A stretch of DNA of 59,239 bases from a virus: IMG/VR virus record IMGVR_UViG_3300030104_003308, positions 1-59,239 of that record; one strand, written 5' to 3'. The notes below the pieces were generated by a model, which worked only from the letters and a program-made list of their open reading frames with translations, ran no database searches and was not told the origin of the DNA. The position numbers were made by a program, and so were the translations under genes. This document shows, one piece after another, positions 1 to 59,239 of the stretch (within the stretch, counting starts at the first letter, position 1; each line of letters begins with the position of its first letter).

Positions 1-43
1 GAGAGAGAAACGATCAGGCCACAAGGCAACTGTTTCTTCTTCC
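1..43. repeat. Terminal redundancy, copy 1 (matches 59197-59239)
   Basis: The first 43 bases recur at the right end of the window with two differences (positions 22 and 43, C here and T at the other end). Both copies lie inside the large terminase gene and keep the same reading frame; the change at position 22 is a synonymous TTG/TTA Leu codon. This shows that the contig closes into a circle and that the two ends derive from slightly different genome copies. Confidence 0.9.
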
Positions 44-873
44 TTGATGTAGCGTTGACTTGGGTTGTCTGGGAGTTGACCTGCTTTAACGTACATAGGG
101 TGATCTTCTGGCAGGTGTCGTCTGCCGATCTTCTTGCCAGTGTATTGTGTTTTAATTGCAGGGAAATTGACATGTGTCCAACGACCTTCTTTCCAATCCT
201 CACTTTCAATAAGGCGACCTGCAAGGTCGTCTGGATGCCAGCGTGTGAGGATAACGATTTGTTTGGGAGGGTTGTGGTTCTCTTCTGGCTGAAGACGAGT
301 GGCGAGGGCTGATGTGTAGTAGTTCCAGGTCTTGTTTCTCTGGGTCATGCTCTCTGCATCTTCTCTGGATTTGATGGGGTCGTCTACGAGAAGAAGGTTG
401 GCTGGACGACCAGACGTTGTACCTCCGATACCGACTGCAAAGTAAGCTCCTCCGTTTTCAGTACGCCAGACGTCTGCTGCTCGACTGTCTTGGGAGAGGT
501 TAAAGTCTGGGAAGGCTTGGTGAATAGGCTTGGCTTCCACAACTGAACGGACTTGTCTGCCAAAGTCTGTGGCAAGCTGGCTGTTATAGGAACAGGACAT
601 AATATATCTGTTGGGATTGCGAGCCATGAAGTAGGCAGGGAAAAGGACTGTACCAAAGGTAGACTTTGCGTGTCTGGGAGGCATGGTTATCAGGAGATTG
701 TTAGTACCGAGCGTACCTTTCTCCAGTTTATCTAGGGCATCAATGAGTTCGTGCTGGAAGTCTGCAATATCCCAGTCGGGATAATTAATCTTTACGAAGC
801 CGAGGAAGTTTTCTTGGGCATCTCTTAACTTTAATAGGTATCTTGCAGCTTCTCGTTGCGAGTTAGCTACCAT
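1..873 (-). CDS. terL: Terminase large subunit, N-terminal part (cut by window end)
   Basis: This is the ATPase motor half of the large terminase, which pumps DNA into the prohead. Translation from ATG at 873 runs open through base 1, giving 291 residues. A Walker A-like motif PPRHAKST sits at about residues 65-72 and a Walker B-like LLLVDDP at about 160-165. The last residues continue exactly in frame into the right end of the window (58444-59239), giving about 541 aa, a normal TerL length. The start overlaps the stop of the upstream 76-aa gene. Function is secure from the motifs; the split is an artefact of linearising a circular contig. Confidence 0.95.
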   Translation of the reverse strand, partial: MVANSQREAARYLLKLRDAQENFLGFVKINYPDWDIADFQHELIDALDKLEKGTLGTNNLLITMPPRHAKSTFGTVLFPAYFMARNPNRYIMSCSYNSQLATDFGRQVRSVVEAKPIHQAFPDFNLSQDSRAADVWRTENGGAYFAVGIGGTTSGRPANLLLVDDPIKSREDAESMTQRNKTWNYYTSALATRLQPEENHNPPKQIVILTRWHPDDLAGRLIESEDWKEGRWTHVNFPAIKTQYTGKKIGRRHLPEDHPMYVKAGQLPDNPSQRYIKEEETVALWPDRFSL

Positions 874-1093
874 TATTCATCTTTCTATACATTTGTCTTG
901 CCATAGCTATGTCAAAACGTGCAGTAGGGTTCAGGATTGTTTCAGACATGATACCCATAAGGTGATCTTTGATAGCATCAGAGCGTTTTTCTGCTGGAAT
1001 AGTAGATAAATCTAGTTTTTTCATGGCATCTCCAAACTCTTGGACGCCTATTTTTGATAGATGTGTTTCCATTTGGGGGTTATTCACCTTCAT
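863..1093 (-). CDS. Small protein upstream of terL
   Basis: A 76-aa protein of unknown function, charged and mostly helical in appearance (MKVNNPQME start). I chose ATG at 1093, which lies in the stop region of the upstream zinc-finger gene; an in-frame start at 1135 would make 90 aa but overlap that gene more. Its stop overlaps the terL start, so the three genes are translationally coupled. Its position suggests a packaging role, for example as a terminase small subunit component, but no diagnostic motif is visible. Confidence 0.75.
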   Translation of the reverse strand: MKVNNPQMETHLSKIGVQEFGDAMKKLDLSTIPAEKRSDAIKDHLMGIMSETILNPTARFDIAMARQMYRKMNNGS

Positions 1094-1553
1094 TTGTCGT
1101 TTCCTTTGCTTCAATAGCGTCAATACCAGAGGCAATACGCTCTAGTTCTTCACGAGAGAGGTCTATAATGTTCTTATTGTTGTGTTCATGCTGGACATAA
1201 CTGGCATTTAGGTCTGGAACTACTTTATTAAGGAGCATACCGAAGACACGAGCTTGGGTTGGATTCCATTCTACTGCACCAACTACTACATTATTGGCTA
1301 TATCTATCTGGTTTCGTACAAAGCCAGCGATTTGCCCTCTGATATGGGAAGATTGCATGGGAGTTAGCTCATGTTTCGTAGCTAAGTCTGTTACCTTTTT
1401 CATTTCTTCTAACTCTTTTTGTTTCTTTTTCTTCTCTGGAGCTTTTCGTCTACATTCTAAGCTACAATTCTTGACCCAGTCGTCCTTGCTGGCTTTGACA
1501 TAGAACTCCTTTCCACAAGTCTCGCAATTTTTATAGACACCTCTACGTTTCAA
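1080..1553 (-). CDS. Zinc-finger protein, candidate terminase small subunit
   Basis: A 157-aa protein with an N-terminal C-x2-C ... C-x3-C zinc-binding module (CETCGKEF and CSLECRRK, residues about 10-36), a Lys/Glu-rich helix, and a helical C-terminal half. The start is TTG at 1553, with a GGAG motif a few bases upstream and no earlier ATG in frame. It is the first gene of the terminase operon, where the DNA-recognising small subunit is usually found, and a DNA-binding finger suits that job. The TerS assignment is by position, not by family recognition. Confidence 0.7.
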   Translation of the reverse strand: MKRRGVYKNCETCGKEFYVKASKDDWVKNCSLECRRKAPEKKKKQKELEEMKKVTDLATKHELTPMQSSHIRGQIAGFVRNQIDIANNVVVGAVEWNPTQARVFGMLLNKVVPDLNASYVQHEHNNKNIIDLSREELERIASGIDAIEAKETTNEGE

Positions 1554-1707
1554 AATTTGCTCCGATTACTTTTGGGGGTGGGGGAGGTGACAACTTAAAA
1601 AACGCAAACGGGGGATGGGGGTGTACGCCCCCCTGTAGGCGAAAAGGGAACTTCTTATGGTGGAAATTTCGGTTTCCATTTTTCAAAACGCATTTACGGA
1701 GGAAAAC
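1554..1707. promoter_or_regulatory. G-run-rich divergent intergenic region
   Basis: This gap separates the leftward terminase operon from the rightward early genes. The plus strand carries four runs of five G (1574-1578, 1580-1584, 1610-1614, 1617-1621) and a palindrome, GGGGGTGTACGCCCCC, at 1617-1632. It then carries the first copy of a two-copy element beginning CCTGTAGGCGA (1632-1670). A GGAGG ribosome-binding site for the next gene lies near 1698. No clear -35/-10 pair is evident. Being next to the terminase genes, it is a candidate packaging-initiation or divergent control region. Confidence 0.5.
1632..1670 (+). repeat. Two-copy early-region element, copy 1
   Basis: Thirty-nine bases that begin CCTGTAGGCGA and end AAATTTC. 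A second 39-base stretch at 2652-2690 has the same beginning and end at the same separation, with a variable middle. The two copies bracket the first three rightward genes. The function is unknown; a regulatory or RNA-level role is inferred. Confidence 0.5.
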
Positions 1708-2043
1708 ATGGCGTATAACACAAACGGAAAATCCATCAAGGAAATCACGGAAGCTCTCGCACAGGGTATCTGCACACACGAGGACGCAATCGCTTGCTTT
1801 AGCGAGCGAATGACTCGCGAGAACAAGGGCGAGGGCTGGAAAGCTCGCTACACAAGGGCTATCGAGGCTGTCACCGAAGGTGTTGCTGACCCAGTCAAGT
1901 ACGCTTTCACGAACCCTGACGCTACGCCTAAAGCGAAGCCGAAAGCGAAAGCGAAAGCGAAAGCACCTGCAAATCCGTTGAGTGGCTTGAGCCAAGCACA
2001 AGTCGCACAGGTTATGGCTTTCGTGAACATCATCAAAAGCTAA
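1708..2043 (+). CDS. Small protein with Lys/Ala/Pro-rich histone-like linker
   Basis: A 111-aa protein that I do not recognise. It starts at ATG 1708 behind a GGAGG site; an earlier in-frame ATG at 1657 lacks one. It has a mixed N-terminal region (residues 1-65), then a repeated Lys-Ala/Pro stretch (AKPKAKAKAKAPANPL) encoded by near-perfect AAAGCG hexamer repeats, then a short C-terminal helix (LSQAQVAQVMAFV). The repeat resembles H1-like or HU-like DNA-binding tails. Base use looks richer in GC than in the neighbours. It stands alone between a structured leader and a strong terminator, suggesting high, independent expression. DNA binding is inference. Confidence 0.75.
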   Translation: MAYNTNGKSIKEITEALAQGICTHEDAIACFSERMTRENKGEGWKARYTRAIEAVTEGVADPVKYAFTNPDATPKAKPKAKAKAKAPANPLSGLSQAQVAQVMAFVNIIKS

Positions 2044-2050
2044 TCCTAGC

Positions 2051-2083
2051 GAGGGAGGGCGAAAGCCTTCCCTCCTTTTTTTT
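2051..2083 (+). terminator. Rho-independent terminator after the Lys/Ala-rich gene
   Basis: A GAGGGAGGGC / GCCTTCCCTC stem with a GAAA tetraloop is followed by a run of eight T. It starts eight bases after the stop codon of the preceding gene and is one of the clearest terminators in the window. Confidence 0.9.
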
Positions 2084-2330
2084 GTCCAAAACTCTTGTGG
2101 TACGAGGGTTTTTGACAGGAAAAACGACAACAACTCTGTCCCACAAGGACTAAGTCGTTGTTTTTTCTGTGTTTTCATATCCTTCTCAGGGATATGTTCT
2201 AGGTTTTCAGCCTCTCGGACGTTTTGAAAACCTCTTTTCGAGGTCAAGAACAATAGGCTGACGACAAACATTTCAACAACTTAACGGAAACGACATATTT
2301 CTGTCGTCCCATCTATACAAGGAGGCAAGC
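2084..2330 (+). ncRNA. Hairpin-dense intergenic region, possible structured RNA
   Basis: This gap of about 250 bases holds no credible plus-strand gene but at least five inverted repeats. One is an AACGAC/GTCGTT outer stem enclosing GTCC-CACAA-GGAC, followed by T6 (about 2122-2166). Others are CATATCC/GGATATG (2176-2196), AGGTTTTC/GAAAACCT (2201-2233), ACCTC/GAGGT (2230-2244), and ACGACA/TGTCGT (2290-2307). The third and fourth share bases 2230-2233 and are mutually exclusive, as in switching RNAs. A strong AAGGAGG site at the end serves the 36-aa gene. Whether it is a separate RNA, an attenuator or a DNA-level site cannot be told from sequence alone. Confidence 0.45.
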
Positions 2331-2441
2331 ATGAAGAAAAAAGGCAAGATCAGAGCATGGATCGAAGACATCATTGGCATGATTTCCGTTGTTGGCTTCA
2401 TCTACATAATACTTCACGCAGAACTCATATTTGGAGGTTAA
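2331..2441 (+). CDS. 36-aa single-span membrane peptide
   Basis: A tiny protein with a basic N-terminus (MKKKGKIRAW) and one hydrophobic span of about 18 residues (IIGMISVVGFIYIILHA). It has a near-consensus AAGGAGG site, and the next gene begins immediately after its TAA. Its place at the head of the early cluster, behind the structured leader, suggests an early host-membrane or superinfection role, but this is inference. Confidence 0.7.
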   Translation: MKKKGKIRAWIEDIIGMISVVGFIYIILHAELIFGG

Positions 2442-2645
2442 ATGAAAATCATACAAACACAAAGACATCACAGAGCATGGATCAAAGCAAAGGACAACGG
2501 CTTGTCGTTGTTTGAAATTCACAGCGAAGACGAACCAAGATTTCTGATGACATACTCTTGTATGCCAAAGGAAGTTGGTAGCGTCAAAGACAATGCAACT
2601 ATCGAGGAGATCGAACAAGTCCTCAACAAAATTGATCGGAGTTAA
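2442..2645 (+). CDS. Unknown small early protein
   Basis: A 67-aa mixed alpha/beta protein of unknown function, starting directly after the stop of the membrane peptide. It contains an aromatic/His-rich start (TQRHHRAWIKA) and ends in a predicted amphipathic helix (TIEEIEQVLNKI). It is translationally coupled to the preceding gene and followed by the second CCTGTAGGCGA element and a terminator, so these two genes form a unit of their own. Confidence 0.75.
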   Translation: MKIIQTQRHHRAWIKAKDNGLSLFEIHSEDEPRFLMTYSCMPKEVGSVKDNATIEEIEQVLNKIDRS

Positions 2646-2651
2646 GTCACA

Positions 2652-2690
2652 CCTGTAGGCGATAAGTAACTTAGTAAGACGTCAAATTTC
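2652..2690 (+). repeat. Two-copy early-region element, copy 2
   Basis: Second copy of the 39-base element seen at 1632-1670. It shares the CCTGTAGGCGA start and the AAATTTC end at identical spacing. It lies just after the stop of the 67-aa gene and just before a terminator hairpin. Confidence 0.5.
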
Positions 2691-2703
2691 TAACAACAAC
2701 GAG

Positions 2704-2733
2704 CCACCAGTCAAGACGACTGGTGGTTTTTTT
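2704..2733 (+). terminator. Rho-independent terminator
   Basis: A perfect CCACCAGTC / GACTGGTGG stem with an AAGAC loop is followed by seven T. It separates the first short early unit from the long early operon that starts at 2756. Confidence 0.9.
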
Positions 2734-2755
2734 ATGTCTAAAATTGGAGGTAACA

Positions 2756-2920
2756 ATGGATACACTAGACAAAACATTACAAGACGAGATCGAAATGATT
2801 GAACCAGATTGGGACGATCAAACAGACATCATGCCAGACCAGAAAGAACTACCTGACATGACAATGAGTTTTCTTGTCTTTCCTCATGGTCACAAGAAGA
2901 AAGCCGTGAGGGTTGAGTAA
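2756..2920 (+). CDS. Acidic small early protein
   Basis: A 54-aa protein with a very acidic first half rich in Asp/Glu and a short beta/basic C-terminal end (FLVFPHGHKKKAVRVE). I chose ATG 2756 because of the GGAGG seven bases upstream. Its stop overlaps the start of the next gene (TAATG). It is not recognised; small acidic early proteins in other phages often inhibit or mimic nucleic-acid-binding host factors, which is only a possibility here. Confidence 0.75.
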   Translation: MDTLDKTLQDEIEMIEPDWDDQTDIMPDQKELPDMTMSFLVFPHGHKKKAVRVE

Positions 2921-3240
2921 TGAACGTATATCAAATCTACTCACGCAAAGCGAAGAAAGTTCGCAAGCAAATAACCTATGACATTGAGACTTGGTGGGAC
3001 AAGTACAAGCCAATAGGGTGGCCGAAGTTTGATGAAGCAAGCGTTGATTGCTCAGTATGGGACACAGACCCAACGAAATGCTCCCTCTATGGTGAGCAGT
3101 TCATCTGGACAGCCGTAAGAAGTTTTGACTCAGACGATGTCACAATCATTAACGGAACTCGGTTCGTTGATCGAGAAGGCTTCATCATCACCGAGAACAA
3201 ATGGAAAGCAAACACAGACATATTCGTGGAGGGATTTTAA
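2920..3240 (+). CDS. Unknown early protein, Trp-rich
   Basis: A 106-aa protein of unknown function, rich in aromatic residues (WW, W, Y, F spread along its length) with a basic start (YSRKAKKVRKQ). It overlaps the upstream stop by one base and is immediately followed by the next ATG, so it belongs to a compact operon. No catalytic motif is recognisable. Confidence 0.8.
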   Translation: MNVYQIYSRKAKKVRKQITYDIETWWDKYKPIGWPKFDEASVDCSVWDTDPTKCSLYGEQFIWTAVRSFDSDDVTIINGTRFVDREGFIITENKWKANTDIFVEGF

Positions 3241-4035
3241 ATGAAAAGCAGAGTAATTAGCACAAGCAAAGCAGAAGTTCTAGCTAACATCATCACACTA
3301 GTTGGAGCGAAGAAACAAATCGAAGCACTACCACAAAAGCTAAGAGATGCAGACGATCTCTTTCTGCCAATAAGGAAAGAGTTATACAAGCAAGTCAAGA
3401 AAGTACCAGCAATGTTGAATTGGTATTTTAATGAGCGAAAACTCGAAAACTTTGACCCTAAAGGCAAGGACGATAGGTATACAATCAAAGAAGTTCTGCT
3501 GAGAATGGGTATGATACGACACTACTATGAAGATGCTCAGAAAGAAGCATCACAACTCGTTTTTGACATGAAAGACGAAGACACTATTGACCAAATTAAT
3601 CACATGAAAATGGATATAGAAATTCTCAGGTCATTCATCAATCAAGAAGGTAACGATGGTGTAAGAGCACATAAATTCAGCATTGAATTATTTTTAGACA
3701 GTTGCATAGCAACTAATCCTGAAGCCTATCACAGCCATCAGATCACGCTAACTTATCAACCTTACATGGACGAGTTTTTGTCAGCCCAAGAGAAAATGTA
3801 CAAAGAGGTATATGATCTTGGACAAAAATGCCGTTGCCTTTCTGATGACATAGAGTCAAACATCAACAAGATGAGAACAACTGGCAAGGTCATAGAGAAC
3901 TGGCCTGAAGTCGAGCCTCTTGTACTTCAGATGTATGGCGAGGAAGATTCCAAGTCTGCTCCCGAAGTACCACTCGGCAACATCATTAACCGACACTTAC
4001 TACAAATCACAGACCAATCTGGAGCAACAGCATGA
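3241..4035 (+). CDS. Unknown helical early protein
   Basis: A 264-aa protein, mostly helical and charged, starting one base after the upstream stop. A central stretch (residues about 95-175) has heptad-like spacing that would suit a coiled coil. No Walker, metal-binding or nuclease motif is apparent. It overlaps the next gene by four bases (ATGA). It is the largest unrecognised gene in the first part of the early operon. Confidence 0.85.
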   Translation: MKSRVISTSKAEVLANIITLVGAKKQIEALPQKLRDADDLFLPIRKELYKQVKKVPAMLNWYFNERKLENFDPKGKDDRYTIKEVLLRMGMIRHYYEDAQKEASQLVFDMKDEDTIDQINHMKMDIEILRSFINQEGNDGVRAHKFSIELFLDSCIATNPEAYHSHQITLTYQPYMDEFLSAQEKMYKEVYDLGQKCRCLSDDIESNINKMRTTGKVIENWPEVEPLVLQMYGEEDSKSAPEVPLGNIINRHLLQITDQSGATA

Positions 4036-4226
4036 AGAGTATGGCCTCTAAGAAATACGATACAGTATGCTACTTAGGTTTTACCATCAAACATGACACA
4101 GAAGAGCCTGATGTTTTAGAGAATGTTGGAGCAATTAGGCTCTCTATATTGGATAAGGTGGCGTCAATGACAGACAGCCAAATCTTAGGCGAAATTGAAT
4201 ATGGAGAAACAATAGATGACCTATAA
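4032..4226 (+). CDS. Unknown small early protein
   Basis: A 64-aa protein starting at an ATGA overlap with the upstream gene; a second Met four codons in is an alternative start. The sequence is mixed with an acidic end (EIEYGETIDDL). It overlaps the next gene by 11 bases. Function unknown. Confidence 0.75.
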   Translation: MKSMASKKYDTVCYLGFTIKHDTEEPDVLENVGAIRLSILDKVASMTDSQILGEIEYGETIDDL

Positions 4227-4527
4227 CTACACTCGTGGATTTCATTACCAACCACTACCAATGTCAATAGCAGAGGCTAAAGAATGTTGGGAACAAATCC
4301 AAGGCTCTATGTCTGCTGAATGTATACACGAAGACGGAGAAGCAACACAAGCAGAGGCAAGACAAAACTATCTTGATGTCCTCAGAGATGCTTTGATTTT
4401 GCATAAGAAATTTCCTCACCCAAAGGACATACTCTTAGAGGAATTAGATGAGAAAGATGTAAAGAAATTTGGCTACAAAGATTTTGATGACTACTACAAA
4501 ACATGGGAGAAAGCGAAGGGGTACTGA
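4216..4527 (+). CDS. Unknown early protein
   Basis: A 103-aa protein of unknown function with an aromatic N-terminus (YNYTRGFHYQPLP) and a charged helical remainder ending in DFDDYYKTWEKAKGY. It overlaps both neighbours slightly, in keeping with a tightly coupled operon. No motif is recognised. Confidence 0.78.
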   Translation: MTYNYTRGFHYQPLPMSIAEAKECWEQIQGSMSAECIHEDGEATQAEARQNYLDVLRDALILHKKFPHPKDILLEELDEKDVKKFGYKDFDDYYKTWEKAKGY

Positions 4528-4778
4528 TGGCTAAAGAAAAAGTAACAATGGATTTAGAAGTACACATGACAGTGACAATGTCTAAAGAGTTTCTTGACCA
4601 GTTCAAGCTAGACACAAAGGGTCATGTCTTTAACCAAAAACCAGTTGTTGCTACTGATAACAACAACTATCTAGGAAGCATTATTGTAACCAGTTGTTTT
4701 AGAAACAACGCAAGAAGTATTTATCATGCCAAAGTTAAAAACATAAGGGGGGACAATGAAAGTCTTGATCGGCTGTGA
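4527..4778 (+). CDS. Unknown small early protein
   Basis: An 83-aa protein starting at a TGATG overlap. Its first half alternates hydrophobic and polar residues (VTMDLEVHMTVTMSKEF), suggesting beta strands; the end is basic. It overlaps the methyltransferase-like gene downstream by 23 bases. Function unknown. Confidence 0.75.
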   Translation: MAKEKVTMDLEVHMTVTMSKEFLDQFKLDTKGHVFNQKPVVATDNNNYLGSIIVTSCFRNNARSIYHAKVKNIRGDNESLDRL

Positions 4779-5388
4779 AACAAGTGGTGTTGTGAGGGAA
4801 GCATTTCTTAAACAAGGACATGACACATGGTCTTGTGACATACTACCCTCAGACATACCAACAAACAGACACATTCAGGCAGACGTGAGGGACGTCTTAG
4901 CACTGGACGCATTTGATATGTTGATTGTCTGTCATCCACCTTGCACCAGGTTATGTAACTCTGGAGTGAGGTGGCTGCATAAAGCACCACCAAACAAAAC
5001 GCTTGGCGAAATGTGGAGGGAACTTGAAGAGGGTGCTGAACTGTTCAGTGATCTGCTCAATGCAGATGTTCCTTTGATTGCAGTTGAGAACCCAGTCATG
5101 CACAAGTATGCCAAGCAAAGGATCAAAAACTACCGAGAGTTTAGCCAGAGTATACAGCCTTGGCAATTCGGTACAGATGAGAATGGTACAGACAATGTAA
5201 AGAAACGTACTTGTCTGTGGCTCAAGAGGTTGCCCAACCTCAAGCCAACTGGGACGTTGGATGGAAGCACGGCTCGTGCTGATGTCCACAATGCTTCACC
5301 TTCCCCATTACGTTGGAAGATACGAAGCAAATTCTACGAAGGCATAGCCAATGCTATGGCTTTTCAATGGGGTTCTGTTACCCCCTAA
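4756..5388 (+). CDS. Short DNA C5-cytosine-methyltransferase-like protein
   Basis: A 210-aa protein with the layout of a Rossmann-type C5-cytosine methyltransferase: a motif I-like start (LIGCETSGVVREAF), the catalytic-type Pro-Cys in HPPCTRLCNSG (about residues 58-68), and a motif VI-like VENPVMHK. It is much shorter than full enzymes and shows no clear target-recognition domain. Similar short phage proteins are annotated as cytosine methylases. It could protect phage DNA from host restriction or be a degenerate relative. It overlaps the upstream gene and ends the first early operon before a promoter. Confidence 0.75.
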   Translation: MKVLIGCETSGVVREAFLKQGHDTWSCDILPSDIPTNRHIQADVRDVLALDAFDMLIVCHPPCTRLCNSGVRWLHKAPPNKTLGEMWRELEEGAELFSDLLNADVPLIAVENPVMHKYAKQRIKNYREFSQSIQPWQFGTDENGTDNVKKRTCLWLKRLPNLKPTGTLDGSTARADVHNASPSPLRWKIRSKFYEGIANAMAFQWGSVTP

Positions 5389-5421
5389 CTACAACCCAAA
5401 TTATAAACTTGTATAAACTGA

Positions 5422-5452
5422 TGTACATGTTAATATGTACACAGAGTATAAT
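5422..5452 (+). promoter_or_regulatory. Promoter with palindromic operator upstream of the AAA+ gene
   Basis: A perfect -10 hexamer TATAAT lies at 5447-5452. Just upstream is an inverted repeat TGTACAT-N6-ATGTACA (5422-5441) that covers the place where the -35 box would be; no good -35 is present, suggesting activator dependence or repressor control by a dimer. A consensus AAAGGAGG ribosome site follows. This is the only long gap in the early plus-strand block and probably drives the AAA+/VWA operon. Confidence 0.65.
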
Positions 5453-5474
5453 CCTATTAACCAAAGGAGGTATA

Positions 5475-7289
5475 ATGCCTAAACAACTAAAGGATATATT
5501 CAACTCACCAAGAGGTGAGCAACGTAAACTGCTACGAGACTATGTGTCTGTAGCTTGTGAACGAAGTGACTACATGATTAAAAGAGAAACCAAAACTCAT
5601 CACGCTACCCAAAAGACATGGTCACAATGGCGTGACTCATTAACAGTAGACAACTTGGTTCTATTAGCATGGGACGTGGATAACTGTGGCAAAAAAAGCA
5701 ATCATATTTGTATTCAAACTATGATTAAAGGCACACACAAGGGCGATGCCCAAGAGATAAGAGATGGCTATGCTTCTGGTAAGTACCCATTTACAAATCA
5801 GCCCTTGCTTGAGGGAGTGAGTGCCGAAGATTTACTCCACCTATTCCTCGACATAGCAGTGGAAACTGAGTGTCAAGACAAAGACCAGATTGTATTGGCA
5901 GTTAAGAACTCATGTCGCATACACTCTAGCTTCGAGCATATCTTCAACTCAGCCGTTGAAGTATGGGCAGACATAGATGTAGATGAAATAGACAATGAGT
6001 ATAGCAACGCAGAAGTCTTCGATAAGCTCCGTGATTGTTACAATTCAGCTTGTGCATATATCACTGGCGAGGAAAAGAAATCTGCCAAGCAGACACAAGC
6101 CAGTGGTGAGATACAAACACCCACCAAAGAGCAAGCATCTATCGTCAATACAATCATGGATAACTTAGGTTTGCCGAAGATAGAAACCATGATCCAGAAA
6201 GTGAACTCATCTACGCATGAAATGCAGATCAAGGATAGTAAGATCGCTGACCTTGAGAGCAGAATAAAGTTGAGTGCCATGTCACCTGCTACCCCTATGA
6301 CTACGCAAGCACAGACGTCTAATGGAGTGGACATTCCTAAAGGCAAGATGGTTCTCAAGAAAGCCTATCAAGTCTTTGGCATGAGCAAAGATAAGTTTGA
6401 CTTTGATGTGACATGTTGGGATTGGGATGCACCTAATCCTCATGTGCCAGAGGTAGACCCTCACTATATCTTCAGACCAGATGAACTGCTGAAGTTTCTA
6501 TATGCCCTGCTCAGTAATCAGCGAGCATACTTTCATGGTGACACTGGCACTGGTAAGACGACATTGATTGAGCAAGGTGCTGCACGTCTGTCTTATATGT
6601 TCAGCCGTATCAACTTCGATAGTGAGGTCAGCAGATATGATCTGATTGGTAGAGATGTTCTTACATCTGATGGCACACAGACCATATCCAAATTCGTAGA
6701 CGGCAAGTTGCCACAAATGATGCAGACACCTACGATTGGTTGCTTTGACGAGATTGATTTCGTTAGACCAGACGTAGCTTACGTTATGCAATCAGCCCTT
6801 GAGGGTAATGGGTTGGTCATTACGGAAGATGGTGGGAGAATTGTCAAACCTCACCCACAATTTAGAATGTTTGCCACTGGCAATACATGTGGTCAAGGTG
6901 ATGAGAAAGGTATGTATGCTGGTGCTAGACCACAGAGTATGGCATTGCTTGATCGCTTCACTGTCTGGGCAAAGATAGATTACCTTGATGCCAAGCAGAG
7001 AAAGAAACTGATCGAGAAGAAAGTACCTACCCTCGATAAGTCTCATGTCGATATTGTCTGCCAGTATGTGATCGAACATCTTCGAGCGTTCAAGGACGCC
7101 AAGGTTCTTCAGCCTATCTCCCCGAGAGGTATGCTTGCACTGGCAAATTCGATTGCCACATTCACAGCACTTGACCCCAAGGATACCAATGGTGCTATCA
7201 AGAGAGCCTTCGCCACTACCATCACAGACAGAGCAACAAGCCAAGACTATGCCGTGCTCAATGGCATCGTAGATAGGGTGGTGAAGTGA
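5475..7289 (+). CDS. MoxR/CobS-type AAA+ ATPase
   Basis: A 604-aa protein. The first roughly 300 residues are of unknown function and include a helical segment; the C-terminal part is an AAA+ module of the MoxR/CobS clade. It has Walker A GDTGTGKTT (about residue 355), Walker B GCFDEID (about 423), an ATGNT sensor 1 (about 469) and a SPRG sensor 2 region (about 550). The start is ATG 5475 behind AAAGGAGG; longer in-frame extensions would run through the promoter. The CobT-like VWA partner is encoded three genes downstream in the same operon. Phage copies are often labelled CobS, but no other cobalamin gene is present, so cobalt chelation is doubtful. More likely it remodels a protein target. 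Confidence 0.88.
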   Translation: MPKQLKDIFNSPRGEQRKLLRDYVSVACERSDYMIKRETKTHHATQKTWSQWRDSLTVDNLVLLAWDVDNCGKKSNHICIQTMIKGTHKGDAQEIRDGYASGKYPFTNQPLLEGVSAEDLLHLFLDIAVETECQDKDQIVLAVKNSCRIHSSFEHIFNSAVEVWADIDVDEIDNEYSNAEVFDKLRDCYNSACAYITGEEKKSAKQTQASGEIQTPTKEQASIVNTIMDNLGLPKIETMIQKVNSSTHEMQIKDSKIADLESRIKLSAMSPATPMTTQAQTSNGVDIPKGKMVLKKAYQVFGMSKDKFDFDVTCWDWDAPNPHVPEVDPHYIFRPDELLKFLYALLSNQRAYFHGDTGTGKTTLIEQGAARLSYMFSRINFDSEVSRYDLIGRDVLTSDGTQTISKFVDGKLPQMMQTPTIGCFDEIDFVRPDVAYVMQSALEGNGLVITEDGGRIVKPHPQFRMFATGNTCGQGDEKGMYAGARPQSMALLDRFTVWAKIDYLDAKQRKKLIEKKVPTLDKSHVDIVCQYVIEHLRAFKDAKVLQPISPRGMLALANSIATFTALDPKDTNGAIKRAFATTITDRATSQDYAVLNGIVDRVVK

Positions 7290-7489
7290 TGCCCAAGTTT
7301 AAAATCTTTCACTACAAAGATGTTTCCTATCGTGCTGAATCCATTGTCGAGGCTAAAGACAGAGATACAGCAGAGAGCATGGCACATGACATCCCTATGG
7401 ATGAATGGAATGAATTGGATTGGGAAGATATTGATTATGAAGAGCCTAATTGGGACGCACTACATGCCGAGGAGATAACTGATGGGTAG
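7289..7489 (+). CDS. Acidic small protein
   Basis: A 66-aa protein starting at the ATG that overlaps the TGA of the ATPase gene (a GTG one codon earlier is possible). It begins with a beta-type FKIFHYKDVSYRAESI segment and becomes strongly acidic and Trp-rich. Its position between the two members of the AAA+/VWA pair suggests it may be an accessory factor, but this is inference. Confidence 0.75.
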   Translation: MPKFKIFHYKDVSYRAESIVEAKDRDTAESMAHDIPMDEWNELDWEDIDYEEPNWDALHAEEITDG

Positions 7490-7673
7490 GGTCAGCGACA
7501 TGGTCATCGGTCTTCTCGAAAGCGTGACGGAAGATGAGGCAAAGGACATCAAGGACTATGCCGAAGATCACTACAAAAACTTTGGCTTCTGGCCTCACGA
7601 TGTTGAGGTCGGAGACAGAGTTCTTACCTACCATGACTACCAATTAATCTTACGACACATGGAGCAAGCATGA
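7482..7673 (+). CDS. Unknown small protein
   Basis: A 63-aa acidic protein, unrecognised, overlapping the previous gene by eight bases and the next by four. The sequence suggests a helical N-terminal half (VIGLLESVTEDEAKDIKDY) and a beta C-terminal half. It belongs to the AAA+/VWA operon. Confidence 0.75.
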   Translation: MGRVSDMVIGLLESVTEDEAKDIKDYAEDHYKNFGFWPHDVEVGDRVLTYHDYQLILRHMEQA

Positions 7674-7852
7674 TTACAGAAGACGATATTGAGAAGGCAT
7701 TACTCTATGCCTTCAAGAAAGTTTTCCCAGAAAACTTTAGAGAAGAAGAGGATGTTCAAGAGAAAAATCAATGGACGCCTTGGACTACAAAATTTAACGG
7801 ACATTATAAGGAGGATGAGAATGTCACAACAGAAAGAAACAATAGCCAATAG
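7670..7852 (+). CDS. Unknown small protein
   Basis: A 60-aa charged protein starting at an ATGA overlap and overlapping the 174-aa gene by 32 bases in another frame. The N-terminal half forms a helix (EDDIEKALLYAFKKVF). No family is recognised. The coupled start supports it as real. Confidence 0.6.
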   Translation: MITEDDIEKALLYAFKKVFPENFREEEDVQEKNQWTPWTTKFNGHYKEDENVTTERNNSQ

Positions 7853-8345
7853 TATGCTTGAAGAACTTGGCATTGGAACGCCAGAAGAAAAGCAAGAAGA
7901 GTTTAGGCTAACGACTGAACGCTTCAAGACGGAGCGAAAAGATAGGGCTTGGAAACCACCAGTTCCTAAGAGCCAACGGCATAGCATCAACAAGAAGCCA
8001 GTGACTTCTGCTCACGAGTATGCAGAAAGACATCCAGAAATTAAGACACCTCACACTTCGAGCAAGGCATTGGTTGATGCCGTTCTCTTGGACTTGCAGA
8101 AGAAAGGGACAATGGAAACCAATGGTACTGGAGCTCAAGTGAGATACAGCACAGAGGATTGGAACACAATCATTCGTGTCTTATCTACCTACTTTGCTGA
8201 CGTCTTAGAGGGAGCAGGTTTTATCTATGGTGGTGCAGAGAATGTACTCGGATTACAGAGGGCAGTAGCTGACATCGTGAAGTATCGTTTCAAGGTAAGG
8301 GTTGGCGATGCGTATATGAAAATTGCAATAGGGGATAAGGAATGA
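7821..8345 (+). CDS. Unknown protein upstream of the CobT-like gene
   Basis: A 174-aa protein. I chose ATG 7821 because of the AAGGAGG-like site just before it; an earlier in-frame start at 7689 has none and would overlap another gene fully. The N-terminal third is charged and disordered-looking. The rest looks folded, with a GFIYGGAENVLGLQRAVADIV helix. It overlaps the VWA gene by four bases, so it is probably made in step with it. Function unknown. Confidence 0.8.
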   Translation: MSQQKETIANSMLEELGIGTPEEKQEEFRLTTERFKTERKDRAWKPPVPKSQRHSINKKPVTSAHEYAERHPEIKTPHTSSKALVDAVLLDLQKKGTMETNGTGAQVRYSTEDWNTIIRVLSTYFADVLEGAGFIYGGAENVLGLQRAVADIVKYRFKVRVGDAYMKIAIGDKE

Positions 8346-10513
8346 AATCAGAATTATTTCAACATGAAATGACAGAAACGTCTGCGATCTTCGGACGTAA
8401 TGAGAATGTTCAAGTTGTCTTTAGAGGGGACGGAGCATTTACAGATGGCAATACCATTAACCTGCCATCTCTTATACATGGTGCTGAAGTTGACAAGGAC
8501 ACCATGTCTGTGATGCGTGGCTATACGGACCACGAAGCTGGTCACGTTAAGCACACAGACTTTGATGAGGTCAATAGGTTTGGAAATAAAGACTGCATAA
8601 ACCCAGATGGAACTCGTAATGATTTCTTGTTTGGTCTTGCCAATGCTATTGAGGATATATGGTTAGAGAAGAAAATCTTTAACGACTATCCAGGGGCTGA
8701 GAAGAATGTATCTTCTACTGCGTCTGCCGTGAACAAATCTTTTCTCGATAGGAAAGATGCCAAGAAGTTAGCGAAGGATTGGTTGTCGGTGCTTGGTGTT
8801 GCGATCACTTGGGAAGGTCGTAAGGATTATGATGGCATACAGCATACCCAAGAATGTCTTGACCTACTTGATGATGACTTCAAAGAAAGGCTTGAGGGTT
8901 GGGTCGAGAAGATCGAGAGCAGTAAGTGTACTCAAGACAATACGAAGTTAGCCAATGAAATATACAAAGAGGTGATGGCTGAAGATAAAAAGCGTCAACC
9001 AAAGCCAGAGAATAATGAGGGCGAAGGCGAAGGAGAGGGCAAGCCCAAAGAGAAACCACATGGGGAGGATGAAACTGATGGGAATAGAACACCAGAGCAT
9101 GAGCAAACTACAATGGGGGACGGAGAAGAACAAGAAGCACAGAAAGATACCACTGAGAACGATGGACAAGGTGCAAGTCAAGGAGATGAGAAATCTTCAG
9201 ACGCTGAAGCAAACTCTGATAAAGGAGATGAGGGCTCTCAAAAGGGAGCAGAAAAATCTGATGGTGAGGACGGAGATCAGCAGGGCAACGGAACTAAACA
9301 AAGCAATCCAGAACATGGGGATGATACTACAGAAGACCCGACAGAGGATAAAGATTTTGAAGGGGGTGGAGTAGGAGCGACCAATGTCTGGGGTCAGCAT
9401 GAACCATTCGATCATGGCTTCGATAAGGAGGTAGAGAAAGCCACTAAGGAAATGGAGAACAAGGCTCAAGGTGGTGTATTCTACAAACCATACACGACAA
9501 CGTATGACGCTGTGATAACTAAGGATACATTCTTCCATGAAGAAGTTGCAAATGTTTTATCCAATCCAAATGGTGACGCACGATACAAGAAGAAACTCAA
9601 GCAACAAACTGGCACTGCCAATGTGATACGCAGACGGATAGAGAGGGCGTTGTCTGCCAAGATGAACAGAGGTTGGGATCAAGGTCGAGAGTTTGGTCGG
9701 TTGGATAACAAGCGATTGGTTGGTGCTTTTAATGGACAGACCAATGTCTATAAGGAACGAGAGCCCATGCCAGAGATTGATACAGCAGTCACGATGTTAG
9801 TTGATTGCTCTGGCTCTATGGATGGTTACCCACTTGAACTGGCTCAAGAAGTAGCGATTGCTTTAACTGAGGCTATTGAGAGGACGATGGTGCAGTATGA
9901 GATACTTGGCTTTACCACTTGCATTACTGATTATGTTCAGAGCCCAGGTGAAAGGTTTAAACTAAAGCCAGAAAGCACTGACGATGATCGCTTTAACGAT
10001 TACGCAAGAACAGGGGTACTCACTGGCTATGTCTTCAAGAGTTTTGATGAGCAGTTGAGGTTAGCCAAGAGAGCGATTGGTAATATGACAAAGGTTTGGA
10101 CGGCTGCAAATACGGATGGCGAGAGTGTCTTGTGGGCATTGAATAGATTGCACAAGAGGAGAGAGGCAAGGAAGGTCTTGCTTGTCTTGTCAGACGGATA
10201 CCCTGCGTCTGGATGGTACAATGGTAAACCTGAAAGAATAAAAGCTGGTATGCCTGAACCACTTACCAGAGTTATGACAGATGAAGACCATCTTCGTTAT
10301 GCTGTTGATCGTGCCAAGAAAGAGGGGGTTGATTGTATTGGGATAGGGATAGATAGCAGTGCAGTTGAACAGTTCTATCCAGATTATGTGGTAGTTCATA
10401 AGCTTGAAGACTTGGAGAAGGAAGCGTTGGGTAAGTTAGCCAAGGCATTACTTGGTGAGAGGTATGAGGTAGATAACTCTAAGCTACTCAAGGTTCAAAA
10501 TGCAGTCGCTTAA
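8342..10513 (+). CDS. CobT-like HExxH/von Willebrand factor A protein
   Basis: A 723-aa protein in three parts. The N-terminal domain carries a zinc-type HEAGH motif (residues 64-68) with an NAIED acidic segment about 35 residues later, like the helix that supplies the third ligand in gluzincin-type sites. Residues about 220-350 are an acidic, repetitive linker rich in Glu, Gly and Asp. The C-terminal part is a VWA domain with a complete MIDAS-type DCSGSMDG (about residue 487) and a later LVLSDGYP strand. This is the CobT/VWA partner of the upstream MoxR/CobS ATPase. No CobN-like subunit is seen, so metal insertion into a corrin is unlikely; the pair may act as a metal-dependent chaperone or protease. 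Confidence 0.85.
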   Translation: MKSELFQHEMTETSAIFGRNENVQVVFRGDGAFTDGNTINLPSLIHGAEVDKDTMSVMRGYTDHEAGHVKHTDFDEVNRFGNKDCINPDGTRNDFLFGLANAIEDIWLEKKIFNDYPGAEKNVSSTASAVNKSFLDRKDAKKLAKDWLSVLGVAITWEGRKDYDGIQHTQECLDLLDDDFKERLEGWVEKIESSKCTQDNTKLANEIYKEVMAEDKKRQPKPENNEGEGEGEGKPKEKPHGEDETDGNRTPEHEQTTMGDGEEQEAQKDTTENDGQGASQGDEKSSDAEANSDKGDEGSQKGAEKSDGEDGDQQGNGTKQSNPEHGDDTTEDPTEDKDFEGGGVGATNVWGQHEPFDHGFDKEVEKATKEMENKAQGGVFYKPYTTTYDAVITKDTFFHEEVANVLSNPNGDARYKKKLKQQTGTANVIRRRIERALSAKMNRGWDQGREFGRLDNKRLVGAFNGQTNVYKEREPMPEIDTAVTMLVDCSGSMDGYPLELAQEVAIALTEAIERTMVQYEILGFTTCITDYVQSPGERFKLKPESTDDDRFNDYARTGVLTGYVFKSFDEQLRLAKRAIGNMTKVWTAANTDGESVLWALNRLHKRREARKVLLVLSDGYPASGWYNGKPERIKAGMPEPLTRVMTDEDHLRYAVDRAKKEGVDCIGIGIDSSAVEQFYPDYVVVHKLEDLEKEALGKLAKALLGERYEVDNSKLLKVQNAVA

Positions 10514-10679
10514 AAAGAAACCTAAAACAGTAGTGCGTTATGAGTGGATGCAATGGTATCCACAAAAGCGTTGGCACATGCAGTTCTGGCTCAAGGTCGG
10601 TAAGCAAGTGAGAAAGAAAAACATACGGCAGTTAGATCGTTCCAAGATCATGCCAATCATAAGGAGTATAGATACATGA
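10500..10679 (+). CDS. Small basic Trp-rich protein
   Basis: A 59-aa protein, very basic, with five Trp in the first 30 residues (for example YEWMQWYPQKRWHMQFW). It overlaps the end of the VWA gene by 14 bases and the next gene by four. The composition suggests nucleic acid binding, but no family is recognised. Confidence 0.7.
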   Translation: MQSLKKKPKTVVRYEWMQWYPQKRWHMQFWLKVGKQVRKKNIRQLDRSKIMPIIRSIDT

Positions 10680-10816
10680 CTAGTGATTATTTAGATGAGG
10701 CTTGTACAGAAATGTATGGGCATACGAATTGGGAATATGGCGATGGGGATGCCAATAAAACTGTAGTTATTTTTCACAAAAAACCTTTGGATGAAGAGGA
10801 GGATTATGATGACTAA
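10676..10816 (+). CDS. Small acidic protein
   Basis: A 46-aa acidic protein starting at an ATGA overlap, ending in a run of Asp/Glu. It overlaps the following gene by eight bases. Function unknown; supported mainly by the unbroken chain of overlapping starts and stops. Confidence 0.6.
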   Translation: MTSDYLDEACTEMYGHTNWEYGDGDANKTVVIFHKKPLDEEEDYDD

Positions 10817-10964
10817 GCGTAATACTTGGGCTTGGATTTATGGAGATGAATGTGACTTTCTTTGGAAGCATTTTGGAATGGAAGTTAGAAATCCTGACGA
10901 CAGAATGAAAATTAAATTCGATGGGTTTGAAGAAGGTAAAGAAGAGGGAGATGATGATGACTAG
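10809..10964 (+). CDS. Small acidic protein
   Basis: A 51-aa protein with an aromatic first half (TWAWIYGDECDFLWKHF) and an acidic end with four terminal Asp. It overlaps both neighbours by eight bases. Function unknown. Confidence 0.6.
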   Translation: MTKRNTWAWIYGDECDFLWKHFGMEVRNPDDRMKIKFDGFEEGKEEGDDDD

Positions 10965-11112
10965 ATGTCCGAGATGCCAGAGTGAAGTGAGTTTAGTTTT
11001 TGTACACGGACACTACCAGTGTCCAGTGTGCAAATCAAATGTCGATGATTGCTGTCAAGGTGAGGTTTGTCAGACAGTAGAACAGGAGGAGAAAGAAAAT
11101 GATGAGAACTGA
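10957..11112 (+). CDS. Zinc-ribbon protein
   Basis: A 51-aa protein with two CxxC knuckles (CPRCQSE and CPVCKSN) in the first 35 residues, a typical zinc ribbon, followed by a Cys-containing and Glu-rich tail. Three ATG codons occur in a row (10951, 10954, 10957); the third has the best spacing from GAGGGAG. It may bind nucleic acid or a protein partner. Confidence 0.7.
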   Translation: MTRCPRCQSEVSLVFVHGHYQCPVCKSNVDDCCQGEVCQTVEQEEKENDEN

Positions 11113-11515
11113 TACACAATCAGAAGAGAAGGAACTAAACCATTTAGTTCGATGCTACAACTGCCAACGTGAAGCGAAGAAACAAGTGAAGACGTTCTAT
11201 GCTACACGACCTGGCGAAAAGTATAGGGGTAACCTTGAGGTTAAAAAGGAAACTCCCAGACAAAATAACTACGGACACATTTACTGGGTAACAGAGTGTT
11301 TCACTGGTAAGTACGTAATGAAGTTTGGAAACTTTTGTTCGGTCAAGTGTGGATTGATCTGGGCTAACAATGAGATTGAGCGAAGACGTATGAATAAAAA
11401 TACGAATGGTTCAGGCAATGCTATCAAGCAAGAAGATAAAGACCAGCTTATGAAATTGAGAAACCAGATCGCTATGAATGGGAGAGCAAGGTATGCCAAA
11501 CAAGAAAAAGTTTGA
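11099..11515 (+). CDS. Zinc-finger protein
   Basis: A 138-aa protein with CYNC near residue 18 and FCSVKCG near residue 80, spacing that suits one treble-clef-like zinc site with a long insert. The C-terminal third is helical and basic. It is preceded by an AGGAGG site and overlaps the preceding gene by 14 bases. It probably binds DNA or RNA; the specific role is unknown. Confidence 0.78.
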   Translation: MMRTDTQSEEKELNHLVRCYNCQREAKKQVKTFYATRPGEKYRGNLEVKKETPRQNNYGHIYWVTECFTGKYVMKFGNFCSVKCGLIWANNEIERRRMNKNTNGSGNAIKQEDKDQLMKLRNQIAMNGRARYAKQEKV

Positions 11516-11687
11516 TGTCAAAGGGTTCTTGGAAAGCACAGACCAGATTGCTACAGCACTGGTCGAAGAGCCTTGGGCAATAGACCTTTACGGAGATGAA
11601 CATGATCCAAGCACTTGTCCAGAGTGCTTGGAGGAACAGAAAATTTTAGACGAAATGCAAAAGAAAGAAAGAGATAAGAAGAAATGA
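11493..11687 (+). CDS. Unknown small protein with CPEC knuckle
   Basis: A 64-aa protein; I chose ATG 11493 over 11478 because of a short AAGG upstream. It has one CPEC pair in a Glu-rich context and a long charged C-terminal helix. It overlaps the next gene by four bases. Function unknown. Confidence 0.7.
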   Translation: MPNKKKFDVKGFLESTDQIATALVEEPWAIDLYGDEHDPSTCPECLEEQKILDEMQKKERDKKK

Positions 11688-12130
11688 TAGATAAATTTTA
11701 CGAGAAGATTAACACCATCTTTGATGGTTTGGAAAACGACCAGAAGGTTACAGTATACAATCAACTGGGAGCGAAGTTAATGGCAGCCGACCTGCTGCCT
11801 AAGACGAAATCCAGATGGTCTGGCAAGTCTTGGAAAAAGACAGGGCATGTCAGCTTCAAGCATGTCACTGGTTACGATCCGAAGAAGCCAGCCATTGCAA
11901 GAATAGAGGGAACAATGGTGAAGGACTACGAAACTGTAGATGAGGGTGAGTTGATCCTCATAATGAAAGACAAGAAGTATCGTGTGTGTGTCAGAGATAA
12001 CACTGCTTGTGATATATTTGAAGGGGATACCCACAACGAACTAAAGTATAGATCACCTGCATTTAATAGCCCAGACCCTAGTACGAACTGGCGTGACCTT
12101 AATAGGTGGATAGAGAAACACTATACTTAG
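11684..12130 (+). CDS. Unknown protein ending the early operon
   Basis: A 148-aa protein of mixed structure with a beta-rich middle (IARIEGTMV, GELILIMKDKKYRVCV). No motif is recognised. It is the last gene before the lysogeny region and ends directly before the promoter at 12146. Confidence 0.8.
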   Translation: MIDKFYEKINTIFDGLENDQKVTVYNQLGAKLMAADLLPKTKSRWSGKSWKKTGHVSFKHVTGYDPKKPAIARIEGTMVKDYETVDEGELILIMKDKKYRVCVRDNTACDIFEGDTHNELKYRSPAFNSPDPSTNWRDLNRWIEKHYT

Positions 12131-12145
12131 GGATTGAAAAGTTTA

Positions 12146-12184
12146 TTGACAGCATTATATTAAGTAGTGTATAGAATACTATAC
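12146..12184 (+). promoter_or_regulatory. Sigma70-type promoter with overlapping operator
   Basis: A consensus TTGACA (12146-12151) is followed after 18 bases by TATAGA (12170-12175). The -10 box lies inside a palindrome GTATAG-AATA-CTATAC (12169-12184), the classic layout of a repressor-blocked promoter. It drives the genes for two small proteins, the LuxR-type regulator and the integrase. The palindrome shares CTATAC with the region in front of the Sak4-like gene (20935-20940). Confidence 0.8.
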
Positions 12185-12200
12185 ATAAATAGGAGAAAAT

Positions 12201-12449
12201 ATGACAACTAATTTTATAATTGATGACGTGATCGCTAAAGAAAATGTCAGCCTCTCTCCTTTCAAAAGATTAAATGGGAGAGTTGTTTTTCTCACAAGTC
12301 TTGGGAGTGTAGGGAGATTGAAAGGAAACTGGTGCAATTATCCTACTGGAAGTCCGAAAGAACAGAGATTAGGGACACTCCAAGGTGAGCTTAGTTTCTG
12401 GAAAGGACAGAAGCGAGAAACAAGGAGGGGTAACAATGAGATATCTTAA
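12201..12449 (+). CDS. Unknown small protein of the lysogeny operon
   Basis: An 82-aa basic protein, the first gene after the regulated promoter, with an AGGAG site. It overlaps the next gene by 14 bases. No family is recognised; its position would suit an excisionase or regulator, but no helix-turn-helix is evident. Confidence 0.7.
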   Translation: MTTNFIIDDVIAKENVSLSPFKRLNGRVVFLTSLGSVGRLKGNWCNYPTGSPKEQRLGTLQGELSFWKGQKRETRRGNNEIS

Positions 12450-12663
12450 AGCAAAAGAAATTGTAAACATAAATTACAATAGAACTGAAATTGAGGGATG
12501 CACTAATTGGAATGGCCTATATGGGTTTGGTTTTCACAATAAACCTAAACATCAATGGTCTGTAGGTAGTGTTTCTCCTCCAACTTATCGAGGAAAGAAT
12601 GAAACAACTAGATCGGATCGAGTGGAAACTCGACCAGATTATCCAGAAACTTGGAACACTTGA
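12436..12663 (+). CDS. Unknown small protein
   Basis: A 75-aa protein starting at ATG 12436 behind AAGGAGGGG. It is basic and aromatic in the middle (NWNGLYGFGFHNKPKHQW) and its C-terminal 21 codons overlap the LuxR-type gene in another frame. Function unknown. Confidence 0.65.
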   Translation: MRYLKAKEIVNINYNRTEIEGCTNWNGLYGFGFHNKPKHQWSVGSVSPPTYRGKNETTRSDRVETRPDYPETWNT

Positions 12664-13039
12664 GAATATCAGTGAACCAAATTTTAAACAGACACCAGAA
12701 GACAAAAGGCCAGAGTATGTATTACATGGATTTACACCAAAGCAACACGGAGTTATGCAGATGCTCTGTCGGAGTGCAAGTAATGCAGAAATTGCCAGAC
12801 GTTTTAATATCTCTGAGAACACTGCGAAGATACATGTTCGTACTGTGGCTAAGAGGTTGGGTGTCAATGCAAGGGCAGAAATTGTGTTGAAAGTTTTACC
12901 TGCTTTGAAAGAGATAGACGAGGAAAGCTATCAGCTTCTTACGAAAGGTTTGCCAAGAAATTGGGATGCTAATTGGGGGAACGAAGGGGGTAAAGCATTT
13001 GACCACTTATTAATTAGGGACGACAATGCTAAAACTTAG
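12599..13039 (+). CDS. LuxR-type helix-turn-helix regulator
   Basis: A 146-aa protein with a short helical N-terminus and a clear LuxR/NarL-type DNA-binding domain at about residues 45-105: FTPKQHGVMQML, then the signature SNAEIARRFNISENTAKIHV, then KRLGV. There is no receiver or autoinducer domain, so it is a stand-alone DNA-binding protein. It starts at ATG 12599 (AGGAAAG upstream) and overlaps the integrase start by 14 bases. It probably controls lysogeny or integrase expression, and may bind one of the palindromes in the window. Confidence 0.88.
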   Translation: MKQLDRIEWKLDQIIQKLGTLENISEPNFKQTPEDKRPEYVLHGFTPKQHGVMQMLCRSASNAEIARRFNISENTAKIHVRTVAKRLGVNARAEIVLKVLPALKEIDEESYQLLTKGLPRNWDANWGNEGGKAFDHLLIRDDNAKT

Positions 13040-14300
13040 GTTACGTGGTGATACTTGGTACGCAATGGGTACAATCACTCGGCTTGATGGTAAGCGAGTG
13101 AGGGTCAAGCGTAGTACGAAGTTCACTTATAATCAAAAAAATTATGCCAAGTCTTTGTTGCCGACTATACAAGCTGAAGTTATTAAGCAGACTTGTGAGC
13201 CAAAGAAAGAAAAACGTAGCGACTACCTCGTTGCCGACATGAATAGTCGGTACTTAGGTAGGCCAGAAGGTTTCTTGTCATCAGCAAACGGATATATTCT
13301 GAATGATTTTGATAGGTTCTTTGGCAAGAGGGAGGTCTTGGACTTGGATATTAAGGAAGTGTATAGCCATTTCAATCGGAAGGGGACGAAGCCGTCTTCC
13401 ATTCGTAAAGAAATGGCGACACTCATAGCCAGTATTAACTATAGTAAGATGAGGGGATTTCCTTACATCATCTTTAGAGATGAGCAAGGTAAGGAAGTGA
13501 ACCTCGTCAAACCTCCCGAAGGTGAGGGTAGGTTAAGATGGTTAAGCATGAAGCAAAGGGATCACTTGATCTCTTGCTGTGATGAAGCAATCAAAGACCT
13601 TGTTGCTTTTCTATTCTACACTGGAGCGAGATTAGGCAATGCCTTTGAACTCACAGACCAGAATATAATAGGTGATGAGGTTATGCTTTACACAAGGAAG
13701 GGTAGGGCAAGGAAAGTTTCTTGGAGAAAAGTTCCAATTCTATCAGCCATCAAGCCAATGATGAGGGCTAGGTGTGGTGGTGGTCTTGTCTTTCCAAATC
13801 CATTGGGGACTTCATGGAGAAGGTCTGGTGTCAATAATGATGGAAGGAAAAGTGACAACACTAACTTCTATCACTTTTGGAATGATGCTTGTGAGAAAGC
13901 AGGGATCACAGACTTTAAACCCCATGATGCGAGGCATACTTTTGCTTCGCTTCTAAGACAGAATGGAGCAGGGCTAGATGAGTTGCAAGAGTTGTTAGGT
14001 CATGCCAGTTTGGAGATGGTCAGACGCTATGCACATCTTGCTCCTTCTAAATTGAAGAGTGTTATTGAACGCTTGGATGCTACCTCGGATGTGTCTGTCC
14101 CAAATCTGTCCCACGAAAATGTGGTGCTGACGGAAGGAATTGAACCTTCGACCTCTGCTTTACCAAAGCAGTGCTCTACCACTGAGCTACGCCAGCATAA
14201 GAGAGTAGATATTAACACATCAAAAGTTGCTGACAAGAGTACGTTAGATTTCATTACCAAGGACAAAAATACTAATCCTTTGGCTAAAAAACCCCCCTAA
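13026..14300 (+). CDS. int: Tyrosine integrase with tRNA/attP in its 3' end
   Basis: A 424-aa tyrosine recombinase that inserts phage DNA into the host chromosome. Catalytic positions are visible: Arg in TGARLGN (about 201), HDARH (about 299-303), LGHAS His (about 325) and Tyr in RRYAHLAP (about 334). An N-terminal AP2-like arm and a SAM-like core-binding region precede them. After the Tyr helix the reading frame runs on for about 80 codons through an antisense tRNA-Thr gene (14122-14196). Recombination at that tRNA would therefore replace the last roughly 60-70 codons, so the prophage form would have a different C-terminus. It overlaps the LuxR-type gene and is probably co-regulated with it. 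Confidence 0.95.
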   Translation: MLKLRLRGDTWYAMGTITRLDGKRVRVKRSTKFTYNQKNYAKSLLPTIQAEVIKQTCEPKKEKRSDYLVADMNSRYLGRPEGFLSSANGYILNDFDRFFGKREVLDLDIKEVYSHFNRKGTKPSSIRKEMATLIASINYSKMRGFPYIIFRDEQGKEVNLVKPPEGEGRLRWLSMKQRDHLISCCDEAIKDLVAFLFYTGARLGNAFELTDQNIIGDEVMLYTRKGRARKVSWRKVPILSAIKPMMRARCGGGLVFPNPLGTSWRRSGVNNDGRKSDNTNFYHFWNDACEKAGITDFKPHDARHTFASLLRQNGAGLDELQELLGHASLEMVRRYAHLAPSKLKSVIERLDATSDVSVPNLSHENVVLTEGIEPSTSALPKQCSTTELRQHKRVDINTSKVADKSTLDFITKDKNTNPLAKKPP

Positions 14301-14387
14301 AGTGACCTAACGTAACACTATTGGTTGTGTCTTGGTTGTGTGTTTTACACCAGATATGTCCCATGTCCCACTGATTATTATGGGACA
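14096..14387. other. attP: Probable attP region with arm-type repeats
   Basis: The tRNA-Thr gene inside the integrase 3' end is the probable crossover core. TGTCCCA heptamers flank it: two direct copies on one side (14096, 14107) and, on the other, two in tandem (14357, 14364) plus one inverted copy (TGGGACA, 14381). Short repeats on both sides of a core are the expected layout of integrase arm-binding sites. The assignment of the heptamers to the integrase is inference. The 160 bases after the integrase (14301-14464) otherwise hold no gene. Confidence 0.65.
14122..14196 (-). tRNA. tRNA-Thr (anticodon GGT), CCA encoded
   Basis: The minus strand folds as a complete cloverleaf: acceptor GCTGGCG/CGTCAGC, a D arm with AGTGGTAG, anticodon stem CTGCT/AGCAG with loop TTGGTAA (anticodon GGT, reading ACC), a T arm GAAGG-TTCAATT-CCTTC, discriminator A, and an encoded CCA. 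Seventy-two bases plus CCA. It lies antisense in the last third of the integrase C-terminal coding region. It may be an expressed phage tRNA or a full-length copy of the host target that restores the tRNA on integration. Confidence 0.92.
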
Positions 14388-14464
14388 GTTGACTTCTCAC
14401 ACATTCAAGGACTAAACTAACAACCTGCCTATGTACCATACAAAGCATCAATGAGGAGGAAACA

Positions 14465-14602
14465 ATGCTAGTACGAACATTACTTAAAAATAAAAATGTG
14501 GAACTTAAACATCAACGAACAGGCAAAAGCATGCAGATGAAAGCCAAGAAGATCAGAGCCATACCACCTCCATGCTTGGAAGGAGCAGTATGCGAAGAGT
14601 AA
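14465..14602 (+). CDS. Small basic protein
   Basis: A 45-aa basic protein with a GAGGAGG site, starting after the attP gap. It is Lys/Arg-rich with a Cys pair near its end (PPPCLEGAVCEE). It overlaps the next gene by 13 bases. Function unknown. Confidence 0.65.
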   Translation: MLVRTLLKNKNVELKHQRTGKSMQMKAKKIRAIPPPCLEGAVCEE

Positions 14603-14784
14603 ATTTTGCAGAGGAAATAGACAAGCTTTGTGACGATCTGATTAAGGTTGTCAAAAAGAGAATGAATCATCAGACAGAGACGACAAAAGTCTACATGGAT
14701 GATTTAATAGATGTGCTACAAGAGACTAGGGTTTCAGCCCACAAAGCTGAAAGACTAATGAACAAAAATGAGGTGGTACATTGA
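14590..14784 (+). CDS. Small helical protein
   Basis: A 64-aa helical, charged protein beginning at ATG 14590 behind GGAAGGAG. It could form a coiled coil (EEIDKLCDDLIKVVKKRM). It overlaps the neighbours on both sides. Function unknown. Confidence 0.7.
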   Translation: MRRVNFAEEIDKLCDDLIKVVKKRMNHQTETTKVYMDDLIDVLQETRVSAHKAERLMNKNEVVH

Positions 14785-15086
14785 CCAACGATCAAAACAA
14801 AAAAGCAATCGACATCGGCAATCTCTTTGCCGTTGTCGATGACGACAACAAGTTACTTGGCGTTGAGGTTTCATTCAATGCCAACGTAAAGAGTAAGGAT
14901 GGAGCAGTAGACGTGATCTCAAGTCTGTCTGCTTGCATACATAATCCCCGATGGGTGATGAATAACGTAATGAGGACGAGCAATGCACAGACTGAAACCA
15001 CTGGAAATAAAGACAGCGATAACAGTAATGCACCTTCTGGCGACAAAGCCAAGGGAACTAAAGCTGACACTGGAGATAATAAGTAA
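14781..15086 (+). CDS. Unknown protein with low-complexity tail, TTG start
   Basis: A 101-aa protein starting at TTG 14781, which overlaps the TGA stop of the previous gene and follows AGGTGG. The first 65 residues look like a compact beta/alpha fold; the last 35 are low complexity (Asn, Asp, Lys, Thr, Gly). That tail is read in a second frame by the next gene, a 104-base overlap, so the low complexity may be a by-product of dual coding. Confidence 0.6.
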   Translation: MTNDQNKKAIDIGNLFAVVDDDNKLLGVEVSFNANVKSKDGAVDVISSLSACIHNPRWVMNNVMRTSNAQTETTGNKDSDNSNAPSGDKAKGTKADTGDNK

Positions 15087-15294
15087 GGCTGTTGGCAAGA
15101 GTTCTGGGCAGATAAGTCAAGCTATTAAGTATCTAGCACACTGCCGTATCCTGAAGAAAGACAAGGATCACGGCTATCTGTCTGGGGAAAAAGCCGAGAA
15201 GTATCTAGTTTGGTGGGGAGTTACACCACAGGAAGATAAATTAATCATGCGACCAAGTGAAAGGAAAGAGAATGAAGAAGTTTTTAGAATTTGA
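14983..15294 (+). CDS. Winged-helix-like DNA-binding protein
   Basis: A 103-aa basic protein with a helix-turn-helix pattern at about residues 30-55 (ISKAVGKSSGQISQAIKYL) followed by a wing-like hairpin (RILKKDKDHGYLSGEKA), typical of small winged-helix proteins. It starts at ATG 14983 behind GAGGACGAG and shares 104 bases with the preceding gene in another frame. A transcriptional or replication-control role is likely. Confidence 0.72.
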   Translation: MHRLKPLEIKTAITVMHLLATKPRELKLTLEIISKAVGKSSGQISQAIKYLAHCRILKKDKDHGYLSGEKAEKYLVWWGVTPQEDKLIMRPSERKENEEVFRI

Positions 15295-15388
15295 AAAACG
15301 ATTTGGCGAGGGTACTCGCTTCGATTTAGATTGGGGTAAAGTAGTTATCCTCTGTCTTTGTATCTACATTGCTTTCTTTAAGGACTAA
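15272..15388 (+). CDS. 38-aa membrane peptide
   Basis: A tiny protein with a charged N-terminal half and one hydrophobic span near the end (VVILCLCIYIAFF). It overlaps the preceding gene by 23 bases. Inner-membrane location is likely; function unknown. Confidence 0.65.
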   Translation: MKKFLEFEKRFGEGTRFDLDWGKVVILCLCIYIAFFKD

Positions 15389-15389
15389 C

Positions 15390-15563
15390 ATGGAAGAATA
15401 TTTCGGTGAAGAAGTTCTTGAGAAAAAATTTGTATGCGTCTTATGCAATGAAGTGTCTGAAGGGCATGGACATAATCCAGACCCTCTCGCTAAAGAAGGG
15501 CGTTGTTGTGACAAGTGCAACAATGAAGTCATTGCCAGACGCTTTATGGATATGATGCGTTAA
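15390..15563 (+). CDS. Small zinc-binding protein
   Basis: A 57-aa protein with CVLC and CDKC pairs about 25 residues apart, a zinc-knuckle fold common in small phage proteins of unknown role. It starts one base after the membrane peptide stop. It is the last plus-strand gene before the bidirectional terminator. Confidence 0.78.
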   Translation: MEEYFGEEVLEKKFVCVLCNEVSEGHGHNPDPLAKEGRCCDKCNNEVIARRFMDMMR

Positions 15564-15570
15564 TTCAAAT

Positions 15571-15595
15571 ACTCTAGGGGTTTTACCCCTAGAGT
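15571..15595. terminator. Bidirectional terminator between convergent genes
   Basis: A perfect ten-base stem ACTCTAGGGG / CCCCTAGAGT with a five-base loop lies between convergent genes. The stop codon of the minus-strand membrane protein (15589-15591) sits inside the stem. T-rich stretches on either side are short, so it may be modestly efficient in each direction. Confidence 0.75.
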
Positions 15596-16026
15596 TTCCC
15601 TTCTGAAAAGAGCCATGCTATATAGAGCATGCCCCCTAATCCCAAACAAAAAACTATAGCACCTATGAATACTGTAATGCACTCTCTTATGAAGGCTTTA
15701 CGTTTACGTATCTCGTAGGCTTCTCTCTCTACGACTTTCTTTTCTTCTTGTCTGAGAGCCATGAATTGTCGTAAGCCCGACTCACCACGAGTAGCACGAA
15801 TGATCTGCTTCAGATTGTGTTCAAGGTCTTCAGCTTGCTTGAGGGCGATGAACTTCTCCATCGCATTTCCCCCCTTTTTTTTCGCATCTCGTGCTTCAGA
15901 CTTGACATCATCAATGGCAGACCAGACTTTGCCGAGGTCACGCCCAATCGACTGTGCGTCCTTGCCAAGCTCAATAGTCTTTTTAGCAACTTTAAAAGCT
16001 GCAAGGGCTACAGTTAATGGGTCGAT
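15589..16026 (-). CDS. Helical membrane protein, possible AUC start
   Basis: The frame is open for 145 codons from 16026 and ends at 15591-15589. It begins I(M)DPLTVALAAFKVAKKTIELG, is helical and charged in the middle, and has one transmembrane span near the C-terminus (TVFIGAIVFCLGLGGMLYIAWLF). The first ATG is at 15861, 55 codons in and without a good ribosome site. A GAGGT motif lies six bases before an ATC codon at 16026, followed by Asp-Pro-Leu-Thr. The gene thus appears to start at AUC, or at an ATG altered by one base. Its place beside other small late genes suggests a virion-associated or lysis role; this is inference. Confidence 0.65.
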   Translation of the reverse strand: MDPLTVALAAFKVAKKTIELGKDAQSIGRDLGKVWSAIDDVKSEARDAKKKGGNAMEKFIALKQAEDLEHNLKQIIRATRGESGLRQFMALRQEEKKVVEREAYEIRKRKAFIRECITVFIGAIVFCLGLGGMLYIAWLFSEGKL

Positions 16027-16030
16027 GGGA

Positions 16031-16210
16031 CTACCTCTTTCTTAGTCTTCCAAGGATCGGCTTACGACCTCCCATATTTCTACCGAACATTGATGATGGC
16101 CTCGTACGAGGGTTGACTTGAGGATTCATACCCATCCTCATTTGATTTGGCATAATGTTACCAGACCTGGTAAACACGACACCACGATTTGGTCTTTTCA
16201 TTCCACGCAT
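16031..16210 (-). CDS. Small basic protein rich in Arg, Met, Gly, Pro
   Basis: A 59-aa protein of very high charge (ending GRKPILGRLRKR) and rich in Met and Asn. It starts at ATG 16210, just after the stop of the 222-aa gene. It could be a nucleic-acid-binding or virion DNA-associated protein; no family is recognised. Too short for common ORF filters. Confidence 0.65.
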   Translation of the reverse strand: MRGMKRPNRGVVFTRSGNIMPNQMRMGMNPQVNPRTRPSSMFGRNMGGRKPILGRLRKR

Positions 16211-16211
16211 A

Positions 16212-16880
16212 TCAGTGCCTCACTTCTTCTTCGGTTTCGGTTTCGTCTTCGTGTAAGATACTTTCTTCCCTGAAGACTTCTTTACTTTTTTTCTCATTCC
16301 ACGCATTAACTGCCACCTTTCTGTCTACTAAATCTTTGAAGTCTTCGAGCCCACGATAGTAGGGTGTGTCCAAAAGAACTCCAAAAGCGTTGTCAAGATG
16401 GTACAATGATTGCACAAGAAGTATGCCCCAGTCGTCCATATTGAGTGCTTGCCAGACAGATAATTCAGCATCTTCACTATCAGGGTGCATACCTATCATC
16501 CAAGTACCGAAGTGGTTTTTGTTTTGTTCGTCAATAAAATCCATCATGGCGTCTGGGGTTAGCTTCTTTGAGATGTCTGTGATAATCAATACGTGTGTGA
16601 ACAAGTCTGGGTCGTTGCTGATAGCTTTAATTTCTACGGCTGCTTGAATGTCGTCTGTGGTGTGGAAGATTACTTGACCATGAAGCAAAGCGTGTCTGGC
16701 ATAAGGGCAGGGAGGCATGTCATTGTAGTCTGGAGAAGGTGCAGACAGATCGTGAACGATCCAGTTCCACACTTGCTGTACTAGTTTTGCATGTTTGCCA
16801 GTAGCCTTCCCAGCCGACAGGCTGGAAGAAGGCGAACTACTTTGAAGGTTTCTTAGAATTTTTGGAAGTTTCGGTTTCAT
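16212..16880 (-). CDS. Unknown 222-aa protein
   Basis: A protein of unknown function with a disordered basic N-terminus, a folded alpha/beta middle containing MPPCPYARHALL (about residues 54-65), and an acidic tail (EDETETEEEVRH). The Cys-Pro-Tyr-Ala-Arg motif is distinctive, perhaps a metal or redox site. It overlaps the upstream zinc-ribbon gene by 44 bases and is followed at once by the 59-aa basic gene. Confidence 0.8.
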   Translation of the reverse strand: MKPKLPKILRNLQSSSPSSSLSAGKATGKHAKLVQQVWNWIVHDLSAPSPDYNDMPPCPYARHALLHGQVIFHTTDDIQAAVEIKAISNDPDLFTHVLIITDISKKLTPDAMMDFIDEQNKNHFGTWMIGMHPDSEDAELSVWQALNMDDWGILLVQSLYHLDNAFGVLLDTPYYRGLEDFKDLVDRKVAVNAWNEKKSKEVFREESILHEDETETEEEVRH

Positions 16881-17010
16881 CTTTTCGCAACTTGTTCATT
16901 TTTTCTTCCCAACATTTTGGGCAAGCTTCCAACATCTTCTTCCACTCTTGCTTTATGGTATAGACGTTGAGCTCTCGTTGCTCTCCTCCACAGACAGGAC
17001 ATCTTGGCAT
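16837..17010 (-). CDS. Small zinc-ribbon protein
   Basis: A 57-aa protein with CPVC (residues 4-7) and CPKC (30-33) knuckles forming a zinc ribbon, then a Lys/Glu-rich tail. Its start lies within the 3' end of the Hjc-like nuclease gene and its 3' end within the start of the 222-aa gene, both in other frames. The AGGAAAA motif before ATG 17010 supports it. Confidence 0.7.
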   Translation of the reverse strand: MPRCPVCGGEQRELNVYTIKQEWKKMLEACPKCWEEKMNKLRKDETETSKNSKKPSK

Positions 17011-17390
17011 TTTTCCTCATGTATAAAGCCCTCCTGTTTTAAGTATGCCTTATAAAAGGTGAGTAGGTCGTCCAGTCTGAGCAGACAAAGGCTTTCGCCA
17101 GTAGCCATTCTGTTCTTTCTGTTGATAACAACTGGTACATCGTCTGTCTGTCTGCTCTCACGATTGCGTTCAGCTTGACGCATTGCATCGTGGAAGTTCA
17201 GACGCTCAACTCTTTTTGCTTCGATGAAAAGATTGGGGACGCCTAGCAGGTCTGCACCACCAGACAGAATACCAATAGCACCACCACCTGATAGGGGAGC
17301 TCTTGATGAGTTCAAGCCAGTGGAGGAGTTGATGTAGGTTGCGAGTTCTCGCTCGTACTTGTCGCCTTTTTGTTTTTGTGGGTTGCTCAT
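16953..17390 (-). CDS. Hjc-like Holliday junction resolvase / PD-(D/E)XK nuclease
   Basis: A 145-aa protein matching the layout of Hjc-like resolvases: KGDKYERELA with a conserved Glu at about 14, an SRAPLSGGGAIG loop, GGADLLG with the catalytic Asp (about 47), and the IEAKR hallmark (about 57-61), followed by a helix with Gln-Ala-Glu. Such enzymes cleave four-way junctions made during recombination and packaging. It lies directly downstream of the adenine methyltransferase gene. Confidence 0.82.
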   Translation of the reverse strand: MSNPQKQKGDKYERELATYINSSTGLNSSRAPLSGGGAIGILSGGADLLGVPNLFIEAKRVERLNFHDAMRQAERNRESRQTDDVPVVINRKNRMATGESLCLLRLDDLLTFYKAYLKQEGFIHEEKCQDVLSVEESNESSTSIP

Positions 17391-17885
17391 TCATCTACCA
17401 TAAAAAATAGTTGGAGTTGTTTTCTCTTGGAATAAATACCAGCAGTAGTTATCCAACCCTTTTACTTTGTTGGGTTGCCAGTAAAGTCTGCCGACAGACC
17501 ACACAGACTTACACCTCTTCATGTGGATAGCCATTCGTTTGTTGTGCATCATATCAGAAGGGAGCATGAGAAGAGTTGGAAGAATGTTAGGTAAATGAAA
17601 AAGGATAGGCTCAAGGATATGCCAAGTGTAGGGTGGGTTTGTTATGAAGATCGTTGCATTAGTAATATCTCTTCTGTCCAAACGACTAGCATCTTTCTCT
17701 GCATCAGACGAGCCTACACATTCAGCATACTCATCGAGTATATTGATAAGACTTCCATCTCCACAGCAAGGCTCATAGTATTTTTTTCCTTTGATAAAAT
17801 CAGCAATGCAAATTGCTGATTGAGGATCAATAGTAGGGTAGAAGTCTCTCTCTTTTCTCTTGAACAAGGAATTTTTTTTAGCCAT
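17391..17885 (-). CDS. DNA N6-adenine methyltransferase
   Basis: A 164-aa protein with SAM-binding motif I EPCCGDG (residues 38-44) and catalytic NPPY (83-86), the mark of N6-adenine (or N4-cytosine) methyltransferases. It is short and lacks a clear target-recognition domain. No restriction enzyme partner is nearby, so it is an orphan, probably for anti-restriction or regulation. It overlaps the upstream HTH gene by one base and abuts the resolvase gene. Confidence 0.85.
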   Translation of the reverse strand: MAKKNSLFKRKERDFYPTIDPQSAICIADFIKGKKYYEPCCGDGSLINILDEYAECVGSSDAEKDASRLDRRDITNATIFITNPPYTWHILEPILFHLPNILPTLLMLPSDMMHNKRMAIHMKRCKSVWSVGRLYWQPNKVKGLDNYCWYLFQEKTTPTIFYGR

Positions 17886-18220
17886 TACTCTTCTTCATAC
17901 CCTCTCTTCTTTCTACACTCACGGCAGTAGAACCACATTTTAGGGCGAGGGGTTTCGTCAAGACAATCAAGGCATGGTCTGTTCCACATCTTTATGTCTG
18001 TGTCTCTCTTAAGCTGGTACTTAGCACCATCGAACTCCTGAAGTCCTTCACGAACCAACATTCTTTTTAGTGTATCAACGCAAACTCCGACTTTCTCTGC
18101 CATCGTTGCGTATGTTGTTTTCCTATGGTTCTCTCTTAGCCAGTGCAGTTCCCTCTCATCAATCTCTATTGGCTTCGGCAAATCTGCTCCATATCTACCT
18201 CCGTACAAACAGATATACAC
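17885..18220 (-). CDS. HTH plus zinc-knuckle DNA-binding protein
   Basis: A protein of up to 111 aa with a helix-turn-helix (TYATMAEKVGVCVDTLKRML) and a C-terminal zinc module (CLDCLDE and CRECRKK). The longest frame begins at GTG 18220, but that codon overlaps the promoter -10 box; TTG 18181, with GGAG five bases upstream, gives 98 aa and is a good alternative. It heads the minus-strand operon containing the methyltransferase and resolvase and probably regulates it. Confidence 0.75.
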   Translation of the reverse strand: MYICLYGGRYGADLPKPIEIDERELHWLRENHRKTTYATMAEKVGVCVDTLKRMLVREGLQEFDGAKYQLKRDTDIKMWNRPCLDCLDETPRPKMWFYCRECRKKRGYEEE

Positions 18221-18241
18221 CTATCTATAATGCTTAGTCAA
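18212..18241 (-). promoter_or_regulatory. Leftward sigma70-type promoter
   Basis: On the minus strand TTGACT (18241-18236) is followed after 18 bases by TATATC (18217-18212). It would drive the HTH-methyltransferase-resolvase operon and implies that translation of the HTH gene starts downstream of 18205. Confidence 0.6.
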
Positions 18242-18272
18242 TTAGGAATACAAACTTTTTTAAAAAAGGGGG

Positions 18273-18301
18273 TTGATTTTTTTGTCGCCAATGTGTATAA
18301 A
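18273..18301 (+). promoter_or_regulatory. Rightward sigma70-type promoter
   Basis: TTGATT (18273-18278) and TATAAA (18296-18301) are separated by exactly 17 bases. It faces away from the leftward promoter at 18212-18241 and would drive the structured leader and three tiny genes that follow. Confidence 0.7.
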
Positions 18302-18379
18302 CGCTGAGAGCGACTTGAAGCGAGGCGTGATTCAGCCCCTTGTGGGGGCTGAAACTAAGCCGAGAAGAAACAAGCGAAC
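18302..18379 (+). ncRNA. Structured leader downstream of the rightward promoter
   Basis: The 78 bases between the -10 box and the next start codon contain a perfect TTCAGCCCC / GGGGCTGAA hairpin (18331-18353) and a possible outer pairing of ACGC (18301-18304) with GCGT (about 18325-18328). There is no T-run, so it is not a simple terminator. It may be a regulatory 5' leader or a short RNA. Confidence 0.4.
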
Positions 18380-18550
18380 ATGAGTGACAAGCGAAGCGTT
18401 TATAAATTTAAAACGATTGGTCAGCAGAAAAAGATTGACGACAATCGCAAGAAATTCCCAGAGGTAGCTAGGATAATAGATGACATTCGAAAGTATTTTC
18501 CAGGGGCTAAAGTTGTTGGGATTTACAAGAAGGGATATTTCCGAAAATAA
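18380..18550 (+). CDS. Small basic protein
   Basis: A 56-aa, strongly basic, helical protein (many Lys and Arg, ends YKKGYFRK) behind the structured leader; the ribosome site is weak. The ATG is well placed after the promoter and hairpin. Function unknown. Confidence 0.65.
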   Translation: MSDKRSVYKFKTIGQQKKIDDNRKKFPEVARIIDDIRKYFPGAKVVGIYKKGYFRK

Positions 18551-18602
18551 AGTTTATTATTTAAGTGGTAAGAGAAAAAAAAAGGAAGGAAGGAAAGTAA
18601 AT

Positions 18603-18683
18603 ATGTTAATCTGTCCAAGATGTTACAAAGAAATAATTGAAGGCAAGGGTCATATATGTCAAAGGAAGGAATTAAAAAAGTAA
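18603..18683 (+). CDS. 26-aa zinc-knuckle peptide
   Basis: A very short reading frame with CPRC near the start and a His-x-Cys near the end (CPRCYKEIIEGKGHIC), enough for one zinc site. A purine-rich AGGAAGGAAGGAAAG stretch precedes the ATG, a strong ribosome site. It overlaps the next gene by 28 bases. Confidence 0.55.
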   Translation: MLICPRCYKEIIEGKGHICQRKELKK

Positions 18684-18826
18684 ACCCAGTAGCAAGGGTT
18701 ATGTTGCAGTTACGCAGACCCAAGCAAGTCGTACCCCCAAAGAGAGGGGGTAAGTCTTACAAGCGAAAGCCTAAACTTCCAACCAATCTTTTATTACGCG
18801 AAGAGGTTTTGCTAAAGCACGACTAA
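18656..18826 (+). CDS. Small basic protein overlapping the primase 3' end
   Basis: A 56-aa protein with an NPVARVM start region and a basic Gly/Lys tail (KRGGKSYKRKPK), like a group of small basic phage proteins of unknown function. Its last 56 bases overlap the end of the convergent Prim-Pol gene on the other strand. A terminator between the two is not visible, so read-through antisense RNA is possible. Confidence 0.55.
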   Translation: MSKEGIKKVNPVARVMLQLRRPKQVVPPKRGGKSYKRKPKLPTNLLLREEVLLKHD

Positions 18827-20684
18827 TCTCTTCAACATCTTTGCCATCAAGTGCCATGTCTTTAGCTTTCTGTTTGGTGCTTGCTGAAGAAACAATACAT
18901 CTCTCGTCTGTTTTATTGTTTGAAGCTAAACCAACCCACTGAACTCTGTCATGGCTATCTGTCCACTCCCTAACTTTTCCATACCTAATCTCCATCACCA
19001 TGTATAGTTGGAAGTCTGGCAGTAGTTTCGTAGATAGCATAGGCCAGACAGGTCTGTCGTATGATCCATCAAAGATTGCAGCATTTTGTTTTGCCGTTTC
19101 TTCGTCTTGATAAACTTGAGTCACACGTATCTGAGTTTCCAGAACTGTTAATTGATTTGTTGATCCAGCTTCTCTTCCAACCCCAGTCTCACTTGGCTTG
19201 TTGCTGTGGTGAACAAGGATAACAGCATAACCAGAGTTACGCAGACGTACTGCAAGCTGATTGACCTTCGCCCATTCGTCTGCTGAATTTTCCATTAGAC
19301 CTGGGTAAGCTGTTCTTATGGTATCAATCACAATAGCGTCTGGCTTAATGTGATCTACCCAACCTTGCAATTCTATGAGCCCTTCTTTAGTACGAAGGTT
19401 CATCTCATGGTTATCGACAAAGGGTGTCCAGATTTGCAAGCGATCTTGTGTATCGCCATGTACTTGTTTCATTTCAAGCAATCGTCTGGCAATGGTAGAC
19501 ATACCCATCTCGAAGTCGAGATACAAAACCTTTGAAGGTTTTGTTATCTCAAAACAACCAAAGTATTTCCTTCCACTAGCCAATGAAGCCATAGCGTTTT
19601 GAACGAATAAAGATTTACCATGTCCACTATACCCATACACTTGCACGATTGAAGCAGGGGTAAGCCAAGGTTCTATAAGATATTGACGAGCTTCTGACTT
19701 ATCAGCCAATGCTTGAGCATCTTCCATAAGAATAAGTCTTCTCTGTCTGCCATTCCCATTCGCCTCGTCTTTTGCTTCCTCGATCTTCTTTCTGTGAATA
19801 TACTCACCCTTCTCATCAAATCGGTCTGGGTGATTACGTCTTTCACTTTCCTCCATGCTCCTAACTGTAGCTTCAAACTCAGCTTCTTGCAGTTGTTCTT
19901 CAAAAAACTCAGTCATAAAAGCATATCCCCTTACCCTTAACTCAGCCCCAAAGTTTCCTTCAAGAATTTGTTCAGAGATATACTTCATTACTCTTTCATT
20001 CCTACCATTACCAACACCAGTTGGTATCTTCATTGTGCTAGGGTAGGTTTCTCGGACGTACTTAGCAGTGCGATCCCATTCCGAAATAAATTCTTGGGGG
20101 TTCATGGCAACAACATCAGACAAGTCCAACTCATTAAAGCTGAAATCACCCTCAGTCTTTTCTTTAAGTGTCGGTTTCCAGTCTTTCCAAATTGGCATCT
20201 CGTCTGGGTCTAAGTCAAAGCCTCTTGGAATATCCCACTTATAATTAGTAGAAGGAGGGACTAAAGCATAAGACCCATCCCCCCTAAAATCTAACCCATT
20301 GATACGAGGCCAGTCTGCTCCTCTGCTGTTGACACCAGCTTTCGGTCCACGTCTGATGCCGTCTTGTGGATGTTTGAAATAAAGGTGATGACCTCTCTTC
20401 GTCTTAGCACGGAAAGGTGACTTCATCCCTGCGTCAAAAGCAGAGTGAAGTGCTTCTTCATTGTCACAATCTACGACAACCACTCCAGATATTGCACCAG
20501 TTATGAGAGCGATAGGGTCTTCTGGATGTTTTGTCCACCATTCAGTGACCTGTTCCTCCGTTGGTAGTGTGTCTTGGAACTCCTTCCACTTTATTCTGGG
20601 ACGTTTTGTTTCTGGACGGCATGGGATAACAGACCACCCCATCTCTAAATATTCAAGTGCTGCTCCCAAGTTTACGTTGTTCAT
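18771..20684 (-). CDS. Bifunctional primase-polymerase / RepA-like helicase
   Basis: A 637-aa replication protein. The N-terminal 200 residues match the Prim-Pol (archaeo-eukaryotic primase) domain: GWSVIPCRPETKRP, ALITGAISGVVVVDCD with the catalytic-type Asp pair, RGHHLYF and a later RGDGSYALVPPS. The C-terminal half is a RecA-fold helicase with Walker A GYSGHGKS (about residue 348) and a Walker B-like DAIVIDTIRT (about 450). The start at ATG 20684 follows GAGGAG. Such fusions prime and unwind replication forks. No separate phage DNA polymerase is seen, so a host polymerase is probably recruited. The 3' end overlaps a plus-strand gene. Confidence 0.92.
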   Translation of the reverse strand: MNNVNLGAALEYLEMGWSVIPCRPETKRPRIKWKEFQDTLPTEEQVTEWWTKHPEDPIALITGAISGVVVVDCDNEEALHSAFDAGMKSPFRAKTKRGHHLYFKHPQDGIRRGPKAGVNSRGADWPRINGLDFRGDGSYALVPPSTNYKWDIPRGFDLDPDEMPIWKDWKPTLKEKTEGDFSFNELDLSDVVAMNPQEFISEWDRTAKYVRETYPSTMKIPTGVGNGRNERVMKYISEQILEGNFGAELRVRGYAFMTEFFEEQLQEAEFEATVRSMEESERRNHPDRFDEKGEYIHRKKIEEAKDEANGNGRQRRLILMEDAQALADKSEARQYLIEPWLTPASIVQVYGYSGHGKSLFVQNAMASLASGRKYFGCFEITKPSKVLYLDFEMGMSTIARRLLEMKQVHGDTQDRLQIWTPFVDNHEMNLRTKEGLIELQGWVDHIKPDAIVIDTIRTAYPGLMENSADEWAKVNQLAVRLRNSGYAVILVHHSNKPSETGVGREAGSTNQLTVLETQIRVTQVYQDEETAKQNAAIFDGSYDRPVWPMLSTKLLPDFQLYMVMEIRYGKVREWTDSHDRVQWVGLASNNKTDERCIVSSASTKQKAKDMALDGKDVEEISRALAKPLRVIKDWLEV

Positions 20685-20877
20685 GTGCTTTCTCCTCAAA
20701 GTATATATTAAAATTGAGATCAGGGTCAGCACTCTTCAGCTTTTCAAGGAAGGTTGAACGAATATGCCTTTGTCTAATCCAACCATAAGGTGCAGTTCTT
20801 TGCACTCCACAAATTTCTGCCACTTTTCTAGCACCACCCATATCTCTTATAAGTTTTCTTATGTTTAGTTGTTTCAT
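20653..20877 (-). CDS. Cro/YdaS-like HTH repressor
   Basis: A 74-aa protein with a helix-turn-helix (IRDMGGARKVAEICGVQRTAPYGW) of the Cro/YdaS type: GGARKVAEICGV is the first helix and turn, APYGWIRQ the recognition helix. It is the first gene of the leftward primase operon and is divergent from the Sak4 operon, so it probably binds the short control region in between and may be the lytic switch. It overlaps the Prim-Pol gene by 32 bases. Confidence 0.82.
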   Translation of the reverse strand: MKQLNIRKLIRDMGGARKVAEICGVQRTAPYGWIRQRHIRSTFLEKLKSADPDLNFNIYFEEKAHEQRKLGSST

Positions 20878-20997
20878 TTAATTTCCTTTTTTTACTAAAC
20901 CAACAATAAACCTATTGACGTACTGTCCGTACTACTATACAACCAAAGGGTTAGCAAGAGTTTATTTTAGGAACTCGCAAATAGAAAGGTATTGTTA
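20878..20997. promoter_or_regulatory. Divergent control region between cro-like and Sak4-like genes
   Basis: This 120-base gap holds a rightward TTGACG (20915-20920) and TATACA (20936-20941), 15 bases apart, and a short palindrome GTAC-N5-GTAC (20920-20932) between them. It is a likely operator for the Cro-like protein, whose gene starts at its left edge behind AAGGAAA. CTATAC also appears in the palindrome at 12169-12184, so one repressor may act at both. Confidence 0.55.
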
Positions 20998-21780
20998 ATG
21001 AAATTTAGACCAAGTAAAACATCTGCCTTACAAGCAGATGGCCCAACCAAGGTGTTGCTATATGCTCATCATGGTTGGGGAAAAACCTATCAATGCAGAT
21101 TTTATCAAAAGAGATATGGGAAAGGCTTAATCATAAGTGGTGAAGCTGGACTTAAATCTATTGAAGATACTGACATTGATTACATTCCCTTCCTATCATG
21201 GGATGGAGAAAGCAATGAAGAAAAGGGTACATACTCTTTTTCCCAGATTTTTAAATGGCTGAAACATCCAGACTTTTTAAAAACCCAAGGGTACAAATGG
21301 ATAGCTGTCGATAGTTTAACTGAAATGTCAGATAGACTTCTTGAAAGTTTGGAAGAGAAGTTTGATGGAGACAAGAATGGTTATAAGCTTTGGGGAGAAT
21401 ATGATGCTCAAATGACTGGTCATTTAAAGATGATTAGGGATTTGCCTGTTCATGTCTTTGTGACTTGCCTTGCGAAAGAAGAGGCAGATGCTAATGGCGT
21501 TACACAATACTGGCCTCATATTAAAGGCAAGGGTGTTGCGAAAAGAATACCTGCAATCTTTGACCATGTTTTTTGTGGCGTAAGGACGACAGAGAAAACA
21601 GATGGTGGTCATCCGAAAGTCAGACGAATGTTTTGTACTGATGAGATTAATGGATGGCATGGCAAGAGCCGTGATCCACAAAGACGTCTTAAAGCAATCG
21701 AAGAATGTGATGACGTCACAGAACTTCTGGCAAAAATGTCAGAGACAAAAGAGCAATTTGCAAAAAGGAGAGTAGCATGA
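20998..21780 (+). CDS. Sak4-like RecA-fold ATPase (AAA_24)
   Basis: A 260-aa ATPase with Walker A AHHGWGKT near residue 24, a KGLIISGEAGLKSI strand-helix, a Walker B-like YKWIAVDSLTEMSD (about 100) and an FVTCLAKEE sensor strand. This is the AAA_24/Sak4 pattern, phage RecA-like proteins that promote single-strand annealing or exchange. I chose ATG 20998, seven bases after AAGGT, rather than TTG 20992. It overlaps the SSB-like gene by four bases, and the next two genes complete a recombination set. Confidence 0.88.
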   Translation: MKFRPSKTSALQADGPTKVLLYAHHGWGKTYQCRFYQKRYGKGLIISGEAGLKSIEDTDIDYIPFLSWDGESNEEKGTYSFSQIFKWLKHPDFLKTQGYKWIAVDSLTEMSDRLLESLEEKFDGDKNGYKLWGEYDAQMTGHLKMIRDLPVHVFVTCLAKEEADANGVTQYWPHIKGKGVAKRIPAIFDHVFCGVRTTEKTDGGHPKVRRMFCTDEINGWHGKSRDPQRRLKAIEECDDVTELLAKMSETKEQFAKRRVA

Positions 21781-22220
21781 GTTTCGATTTTGAAGCATTA
21801 GATTTATCAGCAGTAGAAGCCGACAAGGGAGCACCTAAAAAGTATCTCGATGTGGGCGATCACGATGTTGTGGTTAAGGAAGCCAGAATGAAAGACACCA
21901 TGAATGGTGGGGGTAAGTACCTCGAATGTACCTTCGCTGACAAAGATGGTCTTACTATTTTGGAGAGGTACAACTTAGTCAACAAGAACGAGAAGGCAGT
22001 AGCTATTGGGAAAGCCCAATTAAAAGCTATGCTTGAAGCGTCTGACCACAAAGACCCCAACAAACCAGGTGGTGTGGATAAGATTGCTGGTCTGCAAGTT
22101 AAGATCAAGGTTGGTCTTGGAAAGAAAAAGGACGATGGATCACAGTGGCCTGAAGTAAAGTTGTATGAGAAGTCTTCTGCAAACGTAGTGGCTATGGATG
22201 ATGATGAGATACCCTTTTAA
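21777..22220 (+). CDS. DUF669-type single-strand DNA-binding protein
   Basis: A 147-aa protein of the DUF669 type, with a beta-rich body (VGDHDVVVKEARMKDT, YLECTFADKDG) and the acidic tip MDDDEIPF. That tip matches the C-terminal tail of bacterial SSB proteins, which docks partner enzymes. DUF669 proteins often lie beside Sak4 and phage exonucleases, as here. It probably coats ssDNA made by the downstream exonuclease and loads the Sak4-like ATPase. A strong terminator follows. Confidence 0.9.
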   Translation: MSFDFEALDLSAVEADKGAPKKYLDVGDHDVVVKEARMKDTMNGGGKYLECTFADKDGLTILERYNLVNKNEKAVAIGKAQLKAMLEASDHKDPNKPGGVDKIAGLQVKIKVGLGKKKDDGSQWPEVKLYEKSSANVVAMDDDEIPF

Positions 22221-22257
22221 CACTGGTACTAACTGTACAATCTAACCAGTGTAACTT

Positions 22258-22298
22258 TACCCCAAGGGGTTTTTTCTCCCTCCTTGGGGTATTTTTTT
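22258..22298 (+). terminator. Rho-independent terminator/attenuator within the recombination operon
   Basis: A perfect ten-base stem TACCCCAAGG / CCTTGGGGTA encloses a 14-base loop and is followed by seven T. It lies between the SSB-like and exonuclease genes and should lower expression of the latter. A second hairpin ACTGGT/ACCAGT lies just upstream (22222-22250). Confidence 0.88.
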
Positions 22299-22308
22299 GA
22301 GGACGAGT

Positions 22309-23133
22309 ATGAAGAAAATAATCACAGCAGATGATATTGTCGAGGCTATTGACGTAGGATATAAAAACAAAAAACCACAAATCGCTCGGCAATACATAGG
22401 GGCGAGTAATGTGGGGACACCATGCGATGCAACCCTTGCCTTTTCCCTTCGAGGGTTTCCCGAACCACAGATTGCTCCCAAGACCCAACGCATATTCGCG
22501 TTGGGTCACCTACTTGAAGACATTGTTGTCAAGGATTTGAAAGAGAACGCAGACGTAAGAGTGTGGGAAGTTGATGGCATGAGTGGTCAGCAATATGCCT
22601 ACGATTTATATGGGGGTCATGTGTCTTGTCACATGGATGGGCATGTTGAGACAGACGATGGTATTGTCCGTGTCCTTGAAATCAAAAGCATGAATGATGC
22701 AAGTCATAAAAAGTTTTTAAAGAATGGTGTGAAAGACGCACACCCTAAATACTACAGTCAGTTACAAATGATGATGGGTATGTCTGGATTTAAAGAAAGT
22801 CTCTTCATAGCCATCAATAAAAATACTTCAGAATATGGTGCTGAGATCATTGAGTATGACGACATCCACTACAATTTTCTGATAAGTAAAGTAGAAAGAG
22901 TTATGAGTGGTGAAGCTACAAAGATCAGTGATAGCCCAGATAATTTTAACTGTCGTTTTTGTTTTAAGAAAGCTGTCTGTTGGGAAGGAATGAAAGTTCC
23001 AGTTCGTTGCTCAACTTGCAAATTTGCTTTCCCAAGAGAAGACGGAGGTTGGCATTGTGACAAGCATGACAGAGAAGCTTTTCACCCATGCCAAGACTAC
23101 AATATATATAAGCCAAAGGAAAAAGGTACATGA
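22309..23133 (+). CDS. PD-(D/E)XK exonuclease with C-terminal cysteine cluster
   Basis: A 274-aa nuclease of the RecB-like PD-(D/E)XK group: LGHLLEDIVV with an early Glu (about 70), HVSCHMDGH with the metal-binding Asp (about 108), and the VLEIKS core (Glu-x-Lys, about 126-128). The C-terminus has paired cysteines (CRFCFKKAVC and CSTC, then WHCDKHD) that could hold zinc or an iron-sulfur cluster, as in some RecB-family and Cas4-like nucleases. ATG 22309 is behind GAGGACGAG. It fits as the processing nuclease of the Sak4 recombination set. Confidence 0.88.
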   Translation: MKKIITADDIVEAIDVGYKNKKPQIARQYIGASNVGTPCDATLAFSLRGFPEPQIAPKTQRIFALGHLLEDIVVKDLKENADVRVWEVDGMSGQQYAYDLYGGHVSCHMDGHVETDDGIVRVLEIKSMNDASHKKFLKNGVKDAHPKYYSQLQMMMGMSGFKESLFIAINKNTSEYGAEIIEYDDIHYNFLISKVERVMSGEATKISDSPDNFNCRFCFKKAVCWEGMKVPVRCSTCKFAFPREDGGWHCDKHDREAFHPCQDYNIYKPKEKGT

Positions 23134-23438
23134 AACAAAGAGATAAAATATTACAAGAGGCTCAGAAGTTAATTAATGGAGACAGGCATAAGGATTATGG
23201 TGATGCTTATGATAACCACTTACGTATTGCTCGTATGTGGTCTGTTATTTTGGATAAAGAAATCACAGTAAAAGATGTTGTTCTTTGTATGATTGCCATG
23301 AAGACGGCACGTTTAATCCACGCAAATAAATTGGATTCTTTTGTGGATGTCTGTGGATATGGTGCTATTGGGGGAGAATTTTCTCTTCGTTCAGTTGAAG
23401 GGGAAGGGGAAGTATCTCTCTTTGATAAAGCTGAATAG
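23130..23438 (+). CDS. DUF6378 / MazG-like protein
   Basis: A 102-aa helical protein matching the DUF6378 pattern: INGDRHKDYGDAYDNHLRIA, the internal WSVILDKEITVKDV, and DSFVDVCGYGAI. It is related in appearance to MazG-like nucleotide pyrophosphohydrolases, but the family function is not proven. The start overlaps the nuclease stop by four bases. It ends the rightward recombination operon. Confidence 0.82.
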   Translation: MKQRDKILQEAQKLINGDRHKDYGDAYDNHLRIARMWSVILDKEITVKDVVLCMIAMKTARLIHANKLDSFVDVCGYGAIGGEFSLRSVEGEGEVSLFDKAE

Positions 23439-23543
23439 TAAAGGAGAATTTGTGACCACAAATCTATATCCCTCTGGCTCTGATATGTAGGCTATAAAGA
23501 TTATTAAGATTAAAAGAGCATCTCTTGGTGATATATCCAAACA
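23439..23543. other. Short gap with a possible broken mini-gene
   Basis: After AAAGGAG a GTG at 23451 opens a 12-codon frame (TTNLYPSGSDM) ended by TAG at 23487-23489. The same frame then stays open to 23537. It may be a tiny peptide, an amber-interrupted small gene, or chance. The two operons converge here and no terminator hairpin is clear. Confidence 0.35.
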
Positions 23544-23756
23544 TTAAGTCTCTTCACTTGGTGGTTTTAGAGTTCCAGGTATGACTTGACAGAAAGGCTT
23601 TGCCCTGTACACATTTGGAAATTCAACAGCTTGCTTTGCTTTTTCTCTTGCAGACTGAAAACACATTTCCATGCTAGGGAAAAGTTCACGAGTGGTAATT
23701 ATTGTGCAACTCTCAGCATGCAAACTTCCACAAAGTATCATAATCCCTATCCACAT
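23544..23756 (-). CDS. Small exported cysteine-containing protein
   Basis: A 70-aa protein with a hydrophobic signal-like start (MWIGIMILCGSLHAES) and three Cys in the mature part (SCTIITT, EMCFQ, FCQV). It lies directly downstream of the endolysin gene. A spanin-like or periplasmic lysis accessory role is likely by position, but there is no lipobox and no clear family match. Confidence 0.65.
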   Translation of the reverse strand: MWIGIMILCGSLHAESCTIITTRELFPSMEMCFQSAREKAKQAVEFPNVYRAKPFCQVIPGTLKPPSEET

Positions 23757-23757
23757 G

Positions 23758-24246
23758 TTATGAACCTTTTTCTACATGTGGGGCATCTGTAAATATAGAA
23801 CGTCCTTGTGAACGCCTTAAATCACAATACTGTCCATAAAGAGCCTCACAAGCTATGTTGCCATGCAAACTGTCTGTCATGTCTGCTACATGCCATGCAC
23901 AACCCCACCTTAATTTTAACTTATTCCTTAATGCTGCTTTCCTTATATGCTCCATTGCTTTGAAGTATAGAGGAAGCTCCCACGACAAACGCCCACTGTC
24001 TGTGTAACAGAAGAAGTCTATCGCATGACTGTATCCGTCTGACGCTTGGGGCAAATGTTTGCTCGCCATAGTCTGCGAAGCCCCAGATTGGACGAGCTCG
24101 ATTTGCTCCTCCTTCGTTCTGAGCCCACATGAAATTCCCATGTCCACGTCTGACATAGCCAGAGCATCGTGGAATGTCTGCACAAGTGTTGGGTGAACAC
24201 CTGCCATATTTGCTAATGATTTCTTTCCAAATTTGTACGGCATCAT
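23758..24246 (-). CDS. M15-type peptidoglycan peptidase (endolysin)
   Basis: A 162-aa peptidase of the L-Ala-D-Glu/VanY (M15) group. Features: YKFGKKSLANMAGVHPTLV, the GLRTKEEQ segment, the zinc-ligand pair S-K-H ... SHAIDF (His and Asp), and the late DAPHVE with the second His. It cuts peptidoglycan cross-links at the end of the lytic cycle. It is next to the 3TM holin and EF-hand membrane genes, forming the distal lysis cassette. No signal peptide is present, so it probably relies on the holin. Confidence 0.88.
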   Translation of the reverse strand: MMPYKFGKKSLANMAGVHPTLVQTFHDALAMSDVDMGISCGLRTKEEQIELVQSGASQTMASKHLPQASDGYSHAIDFFCYTDSGRLSWELPLYFKAMEHIRKAALRNKLKLRWGCAWHVADMTDSLHGNIACEALYGQYCDLRRSQGRSIFTDAPHVEKGS

Positions 24247-24322
24247 ACCTCCTATGTACAGTTACAGTTGTCTGAGCATTTCAAATTAAAAATTGCACAG
24301 AAAATTCTTTTAAAATATCTTC

Positions 24323-24712
24323 TCATTTCATTCCTTTCGTGTCTGTTTTATTGAATTTGTCTACGCTCCTGAGTGTTGCTATGCCCAACATGCCAGTCAA
24401 AATCGGCATCATCACGGACATATCAGCCTGTGGAACGTCTATTCCAAACCCTTGGCAAATCGGAGAAATTAGATAATTGACCAGTAACGAAATCGCCCCG
24501 ATCCACCCAATCATGGGTCGCCAAGACGACTGAAACCAGTTACCTTGTGCGTCAGCCTTGAGGACTTCTAACTGAGCCATAATAACTTCGTGACTCTGTT
24601 TCTCGGCCATCGTTGCTATCTCGTGGGACAGCTTCCTCTTGAGGTCTTGGTCTGGAATTACTTTGTCTAATATATTTCCTACTGGTTCAATCAACCCTTT
24701 TAGTAAACTCAT
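24323..24712 (-). CDS. GTA-type 3TM holin
   Basis: A 129-aa membrane protein matching the 3TM holin family found in gene transfer agents and alphaproteobacterial phages: SLLKGLIEPVGNILDKVIPD start, a helical linker, SSWRPMIGWIGAISLLVNYLI, and SVMMPILTGMLGIATL spans. It forms the membrane hole for lysis. It overlaps the EF-hand membrane gene upstream and precedes the endolysin gene by 76 bases. Confidence 0.88.
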   Translation of the reverse strand: MSLLKGLIEPVGNILDKVIPDQDLKRKLSHEIATMAEKQSHEVIMAQLEVLKADAQGNWFQSSWRPMIGWIGAISLLVNYLISPICQGFGIDVPQADMSVMMPILTGMLGIATLRSVDKFNKTDTKGMK

Positions 24713-25065
24713 GGCGTTTCCTTATTTGCTTTAACTTTTTCAATCGTAGTTCCTAAGATGAACCCACTGATGCAACCAAACTGAGAAAGAATGAAGGTCG
24801 TACTGACAGGTATCAAGTGGTCAAGTCTCGACTCTGGAACAAACTCTGGAAAGATTAGGATGCCGACAACAACAGTTGTGCATATCGTTTGAAACCAGAT
24901 TAAAGCACGGATCATATCTCGTTTGGCATTGTCGTCTTGGATACGTAACCTTTTTTCTTCTCTTGCCAGTTGAGCATCAATCTCTTCATCGGTTAGAATG
25001 TGATCTCCATTAGCATCAGCCTTATGAAAGCGAGAGTTTTTATCTAGCTTCTTTATCACTTCCAT
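24709..25065 (-). CDS. EF-hand-like membrane protein of the lysis cassette
   Basis: A 118-aa protein with an N-terminal EF-hand-type calcium loop (DANGDHILTDEE; Asp1, Asn3, Asp5, Glu12 present, the usual Gly6 replaced by His) and two transmembrane spans (ALIWFQTICTTVVVGILIF and TFILSQFGCISGFILGTTI). It overlaps the holin by four bases and the giant internal protein gene by ten. It may be a second holin or an antiholin sensitive to calcium. The last point is inference. Confidence 0.78.
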   Translation of the reverse strand: MEVIKKLDKNSRFHKADANGDHILTDEEIDAQLAREEKRLRIQDDNAKRDMIRALIWFQTICTTVVVGILIFPEFVPESRLDHLIPVSTTFILSQFGCISGFILGTTIEKVKANKETP

Positions 25066-28000
25066 TCACCTCCCCAGTTACCCCAACCAGAAGAAGTATT
25101 TGTTTTCTCTCCAGCTAAAGTATCAACGATGCCTTCTCTAGCTCTTCTAATCCCACCGACAACTGGTATCCTAGTCGCTAGTTCTCTGACGGCTGTTCTT
25201 TCTTTCGAGTTACTGTCTGTTGTTCCAAAGATAAAATCTTTAGCTCCACCAGCCACACTCAATCCACCTGTTACAAGACCGACACTTGGACCACCTAACG
25301 TCTGTAAGAACCTTGTCTGTCCATAAGAACCATTGTCTGCCTGTGTGACGGCTGAGTGTAAGATGTCACCGAGCAGACCAACACCACCCATTTGCAACAT
25401 TCCTTCAAGATACCAACCCCAGAAATCAACTTCATTCCCATGAACTTTCTCATCATATCCTAAAGTTTTCATAGCGTTTCTAATTCTAACGGCTGGTGAT
25501 TTCTCGTCTTCACCACCTCTCATTTGAACTACGTCTTTGACGGCTAATGCTCCCATACCAAAAGCTGGACCGAGTGAAGCAAAGTAAAGAAGGGGTTTGA
25601 TGTTGGCTTCGCCTATAGTAGAGAAGTCTCCCTTCAATATTTTATGTAGCTGGGCTTCCCTCATTACATGACCTGCCAGACGTGTCATCATTAGTGGGAA
25701 AGACTTTAACTGGAAAGCCAATGCACCAAGAGGTGTCTGTGCAAACATGGGTGTGTCGTTAGCATTTGGTTGAAAGATACTTTCGTCTGCAAATCTAATG
25801 ATAGCTTTTCTTAAAGCTGGTTCTTTAGGGTTGCCTTGTTTATCTAAACCAATAAGTGACTTATCACTTAAACTAACATTGCTTTTACTTCCACCAGCTA
25901 GATACTCTTCAAGACCAAACTGCTTCATGTATCTATAGGCTATCTTATAATCTCTTGGCTGTTGGCTTGTCGGCTTGCCATGTTGATAAGACTTTAATGC
26001 CTTTCTTTGGTGAGTGATAAATGTCTGGTGTCCTAATGCACCTGCCACCTGCCTGTTCATGTCTGTCCAAGGTGTCAGCATTGTTGCGTTAAAGAAAGCA
26101 TTTGATAGTTTGCTATCTACTGCACCATACATGTTTAACATTCTTTCGTGAGTAATATTCTCCATTGCGATACCAACCTCAGACAAGGCTCTCTTATAAT
26201 CTGGGTCAGTAGCCAGTGCCTTTACGCCTTTAACCCAGTCAGTCATAGAGCCAGACCTTATGATTGGTAAGACGAGGTCACCTAATGATGTCAGCGTAGT
26301 GAAGCCAAGCAGGGTAACATTGTTAAATGTTCTTAAAGCTCTTGAAGTTCTTAAACCTGCCTTACCACCAAAGTCATTGAGGCTATCTTTTCGAGCCACT
26401 CGCATAGAGTTTTCAACAAATCGTGCATCATCATTCTCCATTAAAGTTTTAACACCTTTGAAGTCTTCTAATGCTCCAACGATAGCATCAACTCTTGCCA
26501 AGTAAGTAGGGTCTTTAGCCCCATTAGCACTATTGACTGCAATACTCTCTAGTCTTTCTCTCACGGCTGGTGAGCCATGTGTGTTAGCTATCTCCACAAG
26601 CTCTTCTGCAAATTGAATTGCTTGCTGATCGTTGCCACTGAAAGGCATTAATGTTTCTGATCTAAGAACACCTTCTTGAACACCTTCAGTGGTGACACTT
26701 CTGAAATCTTTCTGGAATATTTTATTAGTAGATAAAAGTTTAGCTATTCCCCTAGCTCCATTCTCAGCAACATAGAGATAGTCGTCTACACCATGAGAAT
26801 TTAATCCAAACTTCTTGGTGTGAAGAGTTCTTCTTGTTGAACCTTCAAAATATTTGACCAACATAAACTCTAAGTCATCTTCAAGAAAATTCTCTAGCTC
26901 ACCCATAGCTCTTGGATATTTCTCAAGCTCTATTATTCTATTGAAGTCTATGCTTTCAGCCTGTGCATTTTTGGTACTACCCCTTACAGGTGACTTAGGA
27001 CTTTCTGGAACTTGAACACCATCTATGTTTTCTCTCGTCAGACTTTGATAAACCTTTTCTGCAAATGCGTCAGCGTCTGCCATTTGATATGTGTTACCTA
27101 AAGCTGTCTGCTCTTGACCATAATAGCTTCTCATACCTGCTAGAAAAGCATCTCTATTCTTTTGTATCTTGTCTCTATTCCATATCTGTGGAATGTAGTC
27201 CTTTCTCCAACCAACAAACATTCCAGCATCTTTCATTCGAGCATGTTCTTTAGCAAACTCATCTTTAATTTTATTAAATGCTGCTCTCTGTTGTGGAGTT
27301 AATGCTTTCTCTTGTCTGCTTCCTACTCCGTGTCTGAGGGCAGACACAATTTTCCTGTACGCTTCGGGTTGTTTTTGACCTACGCCACCAGACGCAGCCC
27401 TTGCCCAAGCCCTGACTTTTCCGTCTGCACCTGGCAAGTCACGCAATACATTGTGGATTGGCATATACTTTGATGCAAAAGTCTGATGCTGGTCTGGGAA
27501 GTGTTGCTTGTACCAGCCACCTAGCCAGTTCATACCCATTCTTTCCATTCTGTCTGACTGACTTCTTAGCCAAGCTATTGGTCCAGCCTTTCTGATAGCC
27601 TGTTCTTGAACAGGCGTAAAATCTCTACTCCTTATGATACTTGATAATGCGTCAACCATTGGAGGGGATACCCCTTCATCTTCAATAGTCTCAAGCATTT
27701 GAATAGTGTTATTGGTATCTAACTTATCAAGATTTCCGTCTGCCATTTCCATAGCAACAGAGCCGTTAAATCCCTGTGGTGTGGTTGAGAAGTCTCTATA
27801 GTATAGACGAGCGTCTTCAGCATCAAAGAACTCAGCATTGACATGCTTGACGCCTTCAGGATTGAAGACCACAAAGGCATCGTATTCAATAAATTCCCCA
27901 CGAACAGCATCTTCAGGAGTAGTGTCTGTCGGTGTCATTCTATTTTGATGAGGGAGTTTCATGCTATCAAAGCCAGCATCTTCAATAGCTTGGTTTAGAA

Positions 28001-31000
28001 TTGCTTGGGCGTTGTCTAACCCTGCTGTACCTATATCAGCATCCATCCCATTTCTTACGTAGCTCATAAGGGTGTCATAAACTTCCTGTCCTCTAAGACC
28101 AGTCTTAGGCCACCATTCTTGGAGCATCTCATCAGCAAATGCTCTGTCACCCCCTTCAAAATTATTTGTGACTGCATAGATTGATCTAAGTATAGATTTG
28201 ATTTGTGGGTCAATTAGCCTGTGAGTTACTCCTTTCCCCATATCAAAAGTATTTAGCATACGAGTGACAAGGGGTAAGACAGTTGGCTCAAAGTTAATTC
28301 CGTTTGCACTAAACTCAGCCGTTACTGCCTCTTCCTTTTCAAGCATTGAAGTCAGCTTGTCTTTTAATTTTGCCTCATGCTCTTGTTTCGTTTTAAGTTC
28401 TCGGTTGAGGTATGAGACACTATCTTCATCAATCTCTCCACCCATAACCTGTTCAAAGTGCATAACCTCATCATTGTGCATTTCAACATCATCTGCTGCT
28501 TCTGAAAGCTGGCGTCTGGTCTGTGCAATTTCTACCCTAAGATCGTGCAAATCTAAGGCTTCATAAACAAGAGCGTCTGTCTTTTCCTCACCAAGTTCTG
28601 GAGATTTATTTCTAATCATTTTTTCAATCGCTTTTGGTGTTGGGCGATTTCCATAAATCATTTCTACAGCACGAGAGTTTGGTGATATGTAAATTCCAGG
28701 TCCAGCAAGACCCCCACCTTGTTCCATCACAACTTGACTATTCTTAAATGCTCCACCATTTGGAGTGGCGTGATAGTAGACAATAGGTGTTCCGTCTTCT
28801 CGTACAGAATATTTACCACCTCCGTTGTATTTAGAGATGGCAGCTTTTTTTGATTGTTTGCTCTGTCTTAGAACATCACCAGCATACGCAGTAACGTATT
28901 CTGGTGAGACAGCAGGTTCTTTTATATTAGTTTTAACAAGTGGAGATTTGCCAGTAGCTTCAAGCATATCCCCATAAATGGTCAGACGTCTGAACTGTTG
29001 CTTGATGTCTTTACGTCCAATCAATCCATTAACCACATACGCTACATATTCGACAACTCTATCGAAAGCTCTCTCGAAAGAATTTTTAAGACGTATGTTA
29101 TCTAGGTTTCCACCAGACATAGCCTTTAATACATCCCCACGCATGGTTCTTTCACCTAGATATTTAGCTAAGTTTTCAGCAAACCATTCCTCGGCAAGCA
29201 AATCTTCTTGCTGTGCTTCTGGGGCATCGTATTTCCCACCATAAGCTTTCTTTACTCTGTCTTTAATTGCATCATCAGACGCTCTATAAAGCTCGATGAC
29301 AGCATCCATCTCTTCTTTTGGAAGCATACCAGCCCTTACGATTGTGTGACCAATCTCGTGGATAGCATCAAAGGGATTACTATTTCCTTTAGTTAAGCCA
29401 ATGGATATTTTTCTAAAATCTTTTCGTAGCTTGTTAAAAGTGCTACCACGAAAATCTACAGATACATTCTTCTGACCAGCAGGGTCTACACCAGCCAGAC
29501 GTGCTATGTCTGATGCGTCCATTACATTCGTTTCACCCATTGTGTTCTCTACATTTTTACCCATAAGGTTCATCATTCTGTAGAGCATTGTTCTTTGAGT
29601 AAACTGTACTTCTGGATCACGATGCGACATGTAAGACAGAATAGTCTTAGCACCGATTGGTGCTGATGGAGGAATACCATCTTCAGTTGCCACACCAATG
29701 CCATGATTGAGTTCTGTTTTAATTCTCTGTCTTAAATATTTAGGTATTGGTTTGTTAGCTGTCTTATATTTGTCAACTAGGCCACGTCTTTGAACTTCCC
29801 ACTCTATTGCAGAGAAGTTATATTCTCTTCCACCATGTTCAAATCTGCCTGTCCTTATTCCATCCCTCCAAAGTTTTAAAATTTCATCTTTGGTCAGAGT
29901 AAAAAGTTTGTGGCTTTCAGCAGACTTTCTTTGTAAGCGAGCAATAGCTTCTTCTGGTGTGGTATTTTTATCAAACCTAATTTTGTTTTCAGTAAGTATT
30001 CTTTTTACATTATTATTAATAGAAGGGAGAATCCCTCCTTGAAGTTTCTCTAATAAATCTAAAGCCTCTTGGGTAACAGGTGTCCTGTCTTTAGCTTGGT
30101 TAATTCTATTCATGTCTTGGGCAGAAGAGATGATAGGCTCTGGTTCTGCTTTTTTCTTCGACATCATCAGCCAAGCAATCTGATCGCCTAATGCTGTATC
30201 TTCTGTCTTCTTAAATAGCTCTAAGAGTTCCTTATAAGACTTATCTCCATAAGAAACTTGGGTGGCTTCAGTGATATAGTCCATTCTCTTGGAAGGATCG
30301 TATGTAGAATTTCTTTTTCTTTGTGGTTTCTTAACAACTTTAAACGCTCTATTCTCAGCGTCTAAATTATCATCTCTCTTTTTATTTAATCTTCTCTTAA
30401 TTGCTGGGTCAGGTTTTGTAACAGTAGTTTCCCCAGTTTTTAGGTTGACTATGGTATCTGGTAATTGCTTGCCCTCAAAATCCATATAGGCTGTATCTGT
30501 GTATTCTTCCATCAAACGCATAAGTTCTGTCACTGTAGTAAAATTTACTTCTTTCTTCAGGTGGGGAACATATACCTTGAAGGCTGTTCCTCCGTAGGGT
30601 CTTGCGTTTGCTCCTCCTTTTAGGTTTACAGAATGTCCATGCTCAAATAGTTCCATTAACAAATTTGCTTTAGCCTCTACTGTCTCAGGGCTTGGCATTG
30701 CATTAAGACCTTCTTGTCTTATCTTAGACGCTTCCGATTCAGGTATTTTTAAATCGTCTGGCAGACCAGCTTCAGACAAAATGTAGTTTATATCTGCTAA
30801 ACGGCCTCGCCCCATCTTTGCTATTTTTCGTAGCCAGCTTAATTCTTTCCTGACGTTTGTAGCTTTACCCCCTACGTCATAGCCTGGAAACGCCTTATAA
30901 AGTACATCACTTCTAAACGCTGTGATAACATTGATAAGTCTTTCTGGGTTTCCATACTCACTTTTGTTTTCTCTAATGGCAGCAGCAATATCATCTTTGT

Positions 31001-34000
31001 ACATTCTTAGTGTACTCTTAAAGCCCCACGCAAGTTTTCCCCCTGGCGTCTGTGGCTTGTCAGATATATTGCCCAGCTTTTTCATCTGTCTGATTTCTTC
31101 AGGAAGTATTTTAGAGAAGAGAGGTTCTAGGTTTGGATTAATCTCTTTTTTGGAAAAGTATCTGTCGATTGAACCTTTCAAGATTTCAGAAACTTTTGCA
31201 CCCATCCTCTTTCCATTAGGAAGAGGCTTTGCAAAGATGCCAGCAGTTCTATTATCCATAATCCAACTAGTGAACTGATCTCCAAAGACTTGACGAGGAA
31301 GAATACTGCCTTCCCCTCCATACTCTTCACTCAGCTTCTTCCCTCTTTTTTGTCCAGCCCCACGTTTTTGGCTAATGTCTTGAATAATACTGTTCCAGAA
31401 AACCATTCTATCTTCTGGCGTTAAGATGTTGTCATAAGCCCATTGAGATATGGCATGAAAGAAATCCCTGTCTGGCTTTGCACCTGAAGTCGCCAGAATT
31501 TTTCCCTTGTCGTAAGACCAAGAAGCTCCATCTTTTGCAGTAGTGCTTTCAGTACGGAAAATATTAGGTGCTTTATTAGGATCACCCCCCATATAAGAAA
31601 GTGTATTCTTAACAGCCACCACGAGATCGGGGTCTGTGCCAGACATAATTTGATTGATGCGATTAGTGGCTTCAGCCCTTTCAGCACTGCTCCTAACAAT
31701 ACCACCAGGCATTTTATCTCGCTGGATGGAATAAAGCTGTTCAAGATCGTTTATTAAAATGGCGTATTCTGTTTCTGTCTGTGCCAGAGAGAAGCCTTTA
31801 TTTTCTATAGTATCTATTCTCGCTTGGACATCTGCCAGTGTAGAATTTTCATTCATACCACCACGCTTAAAAGCCAATGCTTGTTGAGGATTGAGTTCGC
31901 CTGATGTGACAGGAGATTCAGCTAGGTTCTCAACAGGGGTAGCCATTCCATTTCCTGTTTCATCACCAACAAAACGTAAGACGCCTTTTCCGTCTGTTGC
32001 ATCGTGGGGAGGGGTTGATTTTTCCCATAACTCAGGAAGGACACTTTGCTTTCTGCTGGTAACTAACTCTTCATCAATGTATCTGACTTCCCAATCTTCT
32101 GGTTTTTGATTGCCCAACATTTCCTTCAAGCCTTCGCCATTAGCTTCTTGCTTGGAGTTCATAATTCTTATAGGGCGAGCTCCAGTTCCATCCTTTCTTT
32201 TTATTATAAGTATTCTGTTACCTTTTCGGAGGGGCTGATCTTCAAGGACTTTAGATTTACCAGTTCTTCTTATGTCTTTCTGGTAGTAAAGAAGATCGGC
32301 AGTATATTCGCTGTCAAATATTTTTCCGTTTCTTCCATCAACATATAAGACTGTACCCTTTTCAAATATGGTACTGTCATTAATTCGCCCTTCTGGGGAA
32401 ACAGAATAAACTTTGTATTCTTTCTGTTCAGTGACATAAGGAACAACAACGCTTTCACGCTCTATTGCTTCTATTTCAGCTTCGACTGCTTTGATCTTAT
32501 CTGGACTTCTAAGTCTATCTATTCTTTTTCTAAGTTTTTCTACATTCTCTCCCTTTCTAAGCAATCTCCTCTTAGCTTCAGCGAGGGCAGAGCCGTAATC
32601 CATCATACGATTGTCTACAAAAGTTTGCTCAGATTTATCTAAACCAACCCTATTAGACTGCCACTTTAGGAATGACTGTATTCTTCCGTTTTCTGTTCTG
32701 CCAGCTTGTTTAAGAATAGATGCACGATCAATCGCTGCCTGTGCATTTCTCATGTGAGTTTTAATTCCTCGGCCTCTTCTTTTTTCTAAGACCATCTTCT
32801 TGGCATTTAAAGCTATCTCTTCTGGGTCTGGATCAACATAATCTGCAAGCTCGTCCTTAGATAGGTTGGCTTTGTATTTTTTTTCGTTTCTTATTAGATC
32901 ATTAATAAGGTCTTGCATCTCAGACTGTTCTTCGGGCTTCAGCTTTAGCTTTCTAATAAGATCATTGTCTGCTATCATCTGAGCTTCTCCACCAGAGATC
33001 ATCTCATCGTAGGCTTTCTCTATGTCTGCTGGATTTTTAGATGGCTGTTTTCTTTTCATCTGGTCGATAACAACCTTACGCATCTCATCAGGGTCAGTTA
33101 TCATTTTGTTGGCAGACGCTAGGTTGCCAGCTACTTTTCCAAATGGCATATCTGGTTCGGGTGTTTTGCCAGTACCAGTTTCCTCAAGAATACTCTTAAC
33201 TGTATTAGGAGCACCTCGCATAATGACGCCAGCAGAGTTTGTTGGGATTTTGCCAGAAGCAATGTTTTCTTTAAGAAAAGTATTGGCTTCTTCTGGAGTA
33301 AGACCAGCTTCTGCAAGTACTCTATCAACCCCTTTTTTTCCACCACCACCTGCTTTCTTCCCCCAATTCGGTTCTGGAAGTTCTGATAGTTCTTGCTCTG
33401 GAGCTTTTGTTTCTACTTCTGGTGCTGGTGCGTCTGTATCTACTGTGGCAGCAGAAGGTTCAGCCACTTGGGAGGATTCATCGGCTTGGCCTTCTGCCAC
33501 CTGTCCAGCCTCTCTGGGTGGAGGAGAAGCTGTACCTTTTTCTGTTGTTGTCTTAGTTTTTACTTCTTCAGCTTTTAATTCTTTAGCTCTCGTTTCTATT
33601 TCTTTTGCTCGTGCTTCAGCATTGGCTATAATGCTACGGACAGTAACTGTATCGCCTCTCTTTAGTGCAGCCCTTGCTTTTGCAACGTCTGCGTCCAGAG
33701 CTTCTTGCATTTTTTTAGCAGTGGTTCTGTCTGAAACTTTGTTTGATGCCTGAAGTATTGTGATCTGGTCTTGTTCATTACTAAGACGATTAATAATCCT
33801 TGCATTGATTTGTGCTTGAGCAAGCTCTGCTTCCACATCTGATCTCGCTGCACCTGAAACTCCTTGCTCTTCCATTTCAAGGAGAGCGTCTTCGTGTTCT
33901 TTAATCTGTCTTTGAAAGGTTGCTTCCTGACCTTTTAATTCTTCAATTATTTCCTCAGTTGCTGTCTTTGGGGCAGGTGCTACTTCACCTTCTGCTAATT

Positions 34001-34874
34001 CGTCTGCCTGTTTTTCAGGAGGTACAAAACCTGGGGGGACAGTTGGTCCAGTTATTTGTGCGTCTTTGACAGCTTCGGTTGCTTGTTTGTTTGTAAGTAA
34101 GGCAATGTCTTCTGGAGTATTATTGAGTCTAGGGTTTAAAAGCTCTTCAGCTTGTCTTTGTCCTTGTCTTGTTCCAGCTATTGAAGCAGGGATACCGATA
34201 GTACCACCAACAGCACCACCTAAAACAGTTCCAAAGGCAGTTGCTTTTGTGAATTGACCCCAGTCAAACTCTTCTTGAAGACCTATGTCCTGTCTGTAAG
34301 ACTGTTCGGATACGTTGATTAATGCTTCCTGTCCACCTGAGATTACACCTTCTGTACCAGCAGCAGCACCCATACCTTTGAGAGTGGACTTAATAGGTGT
34401 TCCTTTACCTAATGCAGTCGCTGTTCTCATAGAGGCTTGGGCTACAGATTTACCTGCAACACCACCAAGTATGTTGATTGGATCAAGCAATACAGACGTT
34501 GCTATGTCTGGAACAGCACCCCAACCACGACCACCTTCTTGATAGAAATTTGGAAGATTATCCCAAACAGTAGAAAGTCTTGCGTTTCTTAACTTCTCTT
34601 CGTCTGTGTCTCCACCACCTTGCGACAACCTTCCTACAGCACCAATAGTATTTAACTGAGCCCAGTTTTCGTCTGAGTAAAATTTGTTGATAAGGTCTTC
34701 ATCAGTATAAATTCCATCAGGATCATATCTGTCTTGAAGGTCTTTTAAAAACTGAGGGTTTCTAAGAATAGTTCTTCTATCTACTTGCGAAGCATATCCG
34801 AGGTCGATGTTTGAAGATGAGGTTTGATCTATGGGATCAGTTATATCCCATGTCGTATCTTTAAATGATGACAT
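25056..34874 (-). CDS. Giant polyvalent internal virion (ejection) protein
   Basis: A 3272-aa protein, about a sixth of the genome. Order: a hydrophobic Gly-rich stretch near residues 205-240; long charged, helical, Pro/Glu-rich linkers (250-500); several unassigned domains; a zinc-peptidase-like HEIGH (about 1838) with a later EEWFAENLAKYL segment that could give the third ligand; an ADP-ribosyltransferase-like fold beginning YYHATPNGGAF (about 2031), with GPGIYISPNS and ending YDAFVVFNPEGV; and a helical C-terminal third with membrane-like patches. This matches the polyvalent proteins described for phages, which are ejected with the DNA to modify host targets. Length and place suit a T7 gp16-like ejection role. 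Confidence 0.88.
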   Translation of the reverse strand: MSSFKDTTWDITDPIDQTSSSNIDLGYASQVDRRTILRNPQFLKDLQDRYDPDGIYTDEDLINKFYSDENWAQLNTIGAVGRLSQGGGDTDEEKLRNARLSTVWDNLPNFYQEGGRGWGAVPDIATSVLLDPINILGGVAGKSVAQASMRTATALGKGTPIKSTLKGMGAAAGTEGVISGGQEALINVSEQSYRQDIGLQEEFDWGQFTKATAFGTVLGGAVGGTIGIPASIAGTRQGQRQAEELLNPRLNNTPEDIALLTNKQATEAVKDAQITGPTVPPGFVPPEKQADELAEGEVAPAPKTATEEIIEELKGQEATFQRQIKEHEDALLEMEEQGVSGAARSDVEAELAQAQINARIINRLSNEQDQITILQASNKVSDRTTAKKMQEALDADVAKARAALKRGDTVTVRSIIANAEARAKEIETRAKELKAEEVKTKTTTEKGTASPPPREAGQVAEGQADESSQVAEPSAATVDTDAPAPEVETKAPEQELSELPEPNWGKKAGGGGKKGVDRVLAEAGLTPEEANTFLKENIASGKIPTNSAGVIMRGAPNTVKSILEETGTGKTPEPDMPFGKVAGNLASANKMITDPDEMRKVVIDQMKRKQPSKNPADIEKAYDEMISGGEAQMIADNDLIRKLKLKPEEQSEMQDLINDLIRNEKKYKANLSKDELADYVDPDPEEIALNAKKMVLEKRRGRGIKTHMRNAQAAIDRASILKQAGRTENGRIQSFLKWQSNRVGLDKSEQTFVDNRMMDYGSALAEAKRRLLRKGENVEKLRKRIDRLRSPDKIKAVEAEIEAIERESVVVPYVTEQKEYKVYSVSPEGRINDSTIFEKGTVLYVDGRNGKIFDSEYTADLLYYQKDIRRTGKSKVLEDQPLRKGNRILIIKRKDGTGARPIRIMNSKQEANGEGLKEMLGNQKPEDWEVRYIDEELVTSRKQSVLPELWEKSTPPHDATDGKGVLRFVGDETGNGMATPVENLAESPVTSGELNPQQALAFKRGGMNENSTLADVQARIDTIENKGFSLAQTETEYAILINDLEQLYSIQRDKMPGGIVRSSAERAEATNRINQIMSGTDPDLVVAVKNTLSYMGGDPNKAPNIFRTESTTAKDGASWSYDKGKILATSGAKPDRDFFHAISQWAYDNILTPEDRMVFWNSIIQDISQKRGAGQKRGKKLSEEYGGEGSILPRQVFGDQFTSWIMDNRTAGIFAKPLPNGKRMGAKVSEILKGSIDRYFSKKEINPNLEPLFSKILPEEIRQMKKLGNISDKPQTPGGKLAWGFKSTLRMYKDDIAAAIRENKSEYGNPERLINVITAFRSDVLYKAFPGYDVGGKATNVRKELSWLRKIAKMGRGRLADINYILSEAGLPDDLKIPESEASKIRQEGLNAMPSPETVEAKANLLMELFEHGHSVNLKGGANARPYGGTAFKVYVPHLKKEVNFTTVTELMRLMEEYTDTAYMDFEGKQLPDTIVNLKTGETTVTKPDPAIKRRLNKKRDDNLDAENRAFKVVKKPQRKRNSTYDPSKRMDYITEATQVSYGDKSYKELLELFKKTEDTALGDQIAWLMMSKKKAEPEPIISSAQDMNRINQAKDRTPVTQEALDLLEKLQGGILPSINNNVKRILTENKIRFDKNTTPEEAIARLQRKSAESHKLFTLTKDEILKLWRDGIRTGRFEHGGREYNFSAIEWEVQRRGLVDKYKTANKPIPKYLRQRIKTELNHGIGVATEDGIPPSAPIGAKTILSYMSHRDPEVQFTQRTMLYRMMNLMGKNVENTMGETNVMDASDIARLAGVDPAGQKNVSVDFRGSTFNKLRKDFRKISIGLTKGNSNPFDAIHEIGHTIVRAGMLPKEEMDAVIELYRASDDAIKDRVKKAYGGKYDAPEAQQEDLLAEEWFAENLAKYLGERTMRGDVLKAMSGGNLDNIRLKNSFERAFDRVVEYVAYVVNGLIGRKDIKQQFRRLTIYGDMLEATGKSPLVKTNIKEPAVSPEYVTAYAGDVLRQSKQSKKAAISKYNGGGKYSVREDGTPIVYYHATPNGGAFKNSQVVMEQGGGLAGPGIYISPNSRAVEMIYGNRPTPKAIEKMIRNKSPELGEEKTDALVYEALDLHDLRVEIAQTRRQLSEAADDVEMHNDEVMHFEQVMGGEIDEDSVSYLNRELKTKQEHEAKLKDKLTSMLEKEEAVTAEFSANGINFEPTVLPLVTRMLNTFDMGKGVTHRLIDPQIKSILRSIYAVTNNFEGGDRAFADEMLQEWWPKTGLRGQEVYDTLMSYVRNGMDADIGTAGLDNAQAILNQAIEDAGFDSMKLPHQNRMTPTDTTPEDAVRGEFIEYDAFVVFNPEGVKHVNAEFFDAEDARLYYRDFSTTPQGFNGSVAMEMADGNLDKLDTNNTIQMLETIEDEGVSPPMVDALSSIIRSRDFTPVQEQAIRKAGPIAWLRSQSDRMERMGMNWLGGWYKQHFPDQHQTFASKYMPIHNVLRDLPGADGKVRAWARAASGGVGQKQPEAYRKIVSALRHGVGSRQEKALTPQQRAAFNKIKDEFAKEHARMKDAGMFVGWRKDYIPQIWNRDKIQKNRDAFLAGMRSYYGQEQTALGNTYQMADADAFAEKVYQSLTRENIDGVQVPESPKSPVRGSTKNAQAESIDFNRIIELEKYPRAMGELENFLEDDLEFMLVKYFEGSTRRTLHTKKFGLNSHGVDDYLYVAENGARGIAKLLSTNKIFQKDFRSVTTEGVQEGVLRSETLMPFSGNDQQAIQFAEELVEIANTHGSPAVRERLESIAVNSANGAKDPTYLARVDAIVGALEDFKGVKTLMENDDARFVENSMRVARKDSLNDFGGKAGLRTSRALRTFNNVTLLGFTTLTSLGDLVLPIIRSGSMTDWVKGVKALATDPDYKRALSEVGIAMENITHERMLNMYGAVDSKLSNAFFNATMLTPWTDMNRQVAGALGHQTFITHQRKALKSYQHGKPTSQQPRDYKIAYRYMKQFGLEEYLAGGSKSNVSLSDKSLIGLDKQGNPKEPALRKAIIRFADESIFQPNANDTPMFAQTPLGALAFQLKSFPLMMTRLAGHVMREAQLHKILKGDFSTIGEANIKPLLYFASLGPAFGMGALAVKDVVQMRGGEDEKSPAVRIRNAMKTLGYDEKVHGNEVDFWGWYLEGMLQMGGVGLLGDILHSAVTQADNGSYGQTRFLQTLGGPSVGLVTGGLSVAGGAKDFIFGTTDSNSKERTAVRELATRIPVVGGIRRAREGIVDTLAGEKTNTSSGWGNWGGEWK

Positions 34875-34936
34875 ATAGGTACTCCAGTTTCCTAATTATG
34901 AAACTAGAATACTTTAACAATCCAAATGGGTCGTCC

Positions 34937-37216
34937 TTACTGATCGGCTAGAACTGCTTCTTCAATTCTTTTGTATCTGTCTTCACCCCAAATTTGTTTG
35001 GCTATTTCTTTAGCCTTTTCATTTGTTAAAATCCACTCGATAGGCGTGTCTACAAAATCCTGATAATTAAATTCTACACCATCAATCTTTGCATTTAAGC
35101 CAAGCTCTTGCCAGATTTCTCTAGGTCTGTCGCTTACAAAGAACTCTTCTATTCCTTTTTGTATAATGACTTGTCTATCGGTTAGGTCTTTCCAAGGACT
35201 TCCACCAAAGATATTCCAGTCCATAGCATCTACTGGGATACCCTCAAATTCTGGCCTATTCCGATTAAATGTTAGTTTTGCTTCTAATGCGTCTTGTTCT
35301 TTTTCTTTCTGAGTTCTATTGTCAGTAAGAGCCCTGTCATTGGCTGAGTTATTAGCTGGCTGTAAGGTTTCGGCTGTATTGGTTAGCTCTTCAATTTTTG
35401 CGTCAATGTCTGATAAATCAAAATCTTCAACACCAGAGAATAGATTGTTTATAACATTCTGGTCATATTGTTTTCCGTCTATATCTCTCCAAGCTCTTCG
35501 GTCATCATAGTTTCTTTCTATGGTTTTGCCTAAACCTTCAGTCCATGATTTGTATTGAGTCTTTAAATTATTCAAGACACGAATAGCTGATTGAACTTCC
35601 TCTTTGGTTGTTGCATTAGCCACACCATCTACTACTGTTTGAGCTTGTTCTATTAAACTGTCCTGACTGCTTTGAATATGAGTTTCAAGGTCTTTTTTGT
35701 AGTCACCAAAAGTAGTTCTTGACAGTGGTCTAAGACCTGACATTTCTTCGATTTGACTTTGCATTTGAGATAATGGAGTACCTCCATTATCTTGAAGAAA
35801 AGCCTCAAGAGCGTTTTTCATTTGACCAACATTATTAAGAACGTCTTCTCCAAGTCCTTCTGCTCCTTGAGCAAATTCAAGAATTAAACTAGTTGTTCTC
35901 TCGTCCATAAACCATCTGCTTGATATATGATTAACAATAGTTGGAAGAGTTGCTATATTTCCAGCTAGAACTTTACCCTCACCACCAGAAAATATCTTGC
36001 TGGCCTTGTCTGCATTTTGTGTTTTTAGCTCCGTTATAGAAACTTTTCTTTGTTCATTTACGTCTTTCTTACGTTGCCATTCCAGACCATCTAAAGTGTC
36101 TTGGTTTATACCTACCATAGTAGCAATTCGATTATCAAGAAACTTATCTAATTTTGCTTTACCAGTAGCATTGTTCCAGCCTTCACCAGAAATCATGTAA
36201 CCAAAATCTTTCAGAATTTTTTCCTTTGCTACATCTTTACCTTGAGAGCGTATTACATTTGTAATAATCTCCATTATAGTTTCCCGATCTATTAATTCGC
36301 CCAATTTAGTGAGATCATTAGCCATATCTTCGTCAACCCTTTGGTCATATCGCTCTTTACCTGCATTATAAATTTTATCTAACCAATCGCCTTCTTTTAA
36401 TTTATCTACGTAAGGGCTATTTTTTATCTGGCTTTCGATAATCGCTTGAGCTTCTGCTGGAGTGTTGTACTGATTAGACGAATTTTTTTCATTGATTAGC
36501 TTGTTAAATTTTTCAGAATATTTTTCTATTTCCTCATTAACTTTTTGAGTTACCTCTTGTTCTTTGGCTGTTTTAAGATTGTTATATACTTGTTCGGCAA
36601 CAGCTTTAGGTAAATTGGTCACTTGCTGAAAAGCCTCAAGAGTTCCATACGTTCCGATAGGAAGAGTTTCAAAATAATTTTTACCCAGACCTAAGTTTTC
36701 ATTAACTCGATTAGCTATCGCCTGATCCCTAGCTTCTCCTGTCATAATAGCATTGAAATTAATTCCTAAGTCTTTTAACTCTGGACGCATATTTAAAAAG
36801 TCATCTACTGCTTTAGTATAATCATATCCAGGTATGCCTTGTTGGTTGTTCGTCTTTTTAAGATCAATTAAATAGTTTTCTATTTCAGGAGCTAAGTCTT
36901 TTTCTATCTTTCTTCTTTCTTGATAACGCTTAAAAGCTAAAGTCTTTTGACGCTCTGCTTCTCTTGCTGCATTACTGGCTGCAATTCTTTGAAGAACTTC
37001 TTTTCCAGGTGCTCCACCTGCAATGTAATTATTGCCACCAGAATGTTGGTCAATAAAATTTTGAAAGTCTGCGACAGTTGCTAAAGGATTACTTTTCTTA
37101 AACGCCTCAAAGGCTTCAGCCATTTGCTGTCTTTGACCACGTCTGTAATCAAATCTGTCGGCTGTCTGACCAACTATGTTAGCTAAGTTTACCATTTGTT
37201 TGCACCTATCATCCAA
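34937..37216 (-). CDS. Internal virion protein (gp15-like position)
   Basis: A 759-aa, helical, charged protein with no transmembrane span and many Lys/Glu heptad-like segments. ATG 37216 has GGAG five bases upstream; ATG 37196, overlapping the stop of the upstream gene, is a good alternative (752 aa). Its place between two other internal proteins suggests the second ejection component, comparable to T7 gp15, which forms the ejection conduit. No sequence motif proves this. Confidence 0.8.
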   Translation of the reverse strand: MDDRCKQMVNLANIVGQTADRFDYRRGQRQQMAEAFEAFKKSNPLATVADFQNFIDQHSGGNNYIAGGAPGKEVLQRIAASNAAREAERQKTLAFKRYQERRKIEKDLAPEIENYLIDLKKTNNQQGIPGYDYTKAVDDFLNMRPELKDLGINFNAIMTGEARDQAIANRVNENLGLGKNYFETLPIGTYGTLEAFQQVTNLPKAVAEQVYNNLKTAKEQEVTQKVNEEIEKYSEKFNKLINEKNSSNQYNTPAEAQAIIESQIKNSPYVDKLKEGDWLDKIYNAGKERYDQRVDEDMANDLTKLGELIDRETIMEIITNVIRSQGKDVAKEKILKDFGYMISGEGWNNATGKAKLDKFLDNRIATMVGINQDTLDGLEWQRKKDVNEQRKVSITELKTQNADKASKIFSGGEGKVLAGNIATLPTIVNHISSRWFMDERTTSLILEFAQGAEGLGEDVLNNVGQMKNALEAFLQDNGGTPLSQMQSQIEEMSGLRPLSRTTFGDYKKDLETHIQSSQDSLIEQAQTVVDGVANATTKEEVQSAIRVLNNLKTQYKSWTEGLGKTIERNYDDRRAWRDIDGKQYDQNVINNLFSGVEDFDLSDIDAKIEELTNTAETLQPANNSANDRALTDNRTQKEKEQDALEAKLTFNRNRPEFEGIPVDAMDWNIFGGSPWKDLTDRQVIIQKGIEEFFVSDRPREIWQELGLNAKIDGVEFNYQDFVDTPIEWILTNEKAKEIAKQIWGEDRYKRIEEAVLADQ

Positions 37217-38553
37217 TCTCCAAATACTTTAGAGAAGTTTTCACTTACTGTATCTCCTCTCTTGAGGGTATTTTCTAAATAGTTAGTTGCTCCTGTGAGC
37301 ATATTACCTGCTACTGAACTTGGGTTGCCCCAGTTTTGTGTGTTGTATCCATAAACAGCAGACGGCATACTCATGCCCTGATTTGTACCCATGCGTCCTA
37401 ACCCTTGACCAGTTAATCCTGACATCCCTGTTCCTAAGTTAGTGTATCCGTCCATCATACCACTTCTTAATCCATACTTGTCTTGGAAATTATTAGCTGA
37501 ACTTCCGATTGATCGGTCATAGATGCCAGACATTGGCTGATAGTTCATATAACCAAGAGCAGAAGGTGCGTTAGGAAGGTTTGTCATTTCATTGATTCCA
37601 GCACCAAATACATTTCCGTATTGCCCTAACTGTTGATCTCTCGAAGCCAGAATTGTATTGAGGTCTGTGTTTCTAAGGTTCTGTTGCCCACCAATGTAAG
37701 TCATAGCATCATCATAGGCTTTAAACCTTGCCTTCTGATACTCGTCAGCCAATCGACTTGCAACATCTGATCGTACCGAATTAGCCTGAGTGGAGTTGTC
37801 CATTCCTCCTCTTATGAGATCAGCTTCTGAAACAGACGCAACTCTATCGGCTGCTCGATCTACGTCTGAGATATACTGATCTGTACGTCTTGAAATTTCA
37901 CTATCTATTTCCTCTTGTGTTATCGGCTGAACATCTGGGACATCTTGAAGACCAGCATAAGTATCTTGCAATCCAGTCTGCAATCCTCTGATGTCGTCCA
38001 TTATCCTTTCTCGCTGGCTCATAACAGCATTACGTTCTTGCATTGCCTGTATTCTGGCATTGTTAAATTCTGACAACTGAAATTGTCTTTCAATTTCTTT
38101 TTGAGCTTTTGCTGTTTCAAAGCGTCTTTGATCTTCGTCACGCTCACCTGCTGCAATCGCTTTAGCTTCTTCGAGTTGTGCTAACGCAAACTTTCTTTCT
38201 TGCTGTGAGATTTGTTGGTTCTGTAAATACTGCTCCATCTTAAAAGCAAATTGTCTTGCAGCTTCTTTATCCATTGCAAGCATACGATCAATTTCAAATT
38301 GACGTTCTTTCAAAAGATTAGCTTTGTACTCTTCTAATTCACTTTCAGCAAACGTCCTTTCGTCTGCCTGTATCCCTCTGTTAAGGGCATCTATTTCACG
38401 AGTGTAATCTTTTTCATCTTGCCTCCAATCCATCATAGTATCGAAAGCGTAACGATTAAATTCACTTGCTTGATCGTAAGACTTTTGAGCCTTATTAGAA
38501 GCACTCATCTGCTGTAATAAACCAAGTCCACCTAGTACGAGTGACCATGCCAT
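37189..38553 (-). CDS. Internal virion protein (gp14-like)
   Basis: A 454-aa protein with a hydrophobic N-terminus (WSLVLGGLGLLQQM), a long coiled-coil region (residues about 30-210, Glu/Arg/Gln-rich) and a Gly/Asn/Met-rich C-terminal tail. This layout is like T7 gp14-type proteins, which enter the outer membrane on ejection. It is followed by the 759-aa gene and preceded by the 791-aa gene. The assignment is by pattern and place. Confidence 0.8.
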   Translation of the reverse strand: MAWSLVLGGLGLLQQMSASNKAQKSYDQASEFNRYAFDTMMDWRQDEKDYTREIDALNRGIQADERTFAESELEEYKANLLKERQFEIDRMLAMDKEAARQFAFKMEQYLQNQQISQQERKFALAQLEEAKAIAAGERDEDQRRFETAKAQKEIERQFQLSEFNNARIQAMQERNAVMSQRERIMDDIRGLQTGLQDTYAGLQDVPDVQPITQEEIDSEISRRTDQYISDVDRAADRVASVSEADLIRGGMDNSTQANSVRSDVASRLADEYQKARFKAYDDAMTYIGGQQNLRNTDLNTILASRDQQLGQYGNVFGAGINEMTNLPNAPSALGYMNYQPMSGIYDRSIGSSANNFQDKYGLRSGMMDGYTNLGTGMSGLTGQGLGRMGTNQGMSMPSAVYGYNTQNWGNPSSVAGNMLTGATNYLENTLKRGDTVSENFSKVFGDWMIGANKW

Positions 38554-38556
38554 ATT

Positions 38557-40932
38557 TTAAAACCTTAATATGTTTTGAGAGAACGCACTGCCAATATTAT
38601 TACCAGCCATAAGTTCTTCCTCATCCTCATTATATAATCCATATCCTGTGTTTATTGTTGATAGTGGATCGACTAACCTGTAATCAGCAAACTGGTAATC
38701 GTTTAGGTCTGAACTAGCCCTTGTCATTCTGTCTGCCACATTTTGTTCATCTTGCTCGATAGTCTTTAATCTATTTGACAATTCAGCAACAATATCACCT
38801 CGCTCATCATAAGCTTGTTGAGCTCTATATTGGCTAATCTCGTCTGCTATTGGATTCCATTCATCGGAATACTGATCGTATAATTCTCTGTTTGTGTTTG
38901 CACCTTCCAGACGACTCAAGAAATCAACAGCACTATCTTCCAATCCTCCACGATACTGACCTAATTCAAAAAGTTTATCGTCAACATTTTTTGTGTATGT
39001 ATCTAAGTCACCATAAATATCATCCACAGTTCCACCTGAATACATTCCCAAGTCATCACCAGCAAAACCCAAATCTCTTTTTATTCTATTGAAAGCGTCT
39101 TCCTCCCAAAGATTAAGTCCACTAAACCCTGAATATGCGTCTGAAATATCTCCCTTAATATTCTTTAAGTTTCTAGTTCTTTCGGCTAATATTTCATTCA
39201 AATAGTTTTGAGCGTTAGTATATTCAGAAGTAGCTCCTGAGAAATCGAAAGGCATACTGGATTGAAACCCAGAGATGTCTCCAAGACCACCAGTTATTTG
39301 TGACTGTAAAGAATCAAGGGCTGCCTTAGAATAAGGGTTTGCCCCAAGTACCTGACCAGAGATTGATTGAGCGTCTGCGAGTTCTTGAGCTACAGCAGAT
39401 TGTATTCTTTGTTGCTCGGCTGCTCTTGCAGCTTCGGCAGCCTGAATACCTGCGTTTGCTTTTGCCATAGCATTTGATACACCTGACTGCTCATAAAGCG
39501 TTTGTATTTGAGCGTCTGTCAGACCAGAATTATTTCCTATTGTTTCAATTTGCTGGACTATCTGGTTAAGCTGGGCTTTTGCCCCAGCAGGGTCGTTTAG
39601 GTTTAAGTTGCTTATTGTTTCATTAAGACCTGCTGTATCAAGGTTGCTCCAAGCGTCTGTAACGCCAGTAGTGGCAGTATTATAGTTGCCAATGATATTA
39701 TCTAATGCTGCTATGTTTGACTGGTATGTAGTATTATAGGGATTAGCATTGCCTGTAAGACCCAAAAGTGTATGGTCTAATCCAGTGTCATATTTAAAAT
39801 CAATATTATCTTTTTGCAGTTGAGTTTTTAGAGCTTGTGCTCCAGTAGCGTCCATATTTCCTAAACCAGCAATATCTATTGCAGCTAAATCACCTTCTTT
39901 GTTGTAGTCTAAAAGTGCGTTTTGATTCCCTGCTATTGCTGAATGTAAATTAGTTTCTAAGCCTGAACGTATATTGTCTAGCCCTTGATATTGGTTAAGA
40001 AGGGACTGTATATCTGATGTGTTTGTGTAGCTACCACTATCTAAAGCACCTTGCAAATCATCTATTGCACTACTTATATAAGTTGCTGTTGGTGTAAACC
40101 CAGTGCCATACATATCATACATGTCTGCACCTGCTAACGTATCAGATAAATTACCATATTCGTTTGACAAAGTAGACATATTATAAGGGTTTGATGGTGG
40201 TGGTGGTGGGCTTGTGTTATTATTGTTATTGCTACTATTGTTATTGTTATCGTTCCAATGACCAGAGCTATGTCCGTGAGGATTTTGATGGAAAGCAAGC
40301 TGATCGTCTGTAATATGATCTGGATGGTCACTAGGTAAATTGTTAGCTGCTTCAGGAGTTCTTAGAGTAAAACCTCCTTCGCCTTTATCGTCTGCACCAT
40401 AAGTCCATGTGTCTGCACCAAACCAGTTACCATCATTATTGCTTGCATTTGCTGGATTGCTTCCACCAAAAAAATCACTGATACCACTAAATATATCCCA
40501 ATATTCTTTAACCCCATCATCGTCTGAATCTACACCAGCACCACCAAAGGCTTTCAGTATCTCTCCCTCTTCTGGCGTGATGTAAGACAATTCATGCTCT
40601 TCTCCCATGATTGTTTTTTGTTGAGGAGTTTGCATATCTTGAGGTTGTTGCCTACTTAATCCAAGGATAGGGTGGTTGGTAAGATATTGCTGTATTGTTC
40701 CATTAGGGTCGGTTGCATAACTTTGCCAGTCATCTATGTTATCAAATAAATTTTTCATTACATCTGTTGTAAAATTAGACACTTTATTCGCTCCTTGAAT
40801 TGGGTAATCCCAGTAAAGTTTTTTTAATCTTTGACCTGCCCAAGTAAAATCCTCTGACATATCTTGTTTAGCTAACTCCCAAGCCTCCATAGTTCTTTGC
40901 CAGTCTTTCTCTCTTTTTGTAAGCTCAGTCAT
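38557..40932 (-). CDS. Large structural protein with Asn/Pro-rich linker
   Basis: A 791-aa protein, helical at both ends, with a low-complexity linker of Asn, Ser and Pro (NDNNNNSSNNNNNTSPPPPPS, about residues 226-246). The C-terminal half is rich in helical, tail-fibre-like repeats. It lies between the fibre gene and the internal proteins. It may be an additional ejected or tail-associated protein; no enzyme motif is visible. Confidence 0.8.
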   Translation of the reverse strand: MTELTKREKDWQRTMEAWELAKQDMSEDFTWAGQRLKKLYWDYPIQGANKVSNFTTDVMKNLFDNIDDWQSYATDPNGTIQQYLTNHPILGLSRQQPQDMQTPQQKTIMGEEHELSYITPEEGEILKAFGGAGVDSDDDGVKEYWDIFSGISDFFGGSNPANASNNDGNWFGADTWTYGADDKGEGGFTLRTPEAANNLPSDHPDHITDDQLAFHQNPHGHSSGHWNDNNNNSSNNNNNTSPPPPPSNPYNMSTLSNEYGNLSDTLAGADMYDMYGTGFTPTATYISSAIDDLQGALDSGSYTNTSDIQSLLNQYQGLDNIRSGLETNLHSAIAGNQNALLDYNKEGDLAAIDIAGLGNMDATGAQALKTQLQKDNIDFKYDTGLDHTLLGLTGNANPYNTTYQSNIAALDNIIGNYNTATTGVTDAWSNLDTAGLNETISNLNLNDPAGAKAQLNQIVQQIETIGNNSGLTDAQIQTLYEQSGVSNAMAKANAGIQAAEAARAAEQQRIQSAVAQELADAQSISGQVLGANPYSKAALDSLQSQITGGLGDISGFQSSMPFDFSGATSEYTNAQNYLNEILAERTRNLKNIKGDISDAYSGFSGLNLWEEDAFNRIKRDLGFAGDDLGMYSGGTVDDIYGDLDTYTKNVDDKLFELGQYRGGLEDSAVDFLSRLEGANTNRELYDQYSDEWNPIADEISQYRAQQAYDERGDIVAELSNRLKTIEQDEQNVADRMTRASSDLNDYQFADYRLVDPLSTINTGYGLYNEDEEELMAGNNIGSAFSQNILRF

Positions 40933-40940
40933 TTTTACTC

Positions 40941-42515
40941 CTAACTTGCAATCACACTATACTGGAAAGTTACCTCAAGGTCTTGAGCAGATGAATCATT
41001 TGATGTAATAAACCCAAAATCTTTAGCTGTGCTTGTGCAATCTATTTCAAGATTTGGGGTGACTGTTGTATCCAGTCCAGCCGTTGTTGCATTGAACGTC
41101 TGCGAACCTGCTGCTGCACCAAGAACCATTGGTTCTACTGTGATTGTACCATTACTTGTTGCAACTGAAATTCCTGTTATCCTCACTTTAATTCCCCAAA
41201 ATTTCATCATTGTAAAGCTGGCATTTCCAGGTGCTGAAAGTTTTAAGTACAAGTTATTTGTTGATAATACTGATGAGAGTTGTGCAGACGGAAGTTTTCC
41301 ATTTGAATCCAGAGAAGCGACACCATTGGCTGCACCTCTTTGAGAAGTTGCAATGACAGACGATAGATCAACAGTTCCATATTCTAAAGCTGTTCCTGTC
41401 CCATTAACCCTTACATACTTTGAGGCATCTGTTGTCGTAAAGGTTGGGAGCGTACTGTCTGGTGATGTCTGTAACCATTGTGTACCAGTATAAAACTTCA
41501 AGATGTTTGGTGTCTGGCTTGTGTCGAGCCAAAGATCAGAAGTCGCAGGTGTTGCTGGCGTAGAGGCTGATGTTGTTATTTTTGCTTTTGCCCCAAGATC
41601 AGTTGCTAAATTACTCACTTTTGTCTGTGGTATTTCGTTATTATCAACTTCAACCTTGGCGTAATCTATTAAACCTGAAGCTGTATTTACAAAAGCTTCC
41701 TCCATCATCAAGCCAGTCACGGCTGTTGTACTGGTGTTTTCTACAGTTATGATTGAAACAAGGTTTCCATTTGTCACTGTGCTAGTAAAGGTAACAACAT
41801 TATTTACAGGGCTTGTTGTATAATCGAAACTTCCACCTTCTCTTTGAAGAATACCATTTTTATAAACCTGAAGTTTAGTACCTTCATCGTGAACAAATGG
41901 AAATTGTATCTGCGTACCACTAACAACGAAGTTTTGACGATTATAACCTGTGATAGAGGTCGCTCTTATTTTGAAAATGGTAACAAGAGTATTGGCATTG
42001 ACATAAGGAGATGGATCAAAAGTTACAGCACCTGTTGATAATGAACCTCCTGTCGCTGACTTTGTGTAGTCACCTACGCCAACTGCACCTTCTCTTTGTA
42101 AAACACCATCAACATAAACGAGTAAATCATCTGTAACGTCATGGGCATAATCAAATACTGTCTGACCACTAGTCGGATTAACGTCATGTCTGCTGTGAAG
42201 AATAGGTGCTCCGATTGTTCCAGCATTTGAGCCAGAAGCTCCTCTTAGGTCTGCCATAGTAGCAATCGTTGTCCAGCCAGCAGTGTCGTCTGTGTATGAT
42301 CCAACTCGGTATTGTATACCAGAGGCTACGTCTTTTCGCATTTCTATTGGACCTTGCCAGACGCCATTAGCGTCAAATAATATGGCTAAAAGCTCGCCAA
42401 TAGTTTTCTCACCAAGTTCAGCAGCATTGACGTATCTTACAAGATTTTCAAACTCTGTGTTGATATTGCTAGAAGAACCATAATTTTGTGAATATTGCTG
42501 TCTTAGTCTTGCCAT
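40941..42515 (-). CDS. Tail fibre-like protein, shared N-terminal module
   Basis: A 524-aa beta-rich protein. Its N-terminal 95 residues (AAELGEKTIGELLAILFD, later YRVGSY, GWTTIA and LRG) parallel the start of the 849-aa fibre (AAEIGNRQLHDLLDDMFD, QVRVGQY, GWTDLT, PRG), so both probably attach to the same tail site. The middle has two similar strand blocks that share LLVYVDGVLQREG / LQVYKNGILQREG. The C-terminal part resembles a fibre tip. It follows the nozzle-like gene. Confidence 0.85.
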   Translation of the reverse strand: MARLRQQYSQNYGSSSNINTEFENLVRYVNAAELGEKTIGELLAILFDANGVWQGPIEMRKDVASGIQYRVGSYTDDTAGWTTIATMADLRGASGSNAGTIGAPILHSRHDVNPTSGQTVFDYAHDVTDDLLVYVDGVLQREGAVGVGDYTKSATGGSLSTGAVTFDPSPYVNANTLVTIFKIRATSITGYNRQNFVVSGTQIQFPFVHDEGTKLQVYKNGILQREGGSFDYTTSPVNNVVTFTSTVTNGNLVSIITVENTSTTAVTGLMMEEAFVNTASGLIDYAKVEVDNNEIPQTKVSNLATDLGAKAKITTSASTPATPATSDLWLDTSQTPNILKFYTGTQWLQTSPDSTLPTFTTTDASKYVRVNGTGTALEYGTVDLSSVIATSQRGAANGVASLDSNGKLPSAQLSSVLSTNNLYLKLSAPGNASFTMMKFWGIKVRITGISVATSNGTITVEPMVLGAAAGSQTFNATTAGLDTTVTPNLEIDCTSTAKDFGFITSNDSSAQDLEVTFQYSVIAS

Positions 42516-42523
42516 TTTTTATC

Positions 42524-44023
42524 TCACTTTTTTACGTTTACTGCAAAGCCAATAAGCCGAAGGACACCTCCACCTCCTTCAGCTTTAAAGCTGTATTGGG
42601 CTGCTTTGTACCTATAGCTCCACTTTCTTTCATATTGTTTGGATAATGGCACACCAACGAAGTAGTTGTCGTCCGTTGTGTCGTCCACTTCAAATAGAAG
42701 AGAGCCTATTTGATTTCCGTCCAAGTCTTGGGCTTCCATCGTAATTGTGCCTTTACCTGCTGCTTGGACAATAACGCTGTGTGTATCCTTTGTGTCTGTC
42801 AGTGAACCATGCCAGAGCAGGGGTGTCATTATGTTTAAGGTAGGAACAGTTCCAGTTTCGTCTTCTATCTGGTTTACATTGTAAACCCCACCCGAAGTTC
42901 CCAAGACTAACAACCCACCTAAGAAAGAACCACATCTTGAATTTAAAAAATCACCTGTATTAAATTTTGGCTGTGGTTCTCCTCCCTCTGGGTTGAGTGC
43001 AAGCGTAAGACGCTTACATAAAATGTCCCCTGATTGTGGAAAGAATATATGGTATTGTGCATTGTCTTGATCGAAGACAGCAGATATTTTTTGTGGGTCA
43101 TCTACAGAAGCGAAAAGTTCACGATAAAGAATATCAATTTTGTCTGATAGAGAGTAAGAATAAACAAGTATCCCATTTTCTTCTGATCGTTTAATTGAGT
43201 GTATGCCAGATCGTGAACAGAACATCATGTCTGTTCCAGCATTACAAATTGTATTATGGCTTGCACAGCCAATGTTTATGAAAGTATCGTCATCTATTAT
43301 CCAGTTATCAATAGATGGGTCGATCTTGTAAATAATAGCCCTGTCAGCAGTAAATACTGCAAGTCTGTTTTGCTCGAATGAGCCTAATCCAGTTATCTGG
43401 TCTGCCGTTCCTAGTAGATTGGCAACATCTATAAAGCCAGCACGTAATACACTATTGCTATTCTTTGCTTCATCATCAGGGAATATTGAATCGTTGTCTA
43501 CTCTACTTAGATGAACTTGAGTTTCTCGACCAGGTATCCCAGCAACAACCATTCGTCTTTGAGTTGATGTTACAAAAGCAGGGGTAAGCGTATTAAGGTC
43601 GTTTGAAGGATTTCTTGCAAAAGAAGAACCATCATATATGTAAGGGGCTCTTCCTCGGCAAACTATTTGAACACTCTGATTAAAAACAACTGATGAAAGG
43701 ATAGACCCTATTGGATGAACTGCATCTAGGTAGTGTCCATCATCAGACTTAAAGTTAATTCCAGCACCATCTTCCTCTGCATAAACAACCTTGTTTTTTC
43801 CATAGAAGTTTACATGGACAACTTTTTGTGAACCTATCCTGTGAGCAACTGTAGGGTCACGAACAACCTGCCCACGCCAATCACAATAGCCGTTTTCCAG
43901 CTTAACAAGATGCTGTTCTTCCCCTGTGTCTAAAGAAGTAATATCTCTTGAAGTATCTAAACCTTGAAAGTTTTCATAGCTAAATGTTGTTAAAGATACC
44001 CCAGAAGCAGATTGTGTGCTCAT
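42524..44023 (-). CDS. Tail nozzle / tubular protein B-like
   Basis: A 499-aa, almost wholly beta-stranded protein (ENFQGLDTSRDIT start; LENGYCDWRG; many short strands separated by Gly/Asp turns), as in the beta-propeller-like nozzle and stabilisation proteins of podoviruses (P22 gp10, T7 gp12). It overlaps the small adaptor upstream by four bases. Function by fold and order, rather than by a single motif. Confidence 0.8.
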   Translation of the reverse strand: MSTQSASGVSLTTFSYENFQGLDTSRDITSLDTGEEQHLVKLENGYCDWRGQVVRDPTVAHRIGSQKVVHVNFYGKNKVVYAEEDGAGINFKSDDGHYLDAVHPIGSILSSVVFNQSVQIVCRGRAPYIYDGSSFARNPSNDLNTLTPAFVTSTQRRMVVAGIPGRETQVHLSRVDNDSIFPDDEAKNSNSVLRAGFIDVANLLGTADQITGLGSFEQNRLAVFTADRAIIYKIDPSIDNWIIDDDTFINIGCASHNTICNAGTDMMFCSRSGIHSIKRSEENGILVYSYSLSDKIDILYRELFASVDDPQKISAVFDQDNAQYHIFFPQSGDILCKRLTLALNPEGGEPQPKFNTGDFLNSRCGSFLGGLLVLGTSGGVYNVNQIEDETGTVPTLNIMTPLLWHGSLTDTKDTHSVIVQAAGKGTITMEAQDLDGNQIGSLLFEVDDTTDDNYFVGVPLSKQYERKWSYRYKAAQYSFKAEGGGGVLRLIGFAVNVKK

Positions 44024-44535
44024 GTTGACAGAGTTCCATTATACGTATTGGTCTTTAATTCGTTAATATTTCTTTTGTTTGTCCCATCATCAACAACCCG
44101 AAGTTTAATTTGAGTGTTACCATTGAGCTCGTTCCAAAGCTGTTGGTTCAAGGTTTTGTAATAATTAGGCATATAGATTTGTGTTTTCTCAGACCCTTGC
44201 TGAACAGCATAATGAGCTAAAATACCAGCAACAATAATCTGGTCATCTATTTCTCTTATCTCGTCTGGGGAAGTGTAATAATTAATATCACTGGCACTTG
44301 TTGTTGTAACCTTTTGACCATTCACTGTAGTAGTTGTTGTTGATCTGGCTGCATAAGGGTGTTGTCTAATATCATCTATAACCATGTTGGCAAATTCCAA
44401 GAACATAAGAATAACATCCCCATCAACAGTGCTTGGGTTAAAGTCGCCAAAGCGTCTGAGAGCTTGCATAGCCAAAGTTCTTAAAGGCGAATACTTGGCA
44501 CGGATATGGGGATTGGTATTACTTGTTTCTGCCAT
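44020..44535 (-). CDS. Head-tail adaptor / tubular protein A-like
   Basis: A 171-aa, helical protein (LRTLAMQALRRFGDFNPSTVDGDVILMFLEFANMVIDDI) typical in size and place for the adaptor that joins portal to nozzle in short-tailed phages. It contains a disordered Thr-rich loop. It overlaps the nozzle gene by four bases and is preceded by the 102-aa gene. Confidence 0.8.
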   Translation of the reverse strand: MAETSNTNPHIRAKYSPLRTLAMQALRRFGDFNPSTVDGDVILMFLEFANMVIDDIRQHPYAARSTTTTTVNGQKVTTTSASDINYYTSPDEIREIDDQIIVAGILAHYAVQQGSEKTQIYMPNYYKTLNQQLWNELNGNTQIKLRVVDDGTNKRNINELKTNTYNGTLST

Positions 44536-44843
44536 TAGGTAGCTTTCCTAACTATTCTTCCATTCATAAAAAAATGATGCTTCTCAAATCTTTCGGTATC
44601 GTCTGCCTGAACTTCGTATTCAAGGCGTCCATTCGTAAAGTTTCTGATAGGGTTAATATCTGCACAAGGAAACATACTAGGTTCTTTTTCCCTACTCTCG
44701 TACCATACTGTCTGAGGTTTAATAGGTTTAACAGGTTTCACAACCTCCTCTTGAACGTATGCTTCATTAATGTCTGGGGTAGATGGGTCATCCTTTTTAT
44801 AATGACCTTTTTCAGTTCTTGCTCTTTTTCTTTTCAAAACCAT
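44535..44843 (-). CDS. Unknown small structural-region protein
   Basis: A 102-aa basic, Pro/Val-rich protein (VVKPVKPIKPQTVWYE) with a folded C-terminal half. It lies after the capsid gene and ends where the adaptor gene starts. A head-completion or decoration role is possible by position; no motif is seen. Confidence 0.72.
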   Translation of the reverse strand: MVLKRKRARTEKGHYKKDDPSTPDINEAYVQEEVVKPVKPIKPQTVWYESREKEPSMFPCADINPIRNFTNGRLEYEVQADDTERFEKHHFFMNGRIVRKAT

Positions 44844-44861
44844 TTAGTCCTCCTAATGTAA

Positions 44862-44888
44862 TAAAGGGGAGCATAAAGCTCCCCTTTA
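44862..44888. terminator. Terminator-like hairpin downstream of the capsid gene
   Basis: A perfect AAAGGGGAGC / GCTCCCCTTT stem with an ATAAA loop lies 30 bases past the capsid stop. The minus strand continues TTTATTACATT, a weak T-run. It may reduce read-through from the capsid gene or protect its mRNA 3' end. Confidence 0.65.
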
Positions 44889-44918
44889 ATATGTAGCATT
44901 TTGAAGAGTTGGTCGTCC

Positions 44919-46112
44919 CTATGATCTAGAGTCCCAACCTTTGATGTAAGCATGAACTTTGTCTTGCAAGAGTTCCAAACCACATTCGGTTAGGTACTCG
45001 TGCTTGACGCTGTCTGCGTCTGGTGCTTGTCTATTTTCCAATAGCTGAGTATCTCTACCTTCGAGGTAGCGATAAGATAGATATGGGAAGTCGATTATCA
45101 CCATAGCATTTTTCATGTGATCCAACTGACGGAACTGTGGGTGTAAGTGAACCATCAAGTCACCTGCAAATGTTGTGTATCTTATAAGATTAACCCCATA
45201 AGAACCCTCAACAACTGTAGGCTTCCATCTGTCTTTACCCATTTGCTGTAGCTGGTTAGCTACTGTTTCACCTACGAAAGCGATCTTTTGATTGCTTCCA
45301 TACTTGAACACAGTTGACATAAGTAGGCTGTCAAATCCTTCTTCTGACATCTTACCAGCACTTGCTCCACCATAGCTGGCAAAGGAAGTGGCGATATCGA
45401 CAACATTTGTTAAGGAGTTAATCAGACCACCAGTGTAACGTGTTGGTGATGCAGTTGAGCCATTGGCTTCATGCTTGTTTCCAAAGAACATAGCTCTTTC
45501 GATGTCAGACATGTGTAGTTTAAGAGCCTTCGTCATGCTCTCATCCATCTTATCCCCAGTTCTTAGATAAGTTGAGCTCAAAGTATTTGATACTTGGAAC
45601 GCAGTTCTAAAAATTTGGGTGTAGTTGGAGACTACAGATGCGTCAAAAGAAATAGCAGTTGGAGATGTCCCACCTTCAGTCGCTGCATAGCCACTTATAA
45701 ATAGCTTGTCATTGTCTGTAATTGAGTGTGACGTTCCTCCAATGTTTCTGGAGACTGTTAGAGTTGTGCCTGTTGTATCAGCAGAAGCTTGCATAACTTC
45801 TCCAGTTGCTTGGGAAATTATAATAGCACCACTAATGGCGAACTTATTATCGTCTGCTGCATCAATCGTAATGGCAGTTGCTGAGTCATTATAACCAGCA
45901 CCATTATCAACTGTTACAACTCGGTCTGGGAGTTCATCTCTAAAATTTTTGTACTCTGGATCGTCTGTACTCTCAGACGAACCCATAGATAACAACGCAT
46001 TTAGAGGTGCGTTCCCATTAGGTTCAAGAAGCGTAAAAAGCTCCCTATAGTTTTTTGGACGGAAGTCTGTGCCGAACTCGCCAGTACCTCTCATCCCTTG
46101 AATTGCTGCCAT
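44919..46112 (-). CDS. Major capsid protein (SU10/DUF5309-like)
   Basis: A 397-aa protein matching the SU10-type major capsid family (HK97 fold): GTGEFGTDFRPKNYRELFTLLEPNGNAPLNALLS start, DPEYKNFRDELPDR, a beta-rich insert, FQVSNTLSSTYLR, and a later GVNLIRY...FPYLSYRYLEGRD. It builds the icosahedral shell. It has a 131-base leader with a conserved element and is flanked by a terminator, as expected for a highly expressed gene. Confidence 0.93.
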   Translation of the reverse strand: MAAIQGMRGTGEFGTDFRPKNYRELFTLLEPNGNAPLNALLSMGSSESTDDPEYKNFRDELPDRVVTVDNGAGYNDSATAITIDAADDNKFAISGAIIISQATGEVMQASADTTGTTLTVSRNIGGTSHSITDNDKLFISGYAATEGGTSPTAISFDASVVSNYTQIFRTAFQVSNTLSSTYLRTGDKMDESMTKALKLHMSDIERAMFFGNKHEANGSTASPTRYTGGLINSLTNVVDIATSFASYGGASAGKMSEEGFDSLLMSTVFKYGSNQKIAFVGETVANQLQQMGKDRWKPTVVEGSYGVNLIRYTTFAGDLMVHLHPQFRQLDHMKNAMVIIDFPYLSYRYLEGRDTQLLENRQAPDADSVKHEYLTECGLELLQDKVHAYIKGWDSRS

Positions 46113-46243
46113 AGATAAATCTCCTTTGGCTTAAGGTTAAGGTTTAATATGTGACGAGTATTGTGGAATTACCTTCACTAACTCATAAGTCTGTAGGCCG
46201 TAGCGTACTTGTGACTTAATTGCAACGTACACTAATTTTTACA
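46113..46243 (-). promoter_or_regulatory. Capsid leader with conserved CGCTACGGCC element
   Basis: The gap before the capsid gene contains CGCTACGGCC in the minus sense (46205-46196), flanked by GTA/TAC. The same decamer occurs upstream of the scaffold gene with different but again complementary flanks. An AAAGGAG site precedes the capsid ATG. No clear sigma70 boxes are seen. Confidence 0.5.
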
Positions 46244-46675
46244 TTAGTTCGTCCCTATTAAAGATTTTGTCCAACTTTCTTTTTCACAGTCCTCAGAAAA
46301 CTTACTAGGATGTATCCTTTTAGTCAGACCTTTCCCAAAAAAACCTACATTAAAAAATAGAACTTTCTCTATATCTATGGCAACCAGTGCAACAATGTCA
46401 CAGTCTTTTTTTGTTAAGGGGATTTTTGGCAGACGCCCAGAGCATACAGAAAAGTGATACGTCCAGTATCCTCTGCTTTTTCTTTCATAAGCTCTTCTGT
46501 ACCGACTAGACTTTACTTGCACTCTTACAGGTTTGTTGTTGTTTAATGCCAGTATGTCTGTCTTTTGCAGATACACAAAATTACAGGGGACACCCATCTT
46601 CAATAGCTTTGTCAAGCATATTGCTTCTCCAAGAAGACCCATGTTTAAATGGGCGTATCTATCCTTTTCTTCCAT
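46244..46675 (-). CDS. PD-(D/E)XK-type nuclease inserted in the head region
   Basis: A 143-aa basic protein with an early Glu (GEAICLTKLL), TDILALNNNKPVRVQVKSSRYRR in which Asp and the Q-x-K core match the PD-(D/E)XK fold, and no DNA-binding add-on. It sits between the SleB-type hydrolase and the capsid gene, where an enzyme is unexpected, and overlaps the hydrolase by 17 bases. It may be a free-standing homing-type or junction-cutting nuclease. Confidence 0.65.
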   Translation of the reverse strand: MEEKDRYAHLNMGLLGEAICLTKLLKMGVPCNFVYLQKTDILALNNNKPVRVQVKSSRYRRAYERKSRGYWTYHFSVCSGRLPKIPLTKKDCDIVALVAIDIEKVLFFNVGFFGKGLTKRIHPSKFSEDCEKESWTKSLIGTN

Positions 46676-47063
46676 AGAATATATGTCTGCCGATCTTTTT
46701 GATTTTCGATACGTCTGAGAGCCAGTAAGGTTTTACATAGGAAGCGTGGTAGAATAGGGCTTGATCTCCAACAACTGTTACTCTTGCGTCTTCCATGTAC
46801 GCATCAAACATTGTTTCTGCTATTCTAACAGACTTTCTCCACGCTTCTTTCTCATAGGGCTTGTCTGACTTCCCATCACAAGTCCAGCTAAATGCACAAG
46901 ATTTCTTACCAGACTGGAGAACAACCTTCTTTACAGTATCAGGATAATAGGGGCTATCAACTCTATTAAGAGTAACTTCAGCCACTGCAATCTGACCAGA
47001 GATAGGCTCATTCCTTGCTTCGTGGTAAATATTAAGTGCTAAATATAATACAGCTTCTAACAT
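46659..47063 (-). CDS. SleB/CwlJ-type cell wall hydrolase
   Basis: A 134-aa protein matching the Hydrolase_2 (SleB) family: LALNIYHEARNEPISGQIAVAEVTLNRV with the catalytic Glu, YPDTVKKVV, CAFSWTCDGK and FYHASYVKPYW. It cuts peptidoglycan. It is encoded in the structural module, apart from the M15 endolysin, so it may be carried in the virion to open the wall at entry, or be a second lysin. Confidence 0.88.
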   Translation of the reverse strand: MLEAVLYLALNIYHEARNEPISGQIAVAEVTLNRVDSPYYPDTVKKVVLQSGKKSCAFSWTCDGKSDKPYEKEAWRKSVRIAETMFDAYMEDARVTVVGDQALFYHASYVKPYWLSDVSKIKKIGRHIFYGRKG

Positions 47064-47075
47064 AATAATCCCCCA

Positions 47076-47103
47076 TAAAAAAACGCCCTCCTTTTGGGAG
47101 GGC
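47076..47103 (-). terminator. Rho-independent terminator after the scaffold gene
   Basis: In the minus sense, GCCCTCC and GGAGGGC form a seven-base stem with a CAAAA loop, followed by G and seven T. It lies 30 bases past the scaffold stop and separates it from the SleB-type gene. Confidence 0.85.
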
Positions 47104-47132
47104 AGTTTGGTGAGGCAACATGAAACTCGTTA

Positions 47133-48143
47133 CTAAGCTATGCCCTTTTGAGCCATTTTTGATGCAGCGAACTTATCAAATCGGCTTTCTGTAGGGGCTG
47201 TTTCATTTGATCCACTAGCTGGTGTATTACCTAGAGAGCCAGTAAATGCTGATCTTTTCTTAGCAATCTCAACTAGTCTTTCCATTTCTGGAGAGTTGAG
47301 GTTATTTTTGTAGTCTTGCATTAACTTGATAGTAAGACCTGGGTCGATAAGGTCTTCCATTGTGTATCCTCTCTCTGCCATGAAGACAGGAAAGTTTTGA
47401 GCAGCTTCGTCTGGAAGACCAAGTTGTTGCTGAACTCTATCAATGTTATTTGCAATAGTCTTTTGCATAGCTTGAATTTGCATATTGTTCGCACTGTCCA
47501 TTGTGCTTTTAGCTGCATCAACATTACCTTGCGATCTTGCTAAGACCTGACTAAGCATCTGCTCCAATTTAGCCATTCTACCATTCATGGTGCTCATGCC
47601 AGTTTGATTGCCTGTCATCATTGCTTCGTATCCAGGTGGTAAGCTGATAGCATTTTCTTCAGCCCATTTAGTCATTTGGTCTTGCATAGAAGACTCACCA
47701 GCTTTTGCAGGGGTGTTGCCCTCTGTATTGCCCATAGAAGGGTTTTTCTTGCTTGCCTTTAAAATATTCTCAAGAGTACCTGCAACGTCTTTCGGTTGCA
47801 TATTTGGATTGGCTCTAAGTATTTTAGCCACTAAGTCGTTGACTGGTTTGAGGTTTGCGTTTTGGTAGTTTAAAGCTGCATATCTCTGCATGGTCGAAGA
47901 GATTTGCTTTGGGGTCATGTTTCTCGTCTTGCCATCACCCATGTCTATTTCATAAACAACAGCTTCAGCGTTCATCTTGTCGTTTTCAGTCGTTGGACTG
48001 GCTTTACTAGATGCCTTGTCTTCGTTGCTGTCTTTAGCTTTTGCCTCTTTTGGTGGGACTGGTTCTTCAACAGGTTTATTGTTGGGCGTACCGAGCTTTG
48101 CCTGTGAAATTGAGTCTATTATTTCTTTATCGTTTATAGCCAT
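47133..48143 (-). CDS. Scaffolding protein
   Basis: A 336-aa protein, hydrophilic and helical, with a Glu/Lys/Pro-rich first third, a Gln/Met-rich coiled-coil middle (GRMAKLEQMLSQVLARSQG) and a basic C-terminal end (SRFDKFAASKMAQKG). This composition and its place upstream of the capsid gene are typical of scaffolds. The leader carries the CGCTACGGCC element directly before its AAGGAG site. Confidence 0.82.
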   Translation of the reverse strand: MAINDKEIIDSISQAKLGTPNNKPVEEPVPPKEAKAKDSNEDKASSKASPTTENDKMNAEAVVYEIDMGDGKTRNMTPKQISSTMQRYAALNYQNANLKPVNDLVAKILRANPNMQPKDVAGTLENILKASKKNPSMGNTEGNTPAKAGESSMQDQMTKWAEENAISLPPGYEAMMTGNQTGMSTMNGRMAKLEQMLSQVLARSQGNVDAAKSTMDSANNMQIQAMQKTIANNIDRVQQQLGLPDEAAQNFPVFMAERGYTMEDLIDPGLTIKLMQDYKNNLNSPEMERLVEIAKKRSAFTGSLGNTPASGSNETAPTESRFDKFAASKMAQKGIA

Positions 48144-48202
48144 TATATCTCCTTGGGAGGCCGTAGCGTCCCCTTAAATTGAAAGTAATGGCATTATGTA
48201 CT
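48144..48202 (-). promoter_or_regulatory. Scaffold leader with conserved CGCTACGGCC element
   Basis: CGCTACGGCC (48068 is not meant; element at 48159-48168) is flanked by complementary GGGA and TCCC, giving a short hairpin that touches the AAGGAG ribosome site. It matches the element upstream of the capsid gene, where the flanks differ but still pair. A role in translation control is plausible. Confidence 0.5.
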
Positions 48203-48466
48203 CTAGGGATTGCTTTTGTCGTCCTTCTCTCCTAACGCAATTTCAGCACTAAATTTCGATGTAAGTTTAGAGGGTAGGTCTAGCAATGCTTTTGCAGCAA
48301 AGATTGATCCTCTTCTAAAGTTAATCTCATCCAAAGTCATTTGTGAATTTTCTGCGATTGCCATAGCAGAAGAAACGATTTCCTCCTCCATTACCTGACG
48401 CATGACTGTCCACCCTTTACTTTTTACAAGGGCATCTATCGCATTAAGCGATGCCTTTGGATTCAT
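48203..48466 (-). CDS. Small protein between scaffold and membrane genes
   Basis: An 87-aa helical protein (ALVKSKGWTVMRQVMEEEI, then RRGSIFAAKALLDLP) like small proteins often found near the portal or scaffold of marine phages. It starts at an overlap with the 43-aa gene. Function unknown. Confidence 0.75.
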   Translation of the reverse strand: MNPKASLNAIDALVKSKGWTVMRQVMEEEIVSSAMAIAENSQMTLDEINFRRGSIFAAKALLDLPSKLTSKFSAEIALGEKDDKSNP

Positions 48467-48594
48467 TTTTTCTTAGAAGGTTTCTTTTTATTAATTGGCT
48501 TACCAGCCATCACAGCACCATGCCCCTTTTTCCCAGACGAGGTTTTGTGAGGTATTGACCCCATATAGGGTTTTAAGTTGGGTTGTTTTCCCAT
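48463..48594 (-). CDS. Small basic protein (43 aa)
   Basis: A very basic, Gly/Lys-rich protein ending INKKKPSKKK. It overlaps the upstream membrane gene start and the downstream gene (ATGA), so the frame is held in a chain of coupled genes. It may bind nucleic acid in the head or be an accessory of the scaffold. Function unknown. Confidence 0.65.
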   Translation of the reverse strand: MGKQPNLKPYMGSIPHKTSSGKKGHGAVMAGKPINKKKPSKKK

Positions 48595-48782
48595 CACATA
48601 CTCCATAAAATTGTTGCAAGTAAAATAATTATAGCAGACGCTGCTCCTATAAGTAGTCCCTCTATCCGTTTAAGACGGATAAAAAGTTCTTTGAATTGAA
48701 TAGATGTCTCGTGTTCTAAGACGAGGACACGCTTTTCAATTTCGTCTATTTTTTCGATTGCAGTTGTAAGGTCGTGGATCAT
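48594..48782 (-). CDS. XhlA-like small holin/membrane protein
   Basis: A 62-aa protein with a heptad-type N-terminal half (IEKIDEIEKRVLVLE) and one C-terminal transmembrane span (GLLIGAASAIIILLATILW), as in the XhlA/hemolysin-like family. It overlaps both neighbours. With the SleB-type hydrolase nearby it may form a second lysis or entry set. Confidence 0.75.
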   Translation of the reverse strand: MIHDLTTAIEKIDEIEKRVLVLEHETSIQFKELFIRLKRIEGLLIGAASAIIILLATILWSM

Positions 48783-48970
48783 AACTCAGGCTCTTCTTGG
48801 TATTTAATTGTTCCGTCAAAGTCAGACTCATCACTTTGGTATTTACCTACCCACTTCCCATCTTCTTTAACATAATCTACCAGTCCCTTTTTCCTTTCTT
48901 CCTCAGTAAAAGGGGGCTTGTCCTCTTGCAAGGCAGCTTCTGTGTGATACACGCTATATTTATCTGACAT
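48779..48970 (-). CDS. Small acidic protein
   Basis: A 63-aa acidic protein with an aromatic middle (DYVKEDGKWVGKYQ). It overlaps the XhlA-like gene by four bases. Function unknown. Confidence 0.7.
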   Translation of the reverse strand: MSDKYSVYHTEAALQEDKPPFTEEERKKGLVDYVKEDGKWVGKYQSDESDFDGTIKYQEEPEL

Positions 48971-48992
48971 AAGTTTCTCCAGTCATTTGACA

Positions 48993-50102
48993 TTAATGTG
49001 TTTTAGGCTGACATATAAATGAAATCCAGCAAAGATCAGGATTTATTGAACTCACAGTATTTGTGTTATAGCTATCATTTGTATTACCTGTGTAGCGATT
49101 CATCACAGCAGAGGCCGTATACTCGCTTGTACCAGTATCTTGACCAAAAACATTATCGGATAGTGACCAATTACTGGTATAACTAGGAGGTCTTATAGTC
49201 GTATTCGTGTTAGATGTTGCACTAACAAATAAGCCAAATCCAGCTTTAGCAAAATCCCCATTACCATTTCTCCAGTATTCTGTATATAAATTACTAGATG
49301 TATTGTGGTATACGTTAGGGCTCATGTCTGTGCTATTTTGAGCGTAAGCCAGTTCACTATAAAAATTAGTTAGGTTTTCACATCTCCATAAAACAACATG
49401 GCCTCCTCCTACCATTTCACCCTTGAAGTATATTTGAATAGTTATGTTGCCATGTGCTGGTGTTTTTAAATAATACATTGCTGATTGGTTGTAAGCAGAG
49501 TCCACTGTCCTTATCCAACTCATAGATGAGTTAGATATACTTGTCCCATTTATATAAACGCTATTAACCCAGTTGTCTGTCGTGTTTCCACCATCGTAAT
49601 TCCAGCCCCTGAAAGCAAATGTAACAAAATAATATCTATGGGGGCTACGCTCTTCTGCTGTCCTTGCATTAAAAGTAGCCGTATAGGTTGTGGAGTTCAT
49701 ATTAGTATTTGTTGTGGAAGAAGCTCCCATAAATATTGGAAGGCTCGCAATAGAAGTTTGATGCTCCCAAGTATTCTTTAAGCGTTGCATACCAGTTGGA
49801 TGTGGCATTACTGACTCAATGGTAGATATGGATGAACCTGTGTTCTTATAAGTTTTATAGTAGCTGGTATTAAACCGATAAGGTTCTTCATACCTGCTTA
49901 TGACTTGCCCTTTTCTCTTTACTGGAGTTTTAAACATTACATTAGGGTCAAATTTACCATAAATATCATGGGCATTTGCTCTTTCACTTGTAGCACTATT
50001 CCCAGTAGTATTGCTTGTAGAAAGACCAGCATTTTGGTTAGCCCTAAATATAGGGTTCGTGCTGTCCCTTAATGATAGTGTTCCAAAGGCTTGTACTGAC
50101 AT
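48993..50102 (-). CDS. Tail-associated beta-rich protein
   Basis: A 369-aa protein, Ser/Thr/Asn-rich with many short strands (starting MSVQAFGTLSLRDSTNP), typical of tail fibres or tip proteins of marine phages. It lacks enzyme motifs. Its start overlaps the stop of the 118-aa gene. A receptor-contact or fibre role is inferred from composition and position. Confidence 0.75.
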   Translation of the reverse strand: MSVQAFGTLSLRDSTNPIFRANQNAGLSTSNTTGNSATSERANAHDIYGKFDPNVMFKTPVKRKGQVISRYEEPYRFNTSYYKTYKNTGSSISTIESVMPHPTGMQRLKNTWEHQTSIASLPIFMGASSTTNTNMNSTTYTATFNARTAEERSPHRYYFVTFAFRGWNYDGGNTTDNWVNSVYINGTSISNSSMSWIRTVDSAYNQSAMYYLKTPAHGNITIQIYFKGEMVGGGHVVLWRCENLTNFYSELAYAQNSTDMSPNVYHNTSSNLYTEYWRNGNGDFAKAGFGLFVSATSNTNTTIRPPSYTSNWSLSDNVFGQDTGTSEYTASAVMNRYTGNTNDSYNTNTVSSINPDLCWISFICQPKTH

Positions 50103-50458
50103 TACGAAATAATCTCATAAGAAATAATCATTGTAAGAGCACTATTCCCACCAGCATCAATGCTATCGTTTTCCTCAAGATAGATAGGGCTATCTTTCCC
50201 AATCAAAACCATTGAGGAGTCTGCTGGCACAAATACAGTGGATGCAAATTCAAACCTAGTGTTAGCATTTTTGCGAAGACTTGCTGTACAGTTTAAACCA
50301 CTCGTTCCATTTGTGTTACAAACAATGACTGTGTTAATTTTATAAACAGAGTTTGTGTCTGTGTTTTTAAGTATTTCAGTAGTTGTGGTTGATGTTAGAA
50401 CCTCTCCATAAGATTTACCTATGATGGAGGTTACGTCTACAATGTTGGGGGCTGTCAT
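50102..50458 (-). CDS. Small beta-rich structural protein
   Basis: A 118-aa protein of alternating strands (VYKINTVIVCNTNG, FEFASTVFVPADSSMVLIG, SALTMIISYEI), resembling a jelly-roll-like small tail or decoration protein. It is encoded in the tail cluster, one base before the next gene. Function by composition and place only. Confidence 0.72.
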   Translation of the reverse strand: MTAPNIVDVTSIIGKSYGEVLTSTTTTEILKNTDTNSVYKINTVIVCNTNGTSGLNCTASLRKNANTRFEFASTVFVPADSSMVLIGKDSPIYLEENDSIDAGGNSALTMIISYEIIS

Positions 50459-50470
50459 TTTTTTACTCCT

Positions 50471-50872
50471 TTATCCAAATACGATTGCCATTGCGATTGC
50501 TTTTCCAGTAGATACACCTCCACCTCCAGAACTAGGTGCTGTCGTCAAAGACGTGCCATCACTGAACTCTACACCTTGGGTGTCAAGGGTTACTTTGCCT
50601 TGAAACACAGGTGTTAATATGGGGGCTTTTAGAGCTAGAGTTGCATTGGGGGCAAACGAAGTAAGGTGATCTATTATAGCTGCACTTGTGGGGATTGTGG
50701 TATCATTGTCATTACTAGCTATACCTTCAGACTCTGTGACCTTTACTCCGTCTGTCATGTGGTTGATGCCAATGACATTTGTAGTTGTAGCCGTTACAAT
50801 CCCTTCTGCTTTTTTAGTTTTTAAATCCGAGGCTGAATCGCCAAGGGTTGCCATATCTTTTGCTCTTGTCAT
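50471..50872 (-). CDS. Short fibre-like protein
   Basis: A 133-aa protein with an ATLGDSASDLKTKK start seen in short fibre-type proteins, a GVEFSDGTSLTTAP block common in tail fibres, and a Gly-rich C-terminus. It could be a fibre extension or a remnant of a longer fibre. The tail cluster context supports a structural role. Confidence 0.7.
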   Translation of the reverse strand: MTRAKDMATLGDSASDLKTKKAEGIVTATTTNVIGINHMTDGVKVTESEGIASNDNDTTIPTSAAIIDHLTSFAPNATLALKAPILTPVFQGKVTLDTQGVEFSDGTSLTTAPSSGGGGVSTGKAIAMAIVFG

Positions 50873-50881
50873 TTTATTCTC

Positions 50882-51412
50882 CTAGCTTGGTTTTGTCGGC
50901 CATGTTATTGATGAAATGGATTGTTTGGTTATATCACGAAGTTTCTGTCGATAGGTACGCCAAGCAGATGCGTCTGAGCCAGCATCTAAAAGTATATTGA
51001 TTTGCCAGTCTGCTTCTTCGAGAAGAGGTTTTCTTTTTTCTCTCCATTCTTGAATAGTGCTTTTGTCTTGTTGGTCTTGGTACTCTTTATCTTGCTCTGC
51101 TTTTGTTTTTGTTACCTTTCCGTCTTTGTCTTTAATATCAGAAAACCGATCTACTTCTTTCCATTTCTCAACCCAGACTTCTTCTTTTGAGCCGTCTGCC
51201 ATGTCCATTGTGCTTTTCCCAATTCCGTCAGTGACAACAACCTTAGTTGAGGATGATGTTTCTGGTTGAGGGATTGAATGAACATATTCTAGCTTAAGAT
51301 ACTCAAGGATAGATTCGTTCCATGCTGAAGGTAAAGAAACATTGGGAGCGTGTATCCTTGTCCACTCACCTTTTGCTTTAATCTCACCTGTCTCTTTATG
51401 TCTGTAAATCAT
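50882..51412 (-). CDS. Tail assembly chaperone-like protein
   Basis: A 176-aa protein with an N-terminal beta module (MIYRHKETGEIKAKGEW), a VEKWKEVDRFSDIKDKDG stretch, and a C-terminal helical block (KRKPLLEEADWQINILLD...WRTYRQKLRDI) that matches the tail assembly chaperone pattern. ATG 51412 follows AAGGAG. It lies directly downstream of the repeated tail protein, which it may help fold. Confidence 0.82.
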   Translation of the reverse strand: MIYRHKETGEIKAKGEWTRIHAPNVSLPSAWNESILEYLKLEYVHSIPQPETSSSTKVVVTDGIGKSTMDMADGSKEEVWVEKWKEVDRFSDIKDKDGKVTKTKAEQDKEYQDQQDKSTIQEWREKRKPLLEEADWQINILLDAGSDASAWRTYRQKLRDITKQSISSITWPTKPS

Positions 51413-51422
51413 ATTGTCTCCT

Positions 51423-53648
51423 TTAAGCGATAGCCATATAGATATAACTTGATGTCGCACTCGCATTGTTTAGAGGGTACGATGAATTTAATCCTCTAAA
51501 TTCGTATGTAGCACCATTAGATGTTTGAATTATATTTAAATTATTTTGTTCAGCACCATTGCTACTGAGGGGAAGCCAATAATCATTACCAGTTCCACCA
51601 AATCCTAATGCTTGGGTCAACAACCACCATTCTGGCGTTGGTTCTCCAGTCGACAAACCCCCATCCTTTTTTTTGAAAAGCATGAATCGAGGGGAAAAAG
51701 GTAGCCCTACTATCCTAGAAGGGAAGCTACCAGAATAAGCCCCATGCACTATATGAGTGTCGTCTGTTTTTGCAAAAAGCAATGCCATGTAAGTTTCACC
51801 AGATTTGTTGGTTGTTTCGTATGCAGCATTACCAACACTGTCATCCCCTACATAAAAATAATTAGCGTCTGCCCATTGATTTCCCCACATCTTCCCACCA
51901 TTAGCCATGAGGGCAGAATCATTCGCTTTTAAATAATTATCTCTCGGCATGTAATACTGATGGGCATACGAATCACTATTGAAAGAAAGTGGAAAGACCA
52001 TGCGAAGCCAAGGCTCTGTTTGCAGTTGATGAGGGATTGATTGCGAAGCAGTTCCATCGCCTTTGTAAACAACAATATCAAAGAACCCTTTTCGCCTTTT
52101 AAAACCAAAATTTATATAGTTTGTGCCATTCTGATTAAAGGCAGTGTCACTGTTGTAGACATTATAATATCTGCTATCTGCCGTTTCATAAGCATAAGGG
52201 GTTGTGCTATAATTGTTACCAAGGACTAATGAGTGAAAACTACGTGCAGCTGTTATACCAAAAGAAGAGGGTTGCCACTCTGTACTTGTTCCATCTAAAT
52301 GCTTTCCCCTTTGCTCCCTAAGACGAGTGAAAAGGACATTGTAATCACCAGATTGTCTTTTTAAATGAATGATAGCGTCTACCCCAGTCATTAGTGAAGC
52401 ACTGCCAAAACTTTTATTCCATGTATAACTATTTCCTGTGTAGGCTGAATGTCCAAAGACTTCTTCACTTGCATTTGTTTTTGGTCTGTGCATCCCACCT
52501 TTTCTAATAGCCATGTACCAAAAAGCACCACCTGCACTCTGGTTATAGTTAAAGTCGGTATTATTGGTATCAATATCAAACCCATAGTATCTCGGGTAAA
52601 TACCATCAAGTTGCTCTGTTACTTTAGTATTAGCATTTCCCATAACACCTATAGAAGCCTTGTCTGTATTATCATGTGTTGAACCTTTAACTACATGAGG
52701 CCATCTTCTCATGGTATCAAAGTTGTACCAATATCTGGACAAACCTGCATGACGCATCATTAGAAACTGAGGCTCAAATCCTACATCTATATTTAGTGCA
52801 GAGCTCCCCCCATTCCCAACGAAATAATGCTGTTTTATAACACCAGCAGGGTGTGGGTCGTGGGCAAAGAGATAGATTGTGTAATCATACCCACTTTTGT
52901 TAGTGGCATTTGCGTAAGAGCCTGTTGCTGCATTAATTTTAGCAACGTCTATTTGTGTATTAGATGCAAGACCATTAGTACCAACATTGCCTAATTCCCA
53001 TTGTTGATTTGCTGCTGAGTTGTTGTTGTCTAAGCAAAAAGATGAGTTTGTTGAACTTACTTGATACTCAAGATCATTTGTATTCCATTTCCTAGTTGCT
53101 ACAAAAGCATTGAGATGGACATAGGGAGAACCCAGTCCACTATTGCTTTTCATACTCACAAAACCGAAATGTGGAACAAGTTCTAGTTCATGGTCGATAA
53201 TTTGAGAAGATTGTCCATTTCCAGTGTATTGGATCATGTCAAAAAAGCGAGGGGCTTTTTTAAATAATTGCATGTGGTAGCCATAGTTACTGCCATTCAC
53301 ATCACTATCGCTCCCTATTCTAATGTGATGAGGGGAAGTTACGAGGTTGCCAGTATTCACTCTTAGGTTTGTAAAATGGTTACTAGGGGCATTGACGTGT
53401 ACACCTGATGCTCCATTCCATTTGGCACTTGCTCCATCCAGTGTATTACACATACTAAAAGGTACAGCAGTAAGCTCCCTAGACCATACCCATACCAAAA
53501 ATTCTCCAGTTGTCACATCAAAAGGAGGAGGGATAGGAACGTCACGATTTTGCGATGCGTTCCCTATGTAGGAAACACTTGAGAAAACATCCTCAACAAA
53601 AGGGGGAGGTGATCCTTTAGCAGCATAAAGTAGTCTTTTCCCACCCAT
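51423..53648 (-). CDS. Repeated beta-domain tail protein (DUF7483-like)
   Basis: A 741-aa protein; ATG 53648 overlaps the stop of the fibre gene (TAATG). Six strand blocks share a y-x-G-N/D-G core, seen as SYIGNA (about 26), IQYTGNGQSSQII (about 139), HYFVGNGGSS (about 275), AYTGNS (about 410), VVYKGDGTASQSI (about 530) and AYSGSFPSR (about 660). They fall into two tandem units of three, each ending with YMAIR or YMAIA. This suggests a duplicated multi-domain tail or receptor-binding protein. Confidence 0.8.
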   Translation of the reverse strand: MGGKRLLYAAKGSPPPFVEDVFSSVSYIGNASQNRDVPIPPPFDVTTGEFLVWVWSRELTAVPFSMCNTLDGASAKWNGASGVHVNAPSNHFTNLRVNTGNLVTSPHHIRIGSDSDVNGSNYGYHMQLFKKAPRFFDMIQYTGNGQSSQIIDHELELVPHFGFVSMKSNSGLGSPYVHLNAFVATRKWNTNDLEYQVSSTNSSFCLDNNNSAANQQWELGNVGTNGLASNTQIDVAKINAATGSYANATNKSGYDYTIYLFAHDPHPAGVIKQHYFVGNGGSSALNIDVGFEPQFLMMRHAGLSRYWYNFDTMRRWPHVVKGSTHDNTDKASIGVMGNANTKVTEQLDGIYPRYYGFDIDTNNTDFNYNQSAGGAFWYMAIRKGGMHRPKTNASEEVFGHSAYTGNSYTWNKSFGSASLMTGVDAIIHLKRQSGDYNVLFTRLREQRGKHLDGTSTEWQPSSFGITAARSFHSLVLGNNYSTTPYAYETADSRYYNVYNSDTAFNQNGTNYINFGFKRRKGFFDIVVYKGDGTASQSIPHQLQTEPWLRMVFPLSFNSDSYAHQYYMPRDNYLKANDSALMANGGKMWGNQWADANYFYVGDDSVGNAAYETTNKSGETYMALLFAKTDDTHIVHGAYSGSFPSRIVGLPFSPRFMLFKKKDGGLSTGEPTPEWWLLTQALGFGGTGNDYWLPLSSNGAEQNNLNIIQTSNGATYEFRGLNSSYPLNNASATSSYIYMAIA

Positions 53649-56197
53649 TATCCTATATCCTGTGCAATGATAAAACCATAGACAGTTCTGTCTGCGACAG
53701 TAGCTCCACCACCAGTACCTGGACACCAAAAACCATACAGGTCTGTCGTGTTTGCTGCTTGCACTGGTGCTGCTCCACCAGCCCAATTAACTGTAACTTC
53801 GTCTGCGTTACCCGATGTTCCAGTCCACTGAATGGCGTACACAGTAGCTCCCATTTTAACTCTTAAAGTAAACCAGTGAGCATTATCTCCAATCATCGTA
53901 TCAATTTGATTAAGTCGAAAAGAGGTAACATTTGTTGCTGAACCACCAGTAAAATCTGCTGTAATAGTATTTCTAGTGGATGGGGCAAAAGTAGATGAAG
54001 TAATAGTATAATTCGAGTTACTTTCTACATAGCCAGTATGAAAATCAATAACACTCCCAATACTAAAATGATAAGCACCAGCAGAATTTTCACCTATGCT
54101 AGGTTCAAATCTAAACTTTTGATCTTCATAACACATAAGACCAGTTGAAGTTGACGTGCTTTGTGCATTTCTCCAGCGAATATAAGTAGCGTTGGTTGTT
54201 GATTGTAAGCCTAAAAGTGTAGCATCCCCCACTATATCCAATTCATATCTTGGACCAGTTACATTGGCATCTACATCCATACCAAGACCCAGTCTACCTT
54301 CTGAGTCTAAGACCATCTTAGGATCAGTTGTATTGGTAAGAGCACTAGTTCCTGTAGTAAATTCTAACTTACCAGATGTACCAGTCGCATCGTCTGTCTT
54401 TGCTTTTATGATTGCATAAGCGTTGTTATCTACGCTTGTTTGAAACCAAATACCACCTAAGTCTGCGTTATCATTAGCTCCAGCATTTGCCTCGTAGTAA
54501 AGAACAGGAGGGTTGGTTGTACCAGCGTCTGTTCTTTTTAAATAAATCGAAGTGTCTGCTGCACTAGCACCTGAAGTATGTATTGCGTAGGTAGGGTCTA
54601 TTCCGACACCTATCTTTGTGTCTGCCCTGAACCCACCAGTGTAAGAAGTATCTATTGAAGCTACGTTAGAAGCAACTGTTCCTTGCAAGAATGGCATTTC
54701 AGTAACTGACAGACCCTCAACTTTTGTTCCGTTAATTCTAAGAAAGTCATCGTCTGCGATATTTGCGTCAAACTGGGCAACATTGTCTGAAGCGATACCA
54801 ACATTTAAAGTCGAAGCTGTACCAAGACCACCAACTTGAAAAGTTTCCCAAGCAATGTATTCAATGATGTCGCCAGTATTTAGGCCACTAACAGTTACCA
54901 TTATTCCACCAGATACCGAGGTTTCAGTAAAATCTGCTGGAGCAAGTTTTACCCCATTTAAATAGACGTCAATAAAGCCAGCCGTCCCAGCAACAGTTTC
55001 TGCATGACTGCTTCCTGAAGTGTGGTTATGGACAGTTCTGTTAGAAGAATACTGTGGGCTTGTCTTTACCCACGCACTATCTGTCTTAACATAAAGAGCA
55101 TTTCCGATAGAAGCGTTTGGATTGGTGCTAAAAAATAAATCACCTGTGTTTACGTTTGTTGATGGAGGATTTTGACTAGCTCCGTGATAGGTGGAGTTAA
55201 AGTTATCATACAGCGTCTGTGCTACAGTAGCATAGTGCAGGGCAGACTTTCCTTGTGTTCCGTTATTTAAAGTGAATGTTGAGTTTAATGGTTCTAAGGC
55301 AAGCTTTACTGCATCATCTCTTGCATTGGTAGCAGTATCTTTTGATGCCGTTGCAGAGATAGAACTATTATTAGCAGCAGTAGCAGAGTTTCCAGCAGAC
55401 ACGTTATGTGCCGATGCTTCAGTGTTGTAGTGTAAAGCAGAATAGCCAGTAGTCACTCCGTCAGCTAACGTAAATTGAGAGTTGTGAGCAGTAGTTGCCA
55501 GCTTTTGTGCATCGGATTTGTGTTCACCTGCTGTAGTTTGGGCTTGTAAAGCAGTCGCTCTATGTTGATCGGCAGCATCTGCATTATACTTTGCAGAAAA
55601 ATCAGTTCCCACAACAGCAGTTCCTAACTTAGTAGCCCAGTCTTTGGCAGAACCAGTGGTTACTGTTGTGCCGACAGCATGTTCTTTTGCTGAGAAATCA
55701 GTGCCAGATACAGCACTTCCAGTCTTGGTTGCCCATTCCTGTGCTCCAGATACGTCTACAAGCTTAGTAGTATTGGCACTAGCTATTAAAGAAGCTTCGT
55801 CAGCAAAAGCCTGACCATTAGCTTGAGCAGAGCCAGTAAATCCATGAATTAAGTAAATATCATTGTTAGACAGTGTAGCAAGGTCAAAGTTTTTGTAAGC
55901 TGTTGAGTTGGTGAAAACCCCACGAGGGTTGAAAAAAGTTGTGAGATCAGTCCAGCCTGAATTTGGGTTTGCGTACTGACCAACTCGAACTTGGATTTTT
56001 TTAGTAGTCGCATCAAATTGAAATTGGAAGTTGTCAGCCTTAAACACCCCAGTTGACGAGTCAAACATATCATCGAGAAGATCATGCAGTTGTCGGTTTC
56101 CGATCTCTGCTGCTTCAAGATATGTGTCGAGATTATGTGTGCCTGTCTTCGATGAGACAAACTGTATCTGTTCGCCTTTAGGAGTTGTCTGTGCCAT
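53648..56197 (-). CDS. Main tail fibre
   Basis: An 849-aa protein with a phage-attachment N-terminal module (to about residue 95) shared with the 524-aa fibre. Then comes a long helical/Ala-Thr-rich shaft with two near-repeats (WATKTGSAVSGTDFSAK and WATKLGTAVVGTDFSAK), a beta-rich middle, and a C-terminal domain ending DRTVYGFIIAQDIG. It probably recognises the host surface. It overlaps the small coiled-coil gene upstream and the repeated protein downstream. Confidence 0.9.
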   Translation of the reverse strand: MAQTTPKGEQIQFVSSKTGTHNLDTYLEAAEIGNRQLHDLLDDMFDSSTGVFKADNFQFQFDATTKKIQVRVGQYANPNSGWTDLTTFFNPRGVFTNSTAYKNFDLATLSNNDIYLIHGFTGSAQANGQAFADEASLIASANTTKLVDVSGAQEWATKTGSAVSGTDFSAKEHAVGTTVTTGSAKDWATKLGTAVVGTDFSAKYNADAADQHRATALQAQTTAGEHKSDAQKLATTAHNSQFTLADGVTTGYSALHYNTEASAHNVSAGNSATAANNSSISATASKDTATNARDDAVKLALEPLNSTFTLNNGTQGKSALHYATVAQTLYDNFNSTYHGASQNPPSTNVNTGDLFFSTNPNASIGNALYVKTDSAWVKTSPQYSSNRTVHNHTSGSSHAETVAGTAGFIDVYLNGVKLAPADFTETSVSGGIMVTVSGLNTGDIIEYIAWETFQVGGLGTASTLNVGIASDNVAQFDANIADDDFLRINGTKVEGLSVTEMPFLQGTVASNVASIDTSYTGGFRADTKIGVGIDPTYAIHTSGASAADTSIYLKRTDAGTTNPPVLYYEANAGANDNADLGGIWFQTSVDNNAYAIIKAKTDDATGTSGKLEFTTGTSALTNTTDPKMVLDSEGRLGLGMDVDANVTGPRYELDIVGDATLLGLQSTTNATYIRWRNAQSTSTSTGLMCYEDQKFRFEPSIGENSAGAYHFSIGSVIDFHTGYVESNSNYTITSSTFAPSTRNTITADFTGGSATNVTSFRLNQIDTMIGDNAHWFTLRVKMGATVYAIQWTGTSGNADEVTVNWAGGAAPVQAANTTDLYGFWCPGTGGGATVADRTVYGFIIAQDIG

Positions 56198-56472
56198 TAT
56201 TCGTAATACCCCAAATCTTTCATTAATCGGATTAACTTTGCCTTAGTCAGAGCGTATTTGTCGTCCTGTGTACTGTTCGATATCTTCATCTCCATGTCCG
56301 TTATCGCTCCTGTAAGTGTGGTTACTTTTTTGTTTAGAACGTCTATTTGTTCTTGTAATCTTTGCTCTCTTAGTTTGGCTTCTGCTTTCTCAAGACTGTT
56401 AGAAACCTCGATAAGTTGAGATGTTTTCACATCCACTTCTTTTTCGAGAGCCTGTCTCTGGGCTTCACTCAT
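56197..56472 (-). CDS. Coiled-coil protein next to portal
   Basis: A 91-aa protein with continuous heptad-type repeats (LEKEVDVKTSQLIEVSNSLEKAEAKL, then VLNKKVTTLTGAITDM). It overlaps the portal stop and the fibre start by single bases. It may be a short linking or assembly protein of the portal region; function unknown. Confidence 0.78.
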   Translation of the reverse strand: MSEAQRQALEKEVDVKTSQLIEVSNSLEKAEAKLREQRLQEQIDVLNKKVTTLTGAITDMEMKISNSTQDDKYALTKAKLIRLMKDLGYYE

Positions 56473-58406
56473 TATCTCCTCGCTTGCTGTAGTGGAACTA
56501 AATTTCCTTTTTGTACTTGGTTTTGAACGTCTTGGTTGGATTGCACATTCGCACCTCTCATCTTTTCCATCATGGAAACTTGCTGAGATGGGGAAGCTCC
56601 TTTTGCTTGGAGTTCCTGTTCGCTAATTCTAAACCTGTCCATGTCTGTTATACCCATAGCTCGTATGGCTTCTTCTGCAATTTGACCTGCGTCATATTCC
56701 ATATTCAGACCAGTCTGTTGCATGATCTGTAGCATGTTCATCCAAGTCTCTGCGTTACGAGTAGGTTCGAGTGGAAGTGTTCCGTCTATAACTAAATAGT
56801 CAATGTCGCCTTGCAGGTCTTTGGATACTTCATAATCGAGGTAGCCGTCCTCCACGACTGATGATAATTGTGTTGGCATATTGGATGGATCAATCTTAAT
56901 TGATCCTTCCATCGTTAGTGCATCTTGAATATTTCCAACCATCATTCTGACCATTGGTCGGATTGTGGTGGCAGACATCACACGAGAGATCACACCAAGA
57001 CGCTGTGATCCAAGTTGAGTAAGACGCTGGATTTCTGTGGCTGTTCGTATGCCGTCTGAGGTAGGCATACCTTGTTGTGCGTCTGAGGCAGCAGAAACTC
57101 TCTGCTTAAATTCAGACATGGCAGCGATGTCATTAAAGTGTCCACGAGTTACGTCTGGGACTTGAGCGATAAAGACGCCATCACCTGGCTTCGTTCCAGG
57201 TAATGTGCGAACAACTCCCCAAGGGTTTCTGTCGATAAGGTCTGTGACAGACACTTGGGTCGGATCAACAAAGATCAAATTATTGAGTGCAGCCGATACG
57301 TTGTCGATGCGAGAACGTAGAAGATACGTTGCGATGTCGTGCATTGGGAGCAAGAGGTCATACAAAGACTGCCCATAGGTCTTATGAGTATCTTGGTAAA
57401 GACCACCAATAGCGATTGGAAATTGCTGTCCGTATGGGTTGAGTTGCATACGAATGACTACGTTCTCGTCTAGGATTGTAATAACTAAATAAATTTGTTC
57501 GATTGAAGGTATGCCAATCTCATAACCAGATAAGCGTACCCATGTTTCATCAACGACACGAGCATCCCCTAAAGTAAAATAAGCATGGTCAGAACGCTCT
57601 CTCTGATGAGGTTGAGCAGGGTCGATTGAAAGACCACGACCTTCTTCCTTATGGAAGTGGTGGGCGTTCCATGCGTTCTTAGGTGGCGTCATCTTGTGGC
57701 GAAGGGCAGGGAACTTTTTAAGTTTGGGATATAAGCCAGAATAAAGAAGGGAGTTGAAGCTCACATAGTCAGAGAAACAGATATACTGCATATTATCCCA
57801 GTCGCCCCAAGACACACGAGGGTCAGGGAAAACTCTTCTAGGATCGAAGTTGACAATTTTATTCTGATTTGTTTTTGCGTCCCATACAACTTTCGTTGGG
57901 GCGAAGCCATAACGGATTGAATCAAGGAGCATTTGAGCTAGTCTGGCTTCCCCTGCTGTCCTTCTCATTTGCTGATGAAGCACCCTTTCTAGGATCATAG
58001 AGGACTGTCGAGACTTCCTGTTCATACCCTCTAGCTGAAACATAGGATTTCTGCCCGATAGAGCAGCCATCATGTACGTTAAGACTGTATCGGCTATTGC
58101 CCTAGTGTCTGCGATAACGGCCTTCTCTCGGTATTCTGTGGCCTCTGGTGGCACATACACATCATGGGCTCGGTCAGCTTCTTTCCAATGGTCATATCGT
58201 TTGGAAATTTTATAGTAGGACATATCGACCATAGACTTCACATAGTCCACGATCTTACGCTCCTGTTCCTCTGTTAAGAGGGAAGAGATGTCTTCATAAG
58301 CAACAAGCTTTTCTGCATACTCTGATAAGTCGCAGACCACACCTTCGTTTGGTCCAGCTTGATAATTTGCCGATCTATAGTTTTGAGTTACGCCTGACTG
58401 TGCCAT
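56472..58406 (-). CDS. Portal protein
   Basis: A 644-aa protein directly after the terminase, with portal-like features: a helical start, RYDHWKEADRAHDVYVPPEATEYREKAVIADTRAIADTVLTYM, a MQLNPYGQQFPIAIGGLYQD strand block, LLPMHDIATYLLRSRIDNV, and a long helical C-terminus rich in Gln and Met. It forms the dodecameric gate for DNA. The leader has an AGAGGG site. Confidence 0.9.
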   Translation of the reverse strand: MAQSGVTQNYRSANYQAGPNEGVVCDLSEYAEKLVAYEDISSLLTEEQERKIVDYVKSMVDMSYYKISKRYDHWKEADRAHDVYVPPEATEYREKAVIADTRAIADTVLTYMMAALSGRNPMFQLEGMNRKSRQSSMILERVLHQQMRRTAGEARLAQMLLDSIRYGFAPTKVVWDAKTNQNKIVNFDPRRVFPDPRVSWGDWDNMQYICFSDYVSFNSLLYSGLYPKLKKFPALRHKMTPPKNAWNAHHFHKEEGRGLSIDPAQPHQRERSDHAYFTLGDARVVDETWVRLSGYEIGIPSIEQIYLVITILDENVVIRMQLNPYGQQFPIAIGGLYQDTHKTYGQSLYDLLLPMHDIATYLLRSRIDNVSAALNNLIFVDPTQVSVTDLIDRNPWGVVRTLPGTKPGDGVFIAQVPDVTRGHFNDIAAMSEFKQRVSAASDAQQGMPTSDGIRTATEIQRLTQLGSQRLGVISRVMSATTIRPMVRMMVGNIQDALTMEGSIKIDPSNMPTQLSSVVEDGYLDYEVSKDLQGDIDYLVIDGTLPLEPTRNAETWMNMLQIMQQTGLNMEYDAGQIAEEAIRAMGITDMDRFRISEQELQAKGASPSQQVSMMEKMRGANVQSNQDVQNQVQKGNLVPLQQARR

Positions 58407-58443
58407 ACTGTTGTTTTACCCTCTTTAGTTAATTGTTGTCGTC
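58407..58443 (-). promoter_or_regulatory. Terminase-portal gap
   Basis: A gap of 37 bases that begins GACGACAAC directly after the terminase TAG stop and holds the AGAGGG ribosome site for the portal. No promoter boxes are evident, so the two genes are probably co-transcribed. Confidence 0.5.
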
Positions 58444-59239
58444 CTACAGTGTTCCCCAACCTGCCCATTTAGGGAGTGCCTTACTAACGTGGAGTTTTAG
58501 AGACTTTCCGAAAGTTTCTATGTTGTTTGAGTTGTTGAGAGATTGGGAAGCATCTCCTTGAAGCTCCCATGCGTCTACAGAGATAGATGTTCTTGAAAGA
58601 ACATCTAAAGTAATAGACAGGGCATCTACTTGGTCATCATGGTTTCCGTTGGGAAAGGTGACGGCTTCATCTACGAAACTGTCTAGCCAGTCGGATGATT
58701 GTGGAAGGAAGACACGTCCACCTTCTATGAGAGGAAGGACTGAGTTTACTCTGGCTACTTTATCATTGACGACTTTGTAGGGGATCACAGACATGCCAGA
58801 CTCTCGCTTGAGTTCTTGGAGGATAGACTGACCAGATGCTTTGTCTTCAATGTACATGGCACGAAGACCTTTGCCTCTCCACTTATTGTTCAAGCGTATC
58901 AGTCGTTGCTTCAGTTCTGGGAAGTCGTACTTCCCTCGCATAATGTCTACGATATAAATGTCTCCGTTTCTGTCGATCCCTGCCGTAATTGCTACGGAGT
59001 AGTCGGCTGTTTCGGTTTTCTTGAAAGCTGTGTCCACGCCAATGACGAGGGTTTGAAAATTCTCTGGGGATAAGTCGTCTGGATATGATTGCCACCAATC
59101 TGATTTGATAATGTTACCACCCTCGATATAGGGCGACTGTTGATAGAGAGATGCAAACTCTCTGGGGTTAAGGCGTTCTCGTCTGCGAAGTTCTTCGAGA
59201 GAGAAACGATCAGGCCATAAGGCAACTGTTTCTTCTTCT
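58444..59239 (-). CDS. terL: Terminase large subunit, C-terminal part (cut by window end)
   Basis: This is the nuclease half of the large terminase and continues in frame from the gene fragment at 1-873 across the circular join. Reading from the right end, EELRRRERLNPREFASLYQQ bridges the domains. VIGVDTAFKK gives the first catalytic Asp of the RNase H-like nuclease, and GNHDDQVDALS gives the last acidic pair. It ends KWAGWGTL. The enzyme cuts the concatemer at the start and end of packaging. Confidence 0.95.
   Translation of the reverse strand, partial: EEETVALWPDRFSLEELRRRERLNPREFASLYQQSPYIEGGNIIKSDWWQSYPDDLSPENFQTLVIGVDTAFKKTETADYSVAITAGIDRNGDIYIVDIMRGKYDFPELKQRLIRLNNKWRGKGLRAMYIEDKASGQSILQELKRESGMSVIPYKVVNDKVARVNSVLPLIEGGRVFLPQSSDWLDSFVDEAVTFPNGNHDDQVDALSITLDVLSRTSISVDAWELQGDASQSLNNSNNIETFGKSLKLHVSKALPKWAGWGTL
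59197..59239. repeat. Terminal redundancy, copy 2 (matches 1-43)
   Basis: Copy of the first 43 bases of the window, 41 of 43 identical. It shows the genome is circular in assembly (circularly permuted DNA or a join of one population), and the two differences show micro-variation between the copies. Confidence 0.9.

Follow-up and report, generated by a model that had tools for sequence, protein, structure and literature searches.

A giant, probable T7 gp16-type ejection protein with tandem HExxH domains and a predicted ADP-ribosyltransferase in CRP-810-type marine phages

Phage T4 packages an ADP-ribosyltransferase (ART), Alt, in its head and injects it with the DNA; Alt modifies host RNA polymerase. 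Domains of this general kind also occur in the phage polyvalent proteins, large multidomain proteins that combine ART and HExxH domains and are expected to be injected (Iyer et al., 2017, PMC5512222). In that work, the ART-PolyVal family is defined by a His in strand 1, a Tyr in strand 2 and an Asp in strand 5, with the virion RNA polymerase (vRNAP) of RPP1 as its prototype ART, and Alt is an ART of the R-S-E type that belongs to another clade and is not found within a polyvalent ejection protein. The same authors note that the P1 protein DdrB is proteolytically processed before it is packaged and that the vRNAP of N4 (gp50), which carries an HExxH domain, is packaged unprocessed. T7 gp16-type proteins leave the particle before the DNA and build a channel (PMC11440229). 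In Roseobacter phage CRP-810, the region homologous to the one studied here has been reported as three ORFs, of which ORF36 (gp36) was called internal virion protein D only and gp35 and gp34 were left as hypothetical; a polyvalent domain is not mentioned for them (PMC11288001).

The window, that is, the whole stretch of DNA that was analysed, is a virus contig of 59,239 bases whose closest annotated relative is CRP-810, which was obtained with a Roseobacter CHUG strain as host. A single ORF of 3,272 aa runs through positions 25056-34874 of the minus strand, on which all the features given below also lie. It begins with an ATG, carries a GGAG about 10 nt upstream of it and has no internal stop, which confirms the single uninterrupted gene claimed in a preliminary description of this DNA. 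In the order of transcription, the gene comes after the portal and capsid genes and stands directly ahead of the holin and endolysin genes. Two upstream neighbours that are conserved in the relatives, a 759-aa protein (34937-37216) and a 454-aa protein (37189-38553), resemble T7 gp15 and gp14, respectively, by position only: the former gave no match to T7 gp15 and the latter none to T7 gp14, and neither was retained as a homologue.

The giant gene belongs to a family. At least 100 loci were collected from the first three scans, and nearly all complete copies, most of them 3,100-4,000 aa long, present the same order of modules in one ORF on the domain map: an N-terminal module, two HExxH-type domains that we call Z1 and Z2, an ART domain and a C-terminal module. 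Both Z1 and Z2 were present in 224 ORFs, 89 of them unique. Judged by sequence, this architecture is conserved across dozens of contigs of CRP-810-type marine phages. Split copies were found in CRP-810 and in contig L076. The gp36-gp35-gp34 region of CRP-810 is homologous to the window protein nearly end to end and has an identical module order, but it is annotated as three ORFs and both of its peptidase sites are intact. The break between gp35 and gp34 coincides with a tandem duplication of 31 bp that the 90%-identical contig L012 lacks, and there the ORF is continuous. This second break is therefore a recent lesion or an assembly error, and we rejected the idea that it reflects a natural modularity of the protein. 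Outside its peptidase-like and ART-like regions, the protein had been described as having no recognised domain; this holds for a variable region (31605-33677, aa 400-1090) whose identity is low in the more distant relatives and which has no profile match. Elsewhere it is corrected by a module at the N-terminus, by another HExxH-type domain, which is degenerate, and by a C-terminal module like that of gp16. A sequence search of solved structures returned nothing credible for any module.

Both ends of the protein resemble ejection proteins. The N-terminal module (34125-34874, aa 1-250) is shared with the internal virion protein D of pelagiphages, with a tblastn match to that of HTVC031P at 5e-10 and HMM matches to L009 and L010. 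In three relatives, this part also matched PHROG 342 (internal virion protein with endolysin domain) weakly, at 0.0025. Direct comparison of the N-terminal module with T7 gp16 gave no match, and the lytic transglycosylase models of Pfam gave none anywhere in the giant protein. The C-terminal module (25059-27638, aa 2413-3272) was aligned by hhalign over 517 columns with a seven-member alignment of the C-terminal half of T7 gp16, at an E-value of 1.4e-5, whereas ten column shuffles, one reversal and four decoys all fell at 0.03-0.7. It also matched gp51 of Pseudomonas phage tf, a LUZ24 gp50-like phage particle protein, at 4.4e-9, and several internal virion proteins were retrieved with its fold from BFVD, from a weak model (pLDDT 64). 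Against the internal virion protein D of HTVC031P, this module gave no match. Conservation in the protein is highest over its last ~850 residues, where the mean column identity across 50 relatives is 51%, and, on the strength of these profile comparisons, this part and the gp16 C-terminal half of T7 are homologous. The window protein is thus collinear with gp16 in its C-terminal half and has an equivalent place among the structural genes, but it is 2.5 times longer, carries HExxH and ART domains, lacks the transglycosylase match and has an N-terminus that matches pelagiphage internal virion protein D rather than T7 gp16. Ejection of the giant protein is supported indirectly by the homology that its two ends show with particle proteins of the internal virion protein D / T7 gp16 type and by the structural-gene neighbours. 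With ejection-protein modules at both ends, the effector cassette would have been built inside an ejection protein.

The HEIGH motif, previously placed at about residue 1838, begins at residue 1839 (29346-29360, aa 1839-1843) within Z2 (28875-29777, aa ~1700-2000), a domain 69-92% identical to that of near relatives. Chance would yield only 0.03 HExxH motifs in a sequence as long as this one and with its composition, and the motif persists among relatives as distant as about 25% identity. The acidic segment that had been noticed after it corresponds to a conserved helix, AEEWFAE (1894-1900; EEWFAE at 29175-29192, aa 1895-1900), of which the second Glu, E1896, is kept in 42/42 relatives with an intact Z2 HExxH and is likely to be the third zinc ligand. 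In an AlphaFold2 (AF2) model of residues 1695-2425, covering Z2 and the ART (mean pLDDT 81.5) and built from alignments of the window and contig sequences only, HEIGH lies in one helix (140-153, model numbering) and E1896 in the following one (192-212). Upstream of Z2, Z1 (31095-31592, aa ~1095-1260) is degenerate in the window, where HAISQ stands in the place of HExxH and RQVFGDQ in that of PQEFFANQ. The HExxH and the third-ligand Glu of Z1 are intact in 46 relatives. In most relatives, Z1 has an HExxH followed by PQEFFANQ or a similar motif; within the window's clade the site reads HAISQ, HSISQ, HAIAQ, HAVAQ, HATSQ, RETAS, RGVSQ or SSIAE. The profiles of Z1 and Z2 matched each other with their motifs in register (E-value 4.2e-5; reversed, shuffled and decoy controls at 0.04 or worse), so that the two are, by profile homology, tandem copies of one HExxH domain.

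The gluzincin-type site proposed in the preliminary description thus stands as a conserved HExxH...E pattern, found in two homologous domains, and its class can be fixed no further than a Glu as third ligand. The expected likeness to an MPTase-PolyVal-type profile and fold did not appear. Z2 matched no peptidase model of Pfam; Z1 gave scattered weak matches to M91, M90 and M78 (0.0025-0.1), each in single relatives only. Residues 1-294 of the AF2 model are all-helical and contain no strand, hence no three-stranded sheet ahead of the HExxH helix, and no zincin was among the matches listed by Foldseek for the Z2-ART model. For these reasons Z2 is not filed as a member of the MPTase family, although its conserved residues make it plausible that it works like a metallopeptidase.

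The two sites decay reciprocally. We counted 84 relatives, window included, that have readable sequence at both motif positions, and left out L075, L050, L014, L137 and L188, whose motif columns are gapped and which we read as truncated contigs. Both HExxH sites are present in 49 of the 84, only Z1 in 24, only Z2 in 11 (the window's clade), and there is no relative with neither. In each of the 35 relatives left with a single site, that site is intact. Loss of the motif in Z1 extends to the third ligand, with the Glu found in 0/8 scored copies with a decayed HExxH and in 46/46 intact ones. Mapped on a tree built from the C-terminal module, these patterns require a single loss of Z1 and two losses of Z2; a tree made under a mixture model from fewer rows gave one loss of each. 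The pattern suggests at least three independent losses, too few events for firm statistics, and we rejected a reading of the 35 single-site relatives as strong statistical evidence, since they amount to three events.

The region starting with YYHATPNGG (residue 2033) and containing GPGIYISPNS (2058) had been proposed to be the ART domain of polyvalent proteins, and this assignment is supported. Among 62 sequences, the columns of H2035 and Y2062 are invariant (62/62 each), D2303 is an Asp in 55, a Glu in six and an Ala in one, and a K-H pair after the last ART strand (K2343-H2344) is conserved at 60/62 and 61/62 (domain at 27795-28817, aa ~2020-2360). Pfam ART-PolyVal (PF18760) was matched by 39 of 50 relatives at an E-value of 0.1 or better, the best at 2.5e-10. 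One member of the family, L005, exceeds the curated cut-off (35.9 against 31.2 bits), but the window itself stays below it, with a score of 20.7 bits (7.5e-4). In the AF2 model, where the ART has a pLDDT mostly of 85-95 and the expected strand order, consecutive strands carry the His and the Tyr, and the Asp directly precedes a strand further on; taking D2303 as the strand-5 Asp of Iyer et al. is our own tentative assignment. Structure matches in BFVD included ART-PolyVal-like proteins, among them one of Dickeya phage JA11 (probability 1.00, TM 0.56 on the target). A Foldseek search of the PDB with the Z2-ART model returned no ART, and its best match, the cyanophage A4 pre-ejectosome (E-value 0.015, TM 0.18), was set aside as too weak. 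The interruption of the domain by an insert is real: after the second ART strand, a helical hairpin (28305-28589, aa ~2096-2190) forms two helices of 48 and 41 residues in the model (pLDDT about 92) and is the least conserved part of the domain. The RPP1 vRNAP ART has YHGT and GYDG at equivalent relative places, and when our ART profile was compared by hhalign with 15 segments of RPP1 vRNAP, a signal appeared only in the two that contain YHGT (0.007 and 0.009). Taken together, the profile, the conserved columns and the predicted fold support well a reading as an ART-PolyVal / Tox-ART-HYD2 type domain.

We consider it probable that the giant gene encodes the gp16-type ejection protein of a podovirus-like, CRP-810-type marine phage and that this protein has the architecture of an ejected carrier of several effectors. 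A virion RNA polymerase of the N4 kind would have a similar size and layout: N4 vRNAP is a protein of similar length with an HExxH-bearing C1 followed by a large helical C2 (PMC12633501), and the N-terminus of one relative weakly matched a vRNAP PHROG (5.8e-5). Such an identity is nonetheless highly improbable, since no RNA polymerase match arose in any search of the protein and, beyond the weak ART motif match, none of its modules matched either polymerase by profile (N-terminus, Z2-ART and C-terminus against N4 gp50; Z2-ART and C-terminus against RPP1 vRNAP). The N4 and RPP1 proteins thus resemble ours as giant ejected chains that have an HExxH domain and whose C-terminal part is large and helical, and RPP1 vRNAP shares the ART as well, but we found no polymerase in the window protein and its modules have no detectable sequence relation to theirs. 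The ART could also be a decayed remnant kept as a structural part, as the sub-threshold Pfam score of the window, the large insert between strands in the model and the Glu or Ala found in seven of the 62 D2303 positions might suggest. The invariance of the His and the Tyr, while the surrounding sequence drops to about 25% identity, argues against it, and we regard a pseudo-ART as improbable.

The role of the HExxH domains leaves more room for alternatives. That the peptidase cuts its own chain is for us a leading possibility, held at slightly under an even chance; since N4 vRNAP is packaged unprocessed with its HExxH domain, self-cleavage is not a given (PMC5512222). A peptidase acting on host proteins instead is a somewhat unlikely but substantial alternative. 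Iyer et al. (2017) allow such a role for polyvalent MPTases, and it would equally explain why every evaluable relative (84/84) has at least one intact site; peptidases that share a chain with other effector domains are, however, usually read as processing units (PMC5512222), and sequence does not separate the two roles. It is also conceivable, although distinctly less so, that the domains are structural, zinc-stabilised or fossil, and devoid of protease activity, which may also be true of C1 of N4 vRNAP, a protein for which no cleavage is reported in the portion of PMC12633501 considered here. The missing Pfam peptidase and zincin matches of Z2 and the fact that three lineages have lost the site of either Z1 or Z2 would fit this explanation. 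Against it, the HExxH and the third-ligand Glu of Z1 were lost together while the other domain kept all its ligands, which argues that selection acts on the catalytic set; moreover, for zinc binding alone the pair of His residues and the third-ligand Glu would be needed, while the Glu inside HExxH would be dispensable, yet intact copies retain it as well.

Returning to the ejected carrier of effectors, we infer the packaging, ejection, self-cleavage, ADP-ribosylation and target of the protein along the following lines. The giant protein would be packaged in the head, its N-terminal ~250 and C-terminal ~850 residues serving as parts of the virion core, and would leave through the tail before the DNA or together with it, so that these parts enter the cell with it. 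Between them, the middle cassette would present a dead Z1, an intact Z2 and then the ART with its long helical insert. The intact peptidase may cut its own chain and release the ART from the channel-forming parts, and the freed ART could then modify host macromolecules, as T4 Alt does, in favour of early infection; the likeness to Alt would lie in a head-packaged ART injected with the DNA. The suggestion that host targets are disarmed at once would fit this course of events. More tentatively, and with clearly less than even confidence, we propose that a gp16-type protein has been turned into a self-processing vehicle in which one active site, that of Z1 or that of Z2, is obligatory for infection because it frees the ART from the ejectosome while the phage enters.

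We therefore prefer to describe the protein as an ejection protein of the T7 gp16 type that carries an effector cassette, and thus as a variation on polyvalent proteins that differs from those described: the domains lie within a gp16-type ejection protein, and the HExxH domains escape recognition by Pfam and come in two tandem copies that decay reciprocally. What is new here are the ends of the gp16/internal virion protein D type, the conservation of the architecture in CRP-810-type phages and the reciprocal decay of the peptidase sites, for a gene whose published annotation is limited to 'internal virion protein D' and hypothetical ORFs. This decay makes the role of HExxH domains in ejected phage proteins directly testable. 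Podovirus ejectosome proteins and injected polyvalent effectors, usually treated apart, are joined in one globally distributed family of marine phages, in which a giant protein may both disarm proteins of the host and trim its own chain during DNA entry.

Among relatives of the giant ejection protein, the aspartate of the ADP-ribosyltransferase domain (D2303 in the window) is replaced by glutamate in L043, L046, L047, L048, L049 and L051, which make up most of one subclade with proteins of about 3,900-4,000 aa; L041, from the same subclade, retains it. Alanine occupies this position in L044. The second HExxH peptidase-like motif is gone or highly diverged in L205, L216, L227 and L228, a separate lineage whose loss is independent of that in the main clade without this motif, L216 being absent from the tree used for these losses. 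In the Roseobacter phage CRP-810 (L007), the nearest annotated relative, an exact 31-bp tandem duplication (21550-21620) interrupts the homologue between gp35 and gp34; L012 does not carry it.

Elsewhere in the window, a small SleB-like cell-wall hydrolase ORF (46659-47063, minus strand), recognized by eye, adjoins the capsid gene and might be the source of the murein hydrolase absent from the giant protein; CRP-810 has a "lysozyme" at a similar place. An AAA ATPase (5313-7289) and a VWA-domain protein (8342-10513), both on the plus strand, resemble by eye the CobS/CobT pair annotated in that phage.

The two ends of the window (1-42 and about 59198-59239) share a 42-base overlap in which a single position differs, and a large-terminase-like gene, its family assigned by eye, lies in two parts at opposite ends (1-873 and 58444-59238, minus strand). 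The record therefore probably represents an almost complete genome that is circularly permuted. CRP-810 has an integrase, and in the window an integrase-like ORF (13026-14300, plus strand) contains in its 3' end a tRNA-Thr(ggt)-like sequence (14122-14196, minus strand) placed like an attP core; the window phage may be temperate.
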